Virus record (IMG/VR): IMGVR_UViG_3300042731_004164
Coordinates: 1 to 47,604 of that record
DNA from: a virus
Length of the DNA stretch: 47,604 bases
Reading direction: 5' to 3' (one strand)
Shown here: positions 1-47,604 of the stretch, in pieces
Numbering within the stretch: the stretch's first letter is position 1
How the letters are laid out: the number at the start of each line of letters is the position of its first letter
Program-made: the position numbers and the translations under genes
The notes under the pieces: generated by a model
What the model saw: the letters and a program-made list of their open reading frames with translations, nothing else
What the model was told of the DNA's origin: nothing
Database searches by the model: none

Positions 1-2
1 AG

Positions 3-476
3 TACCGGGCGATGAGCGGCAAGAAGTGGAGTGAGAAAGGCGGTGCGGCGGGTCTGTTTCGTGCAACGGATTTACTCGACAAAAAGCGGTTAGTAGTAGT
101 CGAGGGAGCAAGCGACACAGCGGCAGCAATGACCGCGCTCCCCGACGAGTGGATAGCAGGGCGGCCAAGTAATTTGAGTTGCGTCGATATGGTGGCCGCC
201 CTGCTTAACAAAAGTATCCAGTTGGTGATCGTCGCGGACCGGGACGAGGAAAAGCAGAGGCCCGACGGTTCATGGTGGAATCCGGGCCACTACGGGGCGT
301 TGAAGCTCGCGAAGCGATGTTTTGAGCTTGCCAGTACGGTAAAGATTATCAGACCGCCAGGCTGCAAGGATATGCGTGAGTGGTTGACTAGCGGGCGTCT
401 GAAACCGAAAAGTTTTCACGACACGGTTGCGATGGCGAACTACCTGATGCCATCGGACTTTGCGGAGATTAGGTGA
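3..476 (+). CDS. Toprim-domain protein (primase/helicase type), 5'-truncated
   Basis: The frame is open to the window edge (codons for Y-R-A precede the first Met at 12), so this is probably the C-terminal part of a larger protein. The VVVEGASDTAAAM segment matches the Toprim glutamate strand and VIVADRDEE the Toprim DxD strand; a later KDMREWL fits the end of phage Toprim primases. Toprim primases make RNA primers at the replication fork, often as a fusion to a helicase. The gene runs straight into the recombination exonuclease, its stop overlapping the next start, which fits a replication/recombination operon. Whether a zinc-binding primase domain lies upstream cannot be seen. Primase versus another Toprim family is an inference; the Toprim fold itself is well supported. 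Confidence 0.75.
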   Translation, partial: YRAMSGKKWSEKGGAAGLFRATDLLDKKRLVVVEGASDTAAAMTALPDEWIAGRPSNLSCVDMVAALLNKSIQLVIVADRDEEKQRPDGSWWNPGHYGALKLAKRCFELASTVKIIRPPGCKDMREWLTSGRLKPKSFHDTVAMANYLMPSDFAEIR

Positions 477-1324
477 TGATTGCAGGAAACAAACCTTACG
501 AGACGAACGCGGAGTATCATGCGGATTACTCGCACCTATCGAACTCGATGAAAGAGTTTTTCCTTTCGGAGGGTGCCGATGCGTACTATCGGACCTACAT
601 CACGAAAGAGATGGTTCGCAAATCGACAGAAAGTCAGGTGATCGGCCAACTCACTCACAGTTTTATATTGGAGCCGGAACGAACGGAACTGGAATTTGTC
701 CGTGAACCGGATTGGTCAAGTGAGATACGTAAGCCGGACGGTTCCAAGTATGCCAAGGTCACGTCAACCAAGGAGTATGGAAAACAACGTGCCATCTTCG
801 TCAACTCGAACAAGGACAAGACCGTCGTTTCCAGGGAGGATTGGAATCTTGCCGAGGCGATGGCGACGGCCGTCTTGGACGATCCGTTTGCGTCGAGCAT
901 TTTACGAGACTGCCCGATCAGAGAAGAGGTATTTCGGTGGGACGATTTTGGCGTCAAGAAGAAGTGTCGGTTGGACGCAAGAGGCGATGACACGCTCGAC
1001 GTCAAGACGTTTACGCCCAAGGATGGACCGACCCGGCCCGAGCACTGGAAGCGGTCAGCACGGAGGTGGGGCTATTACCGGCAGCAGCCATGGTATGAGG
1101 ATGGCTTGCGAGCACACGGCTTGCCGGTGGGTCGGTTCTATTTTATCGCGGTAAGCAGCAAGTTTCCGCATCCCGTTTTCGTCTGCGAGGAACATCCATC
1201 ATGGATCGAACGCGGGCGGCGAGAGAATGCCGAGGCGGTCGCGGACATCGTCCGATGCCGACTGAACGGAAAGTGGAGGCTGGATTTTCAAAATCAAATC
1301 AACCAATTTTCGGAGGCATGGTAA
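476..1324 (+). CDS. RecE-like PD-(D/E)XK exonuclease
   Basis: Putative exodeoxyribonuclease VIII-type nuclease of about 282 aa. It shows the family order: an N-terminal HLSNSMKEF segment, GQLTHSFILEP, then the nuclease core with KCRLDA followed by TLDVKTF (the D and ExK-like strand, here D-V-K) and a later YYRQQPWY matching the Q-x-x-x-Y helix of RecB/RecE-type nucleases. Such enzymes resect DNA ends 5' to 3' and hand single strands to an annealing protein, which here is the next gene, one base downstream. A GTG three bases upstream (473) is also possible; ATG 476 overlaps the previous stop and is preferred. Confidence 0.85.
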   Translation: MIAGNKPYETNAEYHADYSHLSNSMKEFFLSEGADAYYRTYITKEMVRKSTESQVIGQLTHSFILEPERTELEFVREPDWSSEIRKPDGSKYAKVTSTKEYGKQRAIFVNSNKDKTVVSREDWNLAEAMATAVLDDPFASSILRDCPIREEVFRWDDFGVKKKCRLDARGDDTLDVKTFTPKDGPTRPEHWKRSARRWGYYRQQPWYEDGLRAHGLPVGRFYFIAVSSKFPHPVFVCEEHPSWIERGRRENAEAVADIVRCRLNGKWRLDFQNQINQFSEAW

Positions 1325-1999
1325 ATGAATACATCGGAAAGTACAGACAAGGTGTGTCAAGCGTTGTTTGATGCACGGAATGAGATGGAAGAGGTCAATA
1401 AGTCTTCTCAAGTCCAGGGCGGCGGTGCATCATATCCGTATGCCACGTTTCGCGACTACCTCGTTGCTACGTCATCCGCGATGAAAAAACACGGGTTGAC
1501 CGTAGTCTTTACAGTCGTCGCCAACTCTTCGGATTCTTACGAACGGACCGATCGAAACGGCAAGATCGTCACGTACTTCGTATCTCGCGTCACGGTAGCG
1601 GCCAGACTGATCCACACAAGCGGTCAGTGGATCGAGATCCAGGGAGTCGGCGAGGGCCATGATACCCAAGACAAGGCGTGCGGCAAGGCTCAGACTTACG
1701 CCAAGAAGTACGCGATGAGCCTACTGTTCGGGCTTTCGGCAAGCGAAGACGCCGACAAGAGCATGAGTCCGCTGGAACAATCAGAGGCCAAGGCCGAGGC
1801 AAAGGCAGCCGATCCTAACGAGATCATTGACAAGTATTGTGTCATGATGGGTGAAGCGAAGAATCATCAAGAACTCGAAAAGGTCGGTCAGGCCATTGCT
1901 GCCGACAAGGTGGTTGCGGCGAACAAGGCCATCGCCGACGAACTGCGGACGCTGTACGGCAAGCGGAAAAAGGATCTGTCGGCCCAAGGGGCCGCGTAA
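1325..1999 (+). CDS. ERF-family single-strand annealing protein
   Basis: 224 aa. The N-terminal half shows the ERF superfamily pattern: an opening amphipathic helix, SYPYATFRDY, SAMKKHGLTVVF, a beta-rich central part with a long tract ending in EGHDTQDKACGKAQTYAKKY and then LFGL. The C-terminal 80 residues are Lys/Ala/Glu-rich and less conserved. ERF proteins form rings on single-stranded DNA and promote annealing during phage recombination. The ATG follows the stop of the upstream exonuclease directly, so the two form a classic two-component recombination system of RecE/RecT or Red type. Confidence 0.88.
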   Translation: MNTSESTDKVCQALFDARNEMEEVNKSSQVQGGGASYPYATFRDYLVATSSAMKKHGLTVVFTVVANSSDSYERTDRNGKIVTYFVSRVTVAARLIHTSGQWIEIQGVGEGHDTQDKACGKAQTYAKKYAMSLLFGLSASEDADKSMSPLEQSEAKAEAKAADPNEIIDKYCVMMGEAKNHQELEKVGQAIAADKVVAANKAIADELRTLYGKRKKDLSAQGAA

Positions 2000-2020
2000 T
2001 GCAGATGGGTGAGCAAAAAT

Positions 2021-2054
2021 TCGGTATTGATACCGATGCAACAATAAATATTAC
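2021..2054 (+). promoter_or_regulatory. Palindromic operator overlapping a possible promoter
   Basis: Positions 2021-2036 form a perfect palindrome with 7-base arms (TCGGTAT, two bases, ATACCGA). It overlaps a candidate -35 box TTGATA (2027-2032), followed after 16 bases by TATTAC (2049-2054) as a weak -10. The HTH gene starts at 2075. A repressor bound to the palindrome would block the promoter. Half-site CGGTAT/ATACCG also occurs in the inverted repeat at 11342-11367. Confidence 0.45.
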
Positions 2055-2074
2055 ATCTATACATGGGAGCTAAA

Positions 2075-2272
2075 ATGGAACAAAAACTCATAAAAGCTCA
2101 ATACGTGGCTGACTTGCTCGGATGTTCGGCGCGGCACGTATGTCGCATGGCCGAGATGGGTAAGATGCCGGCGGCGATACGAGTAGGCCGCATCGTGCGG
2201 TGGAATCAGCAAGAAATCCACGAATGGATCGCCGCTGGTTGTCCCGAGCCGCAACGCGAGGAAGTATCGTGA
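2075..2272 (+). CDS. Small MerR/AlpA/excisionase-like HTH protein
   Basis: 65 aa. The sequence is that of a winged-helix DNA-binding module of the helix_turn_helix_17/excisionase type: the turn in YVADLLGCSARHVCRMAEMG, a basic wing around RVGRIVRWNQQEI and the terminal HEWIAAG. Such proteins are excisionases, AlpA-like activators or small phage regulators. The start at 2075 is chosen over an in-frame ATG at 2063 because GGGAG at 2065-2069 lies at correct spacing for 2075 and overlaps the 2063 codon. It sits behind the palindrome at 2021-2036, suggesting autoregulation. No integrase is visible, so excisionase function is not established. Confidence 0.8.
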   Translation: MEQKLIKAQYVADLLGCSARHVCRMAEMGKMPAAIRVGRIVRWNQQEIHEWIAAGCPEPQREEVS

Positions 2273-2640
2273 GCATGGGTAGGACAATCGAACTTGGCCG
2301 TGCGTCGACGGCCCACCCTGCGGGGATCGGCGCTGCGGTGAAGCGGGCCGCATCGTTTCCCGCATCCGTACTGGTTGGTGCTTCCGCACCGTTGGGATAG
2401 CAAACGCTACCAAAACCAACGAGCGTTAGCTCGAACCAAGAGACGCGGGAAATTACGACGTACCCTAGCCCGCGCCATCAGATAGATGCACTACTGTTGT
2501 TGGTTAGTGGGCCGACGCGACGGCCGTAATGGTGAGACAGCAACCGGGCAAAAGGCGGCGACCGACCGGCGGCGAAGGCCCTTCCCGACCCTCTGTGCAG
2601 GGTCGGGGTCTAGGGACTCCCTCCCAACAGCGAAAGTGAA
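2273..2640 (+). ncRNA. Structured non-coding stretch, possible RNA or regulatory region
   Basis: About 370 bases without a convincing gene. It contains successive small perfect hairpins: GGTGC/GCACC at 2377-2390, CGAGC/GCTCG with a GTTA loop at 2420-2433, GGCCG/CGGCC at 2510-2525, and a 9-bp CCCGACCCT/AGGGTCGGG stem at 2584-2607. A short open frame (ATG 2275 to TAG 2400, 41 aa, low complexity) has no recognisable product. A tRNA was considered and not found. Whether the stretch is transcribed as a separate RNA, is a long leader of the gene at 2649, or a DNA control region cannot be told. Confidence 0.35.
2584..2607 (+). terminator. GC-rich 9-bp hairpin without U-tract
   Basis: Perfect stem of nine pairs with a six-base loop CTGTGC, 41 bases upstream of the next start codon. 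There is no run of T after it, so intrinsic termination is uncertain; it may instead be part of a structured leader. Confidence 0.3.
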
Positions 2641-2648
2641 GGATCACG

Positions 2649-3095
2649 ATGTTAAGGATAACAGCAACGAAAAGAGACGGACGTTTAGTCTTCCACCGTG
2701 TGGATGAGTATCAGGCTTGGATACGATCCCAGGAGAACGGGCAAACGTTCCGAATCGAAGTGAAGCCACTACGCGCAACCAAGACTCTTCAGCAGTTAGC
2801 TTACTACTACGGCGTGGTGATCCCTTCGGTGATCGAGTGGATGAAGGATCAGGGTTGGAGCGAGCTTGGATTTATCAAGATCCTGAATACTCGTGTCCCC
2901 CTGGCTATCGACGTTGACAACACGGATTCTTACTTGAAGGTTTTATACGCAACGTCGCGAGGGATCGAATACGAGGTCAAAAAGGCGAGGATGACCAAGC
3001 ATCAGATGATTGACTTCTTGAATTTTATTTTGGCATGGGCGTTTGAAAACGGGATCTGCATCCCGACACCAGAACACGAGGAGCAAACGGTATGA
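2649..3095 (+). CDS. Conserved phage hypothetical protein, NinB-like features
   Basis: 148 aa, preceded by GAAGGA at good spacing. The middle section (FRIEVKPLRATKTLQQLAYY, then YGVVIPSVIEW) has the R-x-x-K-T/S-L-x-Q-x-x-Y-Y pattern found in small phage recombination-region proteins, where an Arg/Lys-rich strand is followed by a Gln/Tyr helix. This recalls NinB/Orf-type proteins, but the similarity is pattern-level only. The C-terminal part is helical and ends in an acidic tail. It overlaps the next gene by four bases. Function is not assigned. Confidence 0.65.
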   Translation: MLRITATKRDGRLVFHRVDEYQAWIRSQENGQTFRIEVKPLRATKTLQQLAYYYGVVIPSVIEWMKDQGWSELGFIKILNTRVPLAIDVDNTDSYLKVLYATSRGIEYEVKKARMTKHQMIDFLNFILAWAFENGICIPTPEHEEQTV

Positions 3096-3340
3096 ACCAG
3101 TACATGAGGGCAAAGCGGTGGATTCACGCGTCGGTTACGGAACATAGAAACATTCAGCTGTTTCCGAGCAGGTTCAAGGTAACGACAGATCCAGAGTCAC
3201 TGGTAGATCTGATTGTAAAGACGGCGAAGTTTTTCAAATACAAGACGATCGTAACCCGTGCAACTGGTAGGTATCAAATTGACGGCCGTCGCGAAGTTCG
3301 CGACAAGGAAGAGTTCTTTACGATTATCGTTGTGGTGTGA
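3092..3340 (+). CDS. Hypothetical protein
   Basis: 82 aa, basic. The ATG overlaps the preceding stop (ATGA), indicating translational coupling. The sequence alternates hydrophobic and charged residues and ends in the beta-like FFTIIVVV; no signal peptide or catalytic motif is visible. Not recognised. Confidence 0.6.
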   Translation: MNQYMRAKRWIHASVTEHRNIQLFPSRFKVTTDPESLVDLIVKTAKFFKYKTIVTRATGRYQIDGRREVRDKEEFFTIIVVV

Positions 3341-3341
3341 G

Positions 3342-3530
3342 ATGAGCAAGAAGAAAAAAATAAAGAAACTCAAAAAAGAAGTTCAACGTTTGCGGTCGCA
3401 ACGACGCCAAAGGCCACTTCCGCCACCGCCACCTGATAACGTTGTTTGTGAGGGTTGGTGCTTCGTACCGCCGAGGATCAGCTTCTCGGAAATATATTTA
3501 CTTGTAACCCAGCTGAAGAGGCATGATTGA
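3342..3530 (+). CDS. Small Lys-rich hypothetical protein
   Basis: 62 aa, starting one base after the upstream stop. The N-terminal third is almost pure Lys/Arg with leucine spacing (MSKKKKIKKLKKEVQRLRSQ), consistent with a short basic coiled coil or nucleic-acid-binding tail. A run of six prolines and a CEGWCF segment follow. It could bind DNA or RNA, but nothing specific supports that. The spacing and the following HNH gene fit one operon. Confidence 0.5.
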   Translation: MSKKKKIKKLKKEVQRLRSQRRQRPLPPPPPDNVVCEGWCFVPPRISFSEIYLLVTQLKRHD

Positions 3531-3533
3531 ATT

Positions 3534-3815
3534 GTGGAACCACACGTCAAGGTGTACTGCGAGGCGTGGAAGATCGGCGAGCAAGACACGCCGCTCTGCG
3601 AACGATGCGGGCGGCGACACATCAACGACATCCACCACATCATTTACAGGTCGCACGGCGGCCCTGACGAATTTTGGAACCTGATCGGTCTTTGCCGATG
3701 GTGTCATGACGATTGGGCTCACGTACTGGGCAGCGGAAGTGAGGAAGTTTTTGCGGCCAAGAGATGGCCTGGAGGAATTAAAGTTGAACATGGACAGGAT
3801 GAACGGGAGCTTTAA
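3534..3815 (+). CDS. HNH endonuclease-like protein
   Basis: 93 aa, with a GTG start. Zinc-ligand pairs are present at C22/C25 (CERC) and C54/C57 (CRWC). Between them are the HNH elements: D-I-H-H at residues 32-35, N49 in NLIGLCRWCH and H58 just after the second pair. HNH proteins nick or cut DNA. In phages they act as homing nucleases or as packaging partners when next to terminase; this one is far from the terminase, so free-standing or small-nuclease function is more likely. The C-terminal 25 residues are not conserved and run under the next reading frame. Confidence 0.8.
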   Translation: MEPHVKVYCEAWKIGEQDTPLCERCGRRHINDIHHIIYRSHGGPDEFWNLIGLCRWCHDDWAHVLGSGSEEVFAAKRWPGGIKVEHGQDEREL

Positions 3816-3840
3816 CCACAGAGGACGCGGAGGAAAAGTG

Positions 3841-4089
3841 ATGGGTGAATCTTTCAGGCCACCAATAGATGATTTCGTAGAGTTCAATGTCAATGGGATT
3901 CCTAGGAAACTCAATTGGCCTCTGTATCGAGTGGTTGAAAAACTCATAGAAGCTGCTGACATCCTTTGGGAATCACTGCATGTTGCGCGTGATGGTGCCA
4001 GAGAATGGCTTAGAAAGCATATCGAAGATGGCAGAAAAGCGTATCAAGAACACAGCGAGCCGTATGCGGTGGAGTGGCTGAAAAAATGA
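3841..4089 (+). CDS. Hypothetical protein
   Basis: 82 aa. The start at 3841 follows GGAGG-type sequence in CGGAGGAAAAGTG; an earlier in-frame start at 3706 would sit inside the HNH gene and add a stretch that looks non-coding. The protein is mostly helical with charged and aromatic residues (WPLYRVVEKLIEAADILWES) and no recognised motif. Its stop overlaps the radical SAM start by four bases, so the two are likely translated together. Confidence 0.5.
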   Translation: MGESFRPPIDDFVEFNVNGIPRKLNWPLYRVVEKLIEAADILWESLHVARDGAREWLRKHIEDGRKAYQEHSEPYAVEWLKK

Positions 4090-4922
4090 AAATCAATTGG
4101 CCAAAACGAGAAACAACATGGATGGTTGAAAGGACTCTTTTTGTGTCCGTGCCTTTTACATGGCGCTTACCTGCTGTGCGCACCATGCTCATTGAACGAT
4201 CCCTACTATGGGACAAAGCAATTGTCGGAGGACCTGCTATCAGATTGATGCCAAGCTATCTTTCTGGAATTGAAAACGTGACGGTTTCGATGAATGACTA
4301 TGACGGGGTTTTGCAGATGATAAATTCACAAGCAACGCGAACGACGGTTGGTTGCCCGAATCAATGTGCGTTTTGTGCCGTTCCGAAGATTGAGGGAAAG
4401 TTTCGTGAGTTAGAATCTTGGTCTCCTGGACCGATTATTTGCGATAACAATTTGCTAGCCGCATCGGTCGAACATTTTGACAGCGTTATGGATCAGCTCG
4501 AAGGAATTGGGTGGTGTGATTTTAACCAAGGTCTCGACTGTCGTCTACTGACTGACCACCATGCCGAGCGGATCGGACGAATCAAAAAAGCGATGGTACG
4601 AGTTGCTCTTGATAGCAAATCTGAAAAAGAGGCATGGTCAATTGCACTTGAAAAGTTACTGTCGTTTGGAACGGCAAAGCGTCGTATACGATGTTATGCC
4701 CTTATTGGTTTCAGAGATTCTCCAGACGAAGCCTGGGATCGCTGTGAGTGGATTCAGTCGCATGGAATTTTAGTTTTACCGATGTGGCATCATGCTTTGG
4801 ACCAACTACAACAGAACCTCGTAAGAGATGACCAGAAAAAAAGTGGATGGACAGATTATGAGCGTCGGCGGATCATGGGGTACTTTTACCAACACCGCGC
4901 AACGCCATCGTCCCGCAAGTAG
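4086..4922 (+). CDS. Radical SAM enzyme
   Basis: 278 aa. The TTVGCPNQCAFCAVP segment carries the C-x3-C-x2-C iron-sulfur motif at C90, C94 and C97. It is followed by alternating strands and helices of a partial TIM barrel, including DFNQGLDCRLL and CYALIGFRDSPDEAWDR, which resemble the strand-plus-substrate segments of elongator/MiaB-like radical SAM proteins. Such enzymes cleave S-adenosylmethionine to a 5'-deoxyadenosyl radical; the substrate is unknown. Start 4086 is preferred because ATGA overlaps the previous stop; a GTG at 4074 is possible. The gene looks more AT-rich than the replication genes, suggesting separate acquisition. Confidence 0.85.
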   Translation: MKINWPKRETTWMVERTLFVSVPFTWRLPAVRTMLIERSLLWDKAIVGGPAIRLMPSYLSGIENVTVSMNDYDGVLQMINSQATRTTVGCPNQCAFCAVPKIEGKFRELESWSPGPIICDNNLLAASVEHFDSVMDQLEGIGWCDFNQGLDCRLLTDHHAERIGRIKKAMVRVALDSKSEKEAWSIALEKLLSFGTAKRRIRCYALIGFRDSPDEAWDRCEWIQSHGILVLPMWHHALDQLQQNLVRDDQKKSGWTDYERRRIMGYFYQHRATPSSRK

Positions 4923-4961
4923 CGGCGGAATTTATTAAGGCTTTTTTGGAGGAAAATTAAA

Positions 4962-5486
4962 ATGGGATGGAAAGCAGTCAAGGAATACTATCGGATCGAT
5001 CACCATGTCCAGGTCACCGATGAAGGAATCTGCATAGGCTCGCCGTATATTCATAACATCATCGTGATCGACATGGACGGAAATGTGAGTAAACGACCAT
5101 CGCGCACCTCAAATGAAAGCCTCTTAAGATACCTCTCTGAATTTGAAACCGATCCGGAAAAGCTTTGCGAGCTGGTCCGATGTGAGGATCAGCATGACAA
5201 GTCAATCACCGTTTATACCTACTGCAGCGGTGAGATCATCGAAAAGCAGTGCGAAGAACCTGGTTGGCCAAACTGTACATGCGATGGCGAGATGATGTAC
5301 GACAATACCTTTTCAACGGATAAGGCAGTTGTCGTGGAGTGGGCGAAAAGGTCCGCTAAGGCAAATATTGATCTGTCACGAGGCGTAGTAGAAAGATTGC
5401 GGTCAGAGTTGAAAGACCACGAGAAATTACTAGAAGAATGCATATCTTATTTGGAAAAATTGAACACGGATTATCCAGGAGTTTGA
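4962..5486 (+). CDS. Hypothetical protein with C-terminal helix
   Basis: 174 aa with a strong ribosome site (TTGGAGGAAAATTAAA before ATG). The N-terminal 45 residues alternate beta-type segments ending in IVIDMDGNV. Cysteines at CTCDGEM and the preceding CEEPGWPNC could bind metal. The last 50 residues form a heptad-like helix (VERLRSELKDHEKLLEECIS). Not recognised. Confidence 0.6.
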   Translation: MGWKAVKEYYRIDHHVQVTDEGICIGSPYIHNIIVIDMDGNVSKRPSRTSNESLLRYLSEFETDPEKLCELVRCEDQHDKSITVYTYCSGEIIEKQCEEPGWPNCTCDGEMMYDNTFSTDKAVVVEWAKRSAKANIDLSRGVVERLRSELKDHEKLLEECISYLEKLNTDYPGV

Positions 5487-5488
5487 AA

Positions 5489-5950
5489 ATGACAGAGCAA
5501 ACACGAACCAGACCGATCGGCGATAAATTCTGGGACGAGGAGCTAGGTAGCTGGGTGGAGGTTGTTGCCGATGGCAAAGAAAAAACCTGTCTAAGGTGTA
5601 TATACCATCTTCACAAAAGATGCAGAATTTATGCTCTGAGAGGGTACTGTTCTCCTTATGAAAGAACCGACAAAACAAATGCCCGGTTCGTAAATTGTGA
5701 ACCTCCGAAAAAGTTAAAGAAAAGGAGTAACAAAATGAAAAAACTTTGCACTGTATTAGGGATTATATCGCTCATAATGATGATCGCTTCTGTCTTGGTA
5801 TTGCTACCGGGACTGTACTTTATTTGGGGGTATCATATTTTTGGAGTGAAATCCTACAAGCTGCTCTCTGGTGTTTTCATGCTTGGAGCTCTGTCTGACA
5901 TTGTTTTGTCTTACGTTGTGGCTTTTTTAAAGGGGATGCTTGAAAGGTAA
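5489..5950 (+). CDS. Cys-rich N-terminus joined to a two-TM membrane protein
   Basis: 153 aa. Residues 1-78 are soluble with a cysteine cluster (TCLRCIYHLHKRCRIY, CSPYERTDKT) and end in ARFVNCEPPKK. Residues 83-153 contain two hydrophobic segments (VLGIISLIMMIASVLVLLPG and a second around LLSGVFMLGALSDIVLSYVV) with a basic N-flank. A separate ribosome site (AAAGGAG, 5721-5727) precedes an in-frame ATG at 5735, so a 71-aa membrane protein may be made on its own. The sequence around ERTDKTNARFVNCEPP is repeated at the start of the next gene. Function unknown. Confidence 0.6.
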   Translation: MTEQTRTRPIGDKFWDEELGSWVEVVADGKEKTCLRCIYHLHKRCRIYALRGYCSPYERTDKTNARFVNCEPPKKLKKRSNKMKKLCTVLGIISLIMMIASVLVLLPGLYFIWGYHIFGVKSYKLLSGVFMLGALSDIVLSYVVAFLKGMLER

Positions 5951-6040
5951 CGGGATGGAAGCCAATAACCAAAACACGAAGGAGTTTTCAAAATGACCGA
6001 CAAAACAGATGCCCAATTTATAAAATGTGAACCGCCACAA
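5664..6040 (+). repeat. Diverged direct repeat encoding DKT-CEPP segment
   Basis: About 43 bases at 5664-5706 recur at 5995-6040 with scattered substitutions. They encode DKTNARFVNCEPPKK inside the gene at 5489 and DKTDAQFIKCEPPQE at the N-terminus of the gene at 5993. The copies lie about 330 bases apart with the two-TM sequence between, which suggests duplication or insertion of the membrane segment into an ancestral gene. Confidence 0.6.
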
Positions 6041-6346
6041 GAAAAACCAGAGTTTGTGTCACCTCCACCGCCAAGAAAAGATCGCGGTGATCCTATACCT
6101 GGCGACTTGTGTGATTTATTAAGAGAACGAGCTAACGAAGCTCGACAGCAAGTGCGAACTGAAATCGCCAGCAGGATTTTGTCAGGCTTACTATCGCAAG
6201 TGTCAATCCCACCGGTCGAAGGCCTCGGGTATCGCATTGACCATATTGACGACGGGCTTCCGAGGTTCGCAGTCGATTTGACTGACAGGTTGCTGGCTGA
6301 GCTGGATAAGCCGGTTAAATGTCAGGGAGACAAGAACGATGAATGA
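5993..6346 (+). CDS. Hypothetical protein
   Basis: 117 aa with ribosome site GAAGGAG eight bases upstream. The first 15 residues are a copy of an internal segment of the preceding protein (DKTDAQFIKCEPP). A proline-rich stretch (SPPPPRK) follows, then a helical region with LRERANEARQQVRTEIASRI. No enzyme motif is visible. It overlaps the next gene by eight bases. Confidence 0.6.
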   Translation: MTDKTDAQFIKCEPPQEKPEFVSPPPPRKDRGDPIPGDLCDLLRERANEARQQVRTEIASRILSGLLSQVSIPPVEGLGYRIDHIDDGLPRFAVDLTDRLLAELDKPVKCQGDKNDE

Positions 6347-6704
6347 TGGGCATCCGTTTGTGCCGACGTGCCGCCACTGCGGTAAGTACATGATCGCCAC
6401 GTCGAAAGATTATATCTCTTGCCCGGATGGTTGCGGGAAGCTGGTTCCACGCCCAAAGCAATTCCATCAGAAGATGCGTGCGTACAAGCGTGAGCTGTTC
6501 AAGAAAAAGGTGCTGGCCTGGCAGGCGAAGTTGCCTAACGCGATATGGACGAGAGGAAGGCGACGTGACCGGAAGATGCTGTTTACTATTCTTGGTGGTG
6601 ACGGCGTGTTTGTGTTTGATGGTTACGGCGAAGCAAAGCCGTTCGACTCCGAGAACGTCGGGCTATGGAACGGGAAGCCGAGAAAGTTCGCGAAGGTTCA
6701 ATGA
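6339..6704 (+). CDS. Zinc-ribbon-like hypothetical protein
   Basis: 121 aa. The N-terminus has CRHCGKYM and then CPDGCGK, a four-cysteine arrangement of a small zinc ribbon (residues about 11-33). A basic helix (HQKMRAYKRELFKKK) follows and the C-terminal 45 residues are beta-like. Zinc ribbons of this form occur in phage regulators and nucleic-acid-binding proteins, but the role here is open. It overlaps the next gene by four bases (ATGA). Confidence 0.6.
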   Translation: MNDGHPFVPTCRHCGKYMIATSKDYISCPDGCGKLVPRPKQFHQKMRAYKRELFKKKVLAWQAKLPNAIWTRGRRRDRKMLFTILGGDGVFVFDGYGEAKPFDSENVGLWNGKPRKFAKVQ

Positions 6705-7243
6705 TCGCAATGAAACACACAGACCGCATCTCGAAAATACTTGTTGCCTATCGGCGTAGGTGGCATTGGCCTAAGCCGGTGGCGTTGATACCTAACGTTA
6801 TTCCAGTCGGCTATGGCTATGAGTGCGACTTGGTTGAGATCACCAAAGCGGGTTTGTGGCATGAGTTTGAGGTCAAAGTAAGCAGGAGTGATTTCTTTGC
6901 GGATTTTAAGAAAAAGTCAATGTGGTCGAGAGATCGTCGTCCAAAGCATGAAATTATACAGGGCGGCGGCGGTCCGAACTACTTTTGGTTTGTGACGCCG
7001 GCCGGGTTGGTGGAGCCGCATGAGGTGCCAGAGTACGCCGGTCTTATCGAGATCGATGTTTCCGGTGAATGCGGTCCTAAGGTTTCGACCGTGAAGCATG
7101 AGACACGATTGCACCGGAACAAAATGCCCTTGAATAGCGTAATTAACCTCATGCAAAAACTATCGTCGGGTTACTATGAGCCCGGTTTTCAAAAGCTAGA
7201 ACTAGCTAAAAAAGTTTATCCGAAAGGAGTATGTGATGGGTAA
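6701..7243 (+). CDS. MmcB-like PD-(D/E)XK nuclease-fold protein
   Basis: 180 aa from ATG 6701. The core GYGYECDLVEI, then HEFEVKVSRSDFFADFKKKS, has the D-x(n)-E-x-K pattern of PD-(D/E)XK nucleases, with the acidic residue in CDLVEI and E-V-K in the next strand, as in MmcB/DUF-type DNA repair proteins. The following YFWFVTPAGLVEPHEVPEYAGLIEI resembles the last two strands seen in that family. It may act on DNA, but no substrate can be inferred. Start 6701 is chosen for coupling with the previous stop. Confidence 0.65.
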   Translation: MIAMKHTDRISKILVAYRRRWHWPKPVALIPNVIPVGYGYECDLVEITKAGLWHEFEVKVSRSDFFADFKKKSMWSRDRRPKHEIIQGGGGPNYFWFVTPAGLVEPHEVPEYAGLIEIDVSGECGPKVSTVKHETRLHRNKMPLNSVINLMQKLSSGYYEPGFQKLELAKKVYPKGVCDG

Positions 7244-7685
7244 GGTAACAGCTAAAGAGCTTGCTGATATGATGAGCGGTTGTGGCATGGGCGGTGTTCC
7301 GACAGAGGAACATGAAAGACTTGCCAAGGAGTCAGGGTTACTTATTTTCTACGGTCACTCAGACGACCTTATGGAGGTTTGCGGTGCATGGGAGGAAGAG
7401 TTTGGGTGCTATGAGGGCGGAGAAATTCTCTTCAACGCTAATGAACCTCTCGAAATTCCAGACAACTGCGATTGCGAAGACTTTCGCCAGTGTCCACTTC
7501 TGGAAGAGCACGCCAAGAAAAACTTTCGCAACAAAATCGAAGCCGTGTGGTGCGACGAAGATGGTGACGAAGATGGTCCAGCATGGACGTACAAAACCGA
7601 CATTCCGCACGAGACGTTCGACATCATGGAAGACGGAGAGGTGTGGTGCCGTGGCGTTGTCATTGATACCGAGGATCTGAAGTAA
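7236..7685 (+). CDS. Conserved phage protein of unknown function
   Basis: 149 aa; AAAGGAG at 7223-7229 sets the start at 7236 rather than GTG 7233. The order KELADMMSG, EEHERLAKESGLLIFYGHSDDLMEVCGAWEEE, GCYEGGEILFN and a late CDCEDFRQCPLLE matches a widespread small phage protein found in many tailed phages, whose role is not known. The protein is strongly acidic in its C-terminal half. It sits in the run of small early genes. Confidence 0.7.
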   Translation: MGKVTAKELADMMSGCGMGGVPTEEHERLAKESGLLIFYGHSDDLMEVCGAWEEEFGCYEGGEILFNANEPLEIPDNCDCEDFRQCPLLEEHAKKNFRNKIEAVWCDEDGDEDGPAWTYKTDIPHETFDIMEDGEVWCRGVVIDTEDLK

Positions 7686-7698
7686 GGAAGGATACGAC

Positions 7699-8187
7699 AT
7701 GTTTCTTGTTCTGGCATTAGTCGCGAATATTGTCGCTCTAGTTTTTATTGTTCTTTGGGCAAGACGCGGGTTCTTGATTTGGTCGCTGAAGACTTCAGTA
7801 GCCGTCTATCGTCATGAAGCGGATGCAGAGCGTAAGGCGGGGGCATTGTTGCGAGAAGAACTTGAGGAAGTTCGCGGCCGGTCGAAGCAATTAAAGTCTA
7901 GCTTGGTAGATGTCTATGAAAAATATGAGAAGCTCCTTAGAAAGGAAAAGGATCGCGTTCAAGAGTGGGTTCGTAGTTGCCCGGTGCTTGACGACATGCC
8001 CGAGTGGTATCCGGATGTGTACAAAGACATTGAATGCTTCTTTCGTGAGCAAGGCCTAGAGTTTTTTGGAAAGCGTCTTGATCCGTTACGAGAAAGGTTT
8101 AGTCAAGATGGCCTGGCTCATGCTTCGGAAGACGGCCCACAAACAGTGCTGTATCGAGACGGCGAACCTGCACCGTCATCTAAGTAA
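7699..8187 (+). CDS. Membrane-anchored coiled-coil protein
   Basis: 162 aa. Residues 1-20 are a hydrophobic transmembrane helix (FLVLALVANIVALVFIVLW) followed by positive residues (ARRG), so the rest is probably cytoplasmic. Residues 38-95 are a charged heptad region (EADAERKAGALLREELEEVRG and on). The last 70 residues are acidic and proline-containing. No lytic motif is visible; the layout resembles phage membrane-associated helper proteins of unknown role. It is the last gene before a pair of terminators. Confidence 0.6.
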   Translation: MFLVLALVANIVALVFIVLWARRGFLIWSLKTSVAVYRHEADAERKAGALLREELEEVRGRSKQLKSSLVDVYEKYEKLLRKEKDRVQEWVRSCPVLDDMPEWYPDVYKDIECFFREQGLEFFGKRLDPLRERFSQDGLAHASEDGPQTVLYRDGEPAPSSK

Positions 8188-8275
8188 AAGATCATGGGAG
8201 TCACACGGCCAATAAGGCCAGGAAGGAGGGTAATGTCATGAAGTAGAACGTGAGGTCAAGAACTGTTTTTTATTT

Positions 8276-8296
8276 ACAACTTAACCCAGTTGTTTT
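8276..8296 (+). terminator. Terminator-like hairpin 1 of a tandem pair
   Basis: ACAACT/AGTTGT six-pair stem (8276-8281 and 8288-8293) with a TAACCC loop, followed directly by TTT and preceded by a T-run at 8264-8269. It stands 10 bases upstream of a stronger hairpin. Confidence 0.45.
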
Positions 8297-8306
8297 GGAT
8301 TTGTGT

Positions 8307-8351
8307 CCAACGTGGTTAGGTAGCTGACAATGCTTAGCCACGTTGGTTTTT
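8307..8351 (+). terminator. Strong intrinsic terminator
   Basis: CCAACGTGG (8307-8315) pairs with CCACGTTGG (8338-8346). The stem extends by several more pairs inward (total about 14, including wobbles) around a loop containing AGCTGACAAT and is followed at once by TTTTTG. This is a canonical intrinsic terminator closing the operon that ends at 8187. Together with the hairpin at 8276 it separates the early small-gene block from the next one; the start of the next gene is only 20 bases away, so it needs readthrough or a promoter hidden in this segment. Confidence 0.8.
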
Positions 8352-8371
8352 GAAAGAAAGGGTAAGGAATT

Positions 8372-8857
8372 ATGTCAAGCGTTCAATTGAATACACAGTC
8401 AAGACGAGAGCTTCGCGACCTTCTCGAAAGAGAGTTAAAGGAAAGCATCGAGGCCGTTCAGACCTCAGATGCGACTTATGCAAAGCGGATGGCGAAGATC
8501 GACCACGATGCACTCGTGGTCGCGGCGAAGAATCTTGGAATCGAGAAAGAGTACGCCAAGCTGCTTGCGTTGCGGGAACAGCGAGACGCCATCGATGAAG
8601 AGATGGAAGCTCTTGATAGAAAGCTCAAAAAGAAGATGCCTTTCGATACCAACCATCGGTACCATGCGTGCCGCAAAGGTGTTGACGATGCGGTGCATGA
8701 GCAGTTCGAGATGGTCCGCGATGAGATGCGATCTAAGGACAAAACGGTCCAGAAGATCGCCAAGCTGAAGCAGGAGACCACTCGAAAAATGCAGCTTTTG
8801 CAAACCTGCAAAACCGAGCAAGACCTGTTCGACAAGGGTGTTGTTAAAAAGAGGTAA
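8372..8857 (+). CDS. Coiled-coil hypothetical protein
   Basis: 161 aa. Almost the whole protein is charged helix with heptad spacing (RRELRDLLERELKESIEAVQ, EQRDAIDEEMEALDRKLKKK, KIAKLKQETTRKMQLLQ). No domain is recognised. It could be a structural spacer or a protein-protein adaptor. Confidence 0.6.
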   Translation: MSSVQLNTQSRRELRDLLERELKESIEAVQTSDATYAKRMAKIDHDALVVAAKNLGIEKEYAKLLALREQRDAIDEEMEALDRKLKKKMPFDTNHRYHACRKGVDDAVHEQFEMVRDEMRSKDKTVQKIAKLKQETTRKMQLLQTCKTEQDLFDKGVVKKR

Positions 8858-8863
8858 TTGGCT

Positions 8864-8947
8864 GCGGCCGTAGTGCAATGGAAGCATTTCTCGTTTTTTT
8901 CATGGAGATTTTTCGGGTAGATGCGGGTTCGAGTCCCGCCGGTCGCG
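8864..8947 (+). tRNA. tRNA-Gly-like sequence with abnormal anticodon arm
   Basis: The acceptor arms GCGGCCG (8864-8870) and CGGTCGC (8940-8946) pair over seven positions with one G-U. The D-arm is GTGC/GCAT around AATGGAA, and the T-arm is perfect: GCGGG, TTCGAGT, CCCGC (8923-8939). The D-arm sequence resembles bacterial tRNA-Gly. Between the D- and T-arms are 35 bases instead of about 22, containing seven consecutive T (8894-8900). The only stem found there is TCTC/GAGA with a 12-base loop, plus a 14-base variable region. No normal seven-base anticodon loop can be drawn. It may be a decayed tRNA, a tRNA-like RNA, or a tRNA disrupted by an insertion. Confidence 0.5.
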
Positions 8948-8971
8948 TTTTAAACGAAAGGAATAAATCCA

Positions 8972-9199
8972 ATGTCAACAGGAACCACCATAATCACCGT
9001 TGTGCTGTTGGTTATCCTGTCACCGGCAATCCTCTTGCTCGGGGTTCTATTGGTGCTGGCAGCTTTTTTCGTTTCTGTTTGCCTTTTTATGTGTATCGCG
9101 TCGGCGCTGTCTGCCGTGTCAGATTGGATTGGAAAGCTGTTTAGGCCACGGAAACCGGTGAACGTAATTTTGGTTCCTAGGGCCGCAAAAAAGAAATGA
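8972..9199 (+). CDS. Small membrane protein
   Basis: 75 aa, start supported by GAAAGGAA upstream. Residues 7-48 are hydrophobic and would form one long or two short transmembrane helices (IITVVLLVILSPAILLLGVL and a second through SVCLFMCIASAL). The C-terminal 25 residues are strongly basic (KLFRPRKP, RAAKKK), a holin-like layout, but the lysis-type genes are elsewhere and no function is claimed. It lies directly after the tRNA-like sequence. Confidence 0.55.
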   Translation: MSTGTTIITVVLLVILSPAILLLGVLLVLAAFFVSVCLFMCIASALSAVSDWIGKLFRPRKPVNVILVPRAAKKK

Positions 9200-9253
9200 G
9201 AAAGCCTATTACGCAAGGCTTACTGGAATCGGAAGAATGAAAGTGAGGAAAGT

Positions 9254-9529
9254 ATGAGCGAGAAGCAAAACAAAATAGTGTGGCACCTCGGGTATCACGG
9301 GCCAAGGTCTGTTGAGCTTGTAATGGGAATTTCAACCAAAGCTCTTGTTCTTTTTCACGGTTCGCCAGAGCTAGTCGACATGAAAGACCTTTACGAGTCT
9401 CGGCAGAAGTGCTTCCAGGTTGCCGCCGCCGCTGAGAACAAAGAGGCTGCTGAGCATAGCAGACGTGCCGCTGATTATCTTGAGCATGCATCAAAGGTTG
9501 ATGGCGAAACGGAAGGCTCGCCTGAATAG
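9254..9529 (+). CDS. Hypothetical protein
   Basis: 91 aa, preceded by GTGAGGAAAGT before the ATG. A beta-type N-terminal half is followed by an Ala/Glu-rich helix (AAAAENKEAAEHSRRAADYL). Not recognised. A small inverted repeat (AAGCCT/AGGCTT, 9202-9221) lies in the gap upstream. Confidence 0.5.
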   Translation: MSEKQNKIVWHLGYHGPRSVELVMGISTKALVLFHGSPELVDMKDLYESRQKCFQVAAAAENKEAAEHSRRAADYLEHASKVDGETEGSPE

Positions 9530-9539
9530 GAGAATCATC

Positions 9540-10007
9540 GTGTCAAAGGTACGGAGACTGACGAAGGAAGAAAAACGGAAAATCTTCAAGTTGTATCGAG
9601 ACGGCACAACGCATCGCGAGATTGCCAAGGAGCTGGAATGTAGCGTTGATACCGTGAAGTATACGGTCAACGCGAGATTGAAAAAGGTCAGCGAAGGTGA
9701 GCGGAATCGGATAGTCGCTTCTCATAACCGGATGGTGCGGTGCAAGCATTCTTCTGATGGCATTGAAGAGGTGCCTCCTTACAGGTGTCCGAAGTGCCAT
9801 AAGCTGGTAACGCTACGGCCGTGCGTCATCTGTGCGGCAAGAGAGGCGAGTAAGTCGGAGGACGTGCCGCGAGTGACTCGGCGATGCTTGGAGCCGGGTC
9901 TGGACTACGACTTTTCAGAGGCCCCAGAAGGGTCGGAGGAACGTAGGCAGGAAGCGGTCAACTTTGTTCACTCACACCAGGGAGTGCTAGGATGCAAGAT
10001 GGCATGA
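9540..10007 (+). CDS. HTH plus zinc-ribbon putative regulator
   Basis: 155 aa from GTG 9540, which has AGGAGA at proper spacing; an in-frame ATG at 9501 is an alternative. Residues 10-48 form a helix-turn-helix of the transposase/sigma-factor kind (KIFKLYRDGTTHREIAKELE, then CSVDTVKYTV). The central part has CPKCHKLV and a later CVIC, which can bind zinc. Together they suggest a small DNA-binding regulator. It precedes the csrA region, so it could control late gene expression, but that is inference. Confidence 0.6.
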   Translation: MSKVRRLTKEEKRKIFKLYRDGTTHREIAKELECSVDTVKYTVNARLKKVSEGERNRIVASHNRMVRCKHSSDGIEEVPPYRCPKCHKLVTLRPCVICAAREASKSEDVPRVTRRCLEPGLDYDFSEAPEGSEERRQEAVNFVHSHQGVLGCKMA

Positions 10008-10186
10008 TAGAAGCGGAAAAACACGAAAAGGCATGTTTCGTTGTGGTGCTGGATTCGGTTGATACCGTGACTCGCGGGATGCAGCGTCTTGGCCGTGAGT
10101 ATACAAAAGAAGACATTGCGGCGTATGCCCAATATTTACGAAGGCAGTCGGATGCCCTCGAAAAAATCAGTAGTCATTTAGGTTAG
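9992..10186 (+). CDS. Small hypothetical protein
   Basis: 64 aa, overlapping the previous gene by 16 bases. Helical, with a short hydrophobic strand (CFVVVLDSVDTV) near the N-terminus. No recognised motif. Confidence 0.5.
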   Translation: MQDGMIEAEKHEKACFVVVLDSVDTVTRGMQRLGREYTKEDIAAYAQYLRRQSDALEKISSHLG

Positions 10187-10213
10187 GAATCTCGGGCGTT
10201 CGCCCAATAACTC

Positions 10214-10231
10214 AAGGAGGTATATAAAATG
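10214..10231 (+). promoter_or_regulatory. csrA ribosome site matching a CsrA-binding sequence
   Basis: CAAGGAGGT overlaps the Shine-Dalgarno of csrA and agrees with the CsrA consensus CARGGAUGU at all but one position. A small GGGC/GCCC hairpin with a GTTC loop precedes it (10194-10205). If CsrA binds here it would repress its own translation, as in other csrA genes. Confidence 0.4.
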
Positions 10232-10408
10232 CTCGTATTATCAAGAGACGATGGCGAAAAAATCACCATCGGCGACAACATCGTTGTTACGCTTGTAAGG
10301 TCTCATTGTGGTGGTGCTCGAATCGGGGTGGATGCTCCAAGTAACGTTCCGGTCCACCGGCTTGAAGTGAAGGAGGCTATCGACAAGGAAGCTGAGGATG
10401 CCGAGTAG
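10229..10408 (+). CDS. csrA: CsrA/RsmA-family carbon storage regulator
   Basis: 59 aa. The whole protein aligns with CsrA: it opens MLVLSRDDGEKITIGDNIVV (family MLILTRKVGESIxIG), continues RIGVDAPSNVPVHRLEV (family VRIGIxAPKDVxVHREEI) and has an acidic tail. The RNA-contact residues L4 and R44 of E. coli CsrA are at the same positions. CsrA dimers bind GGA motifs in mRNA leaders and change translation or stability. A strong AAGGAGG site precedes the start. Phage copies are known in some environmental phages; a phage-made CsrA could redirect host translation. The stop lies 43 bases before the next start. Confidence 0.9.
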   Translation: MLVLSRDDGEKITIGDNIVVTLVRSHCGGARIGVDAPSNVPVHRLEVKEAIDKEAEDAE

Positions 10409-10451
10409 GGCACCTTGCCAAGTGGTAGCTGCTGTCAGGAGGACATCGACG

Positions 10452-11315
10452 ATGCGAGTGATGATTACGTCTGATTTACATCTAACGGACAGCCTGTTTG
10501 ATGGTTGCAAGTGGGAGTTTCTCGAATGGTTGAGGGGCCGGCCGTGGGATGCGATGTTGATTCTCGGCGACCTGACCGACGGCAGGAAGTCAAATTCGAG
10601 CATCTTAGTGAATCGGATTGTTGACGAGTTGTCGGCCATTGCGGACATGGGCCGCGAGGTCCACTTGCTGATGGGCGAGAACGACTACTCCGACCCCGAT
10701 CACCCGTTCTTCGGATTCTTGCATAATTTGCCACGAATCACCTTTCATAGTACGCCAGGGATTATCGAGATCGGCAACGCGCGGTGGGCGTTCTACCCTC
10801 ACTCGAAGCACCTAGACGCTTACCAAGATGATATTTGCCGGGGCAAAGCGGCCGGGGTGGACTTCACGGTATGCCACCAAGTCTTTGATGGTGCGGTGTC
10901 AGGCGGTGGGAAAAGGCTATCCGGATGGTCTCCGCGTATAAAAGGTGCCGGGAAGATTTTCGCTGGCGGGGTCCATCGACCTCAGGTCGTCGGAGACGTG
11001 GAATATGTCGGCGCTCCTTATCCGGTAAGGTTTGGCGACGACTACAAACCTCATGTTGTCGTCGTCGACGGAACGAGCAGGCGGTGGTCTTACTCCACCC
11101 CACCCCACCAAAGAAAGGTGTTGCTTGAGGTCGACGATCCCGAGCAGATCGAATACGACGATCGGTGGCGGTATGGTGATCAGGTGAAGATTGTGCTGTC
11201 GTTGTCGCCGTCAAGCTTCTGGAAGAAAGATCAGTATCGAGAGCAGATCGCCAACATTTGTGATCGAAACGACCTGATACTCAGCGAGCTGTCGGTGAGA
11301 ATGTCGCAGCGATGA
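10452..11315 (+). CDS. Calcineurin-like metallophosphoesterase (SbcD/Mre11-like fold)
   Basis: 287 aa. The metal-binding motifs run in family order: SDLHL (residues 6-10), GDLTDG, GENDY (in place of GNHD), a His in VCHQVF and GGVHRPQ (in place of GHTH). The first and last match the SbcD/Mre11-type nuclease group more than protein phosphatases, but no SbcC-like ATPase is adjacent, so a phosphodiesterase or nuclease role is inferred only. Start 10452 has AGGAGG upstream; an in-frame ATG at 10398 would overlap csrA. Function in DNA processing is plausible. Confidence 0.85.
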   Translation: MRVMITSDLHLTDSLFDGCKWEFLEWLRGRPWDAMLILGDLTDGRKSNSSILVNRIVDELSAIADMGREVHLLMGENDYSDPDHPFFGFLHNLPRITFHSTPGIIEIGNARWAFYPHSKHLDAYQDDICRGKAAGVDFTVCHQVFDGAVSGGGKRLSGWSPRIKGAGKIFAGGVHRPQVVGDVEYVGAPYPVRFGDDYKPHVVVVDGTSRRWSYSTPPHQRKVLLEVDDPEQIEYDDRWRYGDQVKIVLSLSPSSFWKKDQYREQIANICDRNDLILSELSVRMSQR

Positions 11316-11323
11316 TGTTTAAG

Positions 11324-11367
11324 TTGGTGATGTGTGGTTTGCCGGTATAATAATGTACGTATACCGG
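11324..11367 (+). promoter_or_regulatory. Promoter with palindrome over the -10 box
   Basis: TTGGTG (11324-11329), 16 bases, then a perfect TATAAT (11346-11351). The -10 box lies inside a perfect inverted repeat CCGGTATA/TATACCGG (11342-11349 and 11360-11367, loop 10 bases), so a dimeric regulator could occlude it. The gene at 11409 starts about 50 bases downstream of the expected start point. An eight-T run near 11382 is too far from the stem for a standard terminator. Confidence 0.5.
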
Positions 11368-11408
11368 TTTGTATATCAGTTGTTTTTTTTAAAAGTGAGG
11401 ATGAAGTT

Positions 11409-12116
11409 ATGAATCAGGACGTAAACAAAGAGAATGTCGGCCTAGTTGAGCGCAAGCGAAGAATGGCCGAGTCGATCGGAAAGCGATTTTTGGGTGCTCA
11501 TATCGCGATTCGATTCGCCGCTCGCCGGAAGGGCTTTGATCCCGATGCGGTGTGCACGTTTATCAAACGAGCCGGGCTCCCTCGGTTTGAGAACCGAGAC
11601 GGTCAAATCACCCCTACACTGCTTCGCGACTTCGCCGTGAAGTGGTACGACGACGACAAGAAGTCGATCGCCGTTGAAGTCGGCCTCAAGGATGCTGGCG
11701 ATCCGAATCCCGAGGACATTTTGGCGCTGATCGAAGCGATTCTCCTTATCGTTGCCGGGTTCAAGTCGAACCAAGAAAAGCACGATGGCCTTGAATGGTG
11801 GTTCAACCGCGACGACAAGGATGATGACAAGGATGACGACAAAGATGACGTCGTTCCGGTTCTCAATCCGCAGATCTCTGCTTCGGCGACGCAAATCCAC
11901 GCAGGGGACCAGGTCATTGTGACGTGGACCAACACGCGAGACACGGTTCTTTGCACGCTCAACGGCCAAGCCGTGTCGATCAACGGCCAGCAGGAAGTGT
12001 TCCCGAACAAGGACACGACTTACTCGATCATCGCCTATGACGTGAACAGCAACGTCCAGACGGACCTGGTTCGCGTCGAGGTGGTTCCGGACGATCAAGT
12101 GACGCAACCGGGCTAA
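11409..12116 (+). CDS. Virion or surface-type protein with C-terminal Ig-like domain
   Basis: 235 aa; start 11409 has GAGGA upstream. Residues 1-140 are largely helical, with a hydrophobic segment (LALIEAILLIVAGF, about 110-123) and no clear signal. A linker of Asp/Lys repeats (DKDDDKDDDKDD) follows, then a bacterial Ig-like domain (VIVTWTNTRDTVLCTLNGQA, NKDTTYSIIAYD). The domain is homologous to the N-terminal domain of the next protein, a papain-like protease. Possible roles are a secreted or virion protein that presents the Ig domain; no enzyme motif is visible. Confidence 0.65.
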   Translation: MNQDVNKENVGLVERKRRMAESIGKRFLGAHIAIRFAARRKGFDPDAVCTFIKRAGLPRFENRDGQITPTLLRDFAVKWYDDDKKSIAVEVGLKDAGDPNPEDILALIEAILLIVAGFKSNQEKHDGLEWWFNRDDKDDDKDDDKDDVVPVLNPQISASATQIHAGDQVIVTWTNTRDTVLCTLNGQAVSINGQQEVFPNKDTTYSIIAYDVNSNVQTDLVRVEVVPDDQVTQPG

Positions 12117-12150
12117 GCAACACGGTCTGCGTTAGTGTTTTCAGAAAAGT

Positions 12151-12185
12151 AAGCTATGGTCGGCGTTTTCTGTCGGCCATAGCTT
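12151..12185 (+). terminator. Hairpin between Ig-like and papain genes
   Basis: AAGCTATGG pairs perfectly with CCATAGCTT (12151-12159 and 12177-12185). Four further inward pairs (two wobble) make a 13-bp stem with loop CGTTTTCTG. The following sequence is only weakly T-rich. It may attenuate transcription or protect the upstream mRNA end. Confidence 0.45.
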
Positions 12186-12219
12186 GTTGGTAAATTCAAA
12201 ATCAAAGAGAGAATTAGTC

Positions 12220-13896
12220 ATGAAACAAATCAAGTACATTATTCTGTCATTGCTGCTTATGCTTTATTTGATGCAGACGGCAGCCATTGGGCAGATTTTC
12301 AATCGTCCGACCGCATCGGTTTCAGCGGCGTCCGAATTGGTTGCAAAAGGGACGGTTGTCCCGATCACCTGGTCCGGAAAGAATGGAACCGCCACGCTCA
12401 ATGGCGAAGCGGTCGGGTTGTCCGGCACAGAAGAGTTCACGATCGAAGAAACGACCACGTTCACGCTGAAAGTTTCCGGTCGACGACGAACGGCATCCGA
12501 CTCGGTCACGGTCGAGGTGGTGACCGACGAAGACAATACCGACAATCCGGTTCCGGATCCTGTGGAAGGGTTTACGCTGTCGGCGGTAGGTATTGGATCG
12601 GCGTTTGGTGTCGATGACAAGCTGTCCGCCGCGAGCAGTGACCATGAACTCGGCGAGTATCTCAAGTCTCAAAATGGTACGTGGACCATTATTCTCGACG
12701 AGGTGATGGAAAAGCCACACCCCAAGATTTTCGATAAGTGGATCTCGGTCCTGGAAAAGTCCGGAAAGAAGAAACCGGCGGTTATCTGGCACAATCAGGG
12801 CAAGGTTCTTGCAATCAACGAGGTGGCGGGTAATGACAAACATGACCTATTAAAAATGGCCCAGGAGGTCGTGCCGGCGACTCGCGAAAAGGTGATGATT
12901 CAAGGGCGCTGGCGGTATCTTGGCCTTATGCCACCTCCAAAGGGTGTTAGGTGGGCTGGCCCGAGTGTCTCTGCCATCCTGAAGCCGCTTTCTGCGGAGG
13001 ATTGCCCATCGGTAGATTTATCATCGCAATTTCTGTACCACAAAAACCAGGCGGCCGGGACGTGTGTTCTGAATACGTTTTCGTCGTTAGGAGAAGCGAC
13101 ACTTTATCGACTGTACGGAAAGAGCAATACGCTCGAATTGTCGCCTTACTTCCTCGCGAATCTTACGGACGGCTATAACGGAACGTATGCGGTAGCTGCC
13201 GCTGAGGTGATTCGAGAGTATGGGAATCTGCCGTTTGGCGACATGAAGCCTTACGACCGCTTGCCTGCCGGGTGGCGAATAAAAGCGGCAAAGTACAAGT
13301 GCCTTGCTGTCTATGGTCCTCCGGAGCATGGCAATAATCCTGGCCATCTCCGTGCTTCGTTGCATCGTGGTTATCCATGCAGTGCGGGCATCTCTGTCGG
13401 TTCCGGTTTCACGCCCGACTCCAATGGCTATATCAGCTACGAGCGAGGACACGGCCGCTGGGTGAATCATGAGATTACGGTCGTTGGATGGAACCAAGAG
13501 AAACGGCGGTTCAAGATCAAGAACAGTTGGGGCAAAGGTTGGGGTCTGGATGGCTACGCATGGCTCGATGAAAAGTTCTTTGAGGCGGATAACGATCTTT
13601 GGGTCGTCGTCGGGATGGTCGCGAATCCGAGCTACGAGTTTTATTCTCCGGACGAAGAGGAGGAAGTGATCGAGTTGCCCGACTTTCAAGGCGAACTTGA
13701 AAAGACGATCCGTCGGTCCACCTGCCCGAGTGGAACGTGCCCTTATTCGGTCCCTTATGAGTTGCCCGTGACGGTTCGCGAGAAGACCAAGGTCACTTGT
13801 CCGGACGGCAAGTGCTACCTGAATACCAAGAAAAAGGCTACTGTCAAGAAGAGAACTTACGTTCGACGAAAGTTGTTCTATCGCGTTCGACGCTAG
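12220..13896 (+). CDS. Secreted papain-family (C1) cysteine peptidase with Ig-like domain
   Basis: 558 aa. Residues 1-25 are a signal peptide (KQIKYIILSLLLMLYLMQTAA, cleavage expected near AIGQ). An Ig-like domain follows (about 30-100), then a helical linker and a C1 peptidase core at about 262-460. Q277 stands in the NQAAGTC segment, C282 replaces the usual CGSCW cysteine, H417 is in VNHEITVVGW and N435 in IKNSWGKGWG, so the Q-C-H-N set is complete. The C-terminal 70 residues carry paired cysteines (CPSGTCPY, CPDGKCY) and a basic tail. Papain enzymes are rare in phages; it may act outside the host or on its envelope proteins. Start 12220 follows AGAGAGAATT. Confidence 0.85.
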   Translation: MKQIKYIILSLLLMLYLMQTAAIGQIFNRPTASVSAASELVAKGTVVPITWSGKNGTATLNGEAVGLSGTEEFTIEETTTFTLKVSGRRRTASDSVTVEVVTDEDNTDNPVPDPVEGFTLSAVGIGSAFGVDDKLSAASSDHELGEYLKSQNGTWTIILDEVMEKPHPKIFDKWISVLEKSGKKKPAVIWHNQGKVLAINEVAGNDKHDLLKMAQEVVPATREKVMIQGRWRYLGLMPPPKGVRWAGPSVSAILKPLSAEDCPSVDLSSQFLYHKNQAAGTCVLNTFSSLGEATLYRLYGKSNTLELSPYFLANLTDGYNGTYAVAAAEVIREYGNLPFGDMKPYDRLPAGWRIKAAKYKCLAVYGPPEHGNNPGHLRASLHRGYPCSAGISVGSGFTPDSNGYISYERGHGRWVNHEITVVGWNQEKRRFKIKNSWGKGWGLDGYAWLDEKFFEADNDLWVVVGMVANPSYEFYSPDEEEEVIELPDFQGELEKTIRRSTCPSGTCPYSVPYELPVTVREKTKVTCPDGKCYLNTKKKATVKKRTYVRRKLFYRVRR

Positions 13897-13899
13897 GAG

Positions 13900-14520
13900 A
13901 TGGTTGTGGTGCCTTCGCTTAAAGTGGTTGACCTCCGGTACGCACGGGAGAACATGCTCGATGCAGATGTGTTGCTCTTCCGTGACGTACCGTTTTGGCG
14001 AGGAGGAAAGTTTTACTCGCCGATGCTGAAAGTAGCCGGTCGATCGAGCTACACGCATGGCGCAATGTCCGCAAGGGATGGAGCCCGCATCGACGTGCTT
14101 CAGACGACCGGTTTCGGGCCGAGAAGAGTGGAGCTGTCGAGGCTGGTTCGCCGCTATCCTGGGCAAATAGACGTGTATCGGGTCATACCCGAGATACCGT
14201 TCGCTGAGTACGGCCGCAAGAAGGTCGTCTTGGCGATGGAAGAGATTGTCCAGCATCCTTATGGATGGATTGCGCTGGCGAGAACGGCCATGTTGCATCT
14301 GGCCGGCGTCCGGTGGCTGGCCGACGTCAACGAGGATGACGACGCACCGCTGAAATATCCTCCCTATTGTTCGACCTCCATCTGCCGATCGTATCGCCTT
14401 GGTTATGGTTTGGATCTGGTTCCCAATCTGGCTGATCAGTACACCGAGCCGGGCGATTTGGGCCGTAGCGGCTTGTTGCAGTACCAATTCACTTTGGGAT
14501 ACCAAAAACTGAAAATTTGA
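13900..14520 (+). CDS. Permuted NlpC/P60-like (YiiX-type) papain-fold protein
   Basis: 206 aa. The order is that of permuted NlpC/P60 proteins: a strand with DADVLLFRDV, FWRGGKFYSP, then SYTHGAM carrying the catalytic His (H53), a central VDVYRV-type strand (QIDVYRV), and the late YPPYCSTSICRSYRLGYGLD with the likely nucleophile C157. Members are cysteine hydrolases acting on peptidoglycan peptides or lipids. In this position, before a one-TM protein, a lysis role is possible. The AGGAG site touches ATG 13900, so GTG 13906 or 13909 may be the true start. Confidence 0.7.
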   Translation: MVVVPSLKVVDLRYARENMLDADVLLFRDVPFWRGGKFYSPMLKVAGRSSYTHGAMSARDGARIDVLQTTGFGPRRVELSRLVRRYPGQIDVYRVIPEIPFAEYGRKKVVLAMEEIVQHPYGWIALARTAMLHLAGVRWLADVNEDDDAPLKYPPYCSTSICRSYRLGYGLDLVPNLADQYTEPGDLGRSGLLQYQFTLGYQKLKI

Positions 14521-14531
14521 AAGGGAAAAAC

Positions 14532-14933
14532 GTGACGCCAACGAAAAAGCCGGAATCCTGGTCGGCACAACATTGCATGAATGAACACAAGCCGATCTGG
14601 GATCGTACATGGCAGTTGATCTTTGGCGGCATAGCTGTGGTTGGAACGCTCATTGGCTGGGCTTACTTCATGCACTGTTCGTGTGCCTCCGCAGCAGCGG
14701 AGGCTCGCGAGAAAGCGATCCTCAATACGCAGACCACGGTCCACCTGAAAGAGCAGATTCAATCGCTCGATCCACGGTTGAAGAACATGGAAGAGAGCCT
14801 GCGAAATATCGACGCGAGGCTCAGTCGCATGGAGGGTCGCATGGGTATCGGCAAGGAGTCTCTGCATAGCGATCGCGAGGTCAGTGTGCCTCGCGCGTTT
14901 GAAGTTTCAAGACACGGCAACGCAGCTCCTTAA
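14532..14933 (+). CDS. One-TM coiled-coil protein, possible holin or spanin-like
   Basis: 133 aa from GTG 14532, with AAGGG at good spacing; the longer TTG-started form (14517) overlaps the previous stop. A single transmembrane helix (LIFGGIAVVGTLIGWAYF) near residues 32-50 is followed by a Cys pair and an Ala-rich segment (CSCASAAAEAREKAI). A long heptad helix (LKEQIQSLDPRLKNMEESL) comes next. The layout fits inner-membrane lysis partners or hemolysin XhlA-like holins, but it is not diagnostic. Confidence 0.55.
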   Translation: MTPTKKPESWSAQHCMNEHKPIWDRTWQLIFGGIAVVGTLIGWAYFMHCSCASAAAEAREKAILNTQTTVHLKEQIQSLDPRLKNMEESLRNIDARLSRMEGRMGIGKESLHSDREVSVPRAFEVSRHGNAAP

Positions 14934-14942
14934 GGTGAGGTT

Positions 14943-15173
14943 ATGGCTAATTTATCCGGGCTATCTATTGAAGAACTGATCGTTTTCGTGGTGCTGCGCC
15001 ACGGGATGTTGTTGACGAATGGCACGATGATCGACCGCAACAACAGACAGAAGTGCTATTCTCAGGTTCATTGCAAGGAGACCGATTACACCGCTACCGG
15101 TCATGGCGATACCTTCAGGGAGTCGATCGTAGATGCTCTGAAGGTGGCTGAAAAGCAGGGCATGGTGTTTTGA
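14943..15173 (+). CDS. Small hypothetical protein
   Basis: 76 aa with AAGGTGAGG upstream. Contains SIEELIVFVVLRHGMLLTNG and then a polar beta-rich half; no motif. Its stop overlaps the GNAT start by one base. Confidence 0.55.
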   Translation: MANLSGLSIEELIVFVVLRHGMLLTNGTMIDRNNRQKCYSQVHCKETDYTATGHGDTFRESIVDALKVAEKQGMVF

Positions 15174-15637
15174 TGATTCAAGGCCTGCAAACCCGTTGGA
15201 TGACTTACCAGGACATTCAGCAAGTGATTATGATTGAAAGGGTGTGCTTCAGGAATCCATGGATAGGGCAGGATTTTATTGATGTCTTGCGTCAGAAAAA
15301 TGCATTCTGCCGTGTTGCCAGGGTTGGGGCGAGCGTTGCCGGGTTCGTGGTGTATGAGTTGCTTTCGAGATGTTCTGAGATTTTAGATCTGGCCGTTTGC
15401 CCGGGCGAGAAGGTCAGGCGTTGCGGTGTCGGAACGGCTTTGATTGATACCATGATTGACCGGACGATGTGCCAGGGCTTGCGTGTTGTTAGGACCAAGG
15501 TCCGCGAGAGCAATTTGGATGCACAGCTTTTCTTTAAGGCGAATGGGTTCCAGACCGTGTCGACAATTCAGAATCATTACGATGACACGGACGAAGATGC
15601 CTACGTCATGGAGCGGAGGTTGGCTGCTAGGATTTAA
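15173..15637 (+). CDS. GNAT N-acetyltransferase (RimI-like)
   Basis: 154 aa. Shows the GNAT fold: an N-terminal strand-helix (MTYQDIQQVIMIERVCFRNP), the central strand SEILDLAVCPGEKV, the acetyl-CoA loop RRCGVGTALI, and the C-terminal VRESNLDAQLFFKANGF. Members transfer acetyl groups to amines; RimI-type proteins acetylate protein N-termini. Phages use such enzymes to modify host or virion proteins or toxins, but the substrate is unknown here. Start 15173 is chosen by overlap with the previous stop. A long hairpin begins at the stop codon. Confidence 0.85.
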   Translation: MIQGLQTRWMTYQDIQQVIMIERVCFRNPWIGQDFIDVLRQKNAFCRVARVGASVAGFVVYELLSRCSEILDLAVCPGEKVRRCGVGTALIDTMIDRTMCQGLRVVRTKVRESNLDAQLFFKANGFQTVSTIQNHYDDTDEDAYVMERRLAARI

Positions 15638-15707
15638 CACCAACGGGTGGAAGGTGGCGAATTTGTAAACGATTAACACTTTCGCCACTTTCCACCTATT
15701 AGTGTTA
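15635..15707 (+). terminator. Long hairpin at the GNAT stop codon
   Basis: GGTGGAAGGTGGCGAA (15646-15661) pairs with TTCGCCACTTTCCACC (15681-15696) with a single G-U. TAACAC (15635-15640) pairs with GTGTTA (15702-15707) outside it. The structure begins inside the stop codon and would form a terminator or 3' end block. No T-run follows, so termination efficiency is open. Confidence 0.5.
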
Positions 15708-15736
15708 TGCCCCATAAAGGGGAGTTTAGGGTTGCC

Positions 15737-15994
15737 ATGTTAAAGAACAGGAAAGTCAATAAGTCAAAGCATAAAGCTGACATACGAGATTTGTTGAAGC
15801 GTGTAAAGATCGCTAAGCGGCGTCTTCCAGCACGACCACCTCGATCTGCTTGGCCAGAAGAGAAGAGGTTGGAATACACATACATCGCTGGCCTGTGGCA
15901 GATCCTTGATGGTGTTGATGATTCCTTGCGTCAGGCTATCGGCATTGCCGAGACGATCGACGAGAAGCCGTGGCAGAAGAAAACGAAAGGGTAA
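15737..15994 (+). CDS. Small basic hypothetical protein
   Basis: 85 aa from ATG 15737, or 95 aa from ATG 15707; the later start has AGGG six bases upstream while the earlier one lies in the hairpin and has no ribosome site. The N-terminus is Lys-rich (KNRKVNKSKHKADIRDLLKR), the C-terminus amphipathic (YIAGLWQILDGVDDSLRQAI). Not recognised. Confidence 0.5.
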   Translation: MLKNRKVNKSKHKADIRDLLKRVKIAKRRLPARPPRSAWPEEKRLEYTYIAGLWQILDGVDDSLRQAIGIAETIDEKPWQKKTKG

Positions 15995-16000
15995 GGAAAT

Positions 16001-16473
16001 ATGGCTGATAAGCAAGAAAGTACAGTAACGATTCCGATGTGAAGGAGCGATGGCTTCGAGCATAGCAGCAATTATTTGATATAACCGAAGACCTCGATTA
16101 CCGGATATGAGGAATTGCGACAACCGGTGAACTTTGGGTGGTATATCCGTTCAAGCCTTTCCTGTGGAGGGGGTACATTACGGCAAGTTGTATGGGGATC
16201 CTCAACGATGGAAGGACTCGTTTCGATGAACGGTATGCCGTGAAGGAAGACTACGAGCTTTGCCTGAGATGCATTAAGGAAGATGGTGGCATTGTAGCAG
16301 CAAGGCACTTTTATTGGCATAATTCACACTGGACGGATGAAGGAGGCTGCAAGGATTATCGGACGGCTGAGACCGAGAAGCGGTGCATTGACATGCTGAT
16401 GAAAGAATATCCAGGTATGATTAGACAGGTTACGAAGGGCGGGTCCGAGTATTCGCTCAAACTAGAGTTTTAA
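16001..16473 (+). pseudogene. Decayed glycosyltransferase-like gene
   Basis: The first frame (from ATG 16001) encodes MADKQESTVTIP and stops after 13 codons. Further in-frame stops and a second short start at 16049 follow. From about 16138 a clean frame gives 111 codons with FDERYAVKEDYELCLRCIKEDGG, which resembles the C-terminal ED motif and helix of GT-A glycosyltransferases (phage TET-associated/GT2-type), then a polar tail with HWTDEGGCKDYRTAE. The beginning (STVTIP) fits the first strand of such enzymes, so the whole looks like one gene broken by stops. It could still make a short C-terminal protein from 16138. Homology is at motif level only. Confidence 0.5.
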
Positions 16474-16503
16474 AAAACTTAGGTTGTCCGAAAGGTGTTG
16501 TCA

Positions 16504-17211
16504 GTGCTAGGTAAAGAGGGAAGCGTAGAAGAACGACGGGTCAAAGTCGCCAAGATGTACTTAGAGGGTCGTTCGCAAAGGCACATGGCGAAGAAGACCG
16601 GCGTCTCCCAAATGATGATCTGGAAGGACTTGCAGGTCATTCGCAAGCTGTGGAAAGAGTCTGCAGTCACGGATTACGATGAGAGGGTTGCTCTTGAGTG
16701 CCAGCGGCTCGATGCGATAGAACGTGAGGCATGGAAGGGGTGGAGGCGTTCCATGCGAGATGACGTGGTTATCGAGGAAAGCATAGGTGCCCTTGGCCAA
16801 CCAACGAGATCCATCAAGAAGAGAGGACAGGCCGGATCAGCTCACTTCCTTTCGGTCGCCATGAATTGCGTGAAAGCAAGGTGCGAGTTGCTTGGCTTGA
16901 GTGATGCGAATGTAGCTGATTCGGGGAAGCCGGTACACGTTGCGATCCAGCTACAGCAAGTCATAGAGAGCAATGAGAGTTATGCCGAGTTCAGACGTCA
17001 ACAGATCCTTGCTGGAAGCGTCCCTGTCCCCGGCCTTCCTGGCGATGCATGTGAGCGGTGCCCAGTGGAAGCCGGCCAGACACTTGATGTTGCTGGACTC
17101 GATCCTGGAGAGAGTGGCAACGGGGAGTCCGCTACTTCCGGAGCAGAGGTGGATAGCTCCGATGATTGGCCTGAAGGATCCGACCAAGTCGATCAAGAGG
17201 TTGATGATTGA
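16504..17211 (+). CDS. Terminase small subunit-like protein (TerS)
   Basis: 235 aa from GTG 16504 (AAAGG at right spacing; GTG 16495 and TTG 16498 also in frame). Residues 15-50 contain a helix-turn-helix (AKMYLEGRSQRHMAKKTGVS then MMIWKDLQV) as in small terminases that bind the pac/cos region. The middle is helical and the last 75 residues are acidic and low-complexity (SSDDWPEGSDQVDQEVDD). Position directly before the large terminase supports the call. Its last 239 bases run under the terL reading frame in a different phase, so the acidic tail may be overprinted. Confidence 0.75.
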   Translation: MLGKEGSVEERRVKVAKMYLEGRSQRHMAKKTGVSQMMIWKDLQVIRKLWKESAVTDYDERVALECQRLDAIEREAWKGWRRSMRDDVVIEESIGALGQPTRSIKKRGQAGSAHFLSVAMNCVKARCELLGLSDANVADSGKPVHVAIQLQQVIESNESYAEFRRQQILAGSVPVPGLPGDACERCPVEAGQTLDVAGLDPGESGNGESATSGAEVDSSDDWPEGSDQVDQEVDD

Positions 17212-18493
17212 GGAACCGCCTCGGCACGGTAAGAGTGAACTTGGTAACAAGTACCTTTCGTCATGGCATCAGGGGAGGTTCCCCGATCTCGATTTGATTT
17301 TGTCCTCGGCCACGGACGACTTGACGCGTACCTTTTCCCAGGCGTCTCGTGACATCTTGATTGAGCATGGTCCGTCGGTTTTTGGCCATCGTGTCCGTAA
17401 GGACGTTCGGTCAGCTCACCGATGGCAGATGGAGGCGGGCGGTCTTGTTACCGCGGCAGGCGTTGGCGGCTCTATCATGGGACGCGGTGCTCATGGCCTT
17501 TTGATCGACGACTACATTAAAAATATCGAGGACGCTCTTTCTGAAAGGATCCGCGACAAAATATACGAATGGTACCTGTCGACAGCGTCTACCCGGCTGG
17601 CGCCAAACGCCTGGGTGGTGATCATCGCCACTCGCTGGCATCGTAAGGACCTGATCGGGCGGCTGCTTGAGGATGCAAAAACCGGTGGCGAGCAATGGTG
17701 TCGCCTAAGGCTCCCGGCGATTGCCGAAGAGAATGACCCGCTCGGGCGAAAGCCAGGCGAAGCTCTGTGGCCGGAACGGTTCCCGATCGAGTGGTTGGAG
17801 AACGTCAAGGGAAGATACAAGGCGTCCGGCTATGACTGGATGTGGGAAGCCCTCTATCAGCAGAACCCGCCGGACGTGCTTGACGCCGAGTTCAAGCCGG
17901 AGTATTTCCCGGACAGTATGTGGTTTACCGACTGGCCGGCGGAATTGGTCCACCGGGTCCAGACGTGCGATCCGTCGCTCGGCAAAACGGACAAGAGCGA
18001 CTACCAGGCCCACGTCATGCTCGGGCTGGATTATGGCGGCACGCTGTGGGTCGAGGCGGACCTTCGACGCCGTGACCGTGTCCAGATCGCCGCGGATCTC
18101 CTCGACTTTGCCAGCATATTCCACCCGGAGATCATTGGCATCGAAACGAATATGTGGCAGGTCATGCTCGCGGACGAAGTGTGGCAGCAGAGCAAGAACC
18201 TTGGTATGGCAGAGAATATCTGGGAGATAAACAACTGGGAGAACAAGATCGTCCGGATCCGATCTACCTTGACGTCTTACCTTGCTCGGGGGGCTCTTCG
18301 ATTTCGCGACACGCCGGGCACTCGGCTCCTGGTCGAGCAACTCAAGGGATTTCCCACCTGCAAGCATGACGACGGTCCCGACGCGCTCGAGATGGCGGTC
18401 CGGATCGTGCGTGAGGTATTTCGGCGTGACATCAATGGTCAATCGCTTGATGAGGGCGATGACATTATCGCCGAGCAAGGCTTACTGTACTAG
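16973..18493 (+). CDS. terL: Terminase large subunit (ATPase/nuclease)
   Basis: 506 aa. N-terminal ATPase: Walker A EPPRHGKS (81-88), Walker B GLLIDD (174-179), coupling motif IATRWHRKD (217-225). C-terminal RNase H-like nuclease: CDPS with D332, the ETN segment with E390, and DDGPDALEMA with D466/D469. Together these drive DNA translocation into the prohead and cut the concatemer. ATG 16973 is the first start; 16982 or 17045 are also possible, and the conserved part begins near residue 26. The gene overlaps terS by 239 bases. A promoter-like sequence follows its stop. Confidence 0.95.
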   Translation: MRVMPSSDVNRSLLEASLSPAFLAMHVSGAQWKPARHLMLLDSILERVATGSPLLPEQRWIAPMIGLKDPTKSIKRLMIEEPPRHGKSELGNKYLSSWHQGRFPDLDLILSSATDDLTRTFSQASRDILIEHGPSVFGHRVRKDVRSAHRWQMEAGGLVTAAGVGGSIMGRGAHGLLIDDYIKNIEDALSERIRDKIYEWYLSTASTRLAPNAWVVIIATRWHRKDLIGRLLEDAKTGGEQWCRLRLPAIAEENDPLGRKPGEALWPERFPIEWLENVKGRYKASGYDWMWEALYQQNPPDVLDAEFKPEYFPDSMWFTDWPAELVHRVQTCDPSLGKTDKSDYQAHVMLGLDYGGTLWVEADLRRRDRVQIAADLLDFASIFHPEIIGIETNMWQVMLADEVWQQSKNLGMAENIWEINNWENKIVRIRSTLTSYLARGALRFRDTPGTRLLVEQLKGFPTCKHDDGPDALEMAVRIVREVFRRDINGQSLDEGDDIIAEQGLLY

Positions 18494-18498
18494 TTTGG

Positions 18499-18527
18499 TT
18501 TGGAGCTTTTTATTTCCGGCATAGAAT
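18499..18527 (+). promoter_or_regulatory. Phage promoter before the portal gene
   Basis: TTTGGA (18499-18504), exactly 17 bases, TAGAAT (18522-18527). The preceding and following bases match the copy at 23008: TTTGGAGCTTTTT is identical in both. The portal ATG at 18534 is seven bases after the -10 box, with no ribosome site, so the transcript would be leaderless. Confidence 0.65.
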
Positions 18528-18533
18528 AAATTT

Positions 18534-21305
18534 ATGCCAGAATCTACGCCAACGCTCGAAAGTCTCGAGCGCGAACACCGAACCAACCAGCTCCAAATGG
18601 AGGTGACTCTGCAACGTGCCGAGATGCAGGCCCTCAGCCGTGCGCTGGCTCTCGACTCGCTAAGTCGGAGCTTCGGATCGGCAGGTCCCCAAGACGCGAT
18701 GGAGAGCGTCTATACCGACGATTACGTCAATCCGCAGGACTATCTACGAGAGAGCGGATACCAGACGTTCGGATCCACCTATACCACGAAGAACGACCGT
18801 AAGGACGGCGACAACTATCCCCATTGGACCAGCGAGACGGAATTGGCGTCGATTCGCGGTGTGGTCCGGCTAATCGCGACGTACAACAAGACGTGCATCG
18901 GCATCAACCGGAAGCTGTGCAATTACGTGGTTGGTGACAAGGGATTTGCGCGAAAGGTCATCAGCAAGCGTGGGGCACCGGATGAGTTGCTTAAGGCATG
19001 CGAGACGATCCTCGACGAGTTCGACGAACGGAATCAGATACCGGGCGACCTAGACCGCGAATACTGTCGCAGAGACGTCCGTGATGGCGAGCTTGGACCA
19101 TCCTTGTGGCATCGTGGCGACGGATTGGTTGATCTTCGGACGGTCGAGCCGGACCAGGTGAGTGAGCCGACGAACCCGGGTGAGTTGGAAGATTGGTTGC
19201 GAACCGAAAACCAGATGGGTAACGATGGCGTTAGCGGGCTCCCGTTCGCGAGCAGTTGGTCGTATGGGGTCCACACTACCAAGAGTGACGTTTGTGCGAA
19301 GCACGGTTACTACGTCCAGTGGGACAGCGACACGAGCAGTTGGGACTACATGCCCGGCGGCAACGAGCCATGCTATCCGCCCGCGTCGGGCATGAACACC
19401 TGGATGGAGCTTTGGAAGGCGAACACGGATCGCAACATCAAGCGGGGCGTCAGCGATTACTTTGCCATGGGTAGCGATTTCGAGCTCGCCCGGAAGCTGA
19501 TGCGGAATCTCACGCACGCGGGTGCCTTGCAGTCGTCGATCGCTTGGATCCGCGAGATGGCACCCGGGGTCACTAAGCAGCAGATTACGGACAGCTCGCT
19601 ATCGTATGCGGATCGGGTCGTCCAGCGAGACACGTCGTCCGGCACGCGAACCAGTTACCAGGTGGATTACAGGCCTGGCACTTCCCTGGCCATGCCATCG
19701 AGCCAGAAGTTTACCAAGCCTCCGTGGACCGAGCAGGGGAACGCCCTGGCCCTTATCTCTATTTTCGAGGCCATGCTTCGAAGCATCGGTCAGATTTGGT
19801 CCATGCCCGAGCACATGATAACGGGCTCGGCCGCTAATAATAACTACGCTTGCCACGACGAAAAAACGGAGCTGTTGACAAAGCGAGGTTGGCTGAGGTT
19901 CGACGAGATCCAGTTTGGTGATGTTGTTGCCACCATGAATCCGAAGACCAAGATGTTTGAGTGGCAGGAGCTACAAGACATCCATATCTATGACCATAAG
20001 GGCGAAATGGTCGCATTGAAAAGCAAGCACAACTTCGATCAGCTCGTGACGCCTAATCATAGGATGTTTTTTTCGTCGGAAGGAATAGCTGGAAGAGAGG
20101 CTATTAGGGATCATAAAGAATTTTACCAATTCAAAGAAGCGTCTGATCTTGAGCATGGAGATTATTTGCCAACAGCATGTGATGGAAAGACCGTCGACTC
20201 GACTCCGAAGTTTGTAGTAATACCGGCCGTAAATCACAACAGGAGTTACAAGAACCAGTTAAGCCATCCGTCAGACGTAAAAATACCGCTGGATGTTTTT
20301 CTAAAGTATCTTGGGTGGTGGGTTTCGGAAGGATGGATCAGTGAAACAAACCCGGATCATGGAACCTACAAGATAGGAATATCACAGAAAATCGGGTCAG
20401 ATGAGTGCGTCGAAATCGAATCTACCCATGCATCCATGCCGTATTCACACCGGTATTACGATCGCTCCAATGGCATGAGGACGTGGTACATCTACGACAA
20501 GAGCTTACTGGCATGGCTTAAGGAAAACTGCGGTAGTGGTGCTTACGACAAGAAATTGCCGGAATTTGTCCACGGGCTGCCAGCATACAAGCAAGAGATT
20601 CTCCTTAAGGCATTGGTGTCTGGTGATGGAACGTCACACAAAAGTGGATCGATGCATTACTTCACTGTGTCGAAGCAGCTTGCAGATAATGTTCAGTCGC
20701 TAGCAATCCAGTGTGGTTATGCTTCGCATGTCGAAAAGCCAATGTCGAATGGAGTCATCCCGATCTCGATTCGTGCCGTGAATAAACGCGGAATGCTAAA
20801 AAGCAAGCATATCAGGTCGGTTCCGTATGCTGGCAAGGTGTGGTGCGTTACCGTTCCGAATGGAATCGCGATCACGCGAAGAAACGGAAAGATGGCCATC
20901 ACTGGCAATTCAATTCTTGAGGCCGGAAGCCCGTTCGTCAAGGAGATCGAGGCCCGCCAGGGTCGCCATATCAAGATATGGACTTCGATCTATTGGAAGG
21001 TGCTTTGGTTCAACTGGCGGATTGGTCGTTTGGGCAAGTATTCGTGGGAGGATATTCGCTACGCGGTCGAGATCCAACTGACCGGCCCGCAAGTGGACGT
21101 GCGAGACCGGCTTAAGGAGACGCAACGCAATTCCATCATGAAGAGGGACGGGATCTTGTCTCCGGTGACTTACGGATCGAGAGAGGGTCTCGACTACGAT
21201 GACGAAATGAAGCTCGGCGCGAAGCAGCAAGAGCCTCAAGTTCCGTCGTTCGGCTTGGGGGCAGTTCAAGAGTCGGCGGGTATTGACTGGAGGGCGTATC
21301 CATGA
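18534..21305 (+). CDS. Portal protein interrupted by an intein
   Basis: 923 codons: portal extein residues 1-439 and 793-923 (570 aa after splicing) around a 353-residue intein. Extein features fit the lambda-family portal: a helical N-terminus, ASIRGVVRLIATYNKT, the long stem/wing region, and SMPEHMITGSAANNNYA joined across the intein to SILEAGSPFVKEIEARQ, which is the conserved NYxS-type region of such portals. The portal is the ring through which DNA enters and leaves the head. No Shine-Dalgarno precedes the ATG at 18534. The gene ends overlapping the next start (ATGA). The fold assignment rests on motif order and on position between terL and a Mu F-like gene. Confidence 0.88.
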   Translation: MPESTPTLESLEREHRTNQLQMEVTLQRAEMQALSRALALDSLSRSFGSAGPQDAMESVYTDDYVNPQDYLRESGYQTFGSTYTTKNDRKDGDNYPHWTSETELASIRGVVRLIATYNKTCIGINRKLCNYVVGDKGFARKVISKRGAPDELLKACETILDEFDERNQIPGDLDREYCRRDVRDGELGPSLWHRGDGLVDLRTVEPDQVSEPTNPGELEDWLRTENQMGNDGVSGLPFASSWSYGVHTTKSDVCAKHGYYVQWDSDTSSWDYMPGGNEPCYPPASGMNTWMELWKANTDRNIKRGVSDYFAMGSDFELARKLMRNLTHAGALQSSIAWIREMAPGVTKQQITDSSLSYADRVVQRDTSSGTRTSYQVDYRPGTSLAMPSSQKFTKPPWTEQGNALALISIFEAMLRSIGQIWSMPEHMITGSAANNNYACHDEKTELLTKRGWLRFDEIQFGDVVATMNPKTKMFEWQELQDIHIYDHKGEMVALKSKHNFDQLVTPNHRMFFSSEGIAGREAIRDHKEFYQFKEASDLEHGDYLPTACDGKTVDSTPKFVVIPAVNHNRSYKNQLSHPSDVKIPLDVFLKYLGWWVSEGWISETNPDHGTYKIGISQKIGSDECVEIESTHASMPYSHRYYDRSNGMRTWYIYDKSLLAWLKENCGSGAYDKKLPEFVHGLPAYKQEILLKALVSGDGTSHKSGSMHYFTVSKQLADNVQSLAIQCGYASHVEKPMSNGVIPISIRAVNKRGMLKSKHIRSVPYAGKVWCVTVPNGIAITRRNGKMAITGNSILEAGSPFVKEIEARQGRHIKIWTSIYWKVLWFNWRIGRLGKYSWEDIRYAVEIQLTGPQVDVRDRLKETQRNSIMKRDGILSPVTYGSREGLDYDDEMKLGAKQQEPQVPSFGLGAVQESAGIDWRAYP
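19851..20909 (+). mobile_element. Intein with LAGLIDADG-type homing endonuclease
   Basis: 353 residues, C440 to N792 of the portal. It starts CHDEKTELLTKRGWLRF (block A, Cys1), has LVTPNHRMFF (block B TxxH) at intein residues 65-74, and two dodecapeptide-like helices (FLKYLGWWVSEGW at about 150-162 and LLKALVSGDGTSH at about 251-263). The C-terminal blocks are YAGKVWCVTV and MAITGN followed by Ser+1. The residue before the final Asn is Gly, where His is usual. Self-splicing would leave NNNYA-SILEAG. The endonuclease could home into intein-free portal genes. The intein looks AT-richer than the flanking extein. Confidence 0.9.
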
Positions 21306-21499
21306 TCCTCGGCTTGGATTCGGATACTAGAACAAATGAGCAGTATTTGGCTATTCGTGCAAAGAAAGAAAGTGATCATTGCTTGATGGATACCGATCGG
21401 CGCATGGATGACACCGACTATCGCCGTGGAGTCGATGCGTCACGTCGTGAGTGGGAGCGTGAAATTGCAGACGTAGAGATCGTTGGCGGGGGCCTTTGA
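21302..21499 (+). CDS. Small hypothetical protein
   Basis: 65 aa, coupled by ATGA to the portal and by one base to the next gene. Very charged (Asp/Arg-rich: DTDRRMDDTDYRRGVDASRR). A short connector or DNA-packaging helper is possible; not recognised. Confidence 0.5.
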   Translation: MILGLDSDTRTNEQYLAIRAKKESDHCLMDTDRRMDDTDYRRGVDASRREWEREIADVEIVGGGL

Positions 21500-22233
21500 T
21501 GGCAGATCGGTACGAACTGGAAAACTCGTTGACGGCGGCACTGATAACGCTGTTTCGCGAGCATGAGGGCAAGCAGTTCGATCCGGTCCGATTTCGGTTG
21601 AACTTGGAGCGGGTGATAGCTCCGCATCTGGCCAACACGTATCGAGAGAGCTGGGACGAGCTTCGCAACCAAGGCAAGATCGTCTTGCCGGATTCAGCGA
21701 TCATCGGCATGAGTTCGAACCGCTGGGTTCTTGAGCATGCCAAGGTGCTGGCCGAATTGATCGCGGCAAGGACCCAGCGAGAATTGAACAGACAGCAGGT
21801 CAGCGGGAAGCCGGTCGACCTTAGCAGCCAGTTCAGTCCGGCTCGGGCTGAGGACATTTCCGTAACGGAAACCACTCGGGCGATAACCGCGGGCCAGTAC
21901 GGACTTGCGACCGCCGTTGTCGGGCTCGGAATGATGCCGGCCGAGGTCATGTCCCCGTTTTGGGAGATCCTGGACAACGACGCTTGCGACCTCTGCAAGG
22001 AACTGGACGGGAAACCAAAGGAGGTATGGGCCGCAGTAGCACCGGGCGGCCCACCACTGCATCCACATTGCCGGTGTAGTTTACGTTTTACACACCTTTT
22101 ACTAAAAGCTTCGGGAGAAAGAAATGGACAACAACAAATTGGGAGTCGTGACGTGCATGCCTTGCAGCGGGAATATCCATCCGGCGGCGGCCAAGGGCTA
22201 CTTCGTGGAGGCGACGAAATCGCTGCTCGATAA
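21499..22233 (+). CDS. Mu F-like head morphogenesis protein
   Basis: 244 aa. Residues 1-130 are helical; at about 125-200 it shows the phage Mu F signature: TETTRAITAGQ, FWEILDNDACDLCKELDGK with its two cysteines, GGPPLHPHCRCSLRF. These proteins are minor head components near the portal and sometimes carry toxin or protease domains in the tail. The last 37 residues (after CRCSL) share DNA with the start of the following glycosyltransferase gene for 110 bases. Start 21499 is used instead of TTG 21496. Confidence 0.85.
   Translation: MADRYELENSLTAALITLFREHEGKQFDPVRFRLNLERVIAPHLANTYRESWDELRNQGKIVLPDSAIIGMSSNRWVLEHAKVLAELIAARTQRELNRQQVSGKPVDLSSQFSPARAEDISVTETTRAITAGQYGLATAVVGLGMMPAEVMSPFWEILDNDACDLCKELDGKPKEVWAAVAPGGPPLHPHCRCSLRFTHLLLKASGERNGQQQIGSRDVHALQREYPSGGGQGLLRGGDEIAAR
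22107..22121 (+). repeat. Repeated translation-start block, copy 1
   Basis: AGCTTCGGGAGAAAG occurs here and at 33267-33281, each time just before a start codon, and includes the GGGAG ribosome site. Fifteen bases identical in two distant leaders suggest a common origin. Confidence 0.5.
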
Positions 22234-23002
22234 GGATATTCCGGTCATGCGGCTGGACCCTATGCCGTGCAGCAATCTGGCTTACGGGTTCAACCTCGGG
22301 CTGTGTTACGCCTTGAACATGAAGAGGAACGGCGAAGCCACACACTTCGCGATGCTGCATAGCGACATCGAGCCGAGCCCGTGGTGGCTCGATGTGTTGT
22401 GGGAAGAGATGGATCGCACGGGAGCCCACTGGATTTCGGCGGCGTCTCCGATCAAGGACGGAAATGGCTTGACGAGCACGGCGATCGGGAAGGGGGACAA
22501 CCGTTGGAACGTGTGGGCACGGATCACGATGCACGAGCTGTTCGAGCTGCCCGAAACGTTTTGTATCGACGACCTGGGCGAAAATGCGGATGACCTGGGA
22601 TATGAGCTGTTGCTCAATACCGGCTGCATGTTGATCGACCTGCGGCACGAGTATTGGGACGAAGTCGGTGACGGTGCTGAGCTGCCGCTGAGTTTCGACA
22701 TCCGGAACCGGATCATCTTTAATCCGCTAAAAGGCTGGGAAGCGCAGACGGAAAGCGAGGATTGGCGTTTGAGTCGTCACCTTAACGCTTTGGGTGCCAA
22801 GCTGTTCTGTACTCGAAAGGTCGGGGTGAAGCATTGGGGGTCGGTTCCGTTTGCCTCAACGCATCCGTGGGGCAATTGGACTCAGGATCAGGCCGGGGAT
22901 CGGGCTATCGAGCAGGCAGCCATCGAGGTTGCCAAGCGGCAAGCGGCCGCCAGTGAGCCGGATCAAGCGGCCGCTGAGCCGGAAGTATCCGCACCGGACT
23001 AG
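22124..23002 (+). CDS. GT-A glycosyltransferase within the head cluster
   Basis: 292 aa. Opens with a Rossmann-like strand (KLGVVTCMPCSG). HFAMLHSDIEPSPWWLD carries a DxE-type metal/nucleotide-sugar motif (D81, E83), TESEDWRLSRHL an ED motif (E212, D213) and VKHWGS a late His (H237), an order typical of GT2/GT-A enzymes. It would transfer a sugar from a nucleotide donor, perhaps to capsid or connector proteins or to the host surface. Position between the Mu F-like protein and the protease is unusual. The last 40 residues are Ala/Glu-rich. The start is defined by GGGAG at good spacing. Confidence 0.8.
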   Translation: MDNNKLGVVTCMPCSGNIHPAAAKGYFVEATKSLLDKDIPVMRLDPMPCSNLAYGFNLGLCYALNMKRNGEATHFAMLHSDIEPSPWWLDVLWEEMDRTGAHWISAASPIKDGNGLTSTAIGKGDNRWNVWARITMHELFELPETFCIDDLGENADDLGYELLLNTGCMLIDLRHEYWDEVGDGAELPLSFDIRNRIIFNPLKGWEAQTESEDWRLSRHLNALGAKLFCTRKVGVKHWGSVPFASTHPWGNWTQDQAGDRAIEQAAIEVAKRQAAASEPDQAAAEPEVSAPD

Positions 23003-23007
23003 TTTTG

Positions 23008-23036
23008 TTTGGAGCTTTTTCGAGTGCCATTAGAAT
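23008..23036 (+). promoter_or_regulatory. Phage promoter before the protease/capsid operon
   Basis: TTTGGA (23008-23013), 17 bases, TAGAAT (23031-23036). The sequence from the preceding stop to TTTTT is the same as at 18491-18512 except for one base. The expected transcript start is near 23043, giving a short leader with AAGGAG (23045-23050) before ATG 23060. Confidence 0.65.
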
Positions 23037-23059
23037 TGAAGCATAAGGAGAGAAATTCC

Positions 23060-24196
23060 ATGTTGGGATTGAAGAAGAAACCAAAGCCGGTTGAGTGTGA
23101 CGTACTTGAGTTCGTCCAGCAGGACAAAGCTTGTCGGGTCGATCGTGAGTCATTGGTGATTTACGGCGTTCACCTATGTGGATTTAATTCCAGAAATGGC
23201 GGCCGTTATACTCGCAGCGCTTTTGAGAACGCCATTGATCTGTACGAGGGTGCGAAGTGTAACATCAACCATCCTAACCGTGAAAGGCCGAACGAAGACC
23301 GCTCTGTTGGAGATCGGCTTGGTATCTTCCGAAATGTTCGCGTCTGCGATGATGGACTGCATGGCGACCTGCATTACGTGAAGAGCCATCCTTTCGCGGA
23401 GTATGTGTGCGAGTCGGCCGAGCGGATGCCCGAGCTGCTTGGATTTTCTCAGAACGCTACCACGATCCAGGTCCCTGACGGTCAGGGAGGCGTGATCCAC
23501 GAGAGCATAAAACGGGTGCGGTCGGTCGACCTGGTAGCCGATCCCGCTACAACGAACTCTATTTTTGAAAGCGAGGAAAACATGAATGACCCGCATACCC
23601 CGGGAGTGGTTGACGCGGTTCCGCCCGTTGACGCGGTAACGCCGGAAGTCACTGATACCACTGAGGTCAAGCCGGTCGACGTCACGGTTGACGCCTTGTT
23701 TGACGAGTACAAGCCGAAGATCAAGGACGCCGATGCCGAGAAGCGAAAGACTCTGTGGAAAGAGTTCACCGACAAAGTGAACAAGATCATTGGTGTTTTT
23801 TCCGCTGAAGAGGCCAAGTCTGAAACCAAGACGGAAACGAGCGAAACTTCGGACACTACAACCACGAGCGAAACCACCGAGAGTGTGAAGCCGCCCAAGG
23901 GAGAGCAGAAGGACGCAACCGAGTCGGTCAAGGAAGTCCTCGGCGTTCTCGAATCCGTTGGCGTGACACCGAACGCTTTCCGTATCGGCATGCTTCTCAA
24001 AGTTCCGGCTGCCGACCGAAAAGAGTTGGCCGAAAGTTGGCCGAAAGCCAACGCCGGCACGGATATTCCGAAACCGAAAAGCTCTTCGGTTATGGAATCG
24101 CTCGGCAAGCAGGAAGAGACCGCTCAGAAGCCTCCTACGTTCACCGACGAACAGGTTAGCGATTTTTCGTCGCGACTCATGGCAGGTCAGCGATAA
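23060..24196 (+). CDS. Prohead protease with C-terminal scaffold region
   Basis: 378 aa. Residues 30-170 are a protease domain of the phage prohead type: IYGVHLCGFNSRNGGRYTRS, H71 in NINHPNR, S130 in LLGFSQNA and an acidic residue in SVDLVADPATT, an H-S-D arrangement. Residues 175-378 are acidic, Thr/Glu-rich and helical, as expected of a scaffold (TETKTETSETSDTTTTSETT). An in-frame ATG at 23582 follows GCGAGG and would give a separate scaffold, as lambda Nu3 does inside gene C. The protease cleaves scaffold and capsid during maturation. Start 23060 is set by AAGGAG. Confidence 0.8.
   Translation: MLGLKKKPKPVECDVLEFVQQDKACRVDRESLVIYGVHLCGFNSRNGGRYTRSAFENAIDLYEGAKCNINHPNRERPNEDRSVGDRLGIFRNVRVCDDGLHGDLHYVKSHPFAEYVCESAERMPELLGFSQNATTIQVPDGQGGVIHESIKRVRSVDLVADPATTNSIFESEENMNDPHTPGVVDAVPPVDAVTPEVTDTTEVKPVDVTVDALFDEYKPKIKDADAEKRKTLWKEFTDKVNKIIGVFSAEEAKSETKTETSETSDTTTTSETTESVKPPKGEQKDATESVKEVLGVLESVGVTPNAFRIGMLLKVPAADRKELAESWPKANAGTDIPKPKSSSVMESLGKQEETAQKPPTFTDEQVSDFSSRLMAGQR
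23582..24196 (+). CDS. Internal-start scaffold protein (predicted)
   Basis: 204 aa, same frame as the protease, starting MNDPHTPGVVD. The ribosome site GAGG with a 5-base spacer is better than expected by chance, and the segment begins exactly after the protease domain. It lacks hydrophobic core residues and is acidic with a predicted helical end, typical of scaffolding proteins that fill the procapsid and are later lost. Inferred from layout; not proven by sequence alone. Confidence 0.45.
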   Translation: MNDPHTPGVVDAVPPVDAVTPEVTDTTEVKPVDVTVDALFDEYKPKIKDADAEKRKTLWKEFTDKVNKIIGVFSAEEAKSETKTETSETSDTTTTSETTESVKPPKGEQKDATESVKEVLGVLESVGVTPNAFRIGMLLKVPAADRKELAESWPKANAGTDIPKPKSSSVMESLGKQEETAQKPPTFTDEQVSDFSSRLMAGQR

Positions 24197-24265
24197 GGTA
24201 GTCCAAGAGGCTCCGGGCATGGAATTGACACGAAAGCAACCTCTTAACTGAAAAGGAAAGTAGAT

Positions 24266-25123
24266 ATGCCAGGACATGCTTTTTGGCCTGAAGGCCCGGT
24301 TGACTGTCCGTTTGACGGCGAGATTGCCGTCACGAAACACAACCTCATGTGGCAGGATACCGTCGGTAGCCTCTCGCTACAGGGCGGCACCACGTCCACG
24401 AAGGGGCAGGTCTATCCCGCCTCCGAACTCCCGGACCAAGGAAGTGAAGCTGCGAACCAGGCTTACTTCAGTCCTCGATTTATGGGCGTAGCGGCTGAAT
24501 CGCTTACGGCCCTCCAGGAACGTGATACGATCTTGATCAAGCAGACCTACATCGGTGCGATGACGATCGACAGCGGAACCTACTACCAAGGCGACCTGTT
24601 GGCTCCTTGCGAGCTGGCAAGCGGCACTCAACTGAGCAACGTGAAAGTCAAGAAGACCACCACCGCGTCCAGTGCGATCGGGTACGTCCGAAAAGGCGGC
24701 GCTTCGGTCACTCAGATCACTGCCTGCTTGATCTCGCGTCGCATGCCGGTGTTGATGCCGATGATCGGCGTGACCAACTCGGCCGGTATGGTGATGGACG
24801 ATGGTGCAGCCATTGCGTTCAATACTACGACCGGTAGCCAGGTCGGTACGGCCGCAAACCAGAAGCTTGCGTTCTGGGGTGCAACGCCCGTGGTTCAGCC
24901 GTCAGGAGCCGGTCAGGCGGCGGTTGTGATTACCGGCACAACCGCGATGAACACCGCATGGACGACCTCCAGTAGTCCTTTTGGCTTTGACACTAATGAT
25001 CACTTGAACACGGTGTTGGGGCAAGTTGATGCTCTGGCAGTCGATGTGCTCGCCTTGAACACGCTCGTTAATACGCTTCGAGGCAACTTGGTTACGGCCG
25101 GGCTCATTAAGGGTAGCGCATAG
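24266..25123 (+). CDS. Putative head decoration or fibre protein
   Basis: 285 aa with AAAGGAAAG upstream. The N-terminal half is Gly/Thr-rich and beta-like. The C-terminal 90 residues contain KLAFWGATPVVQPSGAG, then NTAWTTSSSPFGFDTNDHLN and a helical LNTLVNTLRGNLVTAGLIKG, a pattern seen in phage head-fibre or decoration proteins with a short C-terminal trimerisation helix. It precedes the major capsid gene, the usual place for a decoration protein. Role by position and pattern only. Confidence 0.55.
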   Translation: MPGHAFWPEGPVDCPFDGEIAVTKHNLMWQDTVGSLSLQGGTTSTKGQVYPASELPDQGSEAANQAYFSPRFMGVAAESLTALQERDTILIKQTYIGAMTIDSGTYYQGDLLAPCELASGTQLSNVKVKKTTTASSAIGYVRKGGASVTQITACLISRRMPVLMPMIGVTNSAGMVMDDGAAIAFNTTTGSQVGTAANQKLAFWGATPVVQPSGAGQAAVVITGTTAMNTAWTTSSSPFGFDTNDHLNTVLGQVDALAVDVLALNTLVNTLRGNLVTAGLIKGSA

Positions 25124-25138
25124 TTCCTTGCCCGGAGC

Positions 25139-25196
25139 ACTAGGCGGCTGGCCAGCGATGCGTGCTACCAGTTGGACCGGCCGCCTAGTTGTTTTG
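25139..25196 (+). terminator. Terminator before the major capsid gene
   Basis: ACTAGGCGGC (25139-25148) and GCCGCCTAGT (25180-25189) pair perfectly over 10 bases and three more inward, followed by TGTTTT. It lies between the decoration and capsid genes and may set their relative dosage or end the protease transcript. Confidence 0.65.
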
Positions 25197-25241
25197 GGTA
25201 TTTTAATTACACACAACCTCTTTGAATCGGGAGTTTGAAAA

Positions 25242-26597
25242 ATGTTTTCAGTAGATTTCGCCAGGAGCCAGTTCGCTGAGCTTGGACCAGTCGGTTTTGT
25301 CCACGCGATGCACAGGGCTCTTGGCTTGCGTGACGCGAATGGCGTCAAGCATCGTAACTCGGAAGGACTCCAGGTTCTTGAGAGTCGACAGATTCGGCCC
25401 GAGGCCATTTCGCTCAGAGCGTTGGGCATTGCCCTGTTGGGCGAGGCGCAGCTTGAGAGTGCCTTGCGCCAGGCGGCACCGGTCATCCCTGGGCTTCAGG
25501 GCAACGTTCTGGAAGCCGGAAACGACATCGTGCCGAGCCAGTTCGCCAATATCACGGCCTTCAACGAGACGGTGGCAGGCTTGATGGAAGTCAAGATCCT
25601 GGAGCCGTTCAGTAAGCCGGAATACGTGGCATCCAGGCTGGCCGAGAATGTTCCGTCGAACAAGCGCACCGAGAAGTTCATCGGCATTTCTGGCATCGGT
25701 GACACGGCTCAAGAGCGAAAGCCCGGCCAGCCTCACCCGCGTGCCGAACTGAGTGAGCGGTATGTCGAAACCCCGGTCACGGTGAACCGTGGTAACGGGA
25801 TCGACGTAACTCGCGAGGCGATCCTGTTCGATCAGACGCAACAGCTTTTGTCTCAGGCTGAATCGGCCGGCGACACGCTCGCGTTGAACAAGGAGTATCG
25901 CATAATCGATACGTTCATCGGAATCGACAATACGTACAAGTACAACGGTACGTCGTATTACACCTATGTTGCTTCTGGTGGCAATTGGGTGAACGTCATG
26001 AACAACGACCTCCAGGATTGGACGGCGTTAGACAACGTTTTCCTCGCGTTCAACAACATGCGAGACCAGGAGACCGGCCAGCCGATCAGCCTGGACGTTC
26101 GTGACGTCTTTGTCATGCCAGGCAAACTTGCCACGGCCAACAAAATCTTGACGGACCCTCAGGTCCGACAAGGCAACGCATCCAACACGACGACGGTTGG
26201 TACTCCGCTTGGGTACGGCCGGAATCCGATCAGCGGAATGTGGGATGCTCCGTTCACGAGCCCGTATGCCTACAAGCGTATGCTGGACACGGCATCGGCA
26301 AGCACTACGGCTGGTTTGATGTCGAAAATCGACACGCAGAACAGCTATAGTTGGACCGCTGCGCAAATGGCAACCTACGGGACCAGCACTTGGTTCGCCG
26401 GTAACTTCAAGAAAGCGTTTGGATACGTGGAGAACTTGCCGTTGACCATCGTGCGTGCGGCCCCTGATTCGTACACGATGGGTGATCGTGGTTTGCTATT
26501 CTCGCTGTTTGCGGACGAGATGGGAGCTGCCGCTGTCCTCAATCCCATGTACGTCATCCGAAATCAAGGGTTTGCTGCTACGACGGCGACTTGGTAG
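25242..26597 (+). CDS. Major capsid protein
   Basis: 451 aa with GGGAGT ribosome site. Position after protease and decoration genes and the size fit a HK97-fold capsid protein. The N-terminal 90 residues are helical and may be removed by the protease. Later segments (NDIVPSQFANITAFNETVAG, SERYVETPVTVNRGNGIDVT, VFVMPGKLATANKILTDPQ, AAVLNPMYVIRNQG) have the E-loop-to-P-domain flavour of capsid proteins, including the domain with the long helix near NKILTDP. Assignment rests mainly on context and size. Confidence 0.8.
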   Translation: MFSVDFARSQFAELGPVGFVHAMHRALGLRDANGVKHRNSEGLQVLESRQIRPEAISLRALGIALLGEAQLESALRQAAPVIPGLQGNVLEAGNDIVPSQFANITAFNETVAGLMEVKILEPFSKPEYVASRLAENVPSNKRTEKFIGISGIGDTAQERKPGQPHPRAELSERYVETPVTVNRGNGIDVTREAILFDQTQQLLSQAESAGDTLALNKEYRIIDTFIGIDNTYKYNGTSYYTYVASGGNWVNVMNNDLQDWTALDNVFLAFNNMRDQETGQPISLDVRDVFVMPGKLATANKILTDPQVRQGNASNTTTVGTPLGYGRNPISGMWDAPFTSPYAYKRMLDTASASTTAGLMSKIDTQNSYSWTAAQMATYGTSTWFAGNFKKAFGYVENLPLTIVRAAPDSYTMGDRGLLFSLFADEMGAAAVLNPMYVIRNQGFAATTATW

Positions 26598-26652
26598 TCC
26601 ATCGTTCTCAGCCCTGAAAAGAAGCAACATTACCATCTAGGAGATGAAGGAT

Positions 26653-27141
26653 ATGTCCAAAAACATGAAGGTTGTCCTGGCGGCGCCAAATGCCACGGAT
26701 GAGATGAGAAGGATTGCCACTCGGGTGATCGACGGGAAGCTGATAAAGGTCGTCGACCCGGGGGGCAGGACGCAAGAGGCGATCGCCATCTACAGGCGGA
26801 TGCTTGGAATCAAGGCGACGGTCCATGAGTTCGAGGTCGTCGAAACGGATGATCCGCCTTACGTCCCGGAAGCGTTGCCTGTCAGCGAACTGTCGAAGAT
26901 CCAGAAGCGAGAGAGCGATAGCTTCATGGAGCAGTTTGCGGGCACGATCGCCGAGGGGGTGGCGAGAGGACTTGCGTCTCTTGGTGTTCCTCAGGCGATG
27001 ACGGAACCCAAGCCGACACCGGCGAGTTCCGGACCGGTTGATCCTCCAAAGAGTTCGGTGTCGGGGGCACCCAATCCGACACAGTCGGTAGGGAAGCCTG
27101 CCACCAGTCCAACCGGAAAGAAGTCAGACAAGCCTTCGTAG
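26653..27141 (+). CDS. Hypothetical protein with Pro/Ser-rich tail
   Basis: 162 aa from ATG 26653 (ATG 26644 is nearer to the AGGAG and less likely). The first 60 residues have a KVVLAAPNATDEMRRIATRV core. A helical stretch with amphipathic FAGTIAEGVARGLASLG follows, then a low-complexity C-terminus (PTPASSGPVDPPKSSVSGAP). Between capsid and neck genes this could be a head minor protein; not recognised. Confidence 0.5.
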   Translation: MSKNMKVVLAAPNATDEMRRIATRVIDGKLIKVVDPGGRTQEAIAIYRRMLGIKATVHEFEVVETDDPPYVPEALPVSELSKIQKRESDSFMEQFAGTIAEGVARGLASLGVPQAMTEPKPTPASSGPVDPPKSSVSGAPNPTQSVGKPATSPTGKKSDKPS

Positions 27142-27172
27142 TAGCTGGCTGATGCAGGAAGGATGATTCGAG

Positions 27173-27406
27173 ATGTCAGAGGCCTTGAAAAATCTGGAGG
27201 CGAGACGGGATTCCATCTGCGAAGAGCTTGCTGCATTGAACGCTTCCAATCCTGGAGGCAGGCCGAATATTGCGGGCGGTGGACCGGGGACGGTAGACCA
27301 CGTTGGCTACAAGGATGGTTTGTATCGGGAGTTGTCGGAGATTAACCGGCAGATTGCTGCCATCGAAGGCCCGTGGGAGGTTCCGATCGAAGGATTCCCG
27401 GTATGA
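27173..27406 (+). CDS. Small hypothetical connector-region protein
   Basis: 77 aa. Starts with a helical segment (LKNLEARRDSICEELAALNA), has a Gly-rich turn and a second helix (LYRELSEINRQIAAIEG). Its stop overlaps the next gene by four bases. A head-tail connector helper is plausible from its place. Confidence 0.5.
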   Translation: MSEALKNLEARRDSICEELAALNASNPGGRPNIAGGGPGTVDHVGYKDGLYRELSEINRQIAAIEGPWEVPIEGFPV

Positions 27407-27744
27407 CCGATTACGCGGAGTTTTTGTATCTGGACTTCGAGCAGCGTGACAATATCCAGGACGTCACGCTCACGAAGGTCGTCACGGATGAAACTGTCGA
27501 AGAGGTCAAGGCGTTTACGCGATCGTTGAATTTTCGCGAGGTGTCGCTTGGTGTAAGCCTTGGCTTTGAGGCGACCGATCAGGTGATGGAGCTGAGCGCG
27601 AGGAAGCTTGCCGACGCGGTGCCCGAGAGTGGAGATCGAATAACGGACGCCAACGGCACGGAGTGGACGATTGTCAGTTTGGGATTGAGCGATTTTTCCG
27701 GTACTCCGGTATCGTACACGGCTGTTATTCGAGAGGTGAGATGA
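27403..27744 (+). CDS. Putative head-tail connector protein
   Basis: 113 aa from ATG 27403. Beta-rich and acidic. The end TITDANGTEWTIVSLG-like segment (ITDANGTEWTIVSLG, PVSYTAVIREV) resembles small tail or neck proteins that bind at the head-tail joint. Not a certain family match. It overlaps the next gene by four bases. Confidence 0.5.
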   Translation: MTDYAEFLYLDFEQRDNIQDVTLTKVVTDETVEEVKAFTRSLNFREVSLGVSLGFEATDQVMELSARKLADAVPESGDRITDANGTEWTIVSLGLSDFSGTPVSYTAVIREVR

Positions 27745-28190
27745 AGTCGGAATCCGCCGAGGAATTTGCGAAGAGCATGGAAGCAATGCCTGAAGAAATC
27801 GAGGCTTCCATGCCTGAGGTGTTGCATGGATGTGAGCCTTTCGTGGCAGAGGGGATCCACGAAAACTTTGCTCAGGCTCAGTCGCCAGACGGGATCGCAT
27901 GGCCGCCCCGAAAGGACGTCGGGGACGGCCATGCGTTGCTGTTCGATACCGGGAGCTTGTACGACGCGGCAACCGGTGGGGCAGGAAACGTTTGCCGAAT
28001 CGAAGGCGACACGCTTATTTTCGGCGTTGACAAGAGCGGTGGTATGGGTGGGGTTCCGGGTGCCGGCGTTCACAATTACGGGTTCGGGAACGTGCCACAA
28101 CGTGAGTTTCTAGGCATGCCGGAATCCACCGAAGAACTGTGCGGCGAATTTATCGCCGATGAAGTGCTCAAAAAGATAGTCGGAGAGTAG
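27741..28190 (+). CDS. Phage virion morphogenesis protein (Mu G-like)
   Basis: 149 aa. The order IHENFAQAQSPDGIAWPPRK, HALLFDTGSLYDAA, LIFGVDKSG, VHNYGFGNVPQREFLGM is that of the phage virion morphogenesis family (Mu gpG / P2 gpS-like), which acts as a tail terminator or head-tail joining protein. Position agrees. The start follows the AGGTGAG site and overlaps the previous stop. Confidence 0.75.
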   Translation: MKSESAEEFAKSMEAMPEEIEASMPEVLHGCEPFVAEGIHENFAQAQSPDGIAWPPRKDVGDGHALLFDTGSLYDAATGGAGNVCRIEGDTLIFGVDKSGGMGGVPGAGVHNYGFGNVPQREFLGMPESTEELCGEFIADEVLKKIVGE

Positions 28191-28192
28191 TC

Positions 28193-28453
28193 ATGCTCGA
28201 ATCAACAGCACAAGGAACGTCTCTGTGTGATCCCCCGAGGGGCGCTGTGGACGTTGACAGCAATCTCGACCAGGAGAGAGCACCATGCTATCGAGGGTTT
28301 ACGGTCGGGACTTCCGGGAACGTTGCGGTTGTTTTTGATGACGACTCGACGGCAATCCTGCCGTCCCGCCAGGTTGGCGTGGACTATGGCGGATTGATCA
28401 AAAAGTTTTTGAGTTCGGGTACTACAGCTACCGGAATTATTGGATATGTTTAA
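28193..28453 (+). CDS. Small beta-rich virion protein, spike-base-like
   Basis: 86 aa, two bases after the previous stop. GFTVGTSGNVAVVFDDDSTA, then ILPSRQVGVDYGGLIKKF and GTTATGIIGYV resemble small spike-base proteins with a repeated strand pattern ending in a Thr/Ala-rich loop. Low-confidence family call. It overlaps the lectin-like gene by a few bases. Confidence 0.5.
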   Translation: MLESTAQGTSLCDPPRGAVDVDSNLDQERAPCYRGFTVGTSGNVAVVFDDDSTAILPSRQVGVDYGGLIKKFLSSGTTATGIIGYV

Positions 28454-29525
28454 CAATCTGAGCCTTGGACAAGGTTTGGGAGTTGGAGTAGCTGGTCCGC
28501 ATTTGAATTGGTTATTGGGATGGGATCGACGACGCGAAATAACAGTCTCCCCGACTTATGTCGACGCAAATCTGACCGACTTCCCCTTGCTGGTTCCGAT
28601 CTCCTCCTCGGTTCTTGACAGTGGCTTTCTGTCCAGCCTTCGCTTTACCGACTCTGAAGGAACATTGATCCCATTTGAATGGACAGGCTACATCGATTTG
28701 GGCTATTCTGGTGCGTTCGTGAAGGTTCCGACGCTCGACGCGACCAGTGGTGCAACGCTCTATATGTACTACGCTGCTTCCGAGTCGAGTGCGAGTGATC
28801 CGTCAACCGTCTGGGCAGATTATGCCGTCGCCGCTCATTTCCGAGGCTTTGCATCTGGTCAACGGGAGTCCGCCAATAGTCTTGCATTGACGCTCGGCGG
28901 CTCTGCATCTGCCGGTAGTGATGGTGTCGCAATGAATGGAGGCTATATAAGCATAGGTGGTATTGGTGCGGTACAAGCATTGTTGTCAGGCGAGAATGGC
29001 CTTACTTACTCGGCGACTTGCCGCGATTTATCGCCTGGATCAAGTGTCGATGACTATCTTGCCGCCGATAAAACGTCCACGCCAAATTATTGGTTTGTGT
29101 GGTCTTATGGCACCACTGCTTGGGGAGTGCATTACTCGCCGAACGGTGATTTTGCCGATTCAGCCAAAGTAATTAAAACTTCAGGGATGCCGGGAGGAGG
29201 GAATGATTATCACTTTGCGTTTACTTATGGATGCTACGACGGATCAAATCCTGCAACTATAGAACTATTTACGAATGGCGTCTCTGGAGGTACTGGCACC
29301 TCGGCTAATACGGATCAAACATTGATTTATGGCACCATCGCCGTGCCGGAAGCGATTGGATATGCCCAAGGCACAAGCCGCAGCATCAATGCAACCATAT
29401 CAGAATATCGTATCCGAAAAGGAGCCGCATCCTCAGCATGGTTAAAATTCGAGCACGCCAATTTGATGAACACAGGAAATGAAATTACTGTCGGTGACGA
29501 GACTGGTTGGTTCCCGAACATGTGA
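28446..29525 (+). CDS. DUF2341-type lectin-like protein
   Basis: 359 aa from ATG 28446, or two residues longer from 28440. The region WDRRREITVSPTYVDANLTD, FPLLVPISSSVLDSGF, IPFEWTGYIDLG and TLYMYYAAS is the DUF2341 pattern, found with concanavalin-like lectin domains. The rest is beta-rich (jelly-roll-like) and ends ISEYRIRKGAASSAWLKFEH, as in LamG-type carbohydrate-binding proteins. It probably sits on the virion and binds glycans on the host. No signal peptide. Confidence 0.7.
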   Translation: MFNNLSLGQGLGVGVAGPHLNWLLGWDRRREITVSPTYVDANLTDFPLLVPISSSVLDSGFLSSLRFTDSEGTLIPFEWTGYIDLGYSGAFVKVPTLDATSGATLYMYYAASESSASDPSTVWADYAVAAHFRGFASGQRESANSLALTLGGSASAGSDGVAMNGGYISIGGIGAVQALLSGENGLTYSATCRDLSPGSSVDDYLAADKTSTPNYWFVWSYGTTAWGVHYSPNGDFADSAKVIKTSGMPGGGNDYHFAFTYGCYDGSNPATIELFTNGVSGGTGTSANTDQTLIYGTIAVPEAIGYAQGTSRSINATISEYRIRKGAASSAWLKFEHANLMNTGNEITVGDETGWFPNM

Positions 29526-29540
29526 TGGAAAGGAAACCAC

Positions 29541-31217
29541 ATGAATGAAATCTATGAGTATGAAACGCCAGAGCCAATAGATCTTGGTGCCAGTAGCTAC
29601 GAAACACCTGCCATTCCTGTTTGTGACATTGTTAGCTGCAGCATTCTTTTAAAGAACATAGATACTGAGTCTACCATTACGGTCAGATTCATATTGACTG
29701 GAATGGATGACATATATTTTGAGCCAGTCTTCTCACAAAATGGTTTTGATGATAGTTTCGCTGCTATTTCAGTTCCTCAAGTGATTCTAGGCGCGTTTGA
29801 TGGCGAAGGATACATAACAGATGATCTCGATGGATTTTTCCAAATACGGGTTGATGGTGATGGGGAAAATGATAATGTTGGACTCGCTATTAAAGTGTAT
29901 GATATGACACCATCGACAGCTACTGCATTAGACGCTTTAACAACGCAATTAGAGACGTTAGCGGAAAAGTTTCATTTTGCTGGAGATCGGGTCTTATCTC
30001 TTTCGCCTCCAACTGCGGCTGTCGTTGATAGTGACAACGTTTTTATGTTTAACCTGATTTCCGAAGCAGACGATCCTCTTGTTACAGGTGGTAGCGATGT
30101 TGATGACGCTCCAGGCGTACTCACTGATGATCAATGGAAAGTTACACATGTTGTTACTGAGCCATCAACTCATACACAATGGAAGGTATCAGTAGATGTG
30201 ACCTCTCACGATTCAGCTTATGCAGAAGAGATAGGCGATCCGCCCATTGCGTTATCTAGCTCTAATGAATTAGTCGCGACTGTCGATGTATCTGGAGAAG
30301 TGCATTATGTGTCAGACGGAACTTGCTTAATTGTTGGTGTGTCAGAAGCAATAGGCACAAGCCCAAGTCAACGAGCTGAAGTAGAGATTGTTAATACAAC
30401 GGCAACTCCAGACGAGTATACTTATTATGAATACGTTGATGACCCTGGTAGTGTGAGAGAAGATGCTTCAGCTGCGGTAGATGATCGCATTGCAGTTGGC
30501 GGAGTAGAAAAAAATATTTTTTCCACGCAAGATCACGCGACACCAAACTACATTCGTAACGCAAACTGTTGGGCTGCTGATCTTGATTTAACATGTATCT
30601 CTCCTTGGAATAGTTACTCATCCTACTTGAGAGCAGGGACGCTAATTAGTCCTCGGCATATCATATACGCTAATCATTTTTCAATACCGAATGGCACAAC
30701 TATTCGTTTTGTTGATTCTGAAAATTATGTTGTCACAAGAACCCTCATCTCATCTTTAAGAGTCGGCGCAACAGACTTACGCGTCGGCGTATTAGACGTA
30801 GATGTTACAGAATGCACGTTCGCGAAAATTTTACCGGGCGACGATTGGGCAGATTACATTCCAAACAATGGGTATAAAATTCCCGCGCTAGTTTTAGACC
30901 AAGAAGAAAAAGCGTTGGTGGATGAGGTGATGTATATCACTGGTATCAATAACGCGACTGGTTTTAAAATTCCAGCAGATGCAACAAGAAAGCTGTTCTA
31001 TGAAAGTATTATAGGCGGCGATTCTGGCAACCCTTCTTTTTTAATCATCAATAATCAATTAGTGATTTTAACTGTCTGGCATTATGGACTCGCTGGGTCA
31101 GGTGACTCTATCGTTTATAACAAGTCTGGGATAGAGTCTGCCATGACATCACTTGGAGGTGGCTATACGACACTGACGGAAATTGACCTTTCCTCATTCA
31201 ATAATTATGGAGTCTAG
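29541..31217 (+). CDS. Virion protein with Ig-like and trypsin-like domains
   Basis: 558 aa. Residues 1-120 are beta-rich. About 235-285 is a Big_2-like Ig domain (SSSNELVATVDVSGEVHYVS). At 366-520 is a trypsin-like domain: TLISPRHIIYANHF has the catalytic His H379, ATDLRVGVLDVDV the Asp (D412) and GGDSGNPSFLI the nucleophile S495. The order H-D-S and the DSGNP context fit a chymotrypsin-fold peptidase. It may cut a host surface protein or another virion protein. The gene is distinctly AT-richer than its neighbours and codon choice looks different, suggesting recent acquisition. No signal peptide. Confidence 0.75.
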   Translation: MNEIYEYETPEPIDLGASSYETPAIPVCDIVSCSILLKNIDTESTITVRFILTGMDDIYFEPVFSQNGFDDSFAAISVPQVILGAFDGEGYITDDLDGFFQIRVDGDGENDNVGLAIKVYDMTPSTATALDALTTQLETLAEKFHFAGDRVLSLSPPTAAVVDSDNVFMFNLISEADDPLVTGGSDVDDAPGVLTDDQWKVTHVVTEPSTHTQWKVSVDVTSHDSAYAEEIGDPPIALSSSNELVATVDVSGEVHYVSDGTCLIVGVSEAIGTSPSQRAEVEIVNTTATPDEYTYYEYVDDPGSVREDASAAVDDRIAVGGVEKNIFSTQDHATPNYIRNANCWAADLDLTCISPWNSYSSYLRAGTLISPRHIIYANHFSIPNGTTIRFVDSENYVVTRTLISSLRVGATDLRVGVLDVDVTECTFAKILPGDDWADYIPNNGYKIPALVLDQEEKALVDEVMYITGINNATGFKIPADATRKLFYESIIGGDSGNPSFLIINNQLVILTVWHYGLAGSGDSIVYNKSGIESAMTSLGGGYTTLTEIDLSSFNNYGV

Positions 31218-31219
31218 CA

Positions 31220-31768
31220 ATGGGAAGCATGCGAAGATCTGACGATACTGGCTTGACTCTTTATGTAATTTTGCGAAACGCGAGTCACGAAGTCGTTATT
31301 CAATCGACCGGATCCGTGGAATCATATAACTCAGAACACTGGGCCGCTTATGTTCATGCCGCCAGTGAGCAAGGCGACACGGGGTATTATTACGTCGCGA
31401 CAAGTAGCAATTTGGCGGCAGGAGTTTATTGGATTGAGTGGAAATACCAAGAAGGTGGAAGTCCAGCAGTCTCTGATTTAGTTCGTGCGAGTGGTTCTGC
31501 TTACTGGAATGGAACCGATTGGTGGAATGTTAGCAATCTTCCGAACGATGTTGCTACGGCCGTCGCGGAGATGTCCATCGACGGTGTGTCGTTTGGGACT
31601 TTCGGGAAGGTGATACTGGCAACTGCGGCGGGGAGAGTTATTGCGACTGATAACTTAGACGGGACCGAGACCGTCACGTTTTACGCTCAGGACGGAGTTA
31701 CGCCTGTACTCCAGGTGATAGACAGCTTGGCAACCGGCGAGAGAGAGGAGACGGCGACTATACCATGA
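31220..31768 (+). CDS. Putative virion protein of unknown function
   Basis: 182 aa. Beta-rich, with a GTETVTFYAQDGVTPVLQVI segment near the end, a pattern typical of phage receptor-binding or baseplate-associated domains. Follows the trypsin-like gene and overlaps the next gene by four bases. Not assigned. Confidence 0.5.
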   Translation: MGSMRRSDDTGLTLYVILRNASHEVVIQSTGSVESYNSEHWAAYVHAASEQGDTGYYYVATSSNLAAGVYWIEWKYQEGGSPAVSDLVRASGSAYWNGTDWWNVSNLPNDVATAVAEMSIDGVSFGTFGKVILATAAGRVIATDNLDGTETVTFYAQDGVTPVLQVIDSLATGEREETATIP

Positions 31769-32340
31769 TCCGAATCGGCCTATGGAATCGACCGAAAATC
31801 GCGGTGACAAGCGCTTTGCTGTCATCGACGGAGTCGGTCCATTACCGATGCCTGTACGCAGTCCAGTCGCGATTGCAGCAGGCGTCGTGGCCTTCTGTTC
31901 GGTCGGCCGACGACAGTGAAGACTTGCAACTTGCAGTGGACTCGATCGTCGTGCATAAAATACCGCTGGAGAGAGCTTATGCACGCAAGGAGGACCCGTT
32001 GCAGTTGCCGTGTATCATCATAACTCCACCGCGACTTACGGCGTCGGCGACTGCCGGTGTTAATACGAGTGACGATTACGGCAAGCCGTGCTTGGTGACG
32101 ATGGTGATGTCTGATAGGCAGGAGCCAACGTTACAGTTGAATTTAAGTCCGATGTCGATGTGGCAGCAGATTGTCATGCGTGCGTTTCAGAACCAGAGAT
32201 TGCCTGGGGTAAGTGAAGTTGTTATTTGCCATGTCGAACCGGCGGAGGCGGTGATCCCGGTTGCTTGGGGCCGTCAGGTCTTGGCGTCGGCAGTCCTTTT
32301 ACGATTTACAAGCCGCGAGCCTCGCGGTCTAACAACATAA
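31765..32340 (+). CDS. Putative tail terminator/minor tail protein
   Basis: 191 aa, ATGA-coupled. A helical opening (YRCLYAVQSRLQQASWPSV) is followed by alternating strands (LPCIIITPPRLTASATAG, PCLVTMVMSDRQEPTLQLNL) and ends with VAWGRQVLASAVLLRFTS. It lies just before the tail tube, the usual place of a tail terminator. Call by position. Confidence 0.45.
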   Translation: MIRIGLWNRPKIAVTSALLSSTESVHYRCLYAVQSRLQQASWPSVRSADDSEDLQLAVDSIVVHKIPLERAYARKEDPLQLPCIIITPPRLTASATAGVNTSDDYGKPCLVTMVMSDRQEPTLQLNLSPMSMWQQIVMRAFQNQRLPGVSEVVICHVEPAEAVIPVAWGRQVLASAVLLRFTSREPRGLTT

Positions 32341-32351
32341 GGAGAAATGTG

Positions 32352-33200
32352 ATGACAGTAGACTATAGCCCCGGTGCCCTGACGAGAGTGAGCCTGAATG
32401 GAACGGCGATGGCAGTGAATCGCTGTGGAATCGGCAAAAAAGAGGCGATGCCTCAGCGCAATGGAATCCGTGGAATCCGGAGCCATTTCGACACGGACGC
32501 CAGAAAGGGCGTCCAGCGTATTGGCGGGCCTGTCGACCTCGAACCGAGCTTTGCAGAGCTTGTCGCGTTGATGGCGCTCGCAATCGGGAGTGGCGGCAAT
32601 GCGGCAGACAGCCTGACTGCGTTCAATTCGGTCGTCAATAGAGTGGTTCGGTACGACACCTACACGGGGTGTAAGGTTTCACGGGCTACGCTTTCCGGTC
32701 AACAGGGTGGGGTTGTCTCGTGTAGCCTTGACGTCGTAGGTCAAACGGAAGTTACCAACACGGGGACCATTAGCATCCCTGCAAGCGATATTCCTTTCCT
32801 GTTGTCCGACCTGGCATTGAATCTGGCGGGGTCGCTTCGGGAGACGCAGAGCTTCCAGTTGGTCATCGATAACCACATTGATGCGGAACGATTTATGAAC
32901 TCGACGACGCTGTCCCAAGTGGTCGAGTTGGATCGTACCGTCTCGCTTACCACCACGCACCCGTGGAACGACGCCAATGCAGACCTGTACGACCAGGTGC
33001 TAGCCGGTGCGGCCGGATCGCTTGCCTTGAACAATGGGACGAATACGGGAACGTTTTCGTTCGGCAAATTGCAGGTTCCGGCGGAAACGCCGGACATTCC
33101 CGGCAAGTCGGAGCTGATGTTGGTATTGAACATGATGGCAACCAAGGTCAATAACTCGGCGGTCGGGACTACCGACGAGATCGCTTTTGCGTCCAGTTAA
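32352..33200 (+). CDS. Tail tube (major tail) protein
   Basis: 282 aa from ATG 32352 (AAGGAG upstream). Shows a tail-tube-like beta core (GKKEAMPQRNGIRGIRSHFD, QRIGGPVDLEPSFAELVALM, CKVSRATLSG, SLDVVGQTEV, QSFQLVIDNHIDAERF). Placed before the tail assembly chaperones and tape measure, as in siphophages. A strong hairpin after the stop may hold up transcription so that this gene is expressed more than the following ones. Confidence 0.75.
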   Translation: MTVDYSPGALTRVSLNGTAMAVNRCGIGKKEAMPQRNGIRGIRSHFDTDARKGVQRIGGPVDLEPSFAELVALMALAIGSGGNAADSLTAFNSVVNRVVRYDTYTGCKVSRATLSGQQGGVVSCSLDVVGQTEVTNTGTISIPASDIPFLLSDLALNLAGSLRETQSFQLVIDNHIDAERFMNSTTLSQVVELDRTVSLTTTHPWNDANADLYDQVLAGAAGSLALNNGTNTGTFSFGKLQVPAETPDIPGKSELMLVLNMMATKVNNSAVGTTDEIAFASS

Positions 33201-33208
33201 ACGGGTTT

Positions 33209-33238
33209 CGCGAGACACAAAACAGCTTGTGTCTCGCG
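33209..33238 (+). terminator. 12-bp perfect hairpin after the tail tube gene
   Basis: CGCGAGACACAA pairs with TTGTGTCTCGCG around AACAGC. T-rich sequence (ATTTTTT) comes about 14 bases later, so it is likely a partial terminator or mRNA stabiliser between the abundant tail tube and the low-level chaperones. Confidence 0.6.
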
Positions 33239-33266
33239 GACGAGTCACTAAATTTTTTAACACTTT

Positions 33267-33281
33267 AGCTTCGGGAGAAAG
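33267..33281 (+). repeat. Repeated translation-start block, copy 2
   Basis: Same 15 bases AGCTTCGGGAGAAAG as at 22107-22121, here before the tail assembly chaperone ATG. Confidence 0.5.
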
Positions 33282-33283
33282 TT

Positions 33284-33754
33284 ATGCAAACGAGAAATTA
33301 CATTCCAAACGACGGTTATAACGTAGACGCCTACATTGAGCCGAAACCAGGTCTTCACGAGTCGATCCGTTTTACGTATCGGCCGATCGGCCCGGAAAAG
33401 CAGGCGATGCTTGACGCTGCATTGAACAAGCTTCAAAACACGAGCAAGAACCCGGCAAAGTTCCGCAAGCAGGCCGAATTTCTTACCAAGCGGATCGTGA
33501 AGTGGGACTACAAAGACAATAAGGGTGAGCCAGTTGATATTTCCTTTAATGTTGTCCGTAACAACCTTCATCCCGAGCTGTTCTGGCGGATGTTCAACAT
33601 CGTCTACGGTATCAGCGCATCGGACATCGATCCTCGATGGTCCGAGAAGGATCAAGAAGACGAGCTGGACCTGATTTTGTCCGCTGAAGAAGAAGGGGTT
33701 AGCGTAAGCACTGCCCGGGGAGAGAGAGACGAAAAAAACTCCGTTGGGGGGTGA
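33284..33754 (+). CDS. Tail assembly chaperone, frame 0 part (G-like)
   Basis: 156 aa. The middle is a helical segment (PEKQAMLDAALNKLQNTSKN, KQAEFLTKRIVKWDYKDNKG) with the RIVKWDY pattern of short tail assembly chaperones. The end is acidic (SEKDQEDELDLILSAEEE). At codons 151-152 (33733-33739) is an A AAA AAC slip site in the zero frame, then GGGGTG/CACCCC stem after an 8-base spacer. A share of ribosomes should shift -1 and continue in the next gene, as in lambda G/GT. The ordinary end is TGA at 33752. Confidence 0.75.
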   Translation: MQTRNYIPNDGYNVDAYIEPKPGLHESIRFTYRPIGPEKQAMLDAALNKLQNTSKNPAKFRKQAEFLTKRIVKWDYKDNKGEPVDISFNVVRNNLHPELFWRMFNIVYGISASDIDPRWSEKDQEDELDLILSAEEEGVSVSTARGERDEKNSVGG

Positions 33755-33774
33755 TGTTTCAGCTGACACACCCC
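33733..33774 (+). promoter_or_regulatory. Programmed -1 frameshift site
   Basis: The heptamer A AAA AAC (33733-33739) is in zero-frame register. A spacer of eight bases precedes GGGGTG (33748-33753), which pairs with CACCCC (33769-33774). After a -1 shift the ribosome reads through the TGA and enters the frame of the gene at 33754 directly. Confidence 0.75.
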
Positions 33775-34149
33775 GAGACGGCAGCGAGGACTTGTGATGA
33801 CTGCATTGCGTGGGTATTCGATTCCAAGGGCAAGTTATCCCTTAACAAAGTTACCGGCGAGCCACTACGTCGACCGCCTGGCATGTCGCCCCCTTGCCAT
33901 TCATGTCCGAAGTGTGATCGATCAGATGAAAAGAGCCCGGAAGCAGGAAGGAAGCGAGACCTCAGCCGAAAAAATCGGTTGACGCTGGAGCGTTACTACG
34001 AGCACCTGGCTGCTCCGGGTCCGGTCGACTCCATTATGAGGAAGAATTTCGGAATCCTTCACGAGATTTTTGCTACCCATGATCGAAATATGCAACAAGT
34101 CTTGTTGATGAATCAGCAGGACATTTTGTTAATGAAGCGGATGTTGTAA
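33754..34149 (+). CDS. Tail assembly chaperone C-terminal part (T-like)
   Basis: 131 aa if started at ATG 33754; expected to be made mainly as a transframe fusion of about 288 aa. Has a CDDC (residues 12-15) and CHSCPKC cysteine set near the N-terminus, which may bind zinc, then helices (NRLTLERYYEHLAA, MNQQDILLMKRML). It lies between the G-like part and the tape measure, the place of the lambda T domain. Its stop overlaps the tape measure ATG (TAATG). Confidence 0.7.
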   Translation: MFQLTHPETAARTCDDCIAWVFDSKGKLSLNKVTGEPLRRPPGMSPPCHSCPKCDRSDEKSPEAGRKRDLSRKNRLTLERYYEHLAAPGPVDSIMRKNFGILHEIFATHDRNMQQVLLMNQQDILLMKRML

Positions 34150-36695
34150 TGTCCACCTCTTCGAGAGAAGTTGTCTACTATCTGAAGACGCAATTGGATT
34201 CGTCGATCGCTTCGGGGTTCGGCGATGTGGCACGTCATGCGCGGTCTGCCGAGGATGAGATCAACAAAGCATCTAAGGAAATTGCGAAGTCGGCCAAGGA
34301 TTCCGCACGGGAAGCAGAACGTGAGCAGAAGGAGGCGCTGAAGCTTGCCGCTGCCGTCGCCAAAGAGAAAGAGCGGATCGCCAAGGAGTCCGCACGAGTT
34401 GAAGAGCGTGAACTTAAGGAGGCTTTAAGGGCCGCCGCCGCCGTCGCCAAGGAAAAGGAGAAAATTGCGAAAGAAGCAGCCAAAGCTGAGGAACGGGCCG
34501 CGAAAGAGATCGCGCGTGCCGCCGCTGCTGCGGCCAAGGAAAAGCAACGTATCGCGAAGGAGGCGGCCAAGGCGGAAGAGCAGGAATCGAAAGAGGCCTT
34601 GCGTGTGGCCGCCGCCGTTGCCAAGGAGAAGCAACGTATCGCGAAGGAGGCGGCCAAGGCGGAAGCCAGGGAGGTGGCTGCTGCCGAGAAGGCGAAGGCA
34701 TCGGCAGCCAAGCAGCAGTTGGCATTGACCCAGAAATCACAGCGAGCGTCGGAGAACTATCACCGATCGCTTGTGAATCTGGTTTCAGGCGAAGAGGGGC
34801 TCCTCATGTCCGGCATGAAGATAGCCCGTGGCGGAACGATGCTGTTTGCCAAGAATGAAGAGGACATTCAGAAGATCCTCAAGAAGCTCATGGTGGTGCA
34901 GGGGCTTTACGACCTGATGGAAGGGTCGGTCAAGCTAATGCGCGGGCTGAGGACTGTCTATGCCAACTACACGGCTGACGTGTTGGCGTCTGCCGCCGCT
35001 CAGACCGCCTCTGCCGCGGCTGCCACGTCGGCCGCGAAGGCTCACGCTCAGGACGCCATTGCGGCTCGGGCCGATGCGGTTGCCAACCAACAGCTTGCAG
35101 CGGCGTCCTCTCAGTCGGCCGCTGCGCAAGGTGCGAGCGGTATGGCTGCGGGAGCAAGGGGATTCGGGTCTTTGGCCGGTCGCGGACTCATGGCCGGTCG
35201 CGGTGCTCTCGCCGCCATCGGTGGCGGTAGTGTTGGTGTTGGTGCTGGCGTTGGAGTTGCGATGGTTGCCATTCCCGCGCTTGTGTATAAAGCGTCAACG
35301 CATGGACCGCAAGCGGAGGCTCAATGGCAGCAGCGACGTACCGAGATCATGGAAGAGTCTCGGGCAAATATGGTTAGGTATGATCAGTTCTACCGCAGTG
35401 GATACAGCGAAATAGGTGGTATCGAGCGTGAGCGTAGGTCAAACCGCGATTCGGTCGCCCAGTACCGTCAACAGGCGAGGATGGATTCGATTGCCCGGGG
35501 CAGAGGTGCTCTTGATCTTTCGGCCCTGACGGAAGGCTGGACGGGCGTCGGTTCGGGAAGACCGGGCCAGTTGCAATTCGATGCTGTCCGCAAGGCGCTC
35601 GGCAAGGACATGGCCGTCGGAAACGCCGAGCGGGCAGAGCGTCGAAAGCAGGTCGAGCAGGCTGAGGCAGTGCTCCGATCCAAGCAGCAGGCCTACGAAG
35701 CGGCAAAGCAACAGGCTGACATTTTCGAGCAGAATAAGTTTCTTGTCGAAAGCAATGCCAGCGTTGCGAAGCTCAAGGCTGAAGAGTACCGCGAAAGAGG
35801 AGGTGGAAGAGGTTTTTTAGGAAACTTCCTTGGTGTCGGGTCTGCTATTCGCTTTGCCGGAGAGCATATGGAGTTTGTCACGCCATTGGCTTGGGCTGAC
35901 AAGATGGGTAGGTGGGGGGCTGGCAGAGATTCGCGGTCCGGGATAACCATTCAGCAAGAGCGCCTTGATGAGAGAGCCAAGTATGGCGAGCAGGCCATGA
36001 AGGGTGCCGCAGAGCAGTATAATCAGCAGCAGGAAAAGGTAAACGCTGCTTACGAAGAGCAGCAAGAAGCTCTCCAGAAAGTCATAGATGCAAAAAAGGA
36101 GCAAGGTCGCACTGATCAGGAGGTTTCTCAACGAGCCATCCAGAACGCTCAAAACTATATCAGCACGCTGAAAGGGGTCCACAAGCAGGCACTTGAAAAT
36201 GCATCAGCGCTCGAAAAGAGTTCGCGTGCGTTTGAAATTGGAACAGTTGTTGGAGATCCTACTGAGCATTCTAGGCTGAAACGTGCTATCAATCGTGCCG
36301 AGTCCGGAAAGGCAACAACTAGGGATTATCACTATCTTGCCAGTAGGGCACTTACAGAAAAAAGACGAGAAGAGTTCGAACTAAAAGCACTCGAAACGAT
36401 GACCGCAAAACAGCGGGAAGAAGCTAAACGCGAATCAAAATATATGGGCGGAGGAGACAGTGAGACCGAGTCTCGTCGAAAGTACGCCAAGATGGTCGCT
36501 GAGGAAATCAATAAGCAAACGGATTACGTCGAGGATATGAGGAAAGCGGCCGGTGATGCGGCCGAAAGCATGGCGAATCGAGTTGCCGAGCTGATGGAGC
36601 AGCTTGTCAAAATGATGGACCAAAAGTTTGTGGATGCCATCAACAAAAGGATTTCCGAAATGAACACTCAGAGCAAAAGCGTGGCGGGACCATGA
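34149..36695 (+). CDS. Tail tape measure protein
   Basis: 848 aa. Residues 40-200 are long Ala/Lys/Glu coiled coil, with four nearly exact 29-aa repeats (for example RELKEALRAAAAVAKEKEKI, then AKEAAKAEE). A hydrophobic stretch at about 355-380 (IGGGSVGVGAGVGVAMVAIP) fits the membrane-active segment of tape measures. The C-terminal 400 residues are charged helix. Size sets tail length; a tail of roughly 125 nm could be guessed from 0.15 nm per residue but that is only a rule of thumb. Followed by the distal tail gene with a four-base overlap. Confidence 0.85.
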   Translation: MSTSSREVVYYLKTQLDSSIASGFGDVARHARSAEDEINKASKEIAKSAKDSAREAEREQKEALKLAAAVAKEKERIAKESARVEERELKEALRAAAAVAKEKEKIAKEAAKAEERAAKEIARAAAAAAKEKQRIAKEAAKAEEQESKEALRVAAAVAKEKQRIAKEAAKAEAREVAAAEKAKASAAKQQLALTQKSQRASENYHRSLVNLVSGEEGLLMSGMKIARGGTMLFAKNEEDIQKILKKLMVVQGLYDLMEGSVKLMRGLRTVYANYTADVLASAAAQTASAAAATSAAKAHAQDAIAARADAVANQQLAAASSQSAAAQGASGMAAGARGFGSLAGRGLMAGRGALAAIGGGSVGVGAGVGVAMVAIPALVYKASTHGPQAEAQWQQRRTEIMEESRANMVRYDQFYRSGYSEIGGIERERRSNRDSVAQYRQQARMDSIARGRGALDLSALTEGWTGVGSGRPGQLQFDAVRKALGKDMAVGNAERAERRKQVEQAEAVLRSKQQAYEAAKQQADIFEQNKFLVESNASVAKLKAEEYRERGGGRGFLGNFLGVGSAIRFAGEHMEFVTPLAWADKMGRWGAGRDSRSGITIQQERLDERAKYGEQAMKGAAEQYNQQQEKVNAAYEEQQEALQKVIDAKKEQGRTDQEVSQRAIQNAQNYISTLKGVHKQALENASALEKSSRAFEIGTVVGDPTEHSRLKRAINRAESGKATTRDYHYLASRALTEKRREEFELKALETMTAKQREEAKRESKYMGGGDSETESRRKYAKMVAEEINKQTDYVEDMRKAAGDAAESMANRVAELMEQLVKMMDQKFVDAINKRISEMNTQSKSVAGP
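34322..34669 (+). repeat. Four tandem 87-base repeats in the tape measure gene
   Basis: Four copies of an 87-base unit encode 29-residue Ala/Lys/Glu helical repeats; copies three and four share long identical runs (KEKQRIAKEAAKAE is repeated exactly). Such arrays can expand or contract by recombination and alter tail length. Confidence 0.7.
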
Positions 36696-37432
36696 ACCTG
36701 GTATATGGAAATTATGCACACGATGTCGGAGAGGCTGAGGTCTCGATCTTCCGTGAGGGGGTGTGCTCCGAACTTGGCGTCATGTACGCCGTCAAGGAGC
36801 GGTGGAATATCCAGGGGCGATTGCATGCAAGCAATGTTTCGGCGGTCAATGCTGCGGTTGCAGCGCTATTGGAAGCGTATAGCTACAACGGACTCGACAT
36901 CTACATAGACGGAAGCAGTCACGTTATGCGATCGGCGGATACGATCAACGGAACGCGTGTTGTCGTCCCGCCATCTTTCCCGAAAGGGAGTGGAGGTGAG
37001 AACACCACTTATCGGAACTACGCCCTTGCGGTGGAGGGTGAGTTCCCGTATGTCGGAAACTCGATTTTGTTGAGTTATGCCGAGACCTTGAGTTTTCGTG
37101 GCACGGGTGATGAGGATTGGGGGTATCTCGAACTGCGAAACGGTCCGCCTCAGAGGCAGGTATTCACGGAGCAAACGGTTGTCTATGCCAGGCAGTCGGG
37201 TACGGCCGTTTGTGTTCCGGATTCCATACACAGAAACGATCCTGGTTTTTATTGGGCAGCCCCTCCTCCCATTTGGCCTCAGTACGAGCACAGAAATCGG
37301 CGTGAGCTCAACAAGGTTCTTCCTTCTAACCAGTATGGGCAACGAGTAACTACTTGGTCCTATTATTTTTCGGCAGACGTTCCGCTTGCAGGTTTTCCGA
37401 ACTCCGCGGGCGTCGTCGCACACTTAGGGTGA
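36692..37432 (+). CDS. Putative distal tail protein
   Basis: 246 aa, ATGA-coupled to the tape measure. Beta-rich, with a helical NVSAVNAAVAALLEAYSYNG segment and many aromatic residues at the end (DPGFYWAAPPPIWPQYEH). Position directly after the tape measure points to the distal tail protein that joins tube and fibre. No motif confirms it. Confidence 0.55.
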   Translation: MNLVYGNYAHDVGEAEVSIFREGVCSELGVMYAVKERWNIQGRLHASNVSAVNAAVAALLEAYSYNGLDIYIDGSSHVMRSADTINGTRVVVPPSFPKGSGGENTTYRNYALAVEGEFPYVGNSILLSYAETLSFRGTGDEDWGYLELRNGPPQRQVFTEQTVVYARQSGTAVCVPDSIHRNDPGFYWAAPPPIWPQYEHRNRRELNKVLPSNQYGQRVTTWSYYFSADVPLAGFPNSAGVVAHLG

Positions 37433-37436
37433 TAAT

Positions 37437-38702
37437 ATGAGTACGATTTATTGGGTTGGCGATGCGGCTGCAATCGCACAAGTGGACACGTACACGGTTG
37501 GCGGGACGATCGAGGTAGGTGACAAGTTCAATCTCACGGTCGGAAACAAGACGCTTACCGTTTCGGCTACGTCGACGTCTGCCGAGACGGTTGCGCAGGC
37601 GATCGTTACTGCATGGAACAACTTGACGACATCCAACGCTCCAGAGTTTGCCGAGATTACAGCAGCTCATACCAGCGGTGGTGAGTTTACCTTGACTGCG
37701 GACACTCCCGGCAAGCCGTTTACGGTGAGTGTCGAGACGACCGAATCGGATGACGGTGCTGCCGACGATCAAACGTTCACGGGTTCGACCACAACGGCTT
37801 CTGCCGGTCCGGCCGATGCTTCGACAGTCACGAACTACAGCGGTGGGGCTTTGCCGTCCAACGGAGACATCCTGATCTTCGAGAACAGCTCGAAGTCGGT
37901 GCTTTATGGGTTGGATGCTCTTTCAGGGGTCACGCTTTCGGTTCTTGAGGTCAGGCAGTCGTATACGGGTTGGATCGGGCTACCGAGAACCAATGGGACC
38001 GGAACCAACAGCTATTCGGAGTACCGCGATCAGTATCTACAGGTTGGTGCTACGAGTTGGTGGATCGGTTCCGGGGACGGTAGCGGAAGCGGTCGGATCA
38101 AGATCGACTTCGGATCGGTCCAATACACGGGTGCCGTGCTTAACTCAGGATCGTCTTCGGAGGCCTATATCCCGTCCGTCTTACTGAAAGGAACTCACGC
38201 GAGCAACTCTCTGATGGTACTCAAGGGCACGGTCGGGGTGGCTTTCTTCGCAGGGGAAACGTCGACACTATCCGAAGTGAAGATCGGCTACGTCAGTAGC
38301 GTACTTGGCGACGCGAATGTCCAGCTCGGTGATGGCGTGACACTAACAACCGTCACGAAGGCAGGCGGCAATCTGTCACTGAGCAGCAACGTGACGACGC
38401 TCACGCAGTACGACGGGCAGACGAACATCAGCGGATCGGCAACCATCGGCACGGCGAATGTCGATGGCACCTTGGTGGATCGCAGTAGCGGCACGTTTAC
38501 GAACGTCACGCTTACTGGAAAGGGTGTTTACGATAACAAGAGCCTGACGGCCAAGACGATTACAAACCTTACTATGTACGCAAACACCACCTATAAAGAC
38601 CCTTACGACTTTGTAACGTTGACAAACGGCATCGTCCTGAGCGGCTGCAAGCCATCGCAGGTGACGATCGACATCACGACCGGAAAAACGTTGAGTATAT
38701 AA
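37437..38702 (+). CDS. Beta-rich tail structural protein
   Basis: 421 aa. Opens with MSTIYWVGDAAAIAQVDTYT. Residues 15-120 form a Thr-rich beta domain, and the rest is Gly/Ser/Thr repeats like a beta-helix (TLSEVKIGYVSSVLGDANVQ, then LTTVTKAGGNLSLSSNVTTL). Such solenoids occur in phage fibres. It overlaps the next gene by one base. Confidence 0.55.
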   Translation: MSTIYWVGDAAAIAQVDTYTVGGTIEVGDKFNLTVGNKTLTVSATSTSAETVAQAIVTAWNNLTTSNAPEFAEITAAHTSGGEFTLTADTPGKPFTVSVETTESDDGAADDQTFTGSTTTASAGPADASTVTNYSGGALPSNGDILIFENSSKSVLYGLDALSGVTLSVLEVRQSYTGWIGLPRTNGTGTNSYSEYRDQYLQVGATSWWIGSGDGSGSGRIKIDFGSVQYTGAVLNSGSSSEAYIPSVLLKGTHASNSLMVLKGTVGVAFFAGETSTLSEVKIGYVSSVLGDANVQLGDGVTLTTVTKAGGNLSLSSNVTTLTQYDGQTNISGSATIGTANVDGTLVDRSSGTFTNVTLTGKGVYDNKSLTAKTITNLTMYANTTYKDPYDFVTLTNGIVLSGCKPSQVTIDITTGKTLSI

Positions 38703-40402
38703 TGGCTGACAGACACGGCCTGGCTTATTTCCCGGGCATCGAACAAGTCGAAAGCGGATCACTCAGCCACACGGTCGGCATCTCTCCGTCCGTGGCTACC
38801 TTGACGATAGCTCCGCAGCTCAACTTCACGGCCCAAGTTGGCACGCTCACGTTTTTCGATGGTGTCGAACAGGTTGAATGGAAGGACGCAAGGATCGACG
38901 TGAACAGCTTTGAGCTGAACGCATCTGGCCTTGTTTGGCGATTGTCGATTTATGATCGGAGATGGAAGTGGCAGTCGTCTGGCGGCGGCAGCTCGATCTC
39001 GCTTGGTGCCAATCTTCGCGACGACAAGGGCGAATTGATAAAGGCAACGGAGATGAACCCTCAGGACGTTGCGAAGAAGTGCCTCGAAGCGATGGGTGAA
39101 TCGGATTATGACGTGAGTGCGCTTCCAGAGGTAGAGCGTCCTGAGCTGCTTTGGGACAGTGAGCTTCCGGCTCAGTGCCTTGAGAGTCTTAGTGAGATGT
39201 TTGGCTGTTGCGTGGTGCTTGGGTTCGACAATAAGGTCAGAATATGCAAGATTGGCGAAGGTGCCGATCTGCCGTCCGACTTGATAATGAAAGACAGCGA
39301 GTCGCTTCGTATTCCGGGCATGCCGAAGAAATTGACGGCTGTCTGTGCTCCCGATCTGTTCCAGATCGACGTGGCTTTGGAGCCGGTCGGCATTGAGAAT
39401 GATCGATACGGTACGCTCAAGTCTATTTACAAACTGAGCTATGAGCCTGATGGCGGTTGGGAAGACCAAGACGTCATGTTCATGGATGGCGTGGAGGATG
39501 AGAAAGATCGAGAGCTTGCAAAGAAGTCTGTTTTTCGTTACTACCGTGTTCAGTTCCCTATCTACAAGATTTATGGGTATACGGACAGCAAGGGCAAGGA
39601 AGATGCAAAAATTACCTATCCTTGGCAGATTCGCCTTGAGAACTTCCAGGTGGAAACGATTCAGGAAGATTGGGGATTGCCCGAATCGCAGCAGAGACGT
39701 AAGCCTCCGGTGGTATTTGGCGTCTATCATAAGGAACAAGACGGCAACGACGGAAACAACCACGATGAAGTCATTTTCCCTTACACTTCCGATTATGATG
39801 AGTTAGAGGTCAAAGACTACAGTTGGAATCTTGGAAGTGAGGCATCTATCGGGAAGGCGAACGATCATTACGTGGTTTTTGATCGTCCGATCTACAAGTA
39901 CGAAGACGGTTATTATCCAGCCGATCTGATTCTGAGAATAGCGTGTACTATACTCGATGAACACACGTTTGCACCGGTCCGGACTACTTTCGATATGGAT
40001 ACGGGTAGTGAGCTGGAGACCGAGCCACGCTACGAGCCGTTTGCGGACTTGCAGGTGTGGCATTACTATGATTTGTTTTTCGAGAAAAAGGTGGTTGACA
40101 ATAAGAAGGAAGTCAAGAAGGACGCGGACTATTATCTTGATGGTTTGATGAAGCAGTACGCTATGACTACGCCCCAAACCATCGATTACGCCGGGATGCG
40201 GTGCATCGAGCTTGACGGTGCTATCCAGCACGTATCGATTTCCTTTGGTCCTTCCGGATGCACGACGACGGCGAGCAGAAACAACGAGCAGCTGAACCGA
40301 ACGATGCCGTTGAGCTATAGAAAATTCATGGCCAACGTTAAGAGTAATTTGCGTGGGGTGAAGCAAAACAAAATGACATTGCGAAAGCACAGGCACGAAT
40401 GA
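38702..40402 (+). CDS. Putative tail hub/baseplate protein
   Basis: 566 aa. The early region resembles tail hub proteins: LNFTAQVGTLTFFDGVEQVE, VWRLSIYDRRWKWQS, AQCLESLSEMFGCCVVLGFD and DNKVRICKIGEG. It follows the distal tail and beta-rich proteins and precedes the Ser/Pro-rich proteins, which is the place of the central hub or receptor-binding platform. The family cannot be fixed from motifs. Confidence 0.55.
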   Translation: MADRHGLAYFPGIEQVESGSLSHTVGISPSVATLTIAPQLNFTAQVGTLTFFDGVEQVEWKDARIDVNSFELNASGLVWRLSIYDRRWKWQSSGGGSSISLGANLRDDKGELIKATEMNPQDVAKKCLEAMGESDYDVSALPEVERPELLWDSELPAQCLESLSEMFGCCVVLGFDNKVRICKIGEGADLPSDLIMKDSESLRIPGMPKKLTAVCAPDLFQIDVALEPVGIENDRYGTLKSIYKLSYEPDGGWEDQDVMFMDGVEDEKDRELAKKSVFRYYRVQFPIYKIYGYTDSKGKEDAKITYPWQIRLENFQVETIQEDWGLPESQQRRKPPVVFGVYHKEQDGNDGNNHDEVIFPYTSDYDELEVKDYSWNLGSEASIGKANDHYVVFDRPIYKYEDGYYPADLILRIACTILDEHTFAPVRTTFDMDTGSELETEPRYEPFADLQVWHYYDLFFEKKVVDNKKEVKKDADYYLDGLMKQYAMTTPQTIDYAGMRCIELDGAIQHVSISFGPSGCTTTASRNNEQLNRTMPLSYRKFMANVKSNLRGVKQNKMTLRKHRHE

Positions 40403-41733
40403 CGCAGCGATATACCGATCACGAACTCATGGATTGGCGGCCGGCAAAGAACGTCGGTGGCTCTACTGTCGGCGCGCGCGAAGTGGTCGAGATTTATGAC
40501 GGCAGCTCGCTTGATCGATCGAGGCTGGCGGTAGGCTTGCCGGACAAGGGTAGCAGTTTTGCCGTAAACGGCCCTCATCGATTGGGTGCTGGCAAGAAAG
40601 GCCGTGTTTGCTGCGGTCCTGTGGTTTTGGTCAAGTATAACCCTTCGACGGGCACTCCGTCTGTCGGATCGTTGTGGAAGCCGTCGTCAGGAAGCGGCTC
40701 GCTCATCAAGTATATCACCGGAAACTTCCGTTGCCTTCGCGTCGTCAGCACGAGCGATTCCTTGATGCTCGCTCAGATATTGGACCCCGAGTTGGTGCCG
40801 TTTCGCCTTACCGACACCCTGTATCCTCTTGGGTCAACGACAGCGAACCTCTTTTACAGGCCAGAGGACTGCGGTGGATCGCCACCGTCCATGCCGATTT
40901 TAGTTCGCGACACGATCGACATCATGGGCCCTCAGGTTGACCCCGATACAGGAGGCCCGAGAACCCAGGCGGATGCCGACTGCTGCGGCTGGGCCCGCAA
41001 GACGACCGAGACTTACGGTGCTCTGCGAATATACGACATTGTTTCGCTCGGTAGCGATTGCTGTCCGGAGTCGGCAAGCAGTTCATCGCCGAGCGGAGGT
41101 GTTCCGAGTTACCCGAGCTATTCTAGCTATCCAAGTGGGAGCCCTAGCAGCCCATCAAGTCCAGGTAGCCCGTCAAGTCCAAGCTCACCAGGTAGTCCAT
41201 CGAGCCCGATAAGTCCTAGCGAGAGCATTCCAAGTGGAAGCCCGGTCAGTCCGTCAAGCCCAGCTTCGCCAAGTAGTCCGTCAAGTCCCAAGTCAACGGC
41301 GATTGTGCCGGTCAGTTTCAACGACACTAGATACGCGGCACTATTTACGCTCGAAGCTCCCGAGGTTCGCTTTGACGACGTGATGATAGCTGCGATGAAA
41401 CCGGTTGATTCTTACCTTGGGATCGATCCGAAATTCATAGAGGTATGCCATCCTGGTACGATTCGCGTTTGTGGTTACTCAACAGACACTCCAGTGGTGA
41501 TGAGTGCGTTAGTTGAAGGTGACAAGGTCGCCGTTAGATTCAAGAGAGGATTATTCTCTTGGATAAAAAAACGCAAGAACATAAATGTTGTCGTTCGTCT
41601 TACAGGTATCCGCAAGGGATTCCTTGGAGTAAGGTTCCCGAGCCGAACAAAGAACCAGTTCGACCATAACGAACGATTCATCAACAGTGCGTACCCTGCC
41701 GAGGAACTACCAAATGAGTTACGGATCAAGTAA
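40399..41733 (+). CDS. Virion protein with Ser/Pro/Gly repeat linker
   Basis: 444 aa. Residues 1-220 form a Cys-containing globular part (VCCGPVVLV, CGWARKTT, CCPE). Residues 225-302 are Ser/Pro/Gly repeats with units SPSSPGSPSSP, and 303-444 a second domain with basic residues (FKRGLFSWIKKRKNINVVVR). The repeats would be an extended, protease-resistant and possibly O-glycosylated stalk. It overlaps the next gene by 20 bases. Function as tail tip or fibre by position. Confidence 0.6.
   Translation: MTQRYTDHELMDWRPAKNVGGSTVGAREVVEIYDGSSLDRSRLAVGLPDKGSSFAVNGPHRLGAGKKGRVCCGPVVLVKYNPSTGTPSVGSLWKPSSGSGSLIKYITGNFRCLRVVSTSDSLMLAQILDPELVPFRLTDTLYPLGSTTANLFYRPEDCGGSPPSMPILVRDTIDIMGPQVDPDTGGPRTQADADCCGWARKTTETYGALRIYDIVSLGSDCCPESASSSSPSGGVPSYPSYSSYPSGSPSSPSSPGSPSSPSSPGSPSSPISPSESIPSGSPVSPSSPASPSSPSSPKSTAIVPVSFNDTRYAALFTLEAPEVRFDDVMIAAMKPVDSYLGIDPKFIEVCHPGTIRVCGYSTDTPVVMSALVEGDKVAVRFKRGLFSWIKKRKNINVVVRLTGIRKGFLGVRFPSRTKNQFDHNERFINSAYPAEELPNELRIK
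41085..41295 (+). repeat. Ser/Pro/Gly codon repeat in first stalk protein
   Basis: Short units based on AGYCCN (Ser-Pro) with GGT/AGC interruptions encode SPSSP-type peptides. The copies are not identical at the third bases, so the repetition is maintained at protein level. Confidence 0.7.
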
Positions 41734-42676
41734 ATCATTCAGCTCGGTAAGTGAATCGTCAGGTAGCCCTGGGAGTCCGTCGAGCCCGGGTTCCTTGAGT
41801 GGTAGTTTTCCAAGCCCGATCAGCCCGAGTGGAAGTTTTCCCAGCGAGAGCTATTCGAGTCCGGTAAGCCCGAGCAGCCCGAGCATTAGCCGATCGAGCG
41901 ATGCAAGCCCGAGTAGTCCATCAAGTCTGTCTGGCTCGTCAAGCTTCAGCTCTCCTGTCAGCCCATCGAGCCAAAGCAGTTTGGGTAGCCCGTCAAGTCC
42001 AGGGTCGCCAGGAAGTCCATCGAGCCCAGGCAGTCCAAGCGGAAGCGTTCCCAGCGGCAGCCCGGTTAGCCCGTCGAGTCCGGTATCACCGAGTAGTCCC
42101 GGCAGTCCCAGCGAGAGCTACCAAAGCCCGGTCAGTCCGGCGAGTCCCAGTTCGCCAAGCCCAAGCAGCCCCGGTAGTCCTTCGAGCCCGGTATCGCCAA
42201 GCAGTCTGAGCGATAGCTATTCAAGCACGCCAAGCCCGAGCAGCTCGCCAAGCCCCAGCAGCCCCGCTTCTCCGAGCTCTGAATCGTTTACTCCGAGCCA
42301 ATGGCCATGTTCATACTGTGATACAGGCACCACGTCGCGATATCTGAAAGTTAATATTGCAAATTGTGCCGCGGACGGGATTCGTGGCGCGGCGAATGGT
42401 GACCAAGTTTTAGAGCATACTCAAGGGGATCCGTGCAATTGGTACAAAGTTATAGAGTATGAAGAGCCTACTTCAGACATCGCGATCGTCGTCGTGATCT
42501 ATAACAACGGAGGTGATGTCTTTCGTGAGTGTTATGTGTTGGACTACGAAACAGGCGGTTTTTGTACTGGGTTGTCTAATTTGGGACCGGCAACAATCGA
42601 CTGCGAAAATGATCTGATCGGAGAGGTTGGCATGCCTGGTTATAATACAGAGCTTGAAATTCTCGATGCCTACTAA
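41714..42676 (+). CDS. Mucin-like Ser/Pro/Gly repeat protein with C-terminal domain
   Basis: 320 aa from ATG 41714 (CGAGGA site upstream). About 195 residues are Ser/Pro/Gly repeats (SSPGSPGSPSSPGSPSG and variants), more than half of all residues being Ser or Pro. The last 120 form a Cys-containing beta-rich domain (CSYCDTGTTSRYLKVNIANC, then NWYKVIEYEEP). The domain probably binds a partner; the repeat would be a rigid mucin-like spacer and a good O-glycosylation target, with glycosyltransferases encoded next door. Its end overlaps the start of the glycosyltransferase polyprotein by 11 bases. Confidence 0.65.
   Translation: MSYGSSKSFSSVSESSGSPGSPSSPGSLSGSFPSPISPSGSFPSESYSSPVSPSSPSISRSSDASPSSPSSLSGSSSFSSPVSPSSQSSLGSPSSPGSPGSPSSPGSPSGSVPSGSPVSPSSPVSPSSPGSPSESYQSPVSPASPSSPSPSSPGSPSSPVSPSSLSDSYSSTPSPSSSPSPSSPASPSSESFTPSQWPCSYCDTGTTSRYLKVNIANCAADGIRGAANGDQVLEHTQGDPCNWYKVIEYEEPTSDIAIVVVIYNNGGDVFRECYVLDYETGGFCTGLSNLGPATIDCENDLIGEVGMPGYNTELEILDAY
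41757..42294 (+). repeat. Long Ser/Pro/Gly codon repeat
   Basis: About 540 bases made of irregular Ser-Pro-Ser/Gly codon triplets. The DNA copies vary in third position, so this is not a perfect microsatellite or CRISPR; it is protein-level low complexity. A second, shorter array lies at 41085-41295. Confidence 0.75.
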
Positions 42677-45600
42677 GCTAGACCAAAAAAAAAGAACCGA
42701 CATTCGGCGAAAACCTGAATTGTCGGTCGATGAACTTCGCGAATGGAATGAGGCCGGTTATCCTGTCCGACCGATGGTAGACGTACATCGGCTTTGGTTT
42801 TCACTCTGTAAGGAGTGCGGTAAATGTTCGATACCGACAATCCGTGTCGGGACGTTCGAGTGTCCGGATGGGAAGTGGAGTGATGTCGAAAAGTCGAACC
42901 ATTTCGCAGGTGCCCACGCTCGATGGGTACATGCCGGAAAACCGAAACGGCCCAAGGAAGAGGTCGAGCAGATTATCGAAAATCACTGCAAGAAGTGTGA
43001 TCAATACGAGAGCAGGGAATGCCTCCTGGTTTGTCGGACGTGCAGCGATCCTGAAAAGGTCTTGGAAAAAGTGAAATGGTCAACGGAGGTTTGTCCGGAG
43101 GGTAAATGGTCCGATGCCGGAATGGTTGACGGTGCGGTTGGCTCCCGTGTTGACGTTGTAATTCCGCTATCGAATAAAAGTTTGTGGGGTGATGGCGAGC
43201 TACGTTACGCACTTCGATCGCTCGAAAAAAATCTCCTTGATTTAGGTCGAGTTTTCATAGTAGGGCATAAACCGAGCTGGCTCACCAATGTCGAGCACAT
43301 ACCGGCCGACGATATTTACAAGCATGGAAAAGACGCTAACCTTTTCCGCAAGGTACTCATGGCGATCGATGCCGGTTGTTCTCGTTTATTCATCCGCCAG
43401 TCGGACGATCAATGCTTGCTGAAGCCGATGTATGGTCGAGAACTTTTGCCGCGATACGCGAATGAAGTGAAAGAAAACCCTGATGCCAAGGATTGGTGGG
43501 CACGAATGGAGCGGACACGCGAGGCACTTGCCGAGCGTGGCTACCCGACGATGTTTTACGATTGCCACATGCCGATCCTGTGCGAGACAGAAGCGTTCCG
43601 CCGCGCAGCCGGTGAGTTCGACTGGGCCACGTCACCGAGTTTGTGTATCAACACGCTCTACTGCAATGCCGCCGGGTCCAAGGCTACGGGGTCTATTCCG
43701 CTTACTGGCGCGACGTTAAGCAAGCATGAGTTGAGCGGCACGTCCGACGAGATCGTTGCAGCGTGTCAAAATCCGGAGCGGATCAGCTTTAATTACAATG
43801 GAAAACGTATCCCGAAAAGGCACAGAGAGGCACTACATAAAATGTTTCCCGAGCGATCACGATTCGAGTTGTCCGACATACCGTCCGAAAAGGACGCCGC
43901 CTTGGTTTCCGCGATCGCTCGCGGCAAATGCAAGGATTCGCAATATCGGCACATTCTCTCTGAGATCGAGAAGCGGTGCCCGTGTAACGTTCTTGTCTTC
44001 GGGTGTGGTGCTGACTCCAGGCTCTGGAACGAGGCTAACGCTGGCGGTCGGACGCTGTTTATCGAAAACAATTGCCGCTGGGCTAGTATGGCCCGCAATG
44101 AAGACTGCGAGGTGATCGAGACGACGTATAACAGCAAACGCGGTGTCGGCGCCATTGACGGTCCTGTCCCGGAGGAACTGCAAGAAGCACTAAGCCAGAA
44201 ATGGGATGTGGTATTTATCGATGCACCACGCGGAAACAAAAGCAACACTCCAGGCCGCGAGCTGCCGATCCGCTGGACCTCGCGTCTGCCAGGCGAGCCG
44301 TTGGTTTTCCTCCACGATTATAACCGCGACTGGGAGAGCCGATGTGCGAAGCAATACTTCAAGACGGAGTCAGCTCATGTTGTTGGAAAGAGTTTGGGTG
44401 TGTGGCAGTTGGGAGAAGGCCAATTTGAAATAGGTGATGCGCTAGAGCATGCGATCGCTCATGGATGGTGTAGTGAGGATAATTATCGTGAGATCATTGC
44501 GGAAATCGAGAAAAACAGACCATGCAACATGCTTGTCTTCGGCTGTGGCCATGACTCAAAGTTGTGGCATAAAGCCAATGCCGGAGGTCGGACGCTATTT
44601 ATTGAGGACAAACGCCGTTGGGTCCGCCTTGCTCGCAATGAAGGATGCGAGGTAATACGAACATCTTACGAAAGCACTCAAGGCGTAGATGCTCCGGACG
44701 TTCCGCCTCCGGATGAGCTACAAGAAGCATTTCGGCAGGAATGGGACATCGTTTTTATTGACGGGCCGAGACGGAATCAATACGGCAATCCAGGCCGCGA
44801 GCTACCTGTGCGATGGACATCAAGACTTCCTGGATCACCGATTGTCTTTATGCATGATTACACCCGTCGATGGGAAGGTTACTGCGCTAAGAAATACTTT
44901 AAATCAGAACCATTACGTGTTATCGGTTCACAGTTGGATGATGGTTCGCAATTGGCAGTATGGCAACTTGACAATCGCCAGGAGTTGTCCGAGGTGCCTG
45001 ATCATGCGTGGACTTACTGGGATGGTGCATGTCCTGCTTGGATCGAACTTTGCCTTGAAACAATGAGACGGAATATTCCTGGTATTAATATCCTGACTCC
45101 GACCACGTTTGCGAGGCTATATGCAGAGCATCGCGGTCCAGACGATCCTTACGATCTGTTGTCAACAATGCCAGCATTGAGCAGGGCGTGTCAGCGAAGC
45201 AACATAATTCGCACATGGCTACTGAAAACTTTTGGTGGAACGTGGATAGATGCGGATTGCATTGTATTGAGTGACGTCAGGGAACTTTGCAAAAAACACA
45301 TGGCCGGAAAAGATCTAGTTACATATAAATACGACAACAAATTCTCGGTTGATGCATTGTTGATGTCACGGCCCAATGGCCAAGTCATCAGCGAATGTGC
45401 GAGACAGCAGCAAGAGGTATTACAAGACAAGCGGAAACGCCTCAATCGTCAATCGCTTGGTCCTCCAATACTGCAAAGGGCAATTGCTATCATAGGAGAG
45501 CGCGAGGTTGGCGTCATACCAACAGAACTTGTTGACCCGGCTCGCGGTGGTCGTAGACGACAATATCTTGCTGAAGGCAAGCTGCCGAAAGGATGTGCCT

Positions 45601-46487
45601 GTGTGATGCTACGTGCAAAGACAGGGAAAAATAAACTATTGTGGACCAGAGACCAGTGGCTGTCTCCTGAGTGCTATCTTTCAACCATATTTCGCCGTGC
45701 CCTTGGTATGAATGAAAAAAATGATAATGGCGTTTTGATAATTTCAATCGGACGAAAACGCAGGCAGTTATTGTGGGATTGTTTGGCCGGGCTTCAGCGT
45801 CATAATCCTGATGTTCCTGTCCATGTCGTCAGTGACGTGCCTGTGGACGTTCCGTTTACATGGGCGGATCCGAAATACCAAAATTTTCTTTCACGTCACT
45901 ACAAGACGCAGGCTCACAAGCTTAGCCCATTTAGTGGTGTGACCCTCTTGATTGACGATGATACTATTGTCAACAAGCCACTCCCTCCGTTAGATGAACT
46001 TATTGGCGATGGTGATGTTGCACTTGTGAAGGAACCAACTTATCCAACTGTAGAACGAATTTGCAACAGAAAAGGCTCTGGGAAAGTTAAATACAGGGAA
46101 GAGCAGAATTACACAAGGGAAATGTGCCAGGCTGATCAGCCACACTATAATTCAGGTGTATTTGCTTTTAGGAGAACTCAAAAAGTAATAGAAATGTTCG
46201 ACTGTTGGCATGAAGAATGGCTTCGCTATCAGTCTCTTGACCAACTTGCTCTCTGTCGCGCAATGGCAAATTTCCCGATGCAGGTTAAAGAAATTGATGG
46301 TTCTGAGTTTAATTGTCATAACGACCTTTTTGACTATAAAAATCTAGACCCTACAATTTTCCATTTCTCACGAAGTAGTGGTCGCAACTGGTTTTACGAT
46401 AATCATTATGGACCTGCCAATCCTCACGAAAAATACTTGGAATTTTGCAAGACCGGTGCTAATCGACCAAAGGAATATGTGATATGA
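42666..46487 (+). CDS. Multidomain sugar transferase/O-methyltransferase polyprotein
   Basis: 1273 aa from ATG 42666, overlapping the previous stop by 11 bases. Domains in order: two Cys-rich modules ending in CPDGKWSD (66-73) and CPEGKWSD (143-150); a Stealth-like transferase (162-~400, with VDVVIPLSNKSLWGDGELR and RLFIRQSDD); two tandem glucuronoxylan O-methyltransferase-like domains (about 424-582 and 604-767; VFGCGADSRLW / VFGCGHDSKLW, FIDAPRG / FIDGPRR, FLHDY / FMHDY); a GT32/capsular-synthesis-type transferase (781-960, GGTWIDADC); and another GT-A domain (1022-1260, LLIDDDT, HYNSGVFAF). It probably builds a methylated glycan in the cytoplasm. No signal peptide or membrane segment. Confidence 0.75.
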   Translation: MPTKLDQKKRTDIRRKPELSVDELREWNEAGYPVRPMVDVHRLWFSLCKECGKCSIPTIRVGTFECPDGKWSDVEKSNHFAGAHARWVHAGKPKRPKEEVEQIIENHCKKCDQYESRECLLVCRTCSDPEKVLEKVKWSTEVCPEGKWSDAGMVDGAVGSRVDVVIPLSNKSLWGDGELRYALRSLEKNLLDLGRVFIVGHKPSWLTNVEHIPADDIYKHGKDANLFRKVLMAIDAGCSRLFIRQSDDQCLLKPMYGRELLPRYANEVKENPDAKDWWARMERTREALAERGYPTMFYDCHMPILCETEAFRRAAGEFDWATSPSLCINTLYCNAAGSKATGSIPLTGATLSKHELSGTSDEIVAACQNPERISFNYNGKRIPKRHREALHKMFPERSRFELSDIPSEKDAALVSAIARGKCKDSQYRHILSEIEKRCPCNVLVFGCGADSRLWNEANAGGRTLFIENNCRWASMARNEDCEVIETTYNSKRGVGAIDGPVPEELQEALSQKWDVVFIDAPRGNKSNTPGRELPIRWTSRLPGEPLVFLHDYNRDWESRCAKQYFKTESAHVVGKSLGVWQLGEGQFEIGDALEHAIAHGWCSEDNYREIIAEIEKNRPCNMLVFGCGHDSKLWHKANAGGRTLFIEDKRRWVRLARNEGCEVIRTSYESTQGVDAPDVPPPDELQEAFRQEWDIVFIDGPRRNQYGNPGRELPVRWTSRLPGSPIVFMHDYTRRWEGYCAKKYFKSEPLRVIGSQLDDGSQLAVWQLDNRQELSEVPDHAWTYWDGACPAWIELCLETMRRNIPGINILTPTTFARLYAEHRGPDDPYDLLSTMPALSRACQRSNIIRTWLLKTFGGTWIDADCIVLSDVRELCKKHMAGKDLVTYKYDNKFSVDALLMSRPNGQVISECARQQQEVLQDKRKRLNRQSLGPPILQRAIAIIGEREVGVIPTELVDPARGGRRRQYLAEGKLPKGCACVMLRAKTGKNKLLWTRDQWLSPECYLSTIFRRALGMNEKNDNGVLIISIGRKRRQLLWDCLAGLQRHNPDVPVHVVSDVPVDVPFTWADPKYQNFLSRHYKTQAHKLSPFSGVTLLIDDDTIVNKPLPPLDELIGDGDVALVKEPTYPTVERICNRKGSGKVKYREEQNYTREMCQADQPHYNSGVFAFRRTQKVIEMFDCWHEEWLRYQSLDQLALCRAMANFPMQVKEIDGSEFNCHNDLFDYKNLDPTIFHFSRSSGRNWFYDNHYGPANPHEKYLEFCKTGANRPKEYVI
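43935..44966 (+). repeat. Tandem 540-base duplication of methyltransferase-like domain
   Basis: Two copies (about 43935-44411 and 44475-44966) encode the same domain at a constant offset of 180 residues: CGADSRLWNEANAGGRTLFI and CGHDSKLWHKANAGGRTLFI. The DNA has diverged at many third positions, so the duplication is not recent. Confidence 0.8.
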
Positions 46488-47203
46488 AGACATGGATACC
46501 AAGAAGTGGAGTAGCTGAGTGGAGCATTACGTATCGTTGTAACCTGAAATGTACGTCATGCTGTCGCTTTTGCTACTTGCCACCAACCACAGAAGATATG
46601 ACAATCGAGGATGCCAAACGATTTGTCGATGAGGCTCGTGAATTGGAGTGGAGGCCTGAGATATGGATTATCGGTGGTGAGCCTACGCTTCACTCACAGT
46701 TCTTGGACTTTGTTGAGATTGCTTGCGGATTCGGTTCGATTCGGGTCATGTCGAACCATTTTACAGATGAATCGCGTTCGCTTTTAGGGAAAGCTGAAAA
46801 GCTACGGCCCGGTTGTGTTCGTTCGCTCAGCGCAAAACCAACAGGTGCCGTCGACCATTTCCGCCGAGATTACTGTATTGCACCGCGAGATTTCGATGCG
46901 TGTAGAGTCAATCCATGTCACGTTCACTCTGGCTACAAGCGAGGGTGTGGAATTTCTGTGGACCATGAAGGCTATACCGTTTGTCCAAACGGCGGCGCGA
47001 TAGACGGAATACATAAACTCGGCATACGAACTAAAAAGCTAGCTGATTTGTTCGATCCCGAATTTGCCGCGAAGCAGACAGAAGTATTGTGCGGACAATA
47101 CTGCGGGTGTGAGTGGGTTCCTAAAGACGACCCAACAAGTCTTCTTTGTGAACGCTACAATATACCTGTTTCTCCAACGTGGAAGGAGGCGTTTGAAGTC
47201 TAG
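46484..47203 (+). CDS. Radical SAM protein with C-terminal Cys cluster
   Basis: 239 aa, ATGA-coupled to the polyprotein. EWSITYRCNLKCTSC carries the C-x3-C-x2-C motif (C19, C23, C26), and WIIGGEPTLH the GGEP motif (64-67). A later set of cysteines (CRVNPCHVHSGYKRGCG, CPNGG, CGQYCGCEW) fits the SPASM-type auxiliary cluster region that ends in a Gly-rich tail. The protein may modify a peptide or sugar together with the polyprotein; the adjacency suggests a common product, but the reaction is unknown. Confidence 0.8.
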   Translation: MKTWIPRSGVAEWSITYRCNLKCTSCCRFCYLPPTTEDMTIEDAKRFVDEARELEWRPEIWIIGGEPTLHSQFLDFVEIACGFGSIRVMSNHFTDESRSLLGKAEKLRPGCVRSLSAKPTGAVDHFRRDYCIAPRDFDACRVNPCHVHSGYKRGCGISVDHEGYTVCPNGGAIDGIHKLGIRTKKLADLFDPEFAAKQTEVLCGQYCGCEWVPKDDPTSLLCERYNIPVSPTWKEAFEV

Positions 47204-47604
47204 TTAGTTCTGCTTCCTTAAGACACCAGCCGCTATTTTTTTTGGTGTATCCAATATTGTTCCTCGCGGATCGATTGGTCTGCGCATTATGTCAATTGCG
47301 CCTGTTGACCACTTAATAACAATGCCTTCTTTCGCTGGAACCCACGTTCCTGTTGCACCACCGGAATGTTTTGTTGTTCCGTTTTGATAGATAGTCCATC
47401 CTGCAGCCCGTTTACTGCCAACAGGCCAAAGTTTCCATTTCCCAGCCAAATAAAGCAGGTCCGCATCCTCTTTCGACAGGTTGTTGTTTTTAGCCGTGAG
47501 TTCCTTCACCCGTCCCTCGGCCTTCATCTTTTCGAGCCCGCTCAGCTTCGGCATGGCCGCAGTATAGTATTTGACGGCTCTTTCCTCGGCCGTCTTTTTG
47601 AGCT
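47204..47604 (-). CDS. Hypothetical protein on the minus strand, 5'-truncated
   Basis: The frame is open beyond the window edge; the first Met in the window is at 47554 but codons before it (TAEERAVKYYTAAM) look coding, so the start lies outside. About 133 codons are visible. The C-terminal part (GWTIYQNGTTKHSGGATGTW, IVIKWSTGAIDIM) has the Trp/Gly strand pattern of small beta-sandwich proteins. It converges on the radical SAM gene with no gap and no hairpin, marking the edge of the plus-strand operon. Unassigned. Confidence 0.55.
   Translation of the reverse strand, partial: LKKTAEERAVKYYTAAMPKLSGLEKMKAEGRVKELTAKNNNLSKEDADLLYLAGKWKLWPVGSKRAAGWTIYQNGTTKHSGGATGTWVPAKEGIVIKWSTGAIDIMRRPIDPRGTILDTPKKIAAGVLRKQN

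Follow-up and report, generated by a model that had tools for sequence, protein, structure and literature searches.

The locus described here raises the question of what a single very long reading frame, carrying several sugar-transferring and methyl-transferring domains, does directly behind the Ser-rich genes of a phage tail module. We analysed the whole stretch of 47,604 nucleotides (positions 1 to 47,604 of the IMG/VR virus record IMGVR_UViG_3300042731_004164), hereafter called the window. Few systems of phage virion glycosylation are known. The reading that we prefer, with a probability of roughly 0.6, is that one soluble enzyme with several activities assembles a glycan on Ser-rich tail stalks and O-methylates it.

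The features of the locus are compiled in Table 1. Judging by its sequence, the tape measure gene marks the tail module upstream of SP1; the 566-aa ORF directly 5′ of SP1 had no Pfam match and no convincing PHROG match. An earlier note on this DNA had described the enzyme as a single frame of 1273 codons that begins 11 bases inside the end of a Ser/Pro/Gly-rich gene and is coupled to a radical SAM gene, all of which was borne out: the frame has 1273 codons counted from its ATG, it overlaps by 11 bases with SP2, whose stop codon ends at 42676, and the radical SAM ORF overlaps the enzyme gene by ATGA. An alternative in-frame TTG start at 42627 would yield an enzyme of 1286 aa.

Table 1. Features of the locus and of the adjoining tail genes in the window.
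Feature	Position	Strand	Basis
Tape measure protein gene (848 aa)	34149..36695	+	PHROG 2335 tail length tape measure, E=3.8e-4
Gene directly 5′ of SP1 (566 aa)	38702..40402	+	tail hub/baseplate slot by position only
SP1, Ser-rich tail-associated protein (444 aa)	40399..41733	+	
SP2, Ser/Pro/Gly-rich protein (320 aa)	41714..42676	+	
Multidomain glycosyltransferase/O-methyltransferase (1273 aa)	42666..46487	+	
Two Cys motifs (aa44-150), ending CPDGKW and CPEGKW	42795..43115	+	
Divergent Stealth-type transferase domain (aa160-405)	43143..43880	+	Stealth_CR2, CR4 position, GNPTAB profile match
GXMT/DUF579 methyltransferase domain 1 (aa413-585)	43902..44420	+	PF21729; alignment
GXMT/DUF579 methyltransferase domain 2 (aa597-770)	44454..44975	+	PF21729
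GT32-like glycosyltransferase domain (aa779-1012)	45000..45701	+	DxD aa862-864; L116 homology
GT8-like glycosyltransferase domain (aa1019-1255)	45720..46430	+	DDD aa1097-1099; WbbM profile match
Radical SAM protein (239 aa)	46484..47203	+	PF04055 + CxxxCxxC

SP1 consists in part of a stalk (aa225-298) and a conserved C-terminal domain (41293-41730), which were modelled as disordered and beta-rich, respectively. Its fold matches were viral tail and tail-fibre proteins, and a PDB fold search returned adhesin, pilin and tail-fibre matches only, all non-significant. SP2 carries 98 Ser within its first 195 aa and opens with the motif GSSKSFSSVSES, which in many relatives also opens the gene after SP1. 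Both probably belong to the tail tip or to a fibre and carry long, disordered stalks rich in Ser; their earlier designation as virion proteins is a deduction from position and fold. Ser-rich stretches can also be plain linkers.

The enzyme, in which no membrane span was found, comprises, from N- to C-terminus, two Cys motifs, a Stealth-type domain, a tandem pair of GXMT/DUF579 domains and lastly GT32-like and GT8-like domains. These domain assignments had been made before and hold, the GT8-like one being the weakest; sequence inspection and alignment, including the DxD and SAM-pocket residues, showed the catalytic motifs to be intact in all domains as well as in the radical SAM protein. Several domains do share one ORF, but because there is no sign of cleavage, the former term polyprotein is a loose label for what is better called a multidomain enzyme.

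The Stealth-type domain is divergent. The match to Stealth_CR2 (E=2.2e-6, 28.3 bits) lies below the Pfam cut-off of 39.4, as it did in all nine phage records tested, and Caps_synth also scored below its cut-off (E=1.3e-4), while PHROG 7999 spans this part of the enzyme with E=6e-21. A profile of four phage Stealth sequences retrieved the structures of the GNPTAB catalytic domain (6e-9) and CpsY (4e-4), that is, homology to solved Stealth phosphotransferases was found. With these the phage domain shares a CR1-like VDVV, the CR2 Asp-Asp motif (SDDQ at aa246) and a CR4-like end; unlike them it is shorter, divergent and below Pfam cut-offs, and it lacks the CR4 Asn-Asp. The CR4 profile lands weakly on the right place (E=0.005), where NYNG stands instead of the tetrapeptide CLND/CIND.

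The two GXMT domains, which are 61-63% identical, were recognized as two copies of PF21729 (GXM/IRX15; E=3.8e-39, 134.6 bits against a cut-off of 27.8), whereas the stricter plant model TIGR01627 was missed with 133 against 150 bits. Both copies keep the SAM motif and acidic residues (LVFGCGxDS, FIE, FIDxP), with LVFGCG at aa443 and aa623 and FID(A/G)P at aa517 and aa697. IMG/VR searches with a single GXMT sequence, with two copies and with three sequences gave no match, and neither did a GXMT search of phage records. The plant DUF579 enzymes GXM1-3 and AGM1/2, of which AGM1/2 methylate glucuronic acid on O-glycoproteins (PMC6508755), belong to the same Pfam family; they are, however, single-domain Golgi enzymes, and 4-O-methylation of glucuronic acid by the phage domains is putative.

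For the remaining domains, GT32 sugar-binding (PF04488; E=0.024 in one analysis and 5e-5 in another) and GT8 (PF01501; E=0.07 and 0.003, respectively) scored below their Pfam cut-offs. The GT32-like part carries the motif DADC at aa862. A separate protein that occupies the same slot in another viral locus, L116, matches this part with 27% identity over 250 aa (E=3e-19) and itself exceeds the cut-offs for GT32 and GT8. The GT8-like part has the motif DDDT at aa1097 and a profile match to WbbM (0.003), and GT8 domains in the same slot of other viruses score above the Pfam cut-off. The AlphaFold model of the GT32-GT8 part was unreliable (pLDDT 38), probably because relatives are few. The radical SAM protein scored above the cut-off for PF04055 (3.1e-9) with its CxxxCxxC motif intact; searches with it of IMG/VR and of phage records gave no match.

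Searches with the C-terminal domain of SP1, which were anchored on SP1 and hence blind to glycosyltransferases, yielded 51 further viral loci that form 28 clusters together with the window. The gene block is not unique to the window and recurs in many related viruses. Tail genes stand upstream of SP1, and downstream there is usually a second Ser-rich gene followed by an enzyme cassette, short overlaps being common along the series SP1, SP2 and enzyme. The cassettes are made up of GT25, GT71, GT32, GT8, Stealth, sulfotransferase, methyltransferase and pyruvyltransferase modules, which are frequently fused. A glycosyltransferase was present downstream of SP1 in 22 of the 24 assessable clusters; Pfam analysis of 93 proteins upstream of SP1 returned tail and capsid families and no glycosyltransferase. 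In a marine group the flanking genes are conserved and the cassette between them varies. The stalk repeat units also vary among viruses, and their content of Ser (in one case Thr) is mostly high. Because the same Ser-rich genes are accompanied by differing sugar enzymes, these viruses probably make custom tail sugar coats.

The link thus observed runs from SP1 to variable cassettes and not from Stealth to stalks. Of 53 phage Stealth loci, just 6 had a Ser/Thr-rich ORF within 5 kb upstream, so that a rule by which the Stealth domain generally goes with Ser-rich stalks was rejected.

In the reading that we prefer, which starts from observed domains, intact motifs, gene coupling, conserved synteny and cassette turnover, the locus would be the glycan-assembly part of the late tail operon of an uncultured tailed phage. 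The soluble cytoplasmic enzyme, translationally coupled to SP2, would modify the stalks while the tail is being assembled or beforehand, with Ser as the predicted acceptor and the glycan expected in the virion. The activities and their order of action are likewise predicted: the Stealth-type domain would act early, perhaps first, and attach a sugar or sugar-phosphate to the stalk, the GT32-like and GT8-like domains would extend the chain with nucleotide sugars as donors, and O-methyl groups, perhaps serving as caps, would be placed on it by the GXMT-like pair. The enzyme may attach to its target through the Cys motifs, and the radical SAM protein may modify either a sugar or the protein. Because the downstream enzymes are swapped among relatives, the glycan would differ from one virus to the next, and such differences would fit shielding or receptor-related variation. 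The earlier proposal of a glycan on Ser/Pro-rich stalks thus gains from comparative genomics, with its cassettes downstream of SP1 and no glycosyltransferase among the upstream proteins analysed; its more specific parts, namely uronic-acid methylation, O-linkage to Ser and a mucin-like coat, we infer.

Chlorovirus PBCV-1 offers a close viral likeness in A064R (GT-GT-methyltransferase) and A111/114R (three GT domains), soluble multidomain enzymes that provide glycosyltransferases and an O-methyltransferase for a virion glycan (PMC9614988, PMC7826918). They belong to families other than the Stealth, two GXMT, GT32 and GT8 domains found here, and they serve the capsid N-glycans of an algal virus, whereas the present locus adjoins Ser-rich tail genes of a tailed phage and its activity is predicted. 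In the Fap1 cluster of Streptococcus parasanguinis, the Ser repeats of a protein encoded beside a glycosyltransferase gene set, including one two-domain enzyme, are glycosylated sequentially in the cytoplasm (PMC5207161). A gene for a Ser-rich candidate acceptor beside a set of glycosyltransferase genes, an arrangement that marks serine-rich repeat glycoprotein loci, was likewise found in 22 of the 24 assessable clusters. Fap1 is, however, a bacterial surface adhesin with accessory Sec export and other GT families, and methylation is not described there; accessory Sec genes and a Gtf1/Gtf2 initiator were absent among the Pfam families listed downstream of SP1.

The enzyme might instead modify another virion protein, its place after the Ser-rich genes reflecting mere operon position. 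The mycobacteriophages Che8, Corndog and Myrna, which resemble the proposed system in encoding glycosyltransferases for virion proteins, glycosylate capsid and tail tube proteins (PMC12363180; PMC12619734), a Ser-rich tail stalk and a fused methyltransferase enzyme not being described for them, and in the phage-like contig L002 the capsid gene is followed downstream by GXMT and GT genes. We nevertheless regard this as rather unlikely, given that the cassette trails SP1 in diverse viruses with overlaps from SP1 through SP2 to the enzyme.

That the enzymes remodel the surface polysaccharide of the host in the course of infection, for instance to prevent superinfection or to hide the infected cell, appears improbable. 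The enzyme lacks a membrane span and its gene is coupled to the tail module, and serotype-converting phages normally supply membrane partners; on the other side, polysaccharide loci of bacteria are the typical setting of the Stealth, GT25, GT9, GXMT and pyruvyltransferase families. The earlier note had counted the same domains in host capsule loci, together with unmodified Ser/Pro repeats, against a virion glycan; the former holds in part, as GXMT genes do occur in host, polysaccharide-type loci of bacteria, but also in the phage-like contig. Modification of phage DNA is very improbable: although DNA-modifying phage glycosyltransferases are well known from work cited in PMC12619734, the genes adjoin tail genes and not DNA-metabolism genes, and GT25, sulfotransferase and GXMT are glycan families.

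A bolder form of our stalk-glycan reading, in which widespread uncultured tailed phages share a modular, fast-swapping glycan locus whose Stealth-type domain moves sugar-1-phosphate directly onto Ser and yields a virus-specific O-methylated phosphoglycan tail 'mucin', we consider unlikely. As a conserved marker, SP1 leads to an entire class of loci in uncultured phages that probably serve tail glycosylation; work on isolates would miss it because no SP1 relative was found among 50,697 phage records. In these loci sulfotransferase, methyltransferase, pyruvyltransferase and GT modules have been recombined naturally, which makes it directly testable whether phages bear mucin-like glycans and for what purpose. 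The loci are also a source of compact multi-enzyme glycan machines. Cys motifs of the kind seen in the window were found among the 52 SP1 loci only at the N-termini of three fused enzymes, namely those of the window, of L021/L112 and of L117, and are possibly a metal-binding docking part.

A terminase (PHROG 38, E = 3e-81) is encoded in the window, together with portal and tape measure protein genes that were recognised by PHROG matches. Because its 47,604-base IMG/VR record is classed as linear, the window is possibly a fragment. At the end of the tail module, two Ser-rich genes, SP1 and SP2, are followed by the 1273-codon ORF and then by a radical SAM gene. The long frame described in the earlier note was borne out, as was the 11-base overlap of its start with the Ser/Pro/Gly-rich SP2; its coupling to the radical SAM gene was likewise found, in the form of an ATGA overlap of stop and start. 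Its predicted product is likely soluble, without a likely membrane span. The operon probably ends at a reverse-strand ORF that faces the radical SAM gene. Elsewhere in the window, the second half of the portal ORF has additional PHROG matches, to thymidylate synthase, PhoH and ribonucleotide reductase, which suggest an intein within that gene, and the tape measure gene contains 87-bp tandem repeats encoding Ala/Lys/Glu-rich helical repeats.

The N-terminal part of the enzyme carries two Cys motifs that end in CPDGKW and CPEGKW. A divergent Stealth domain comes next, then a pair of GXMT domains, a GT32-like domain and, towards the C-terminus, a GT8-like one. The GXMT assignment scored 134.6 bits for PF21729 against a cut-off of 27.8. 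Because the two copies share 61-63% protein identity and 68% DNA identity, their duplication is judged to be old, and an assembly artefact is an unlikely source. An alignment showed that both keep the residues common with a stand-alone GXMT on the contig L002. The Stealth part scored under the Pfam cut-off; a profile built from four phage sequences picked up GlcNAc-1-phosphotransferase structures (E = 6e-9) as well as the Stealth protein CpsY (4e-4), and Stealth_CR4 gave a weak match to the domain's end in each of 7 out of 9 phage records. The decisive support for the putative GT32-like domain comes from another locus, L116, where a stand-alone protein occupying the corresponding slot is 27% identical to it over 250 aa and itself lies above the Pfam cut-offs for both GT32 and GT8. 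The GT8-like assignment, with DDD and NSGVFAF, is the least secure.

Sequence searches found no close relatives of the whole enzyme. A Stealth profile search gave 259 viral places, 80 of which were kept, and in two of these (L013 and L021) SP1 relatives lie just upstream of fused enzymes unlike that of the window. As the survey query we used the C-terminal domain of SP1 alone, which carries no information on glycosyltransferases; two scans yielded 51 further loci, and the SP1 loci form 28 clusters at 85% SP1 identity, window included. No SP1 relatives were found among 50,697 phage records.

Features of the window and of related loci
Record	Feature	Coordinates	Strand	Remarks
Window	second, weaker radical SAM candidate	4074-4922		early region; Pfam 0.004, below cut-off
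Window	portal ORF	18534-21305		923 aa
Window	87-bp tandem repeats in tape measure gene	34293-34665		
Window	SP1	40399-41733		C-terminal domain 41293-41730
Window	SP2	41714-42676		
Window	enzyme ORF	42666-46487	+	
Window	reverse-strand ORF	47204-47602	-	132 aa, open at contig end
L013	fused enzyme			Stealth-GT71-FkbM methyltransferase, 857 aa
L021	fused enzyme			Stealth-Methyltransf_24, about 850 aa
L002	stand-alone GXMT among several GT genes	1765-10922		
L109	radical SAM gene	16237-17415		
L118	Cys-rich stalk	10400-11184		

Structure prediction gave SP1 a beta-rich C-terminal domain and a disordered stalk, and in a fold search this model resembled viral tail and tail-fibre proteins (E 2.5e-4 to 6e-4). 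SP2 is usually the next gene, and 4- or 8-base overlaps commonly couple SP1, SP2 and the gene that follows. Many SP2 open with GS[SA]KSxSSVSES (20/52 loci by strict pattern), beyond which the sequence is wholly divergent. Stalk repeat units vary, from SP[SG] in the window to SE, SG, SQ and SD in other viruses and TG in L105, but hydroxyl residues are abundant in most stalks.

A Pfam survey compared 93 ORFs within 7 kb downstream of SP1 with as many upstream. Downstream were GT25 (12), Methyltransf_24 (6), GT8 (4), Stealth (4), GT71-type (3) and GT9 (3) matches, besides sulfotransferases, FkbM, pyruvyltransferase and radical SAM. The upstream ORFs held tape measure, tail tube, tail completion and capsid families, one weak sulfotransferase, a few methyltransferase matches and no glycosyltransferase. 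In a direct HMM tally, matches fell after SP1 and none wholly before it (up to 10 kb). A glycosyltransferase lies within about 9 kb downstream in 22 of the 24 clusters with enough downstream sequence, a count that takes in a weak GT1 (L105), a weak GT9 (L100) and one group with the GT9 gene on the opposite strand. Two clusters are exceptions. In L117, a 1004-aa protein carries two Cys motifs resembling those of the window, with no more than a weak GT2 match; in L118, the distance to the nearest Stealth gene is 7 kb. L118 is also the sole SP1 virus with a Cys-rich instead of a Ser-rich stalk, and has no GT cassette directly downstream. In one marine group, SP1, the adjacent GT25 and a downstream gene are nearly constant while the intervening slot varies by genome; such differing genes between near-constant flanks show that modules are exchanged there.

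We propose that the soluble enzyme would be made beside its substrate and the Ser-rich stalks modified in the cytoplasm, with the Stealth domain acting early, the GT32-like and GT8-like domains lengthening the glycan chain and the GXMT domains methylating it. Because Stealth enzymes are phosphotransferases (PMC10668966), we infer that transfer of sugar-1-phosphate to serine would be a concrete option for the first of these. AGM1/2, which are DUF579 enzymes, add methyl groups to glucuronic acid on O-glycoproteins of plants (PMC6508755). A064R of PBCV-1 combines two GT domains with a methyltransferase for a comparable task (PMC9614988), and three GTs are joined in A111/114R (PMC7826918); the Fap1 adhesin cluster, a Ser-rich protein with sequential GTs, one of them two-domain, is a cellular parallel (PMC5207161). 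Against this reading, the majority of phage Stealth genes lie away from Ser-rich genes, and bacterial polysaccharide-type loci also hold GXMT genes. L002 was binned with a Bacteroidota genome; it is phage-like, with a capsid-like gene whose match to a known major capsid protein reaches 6e-18. Because its GXMT lies downstream of that gene, GXMT near putative virion genes has been seen at least twice. Glycosylation of phage virions is known, and so, separately, are viral enzymes that fuse GT and MT; the non-subscription literature searched gave no description of a tail-stalk locus with exchangeable cassettes. The cassette of another SP1 virus, L109, likewise includes a radical SAM gene, which has as neighbours a GT25-sulfotransferase fusion and a separate sulfotransferase.
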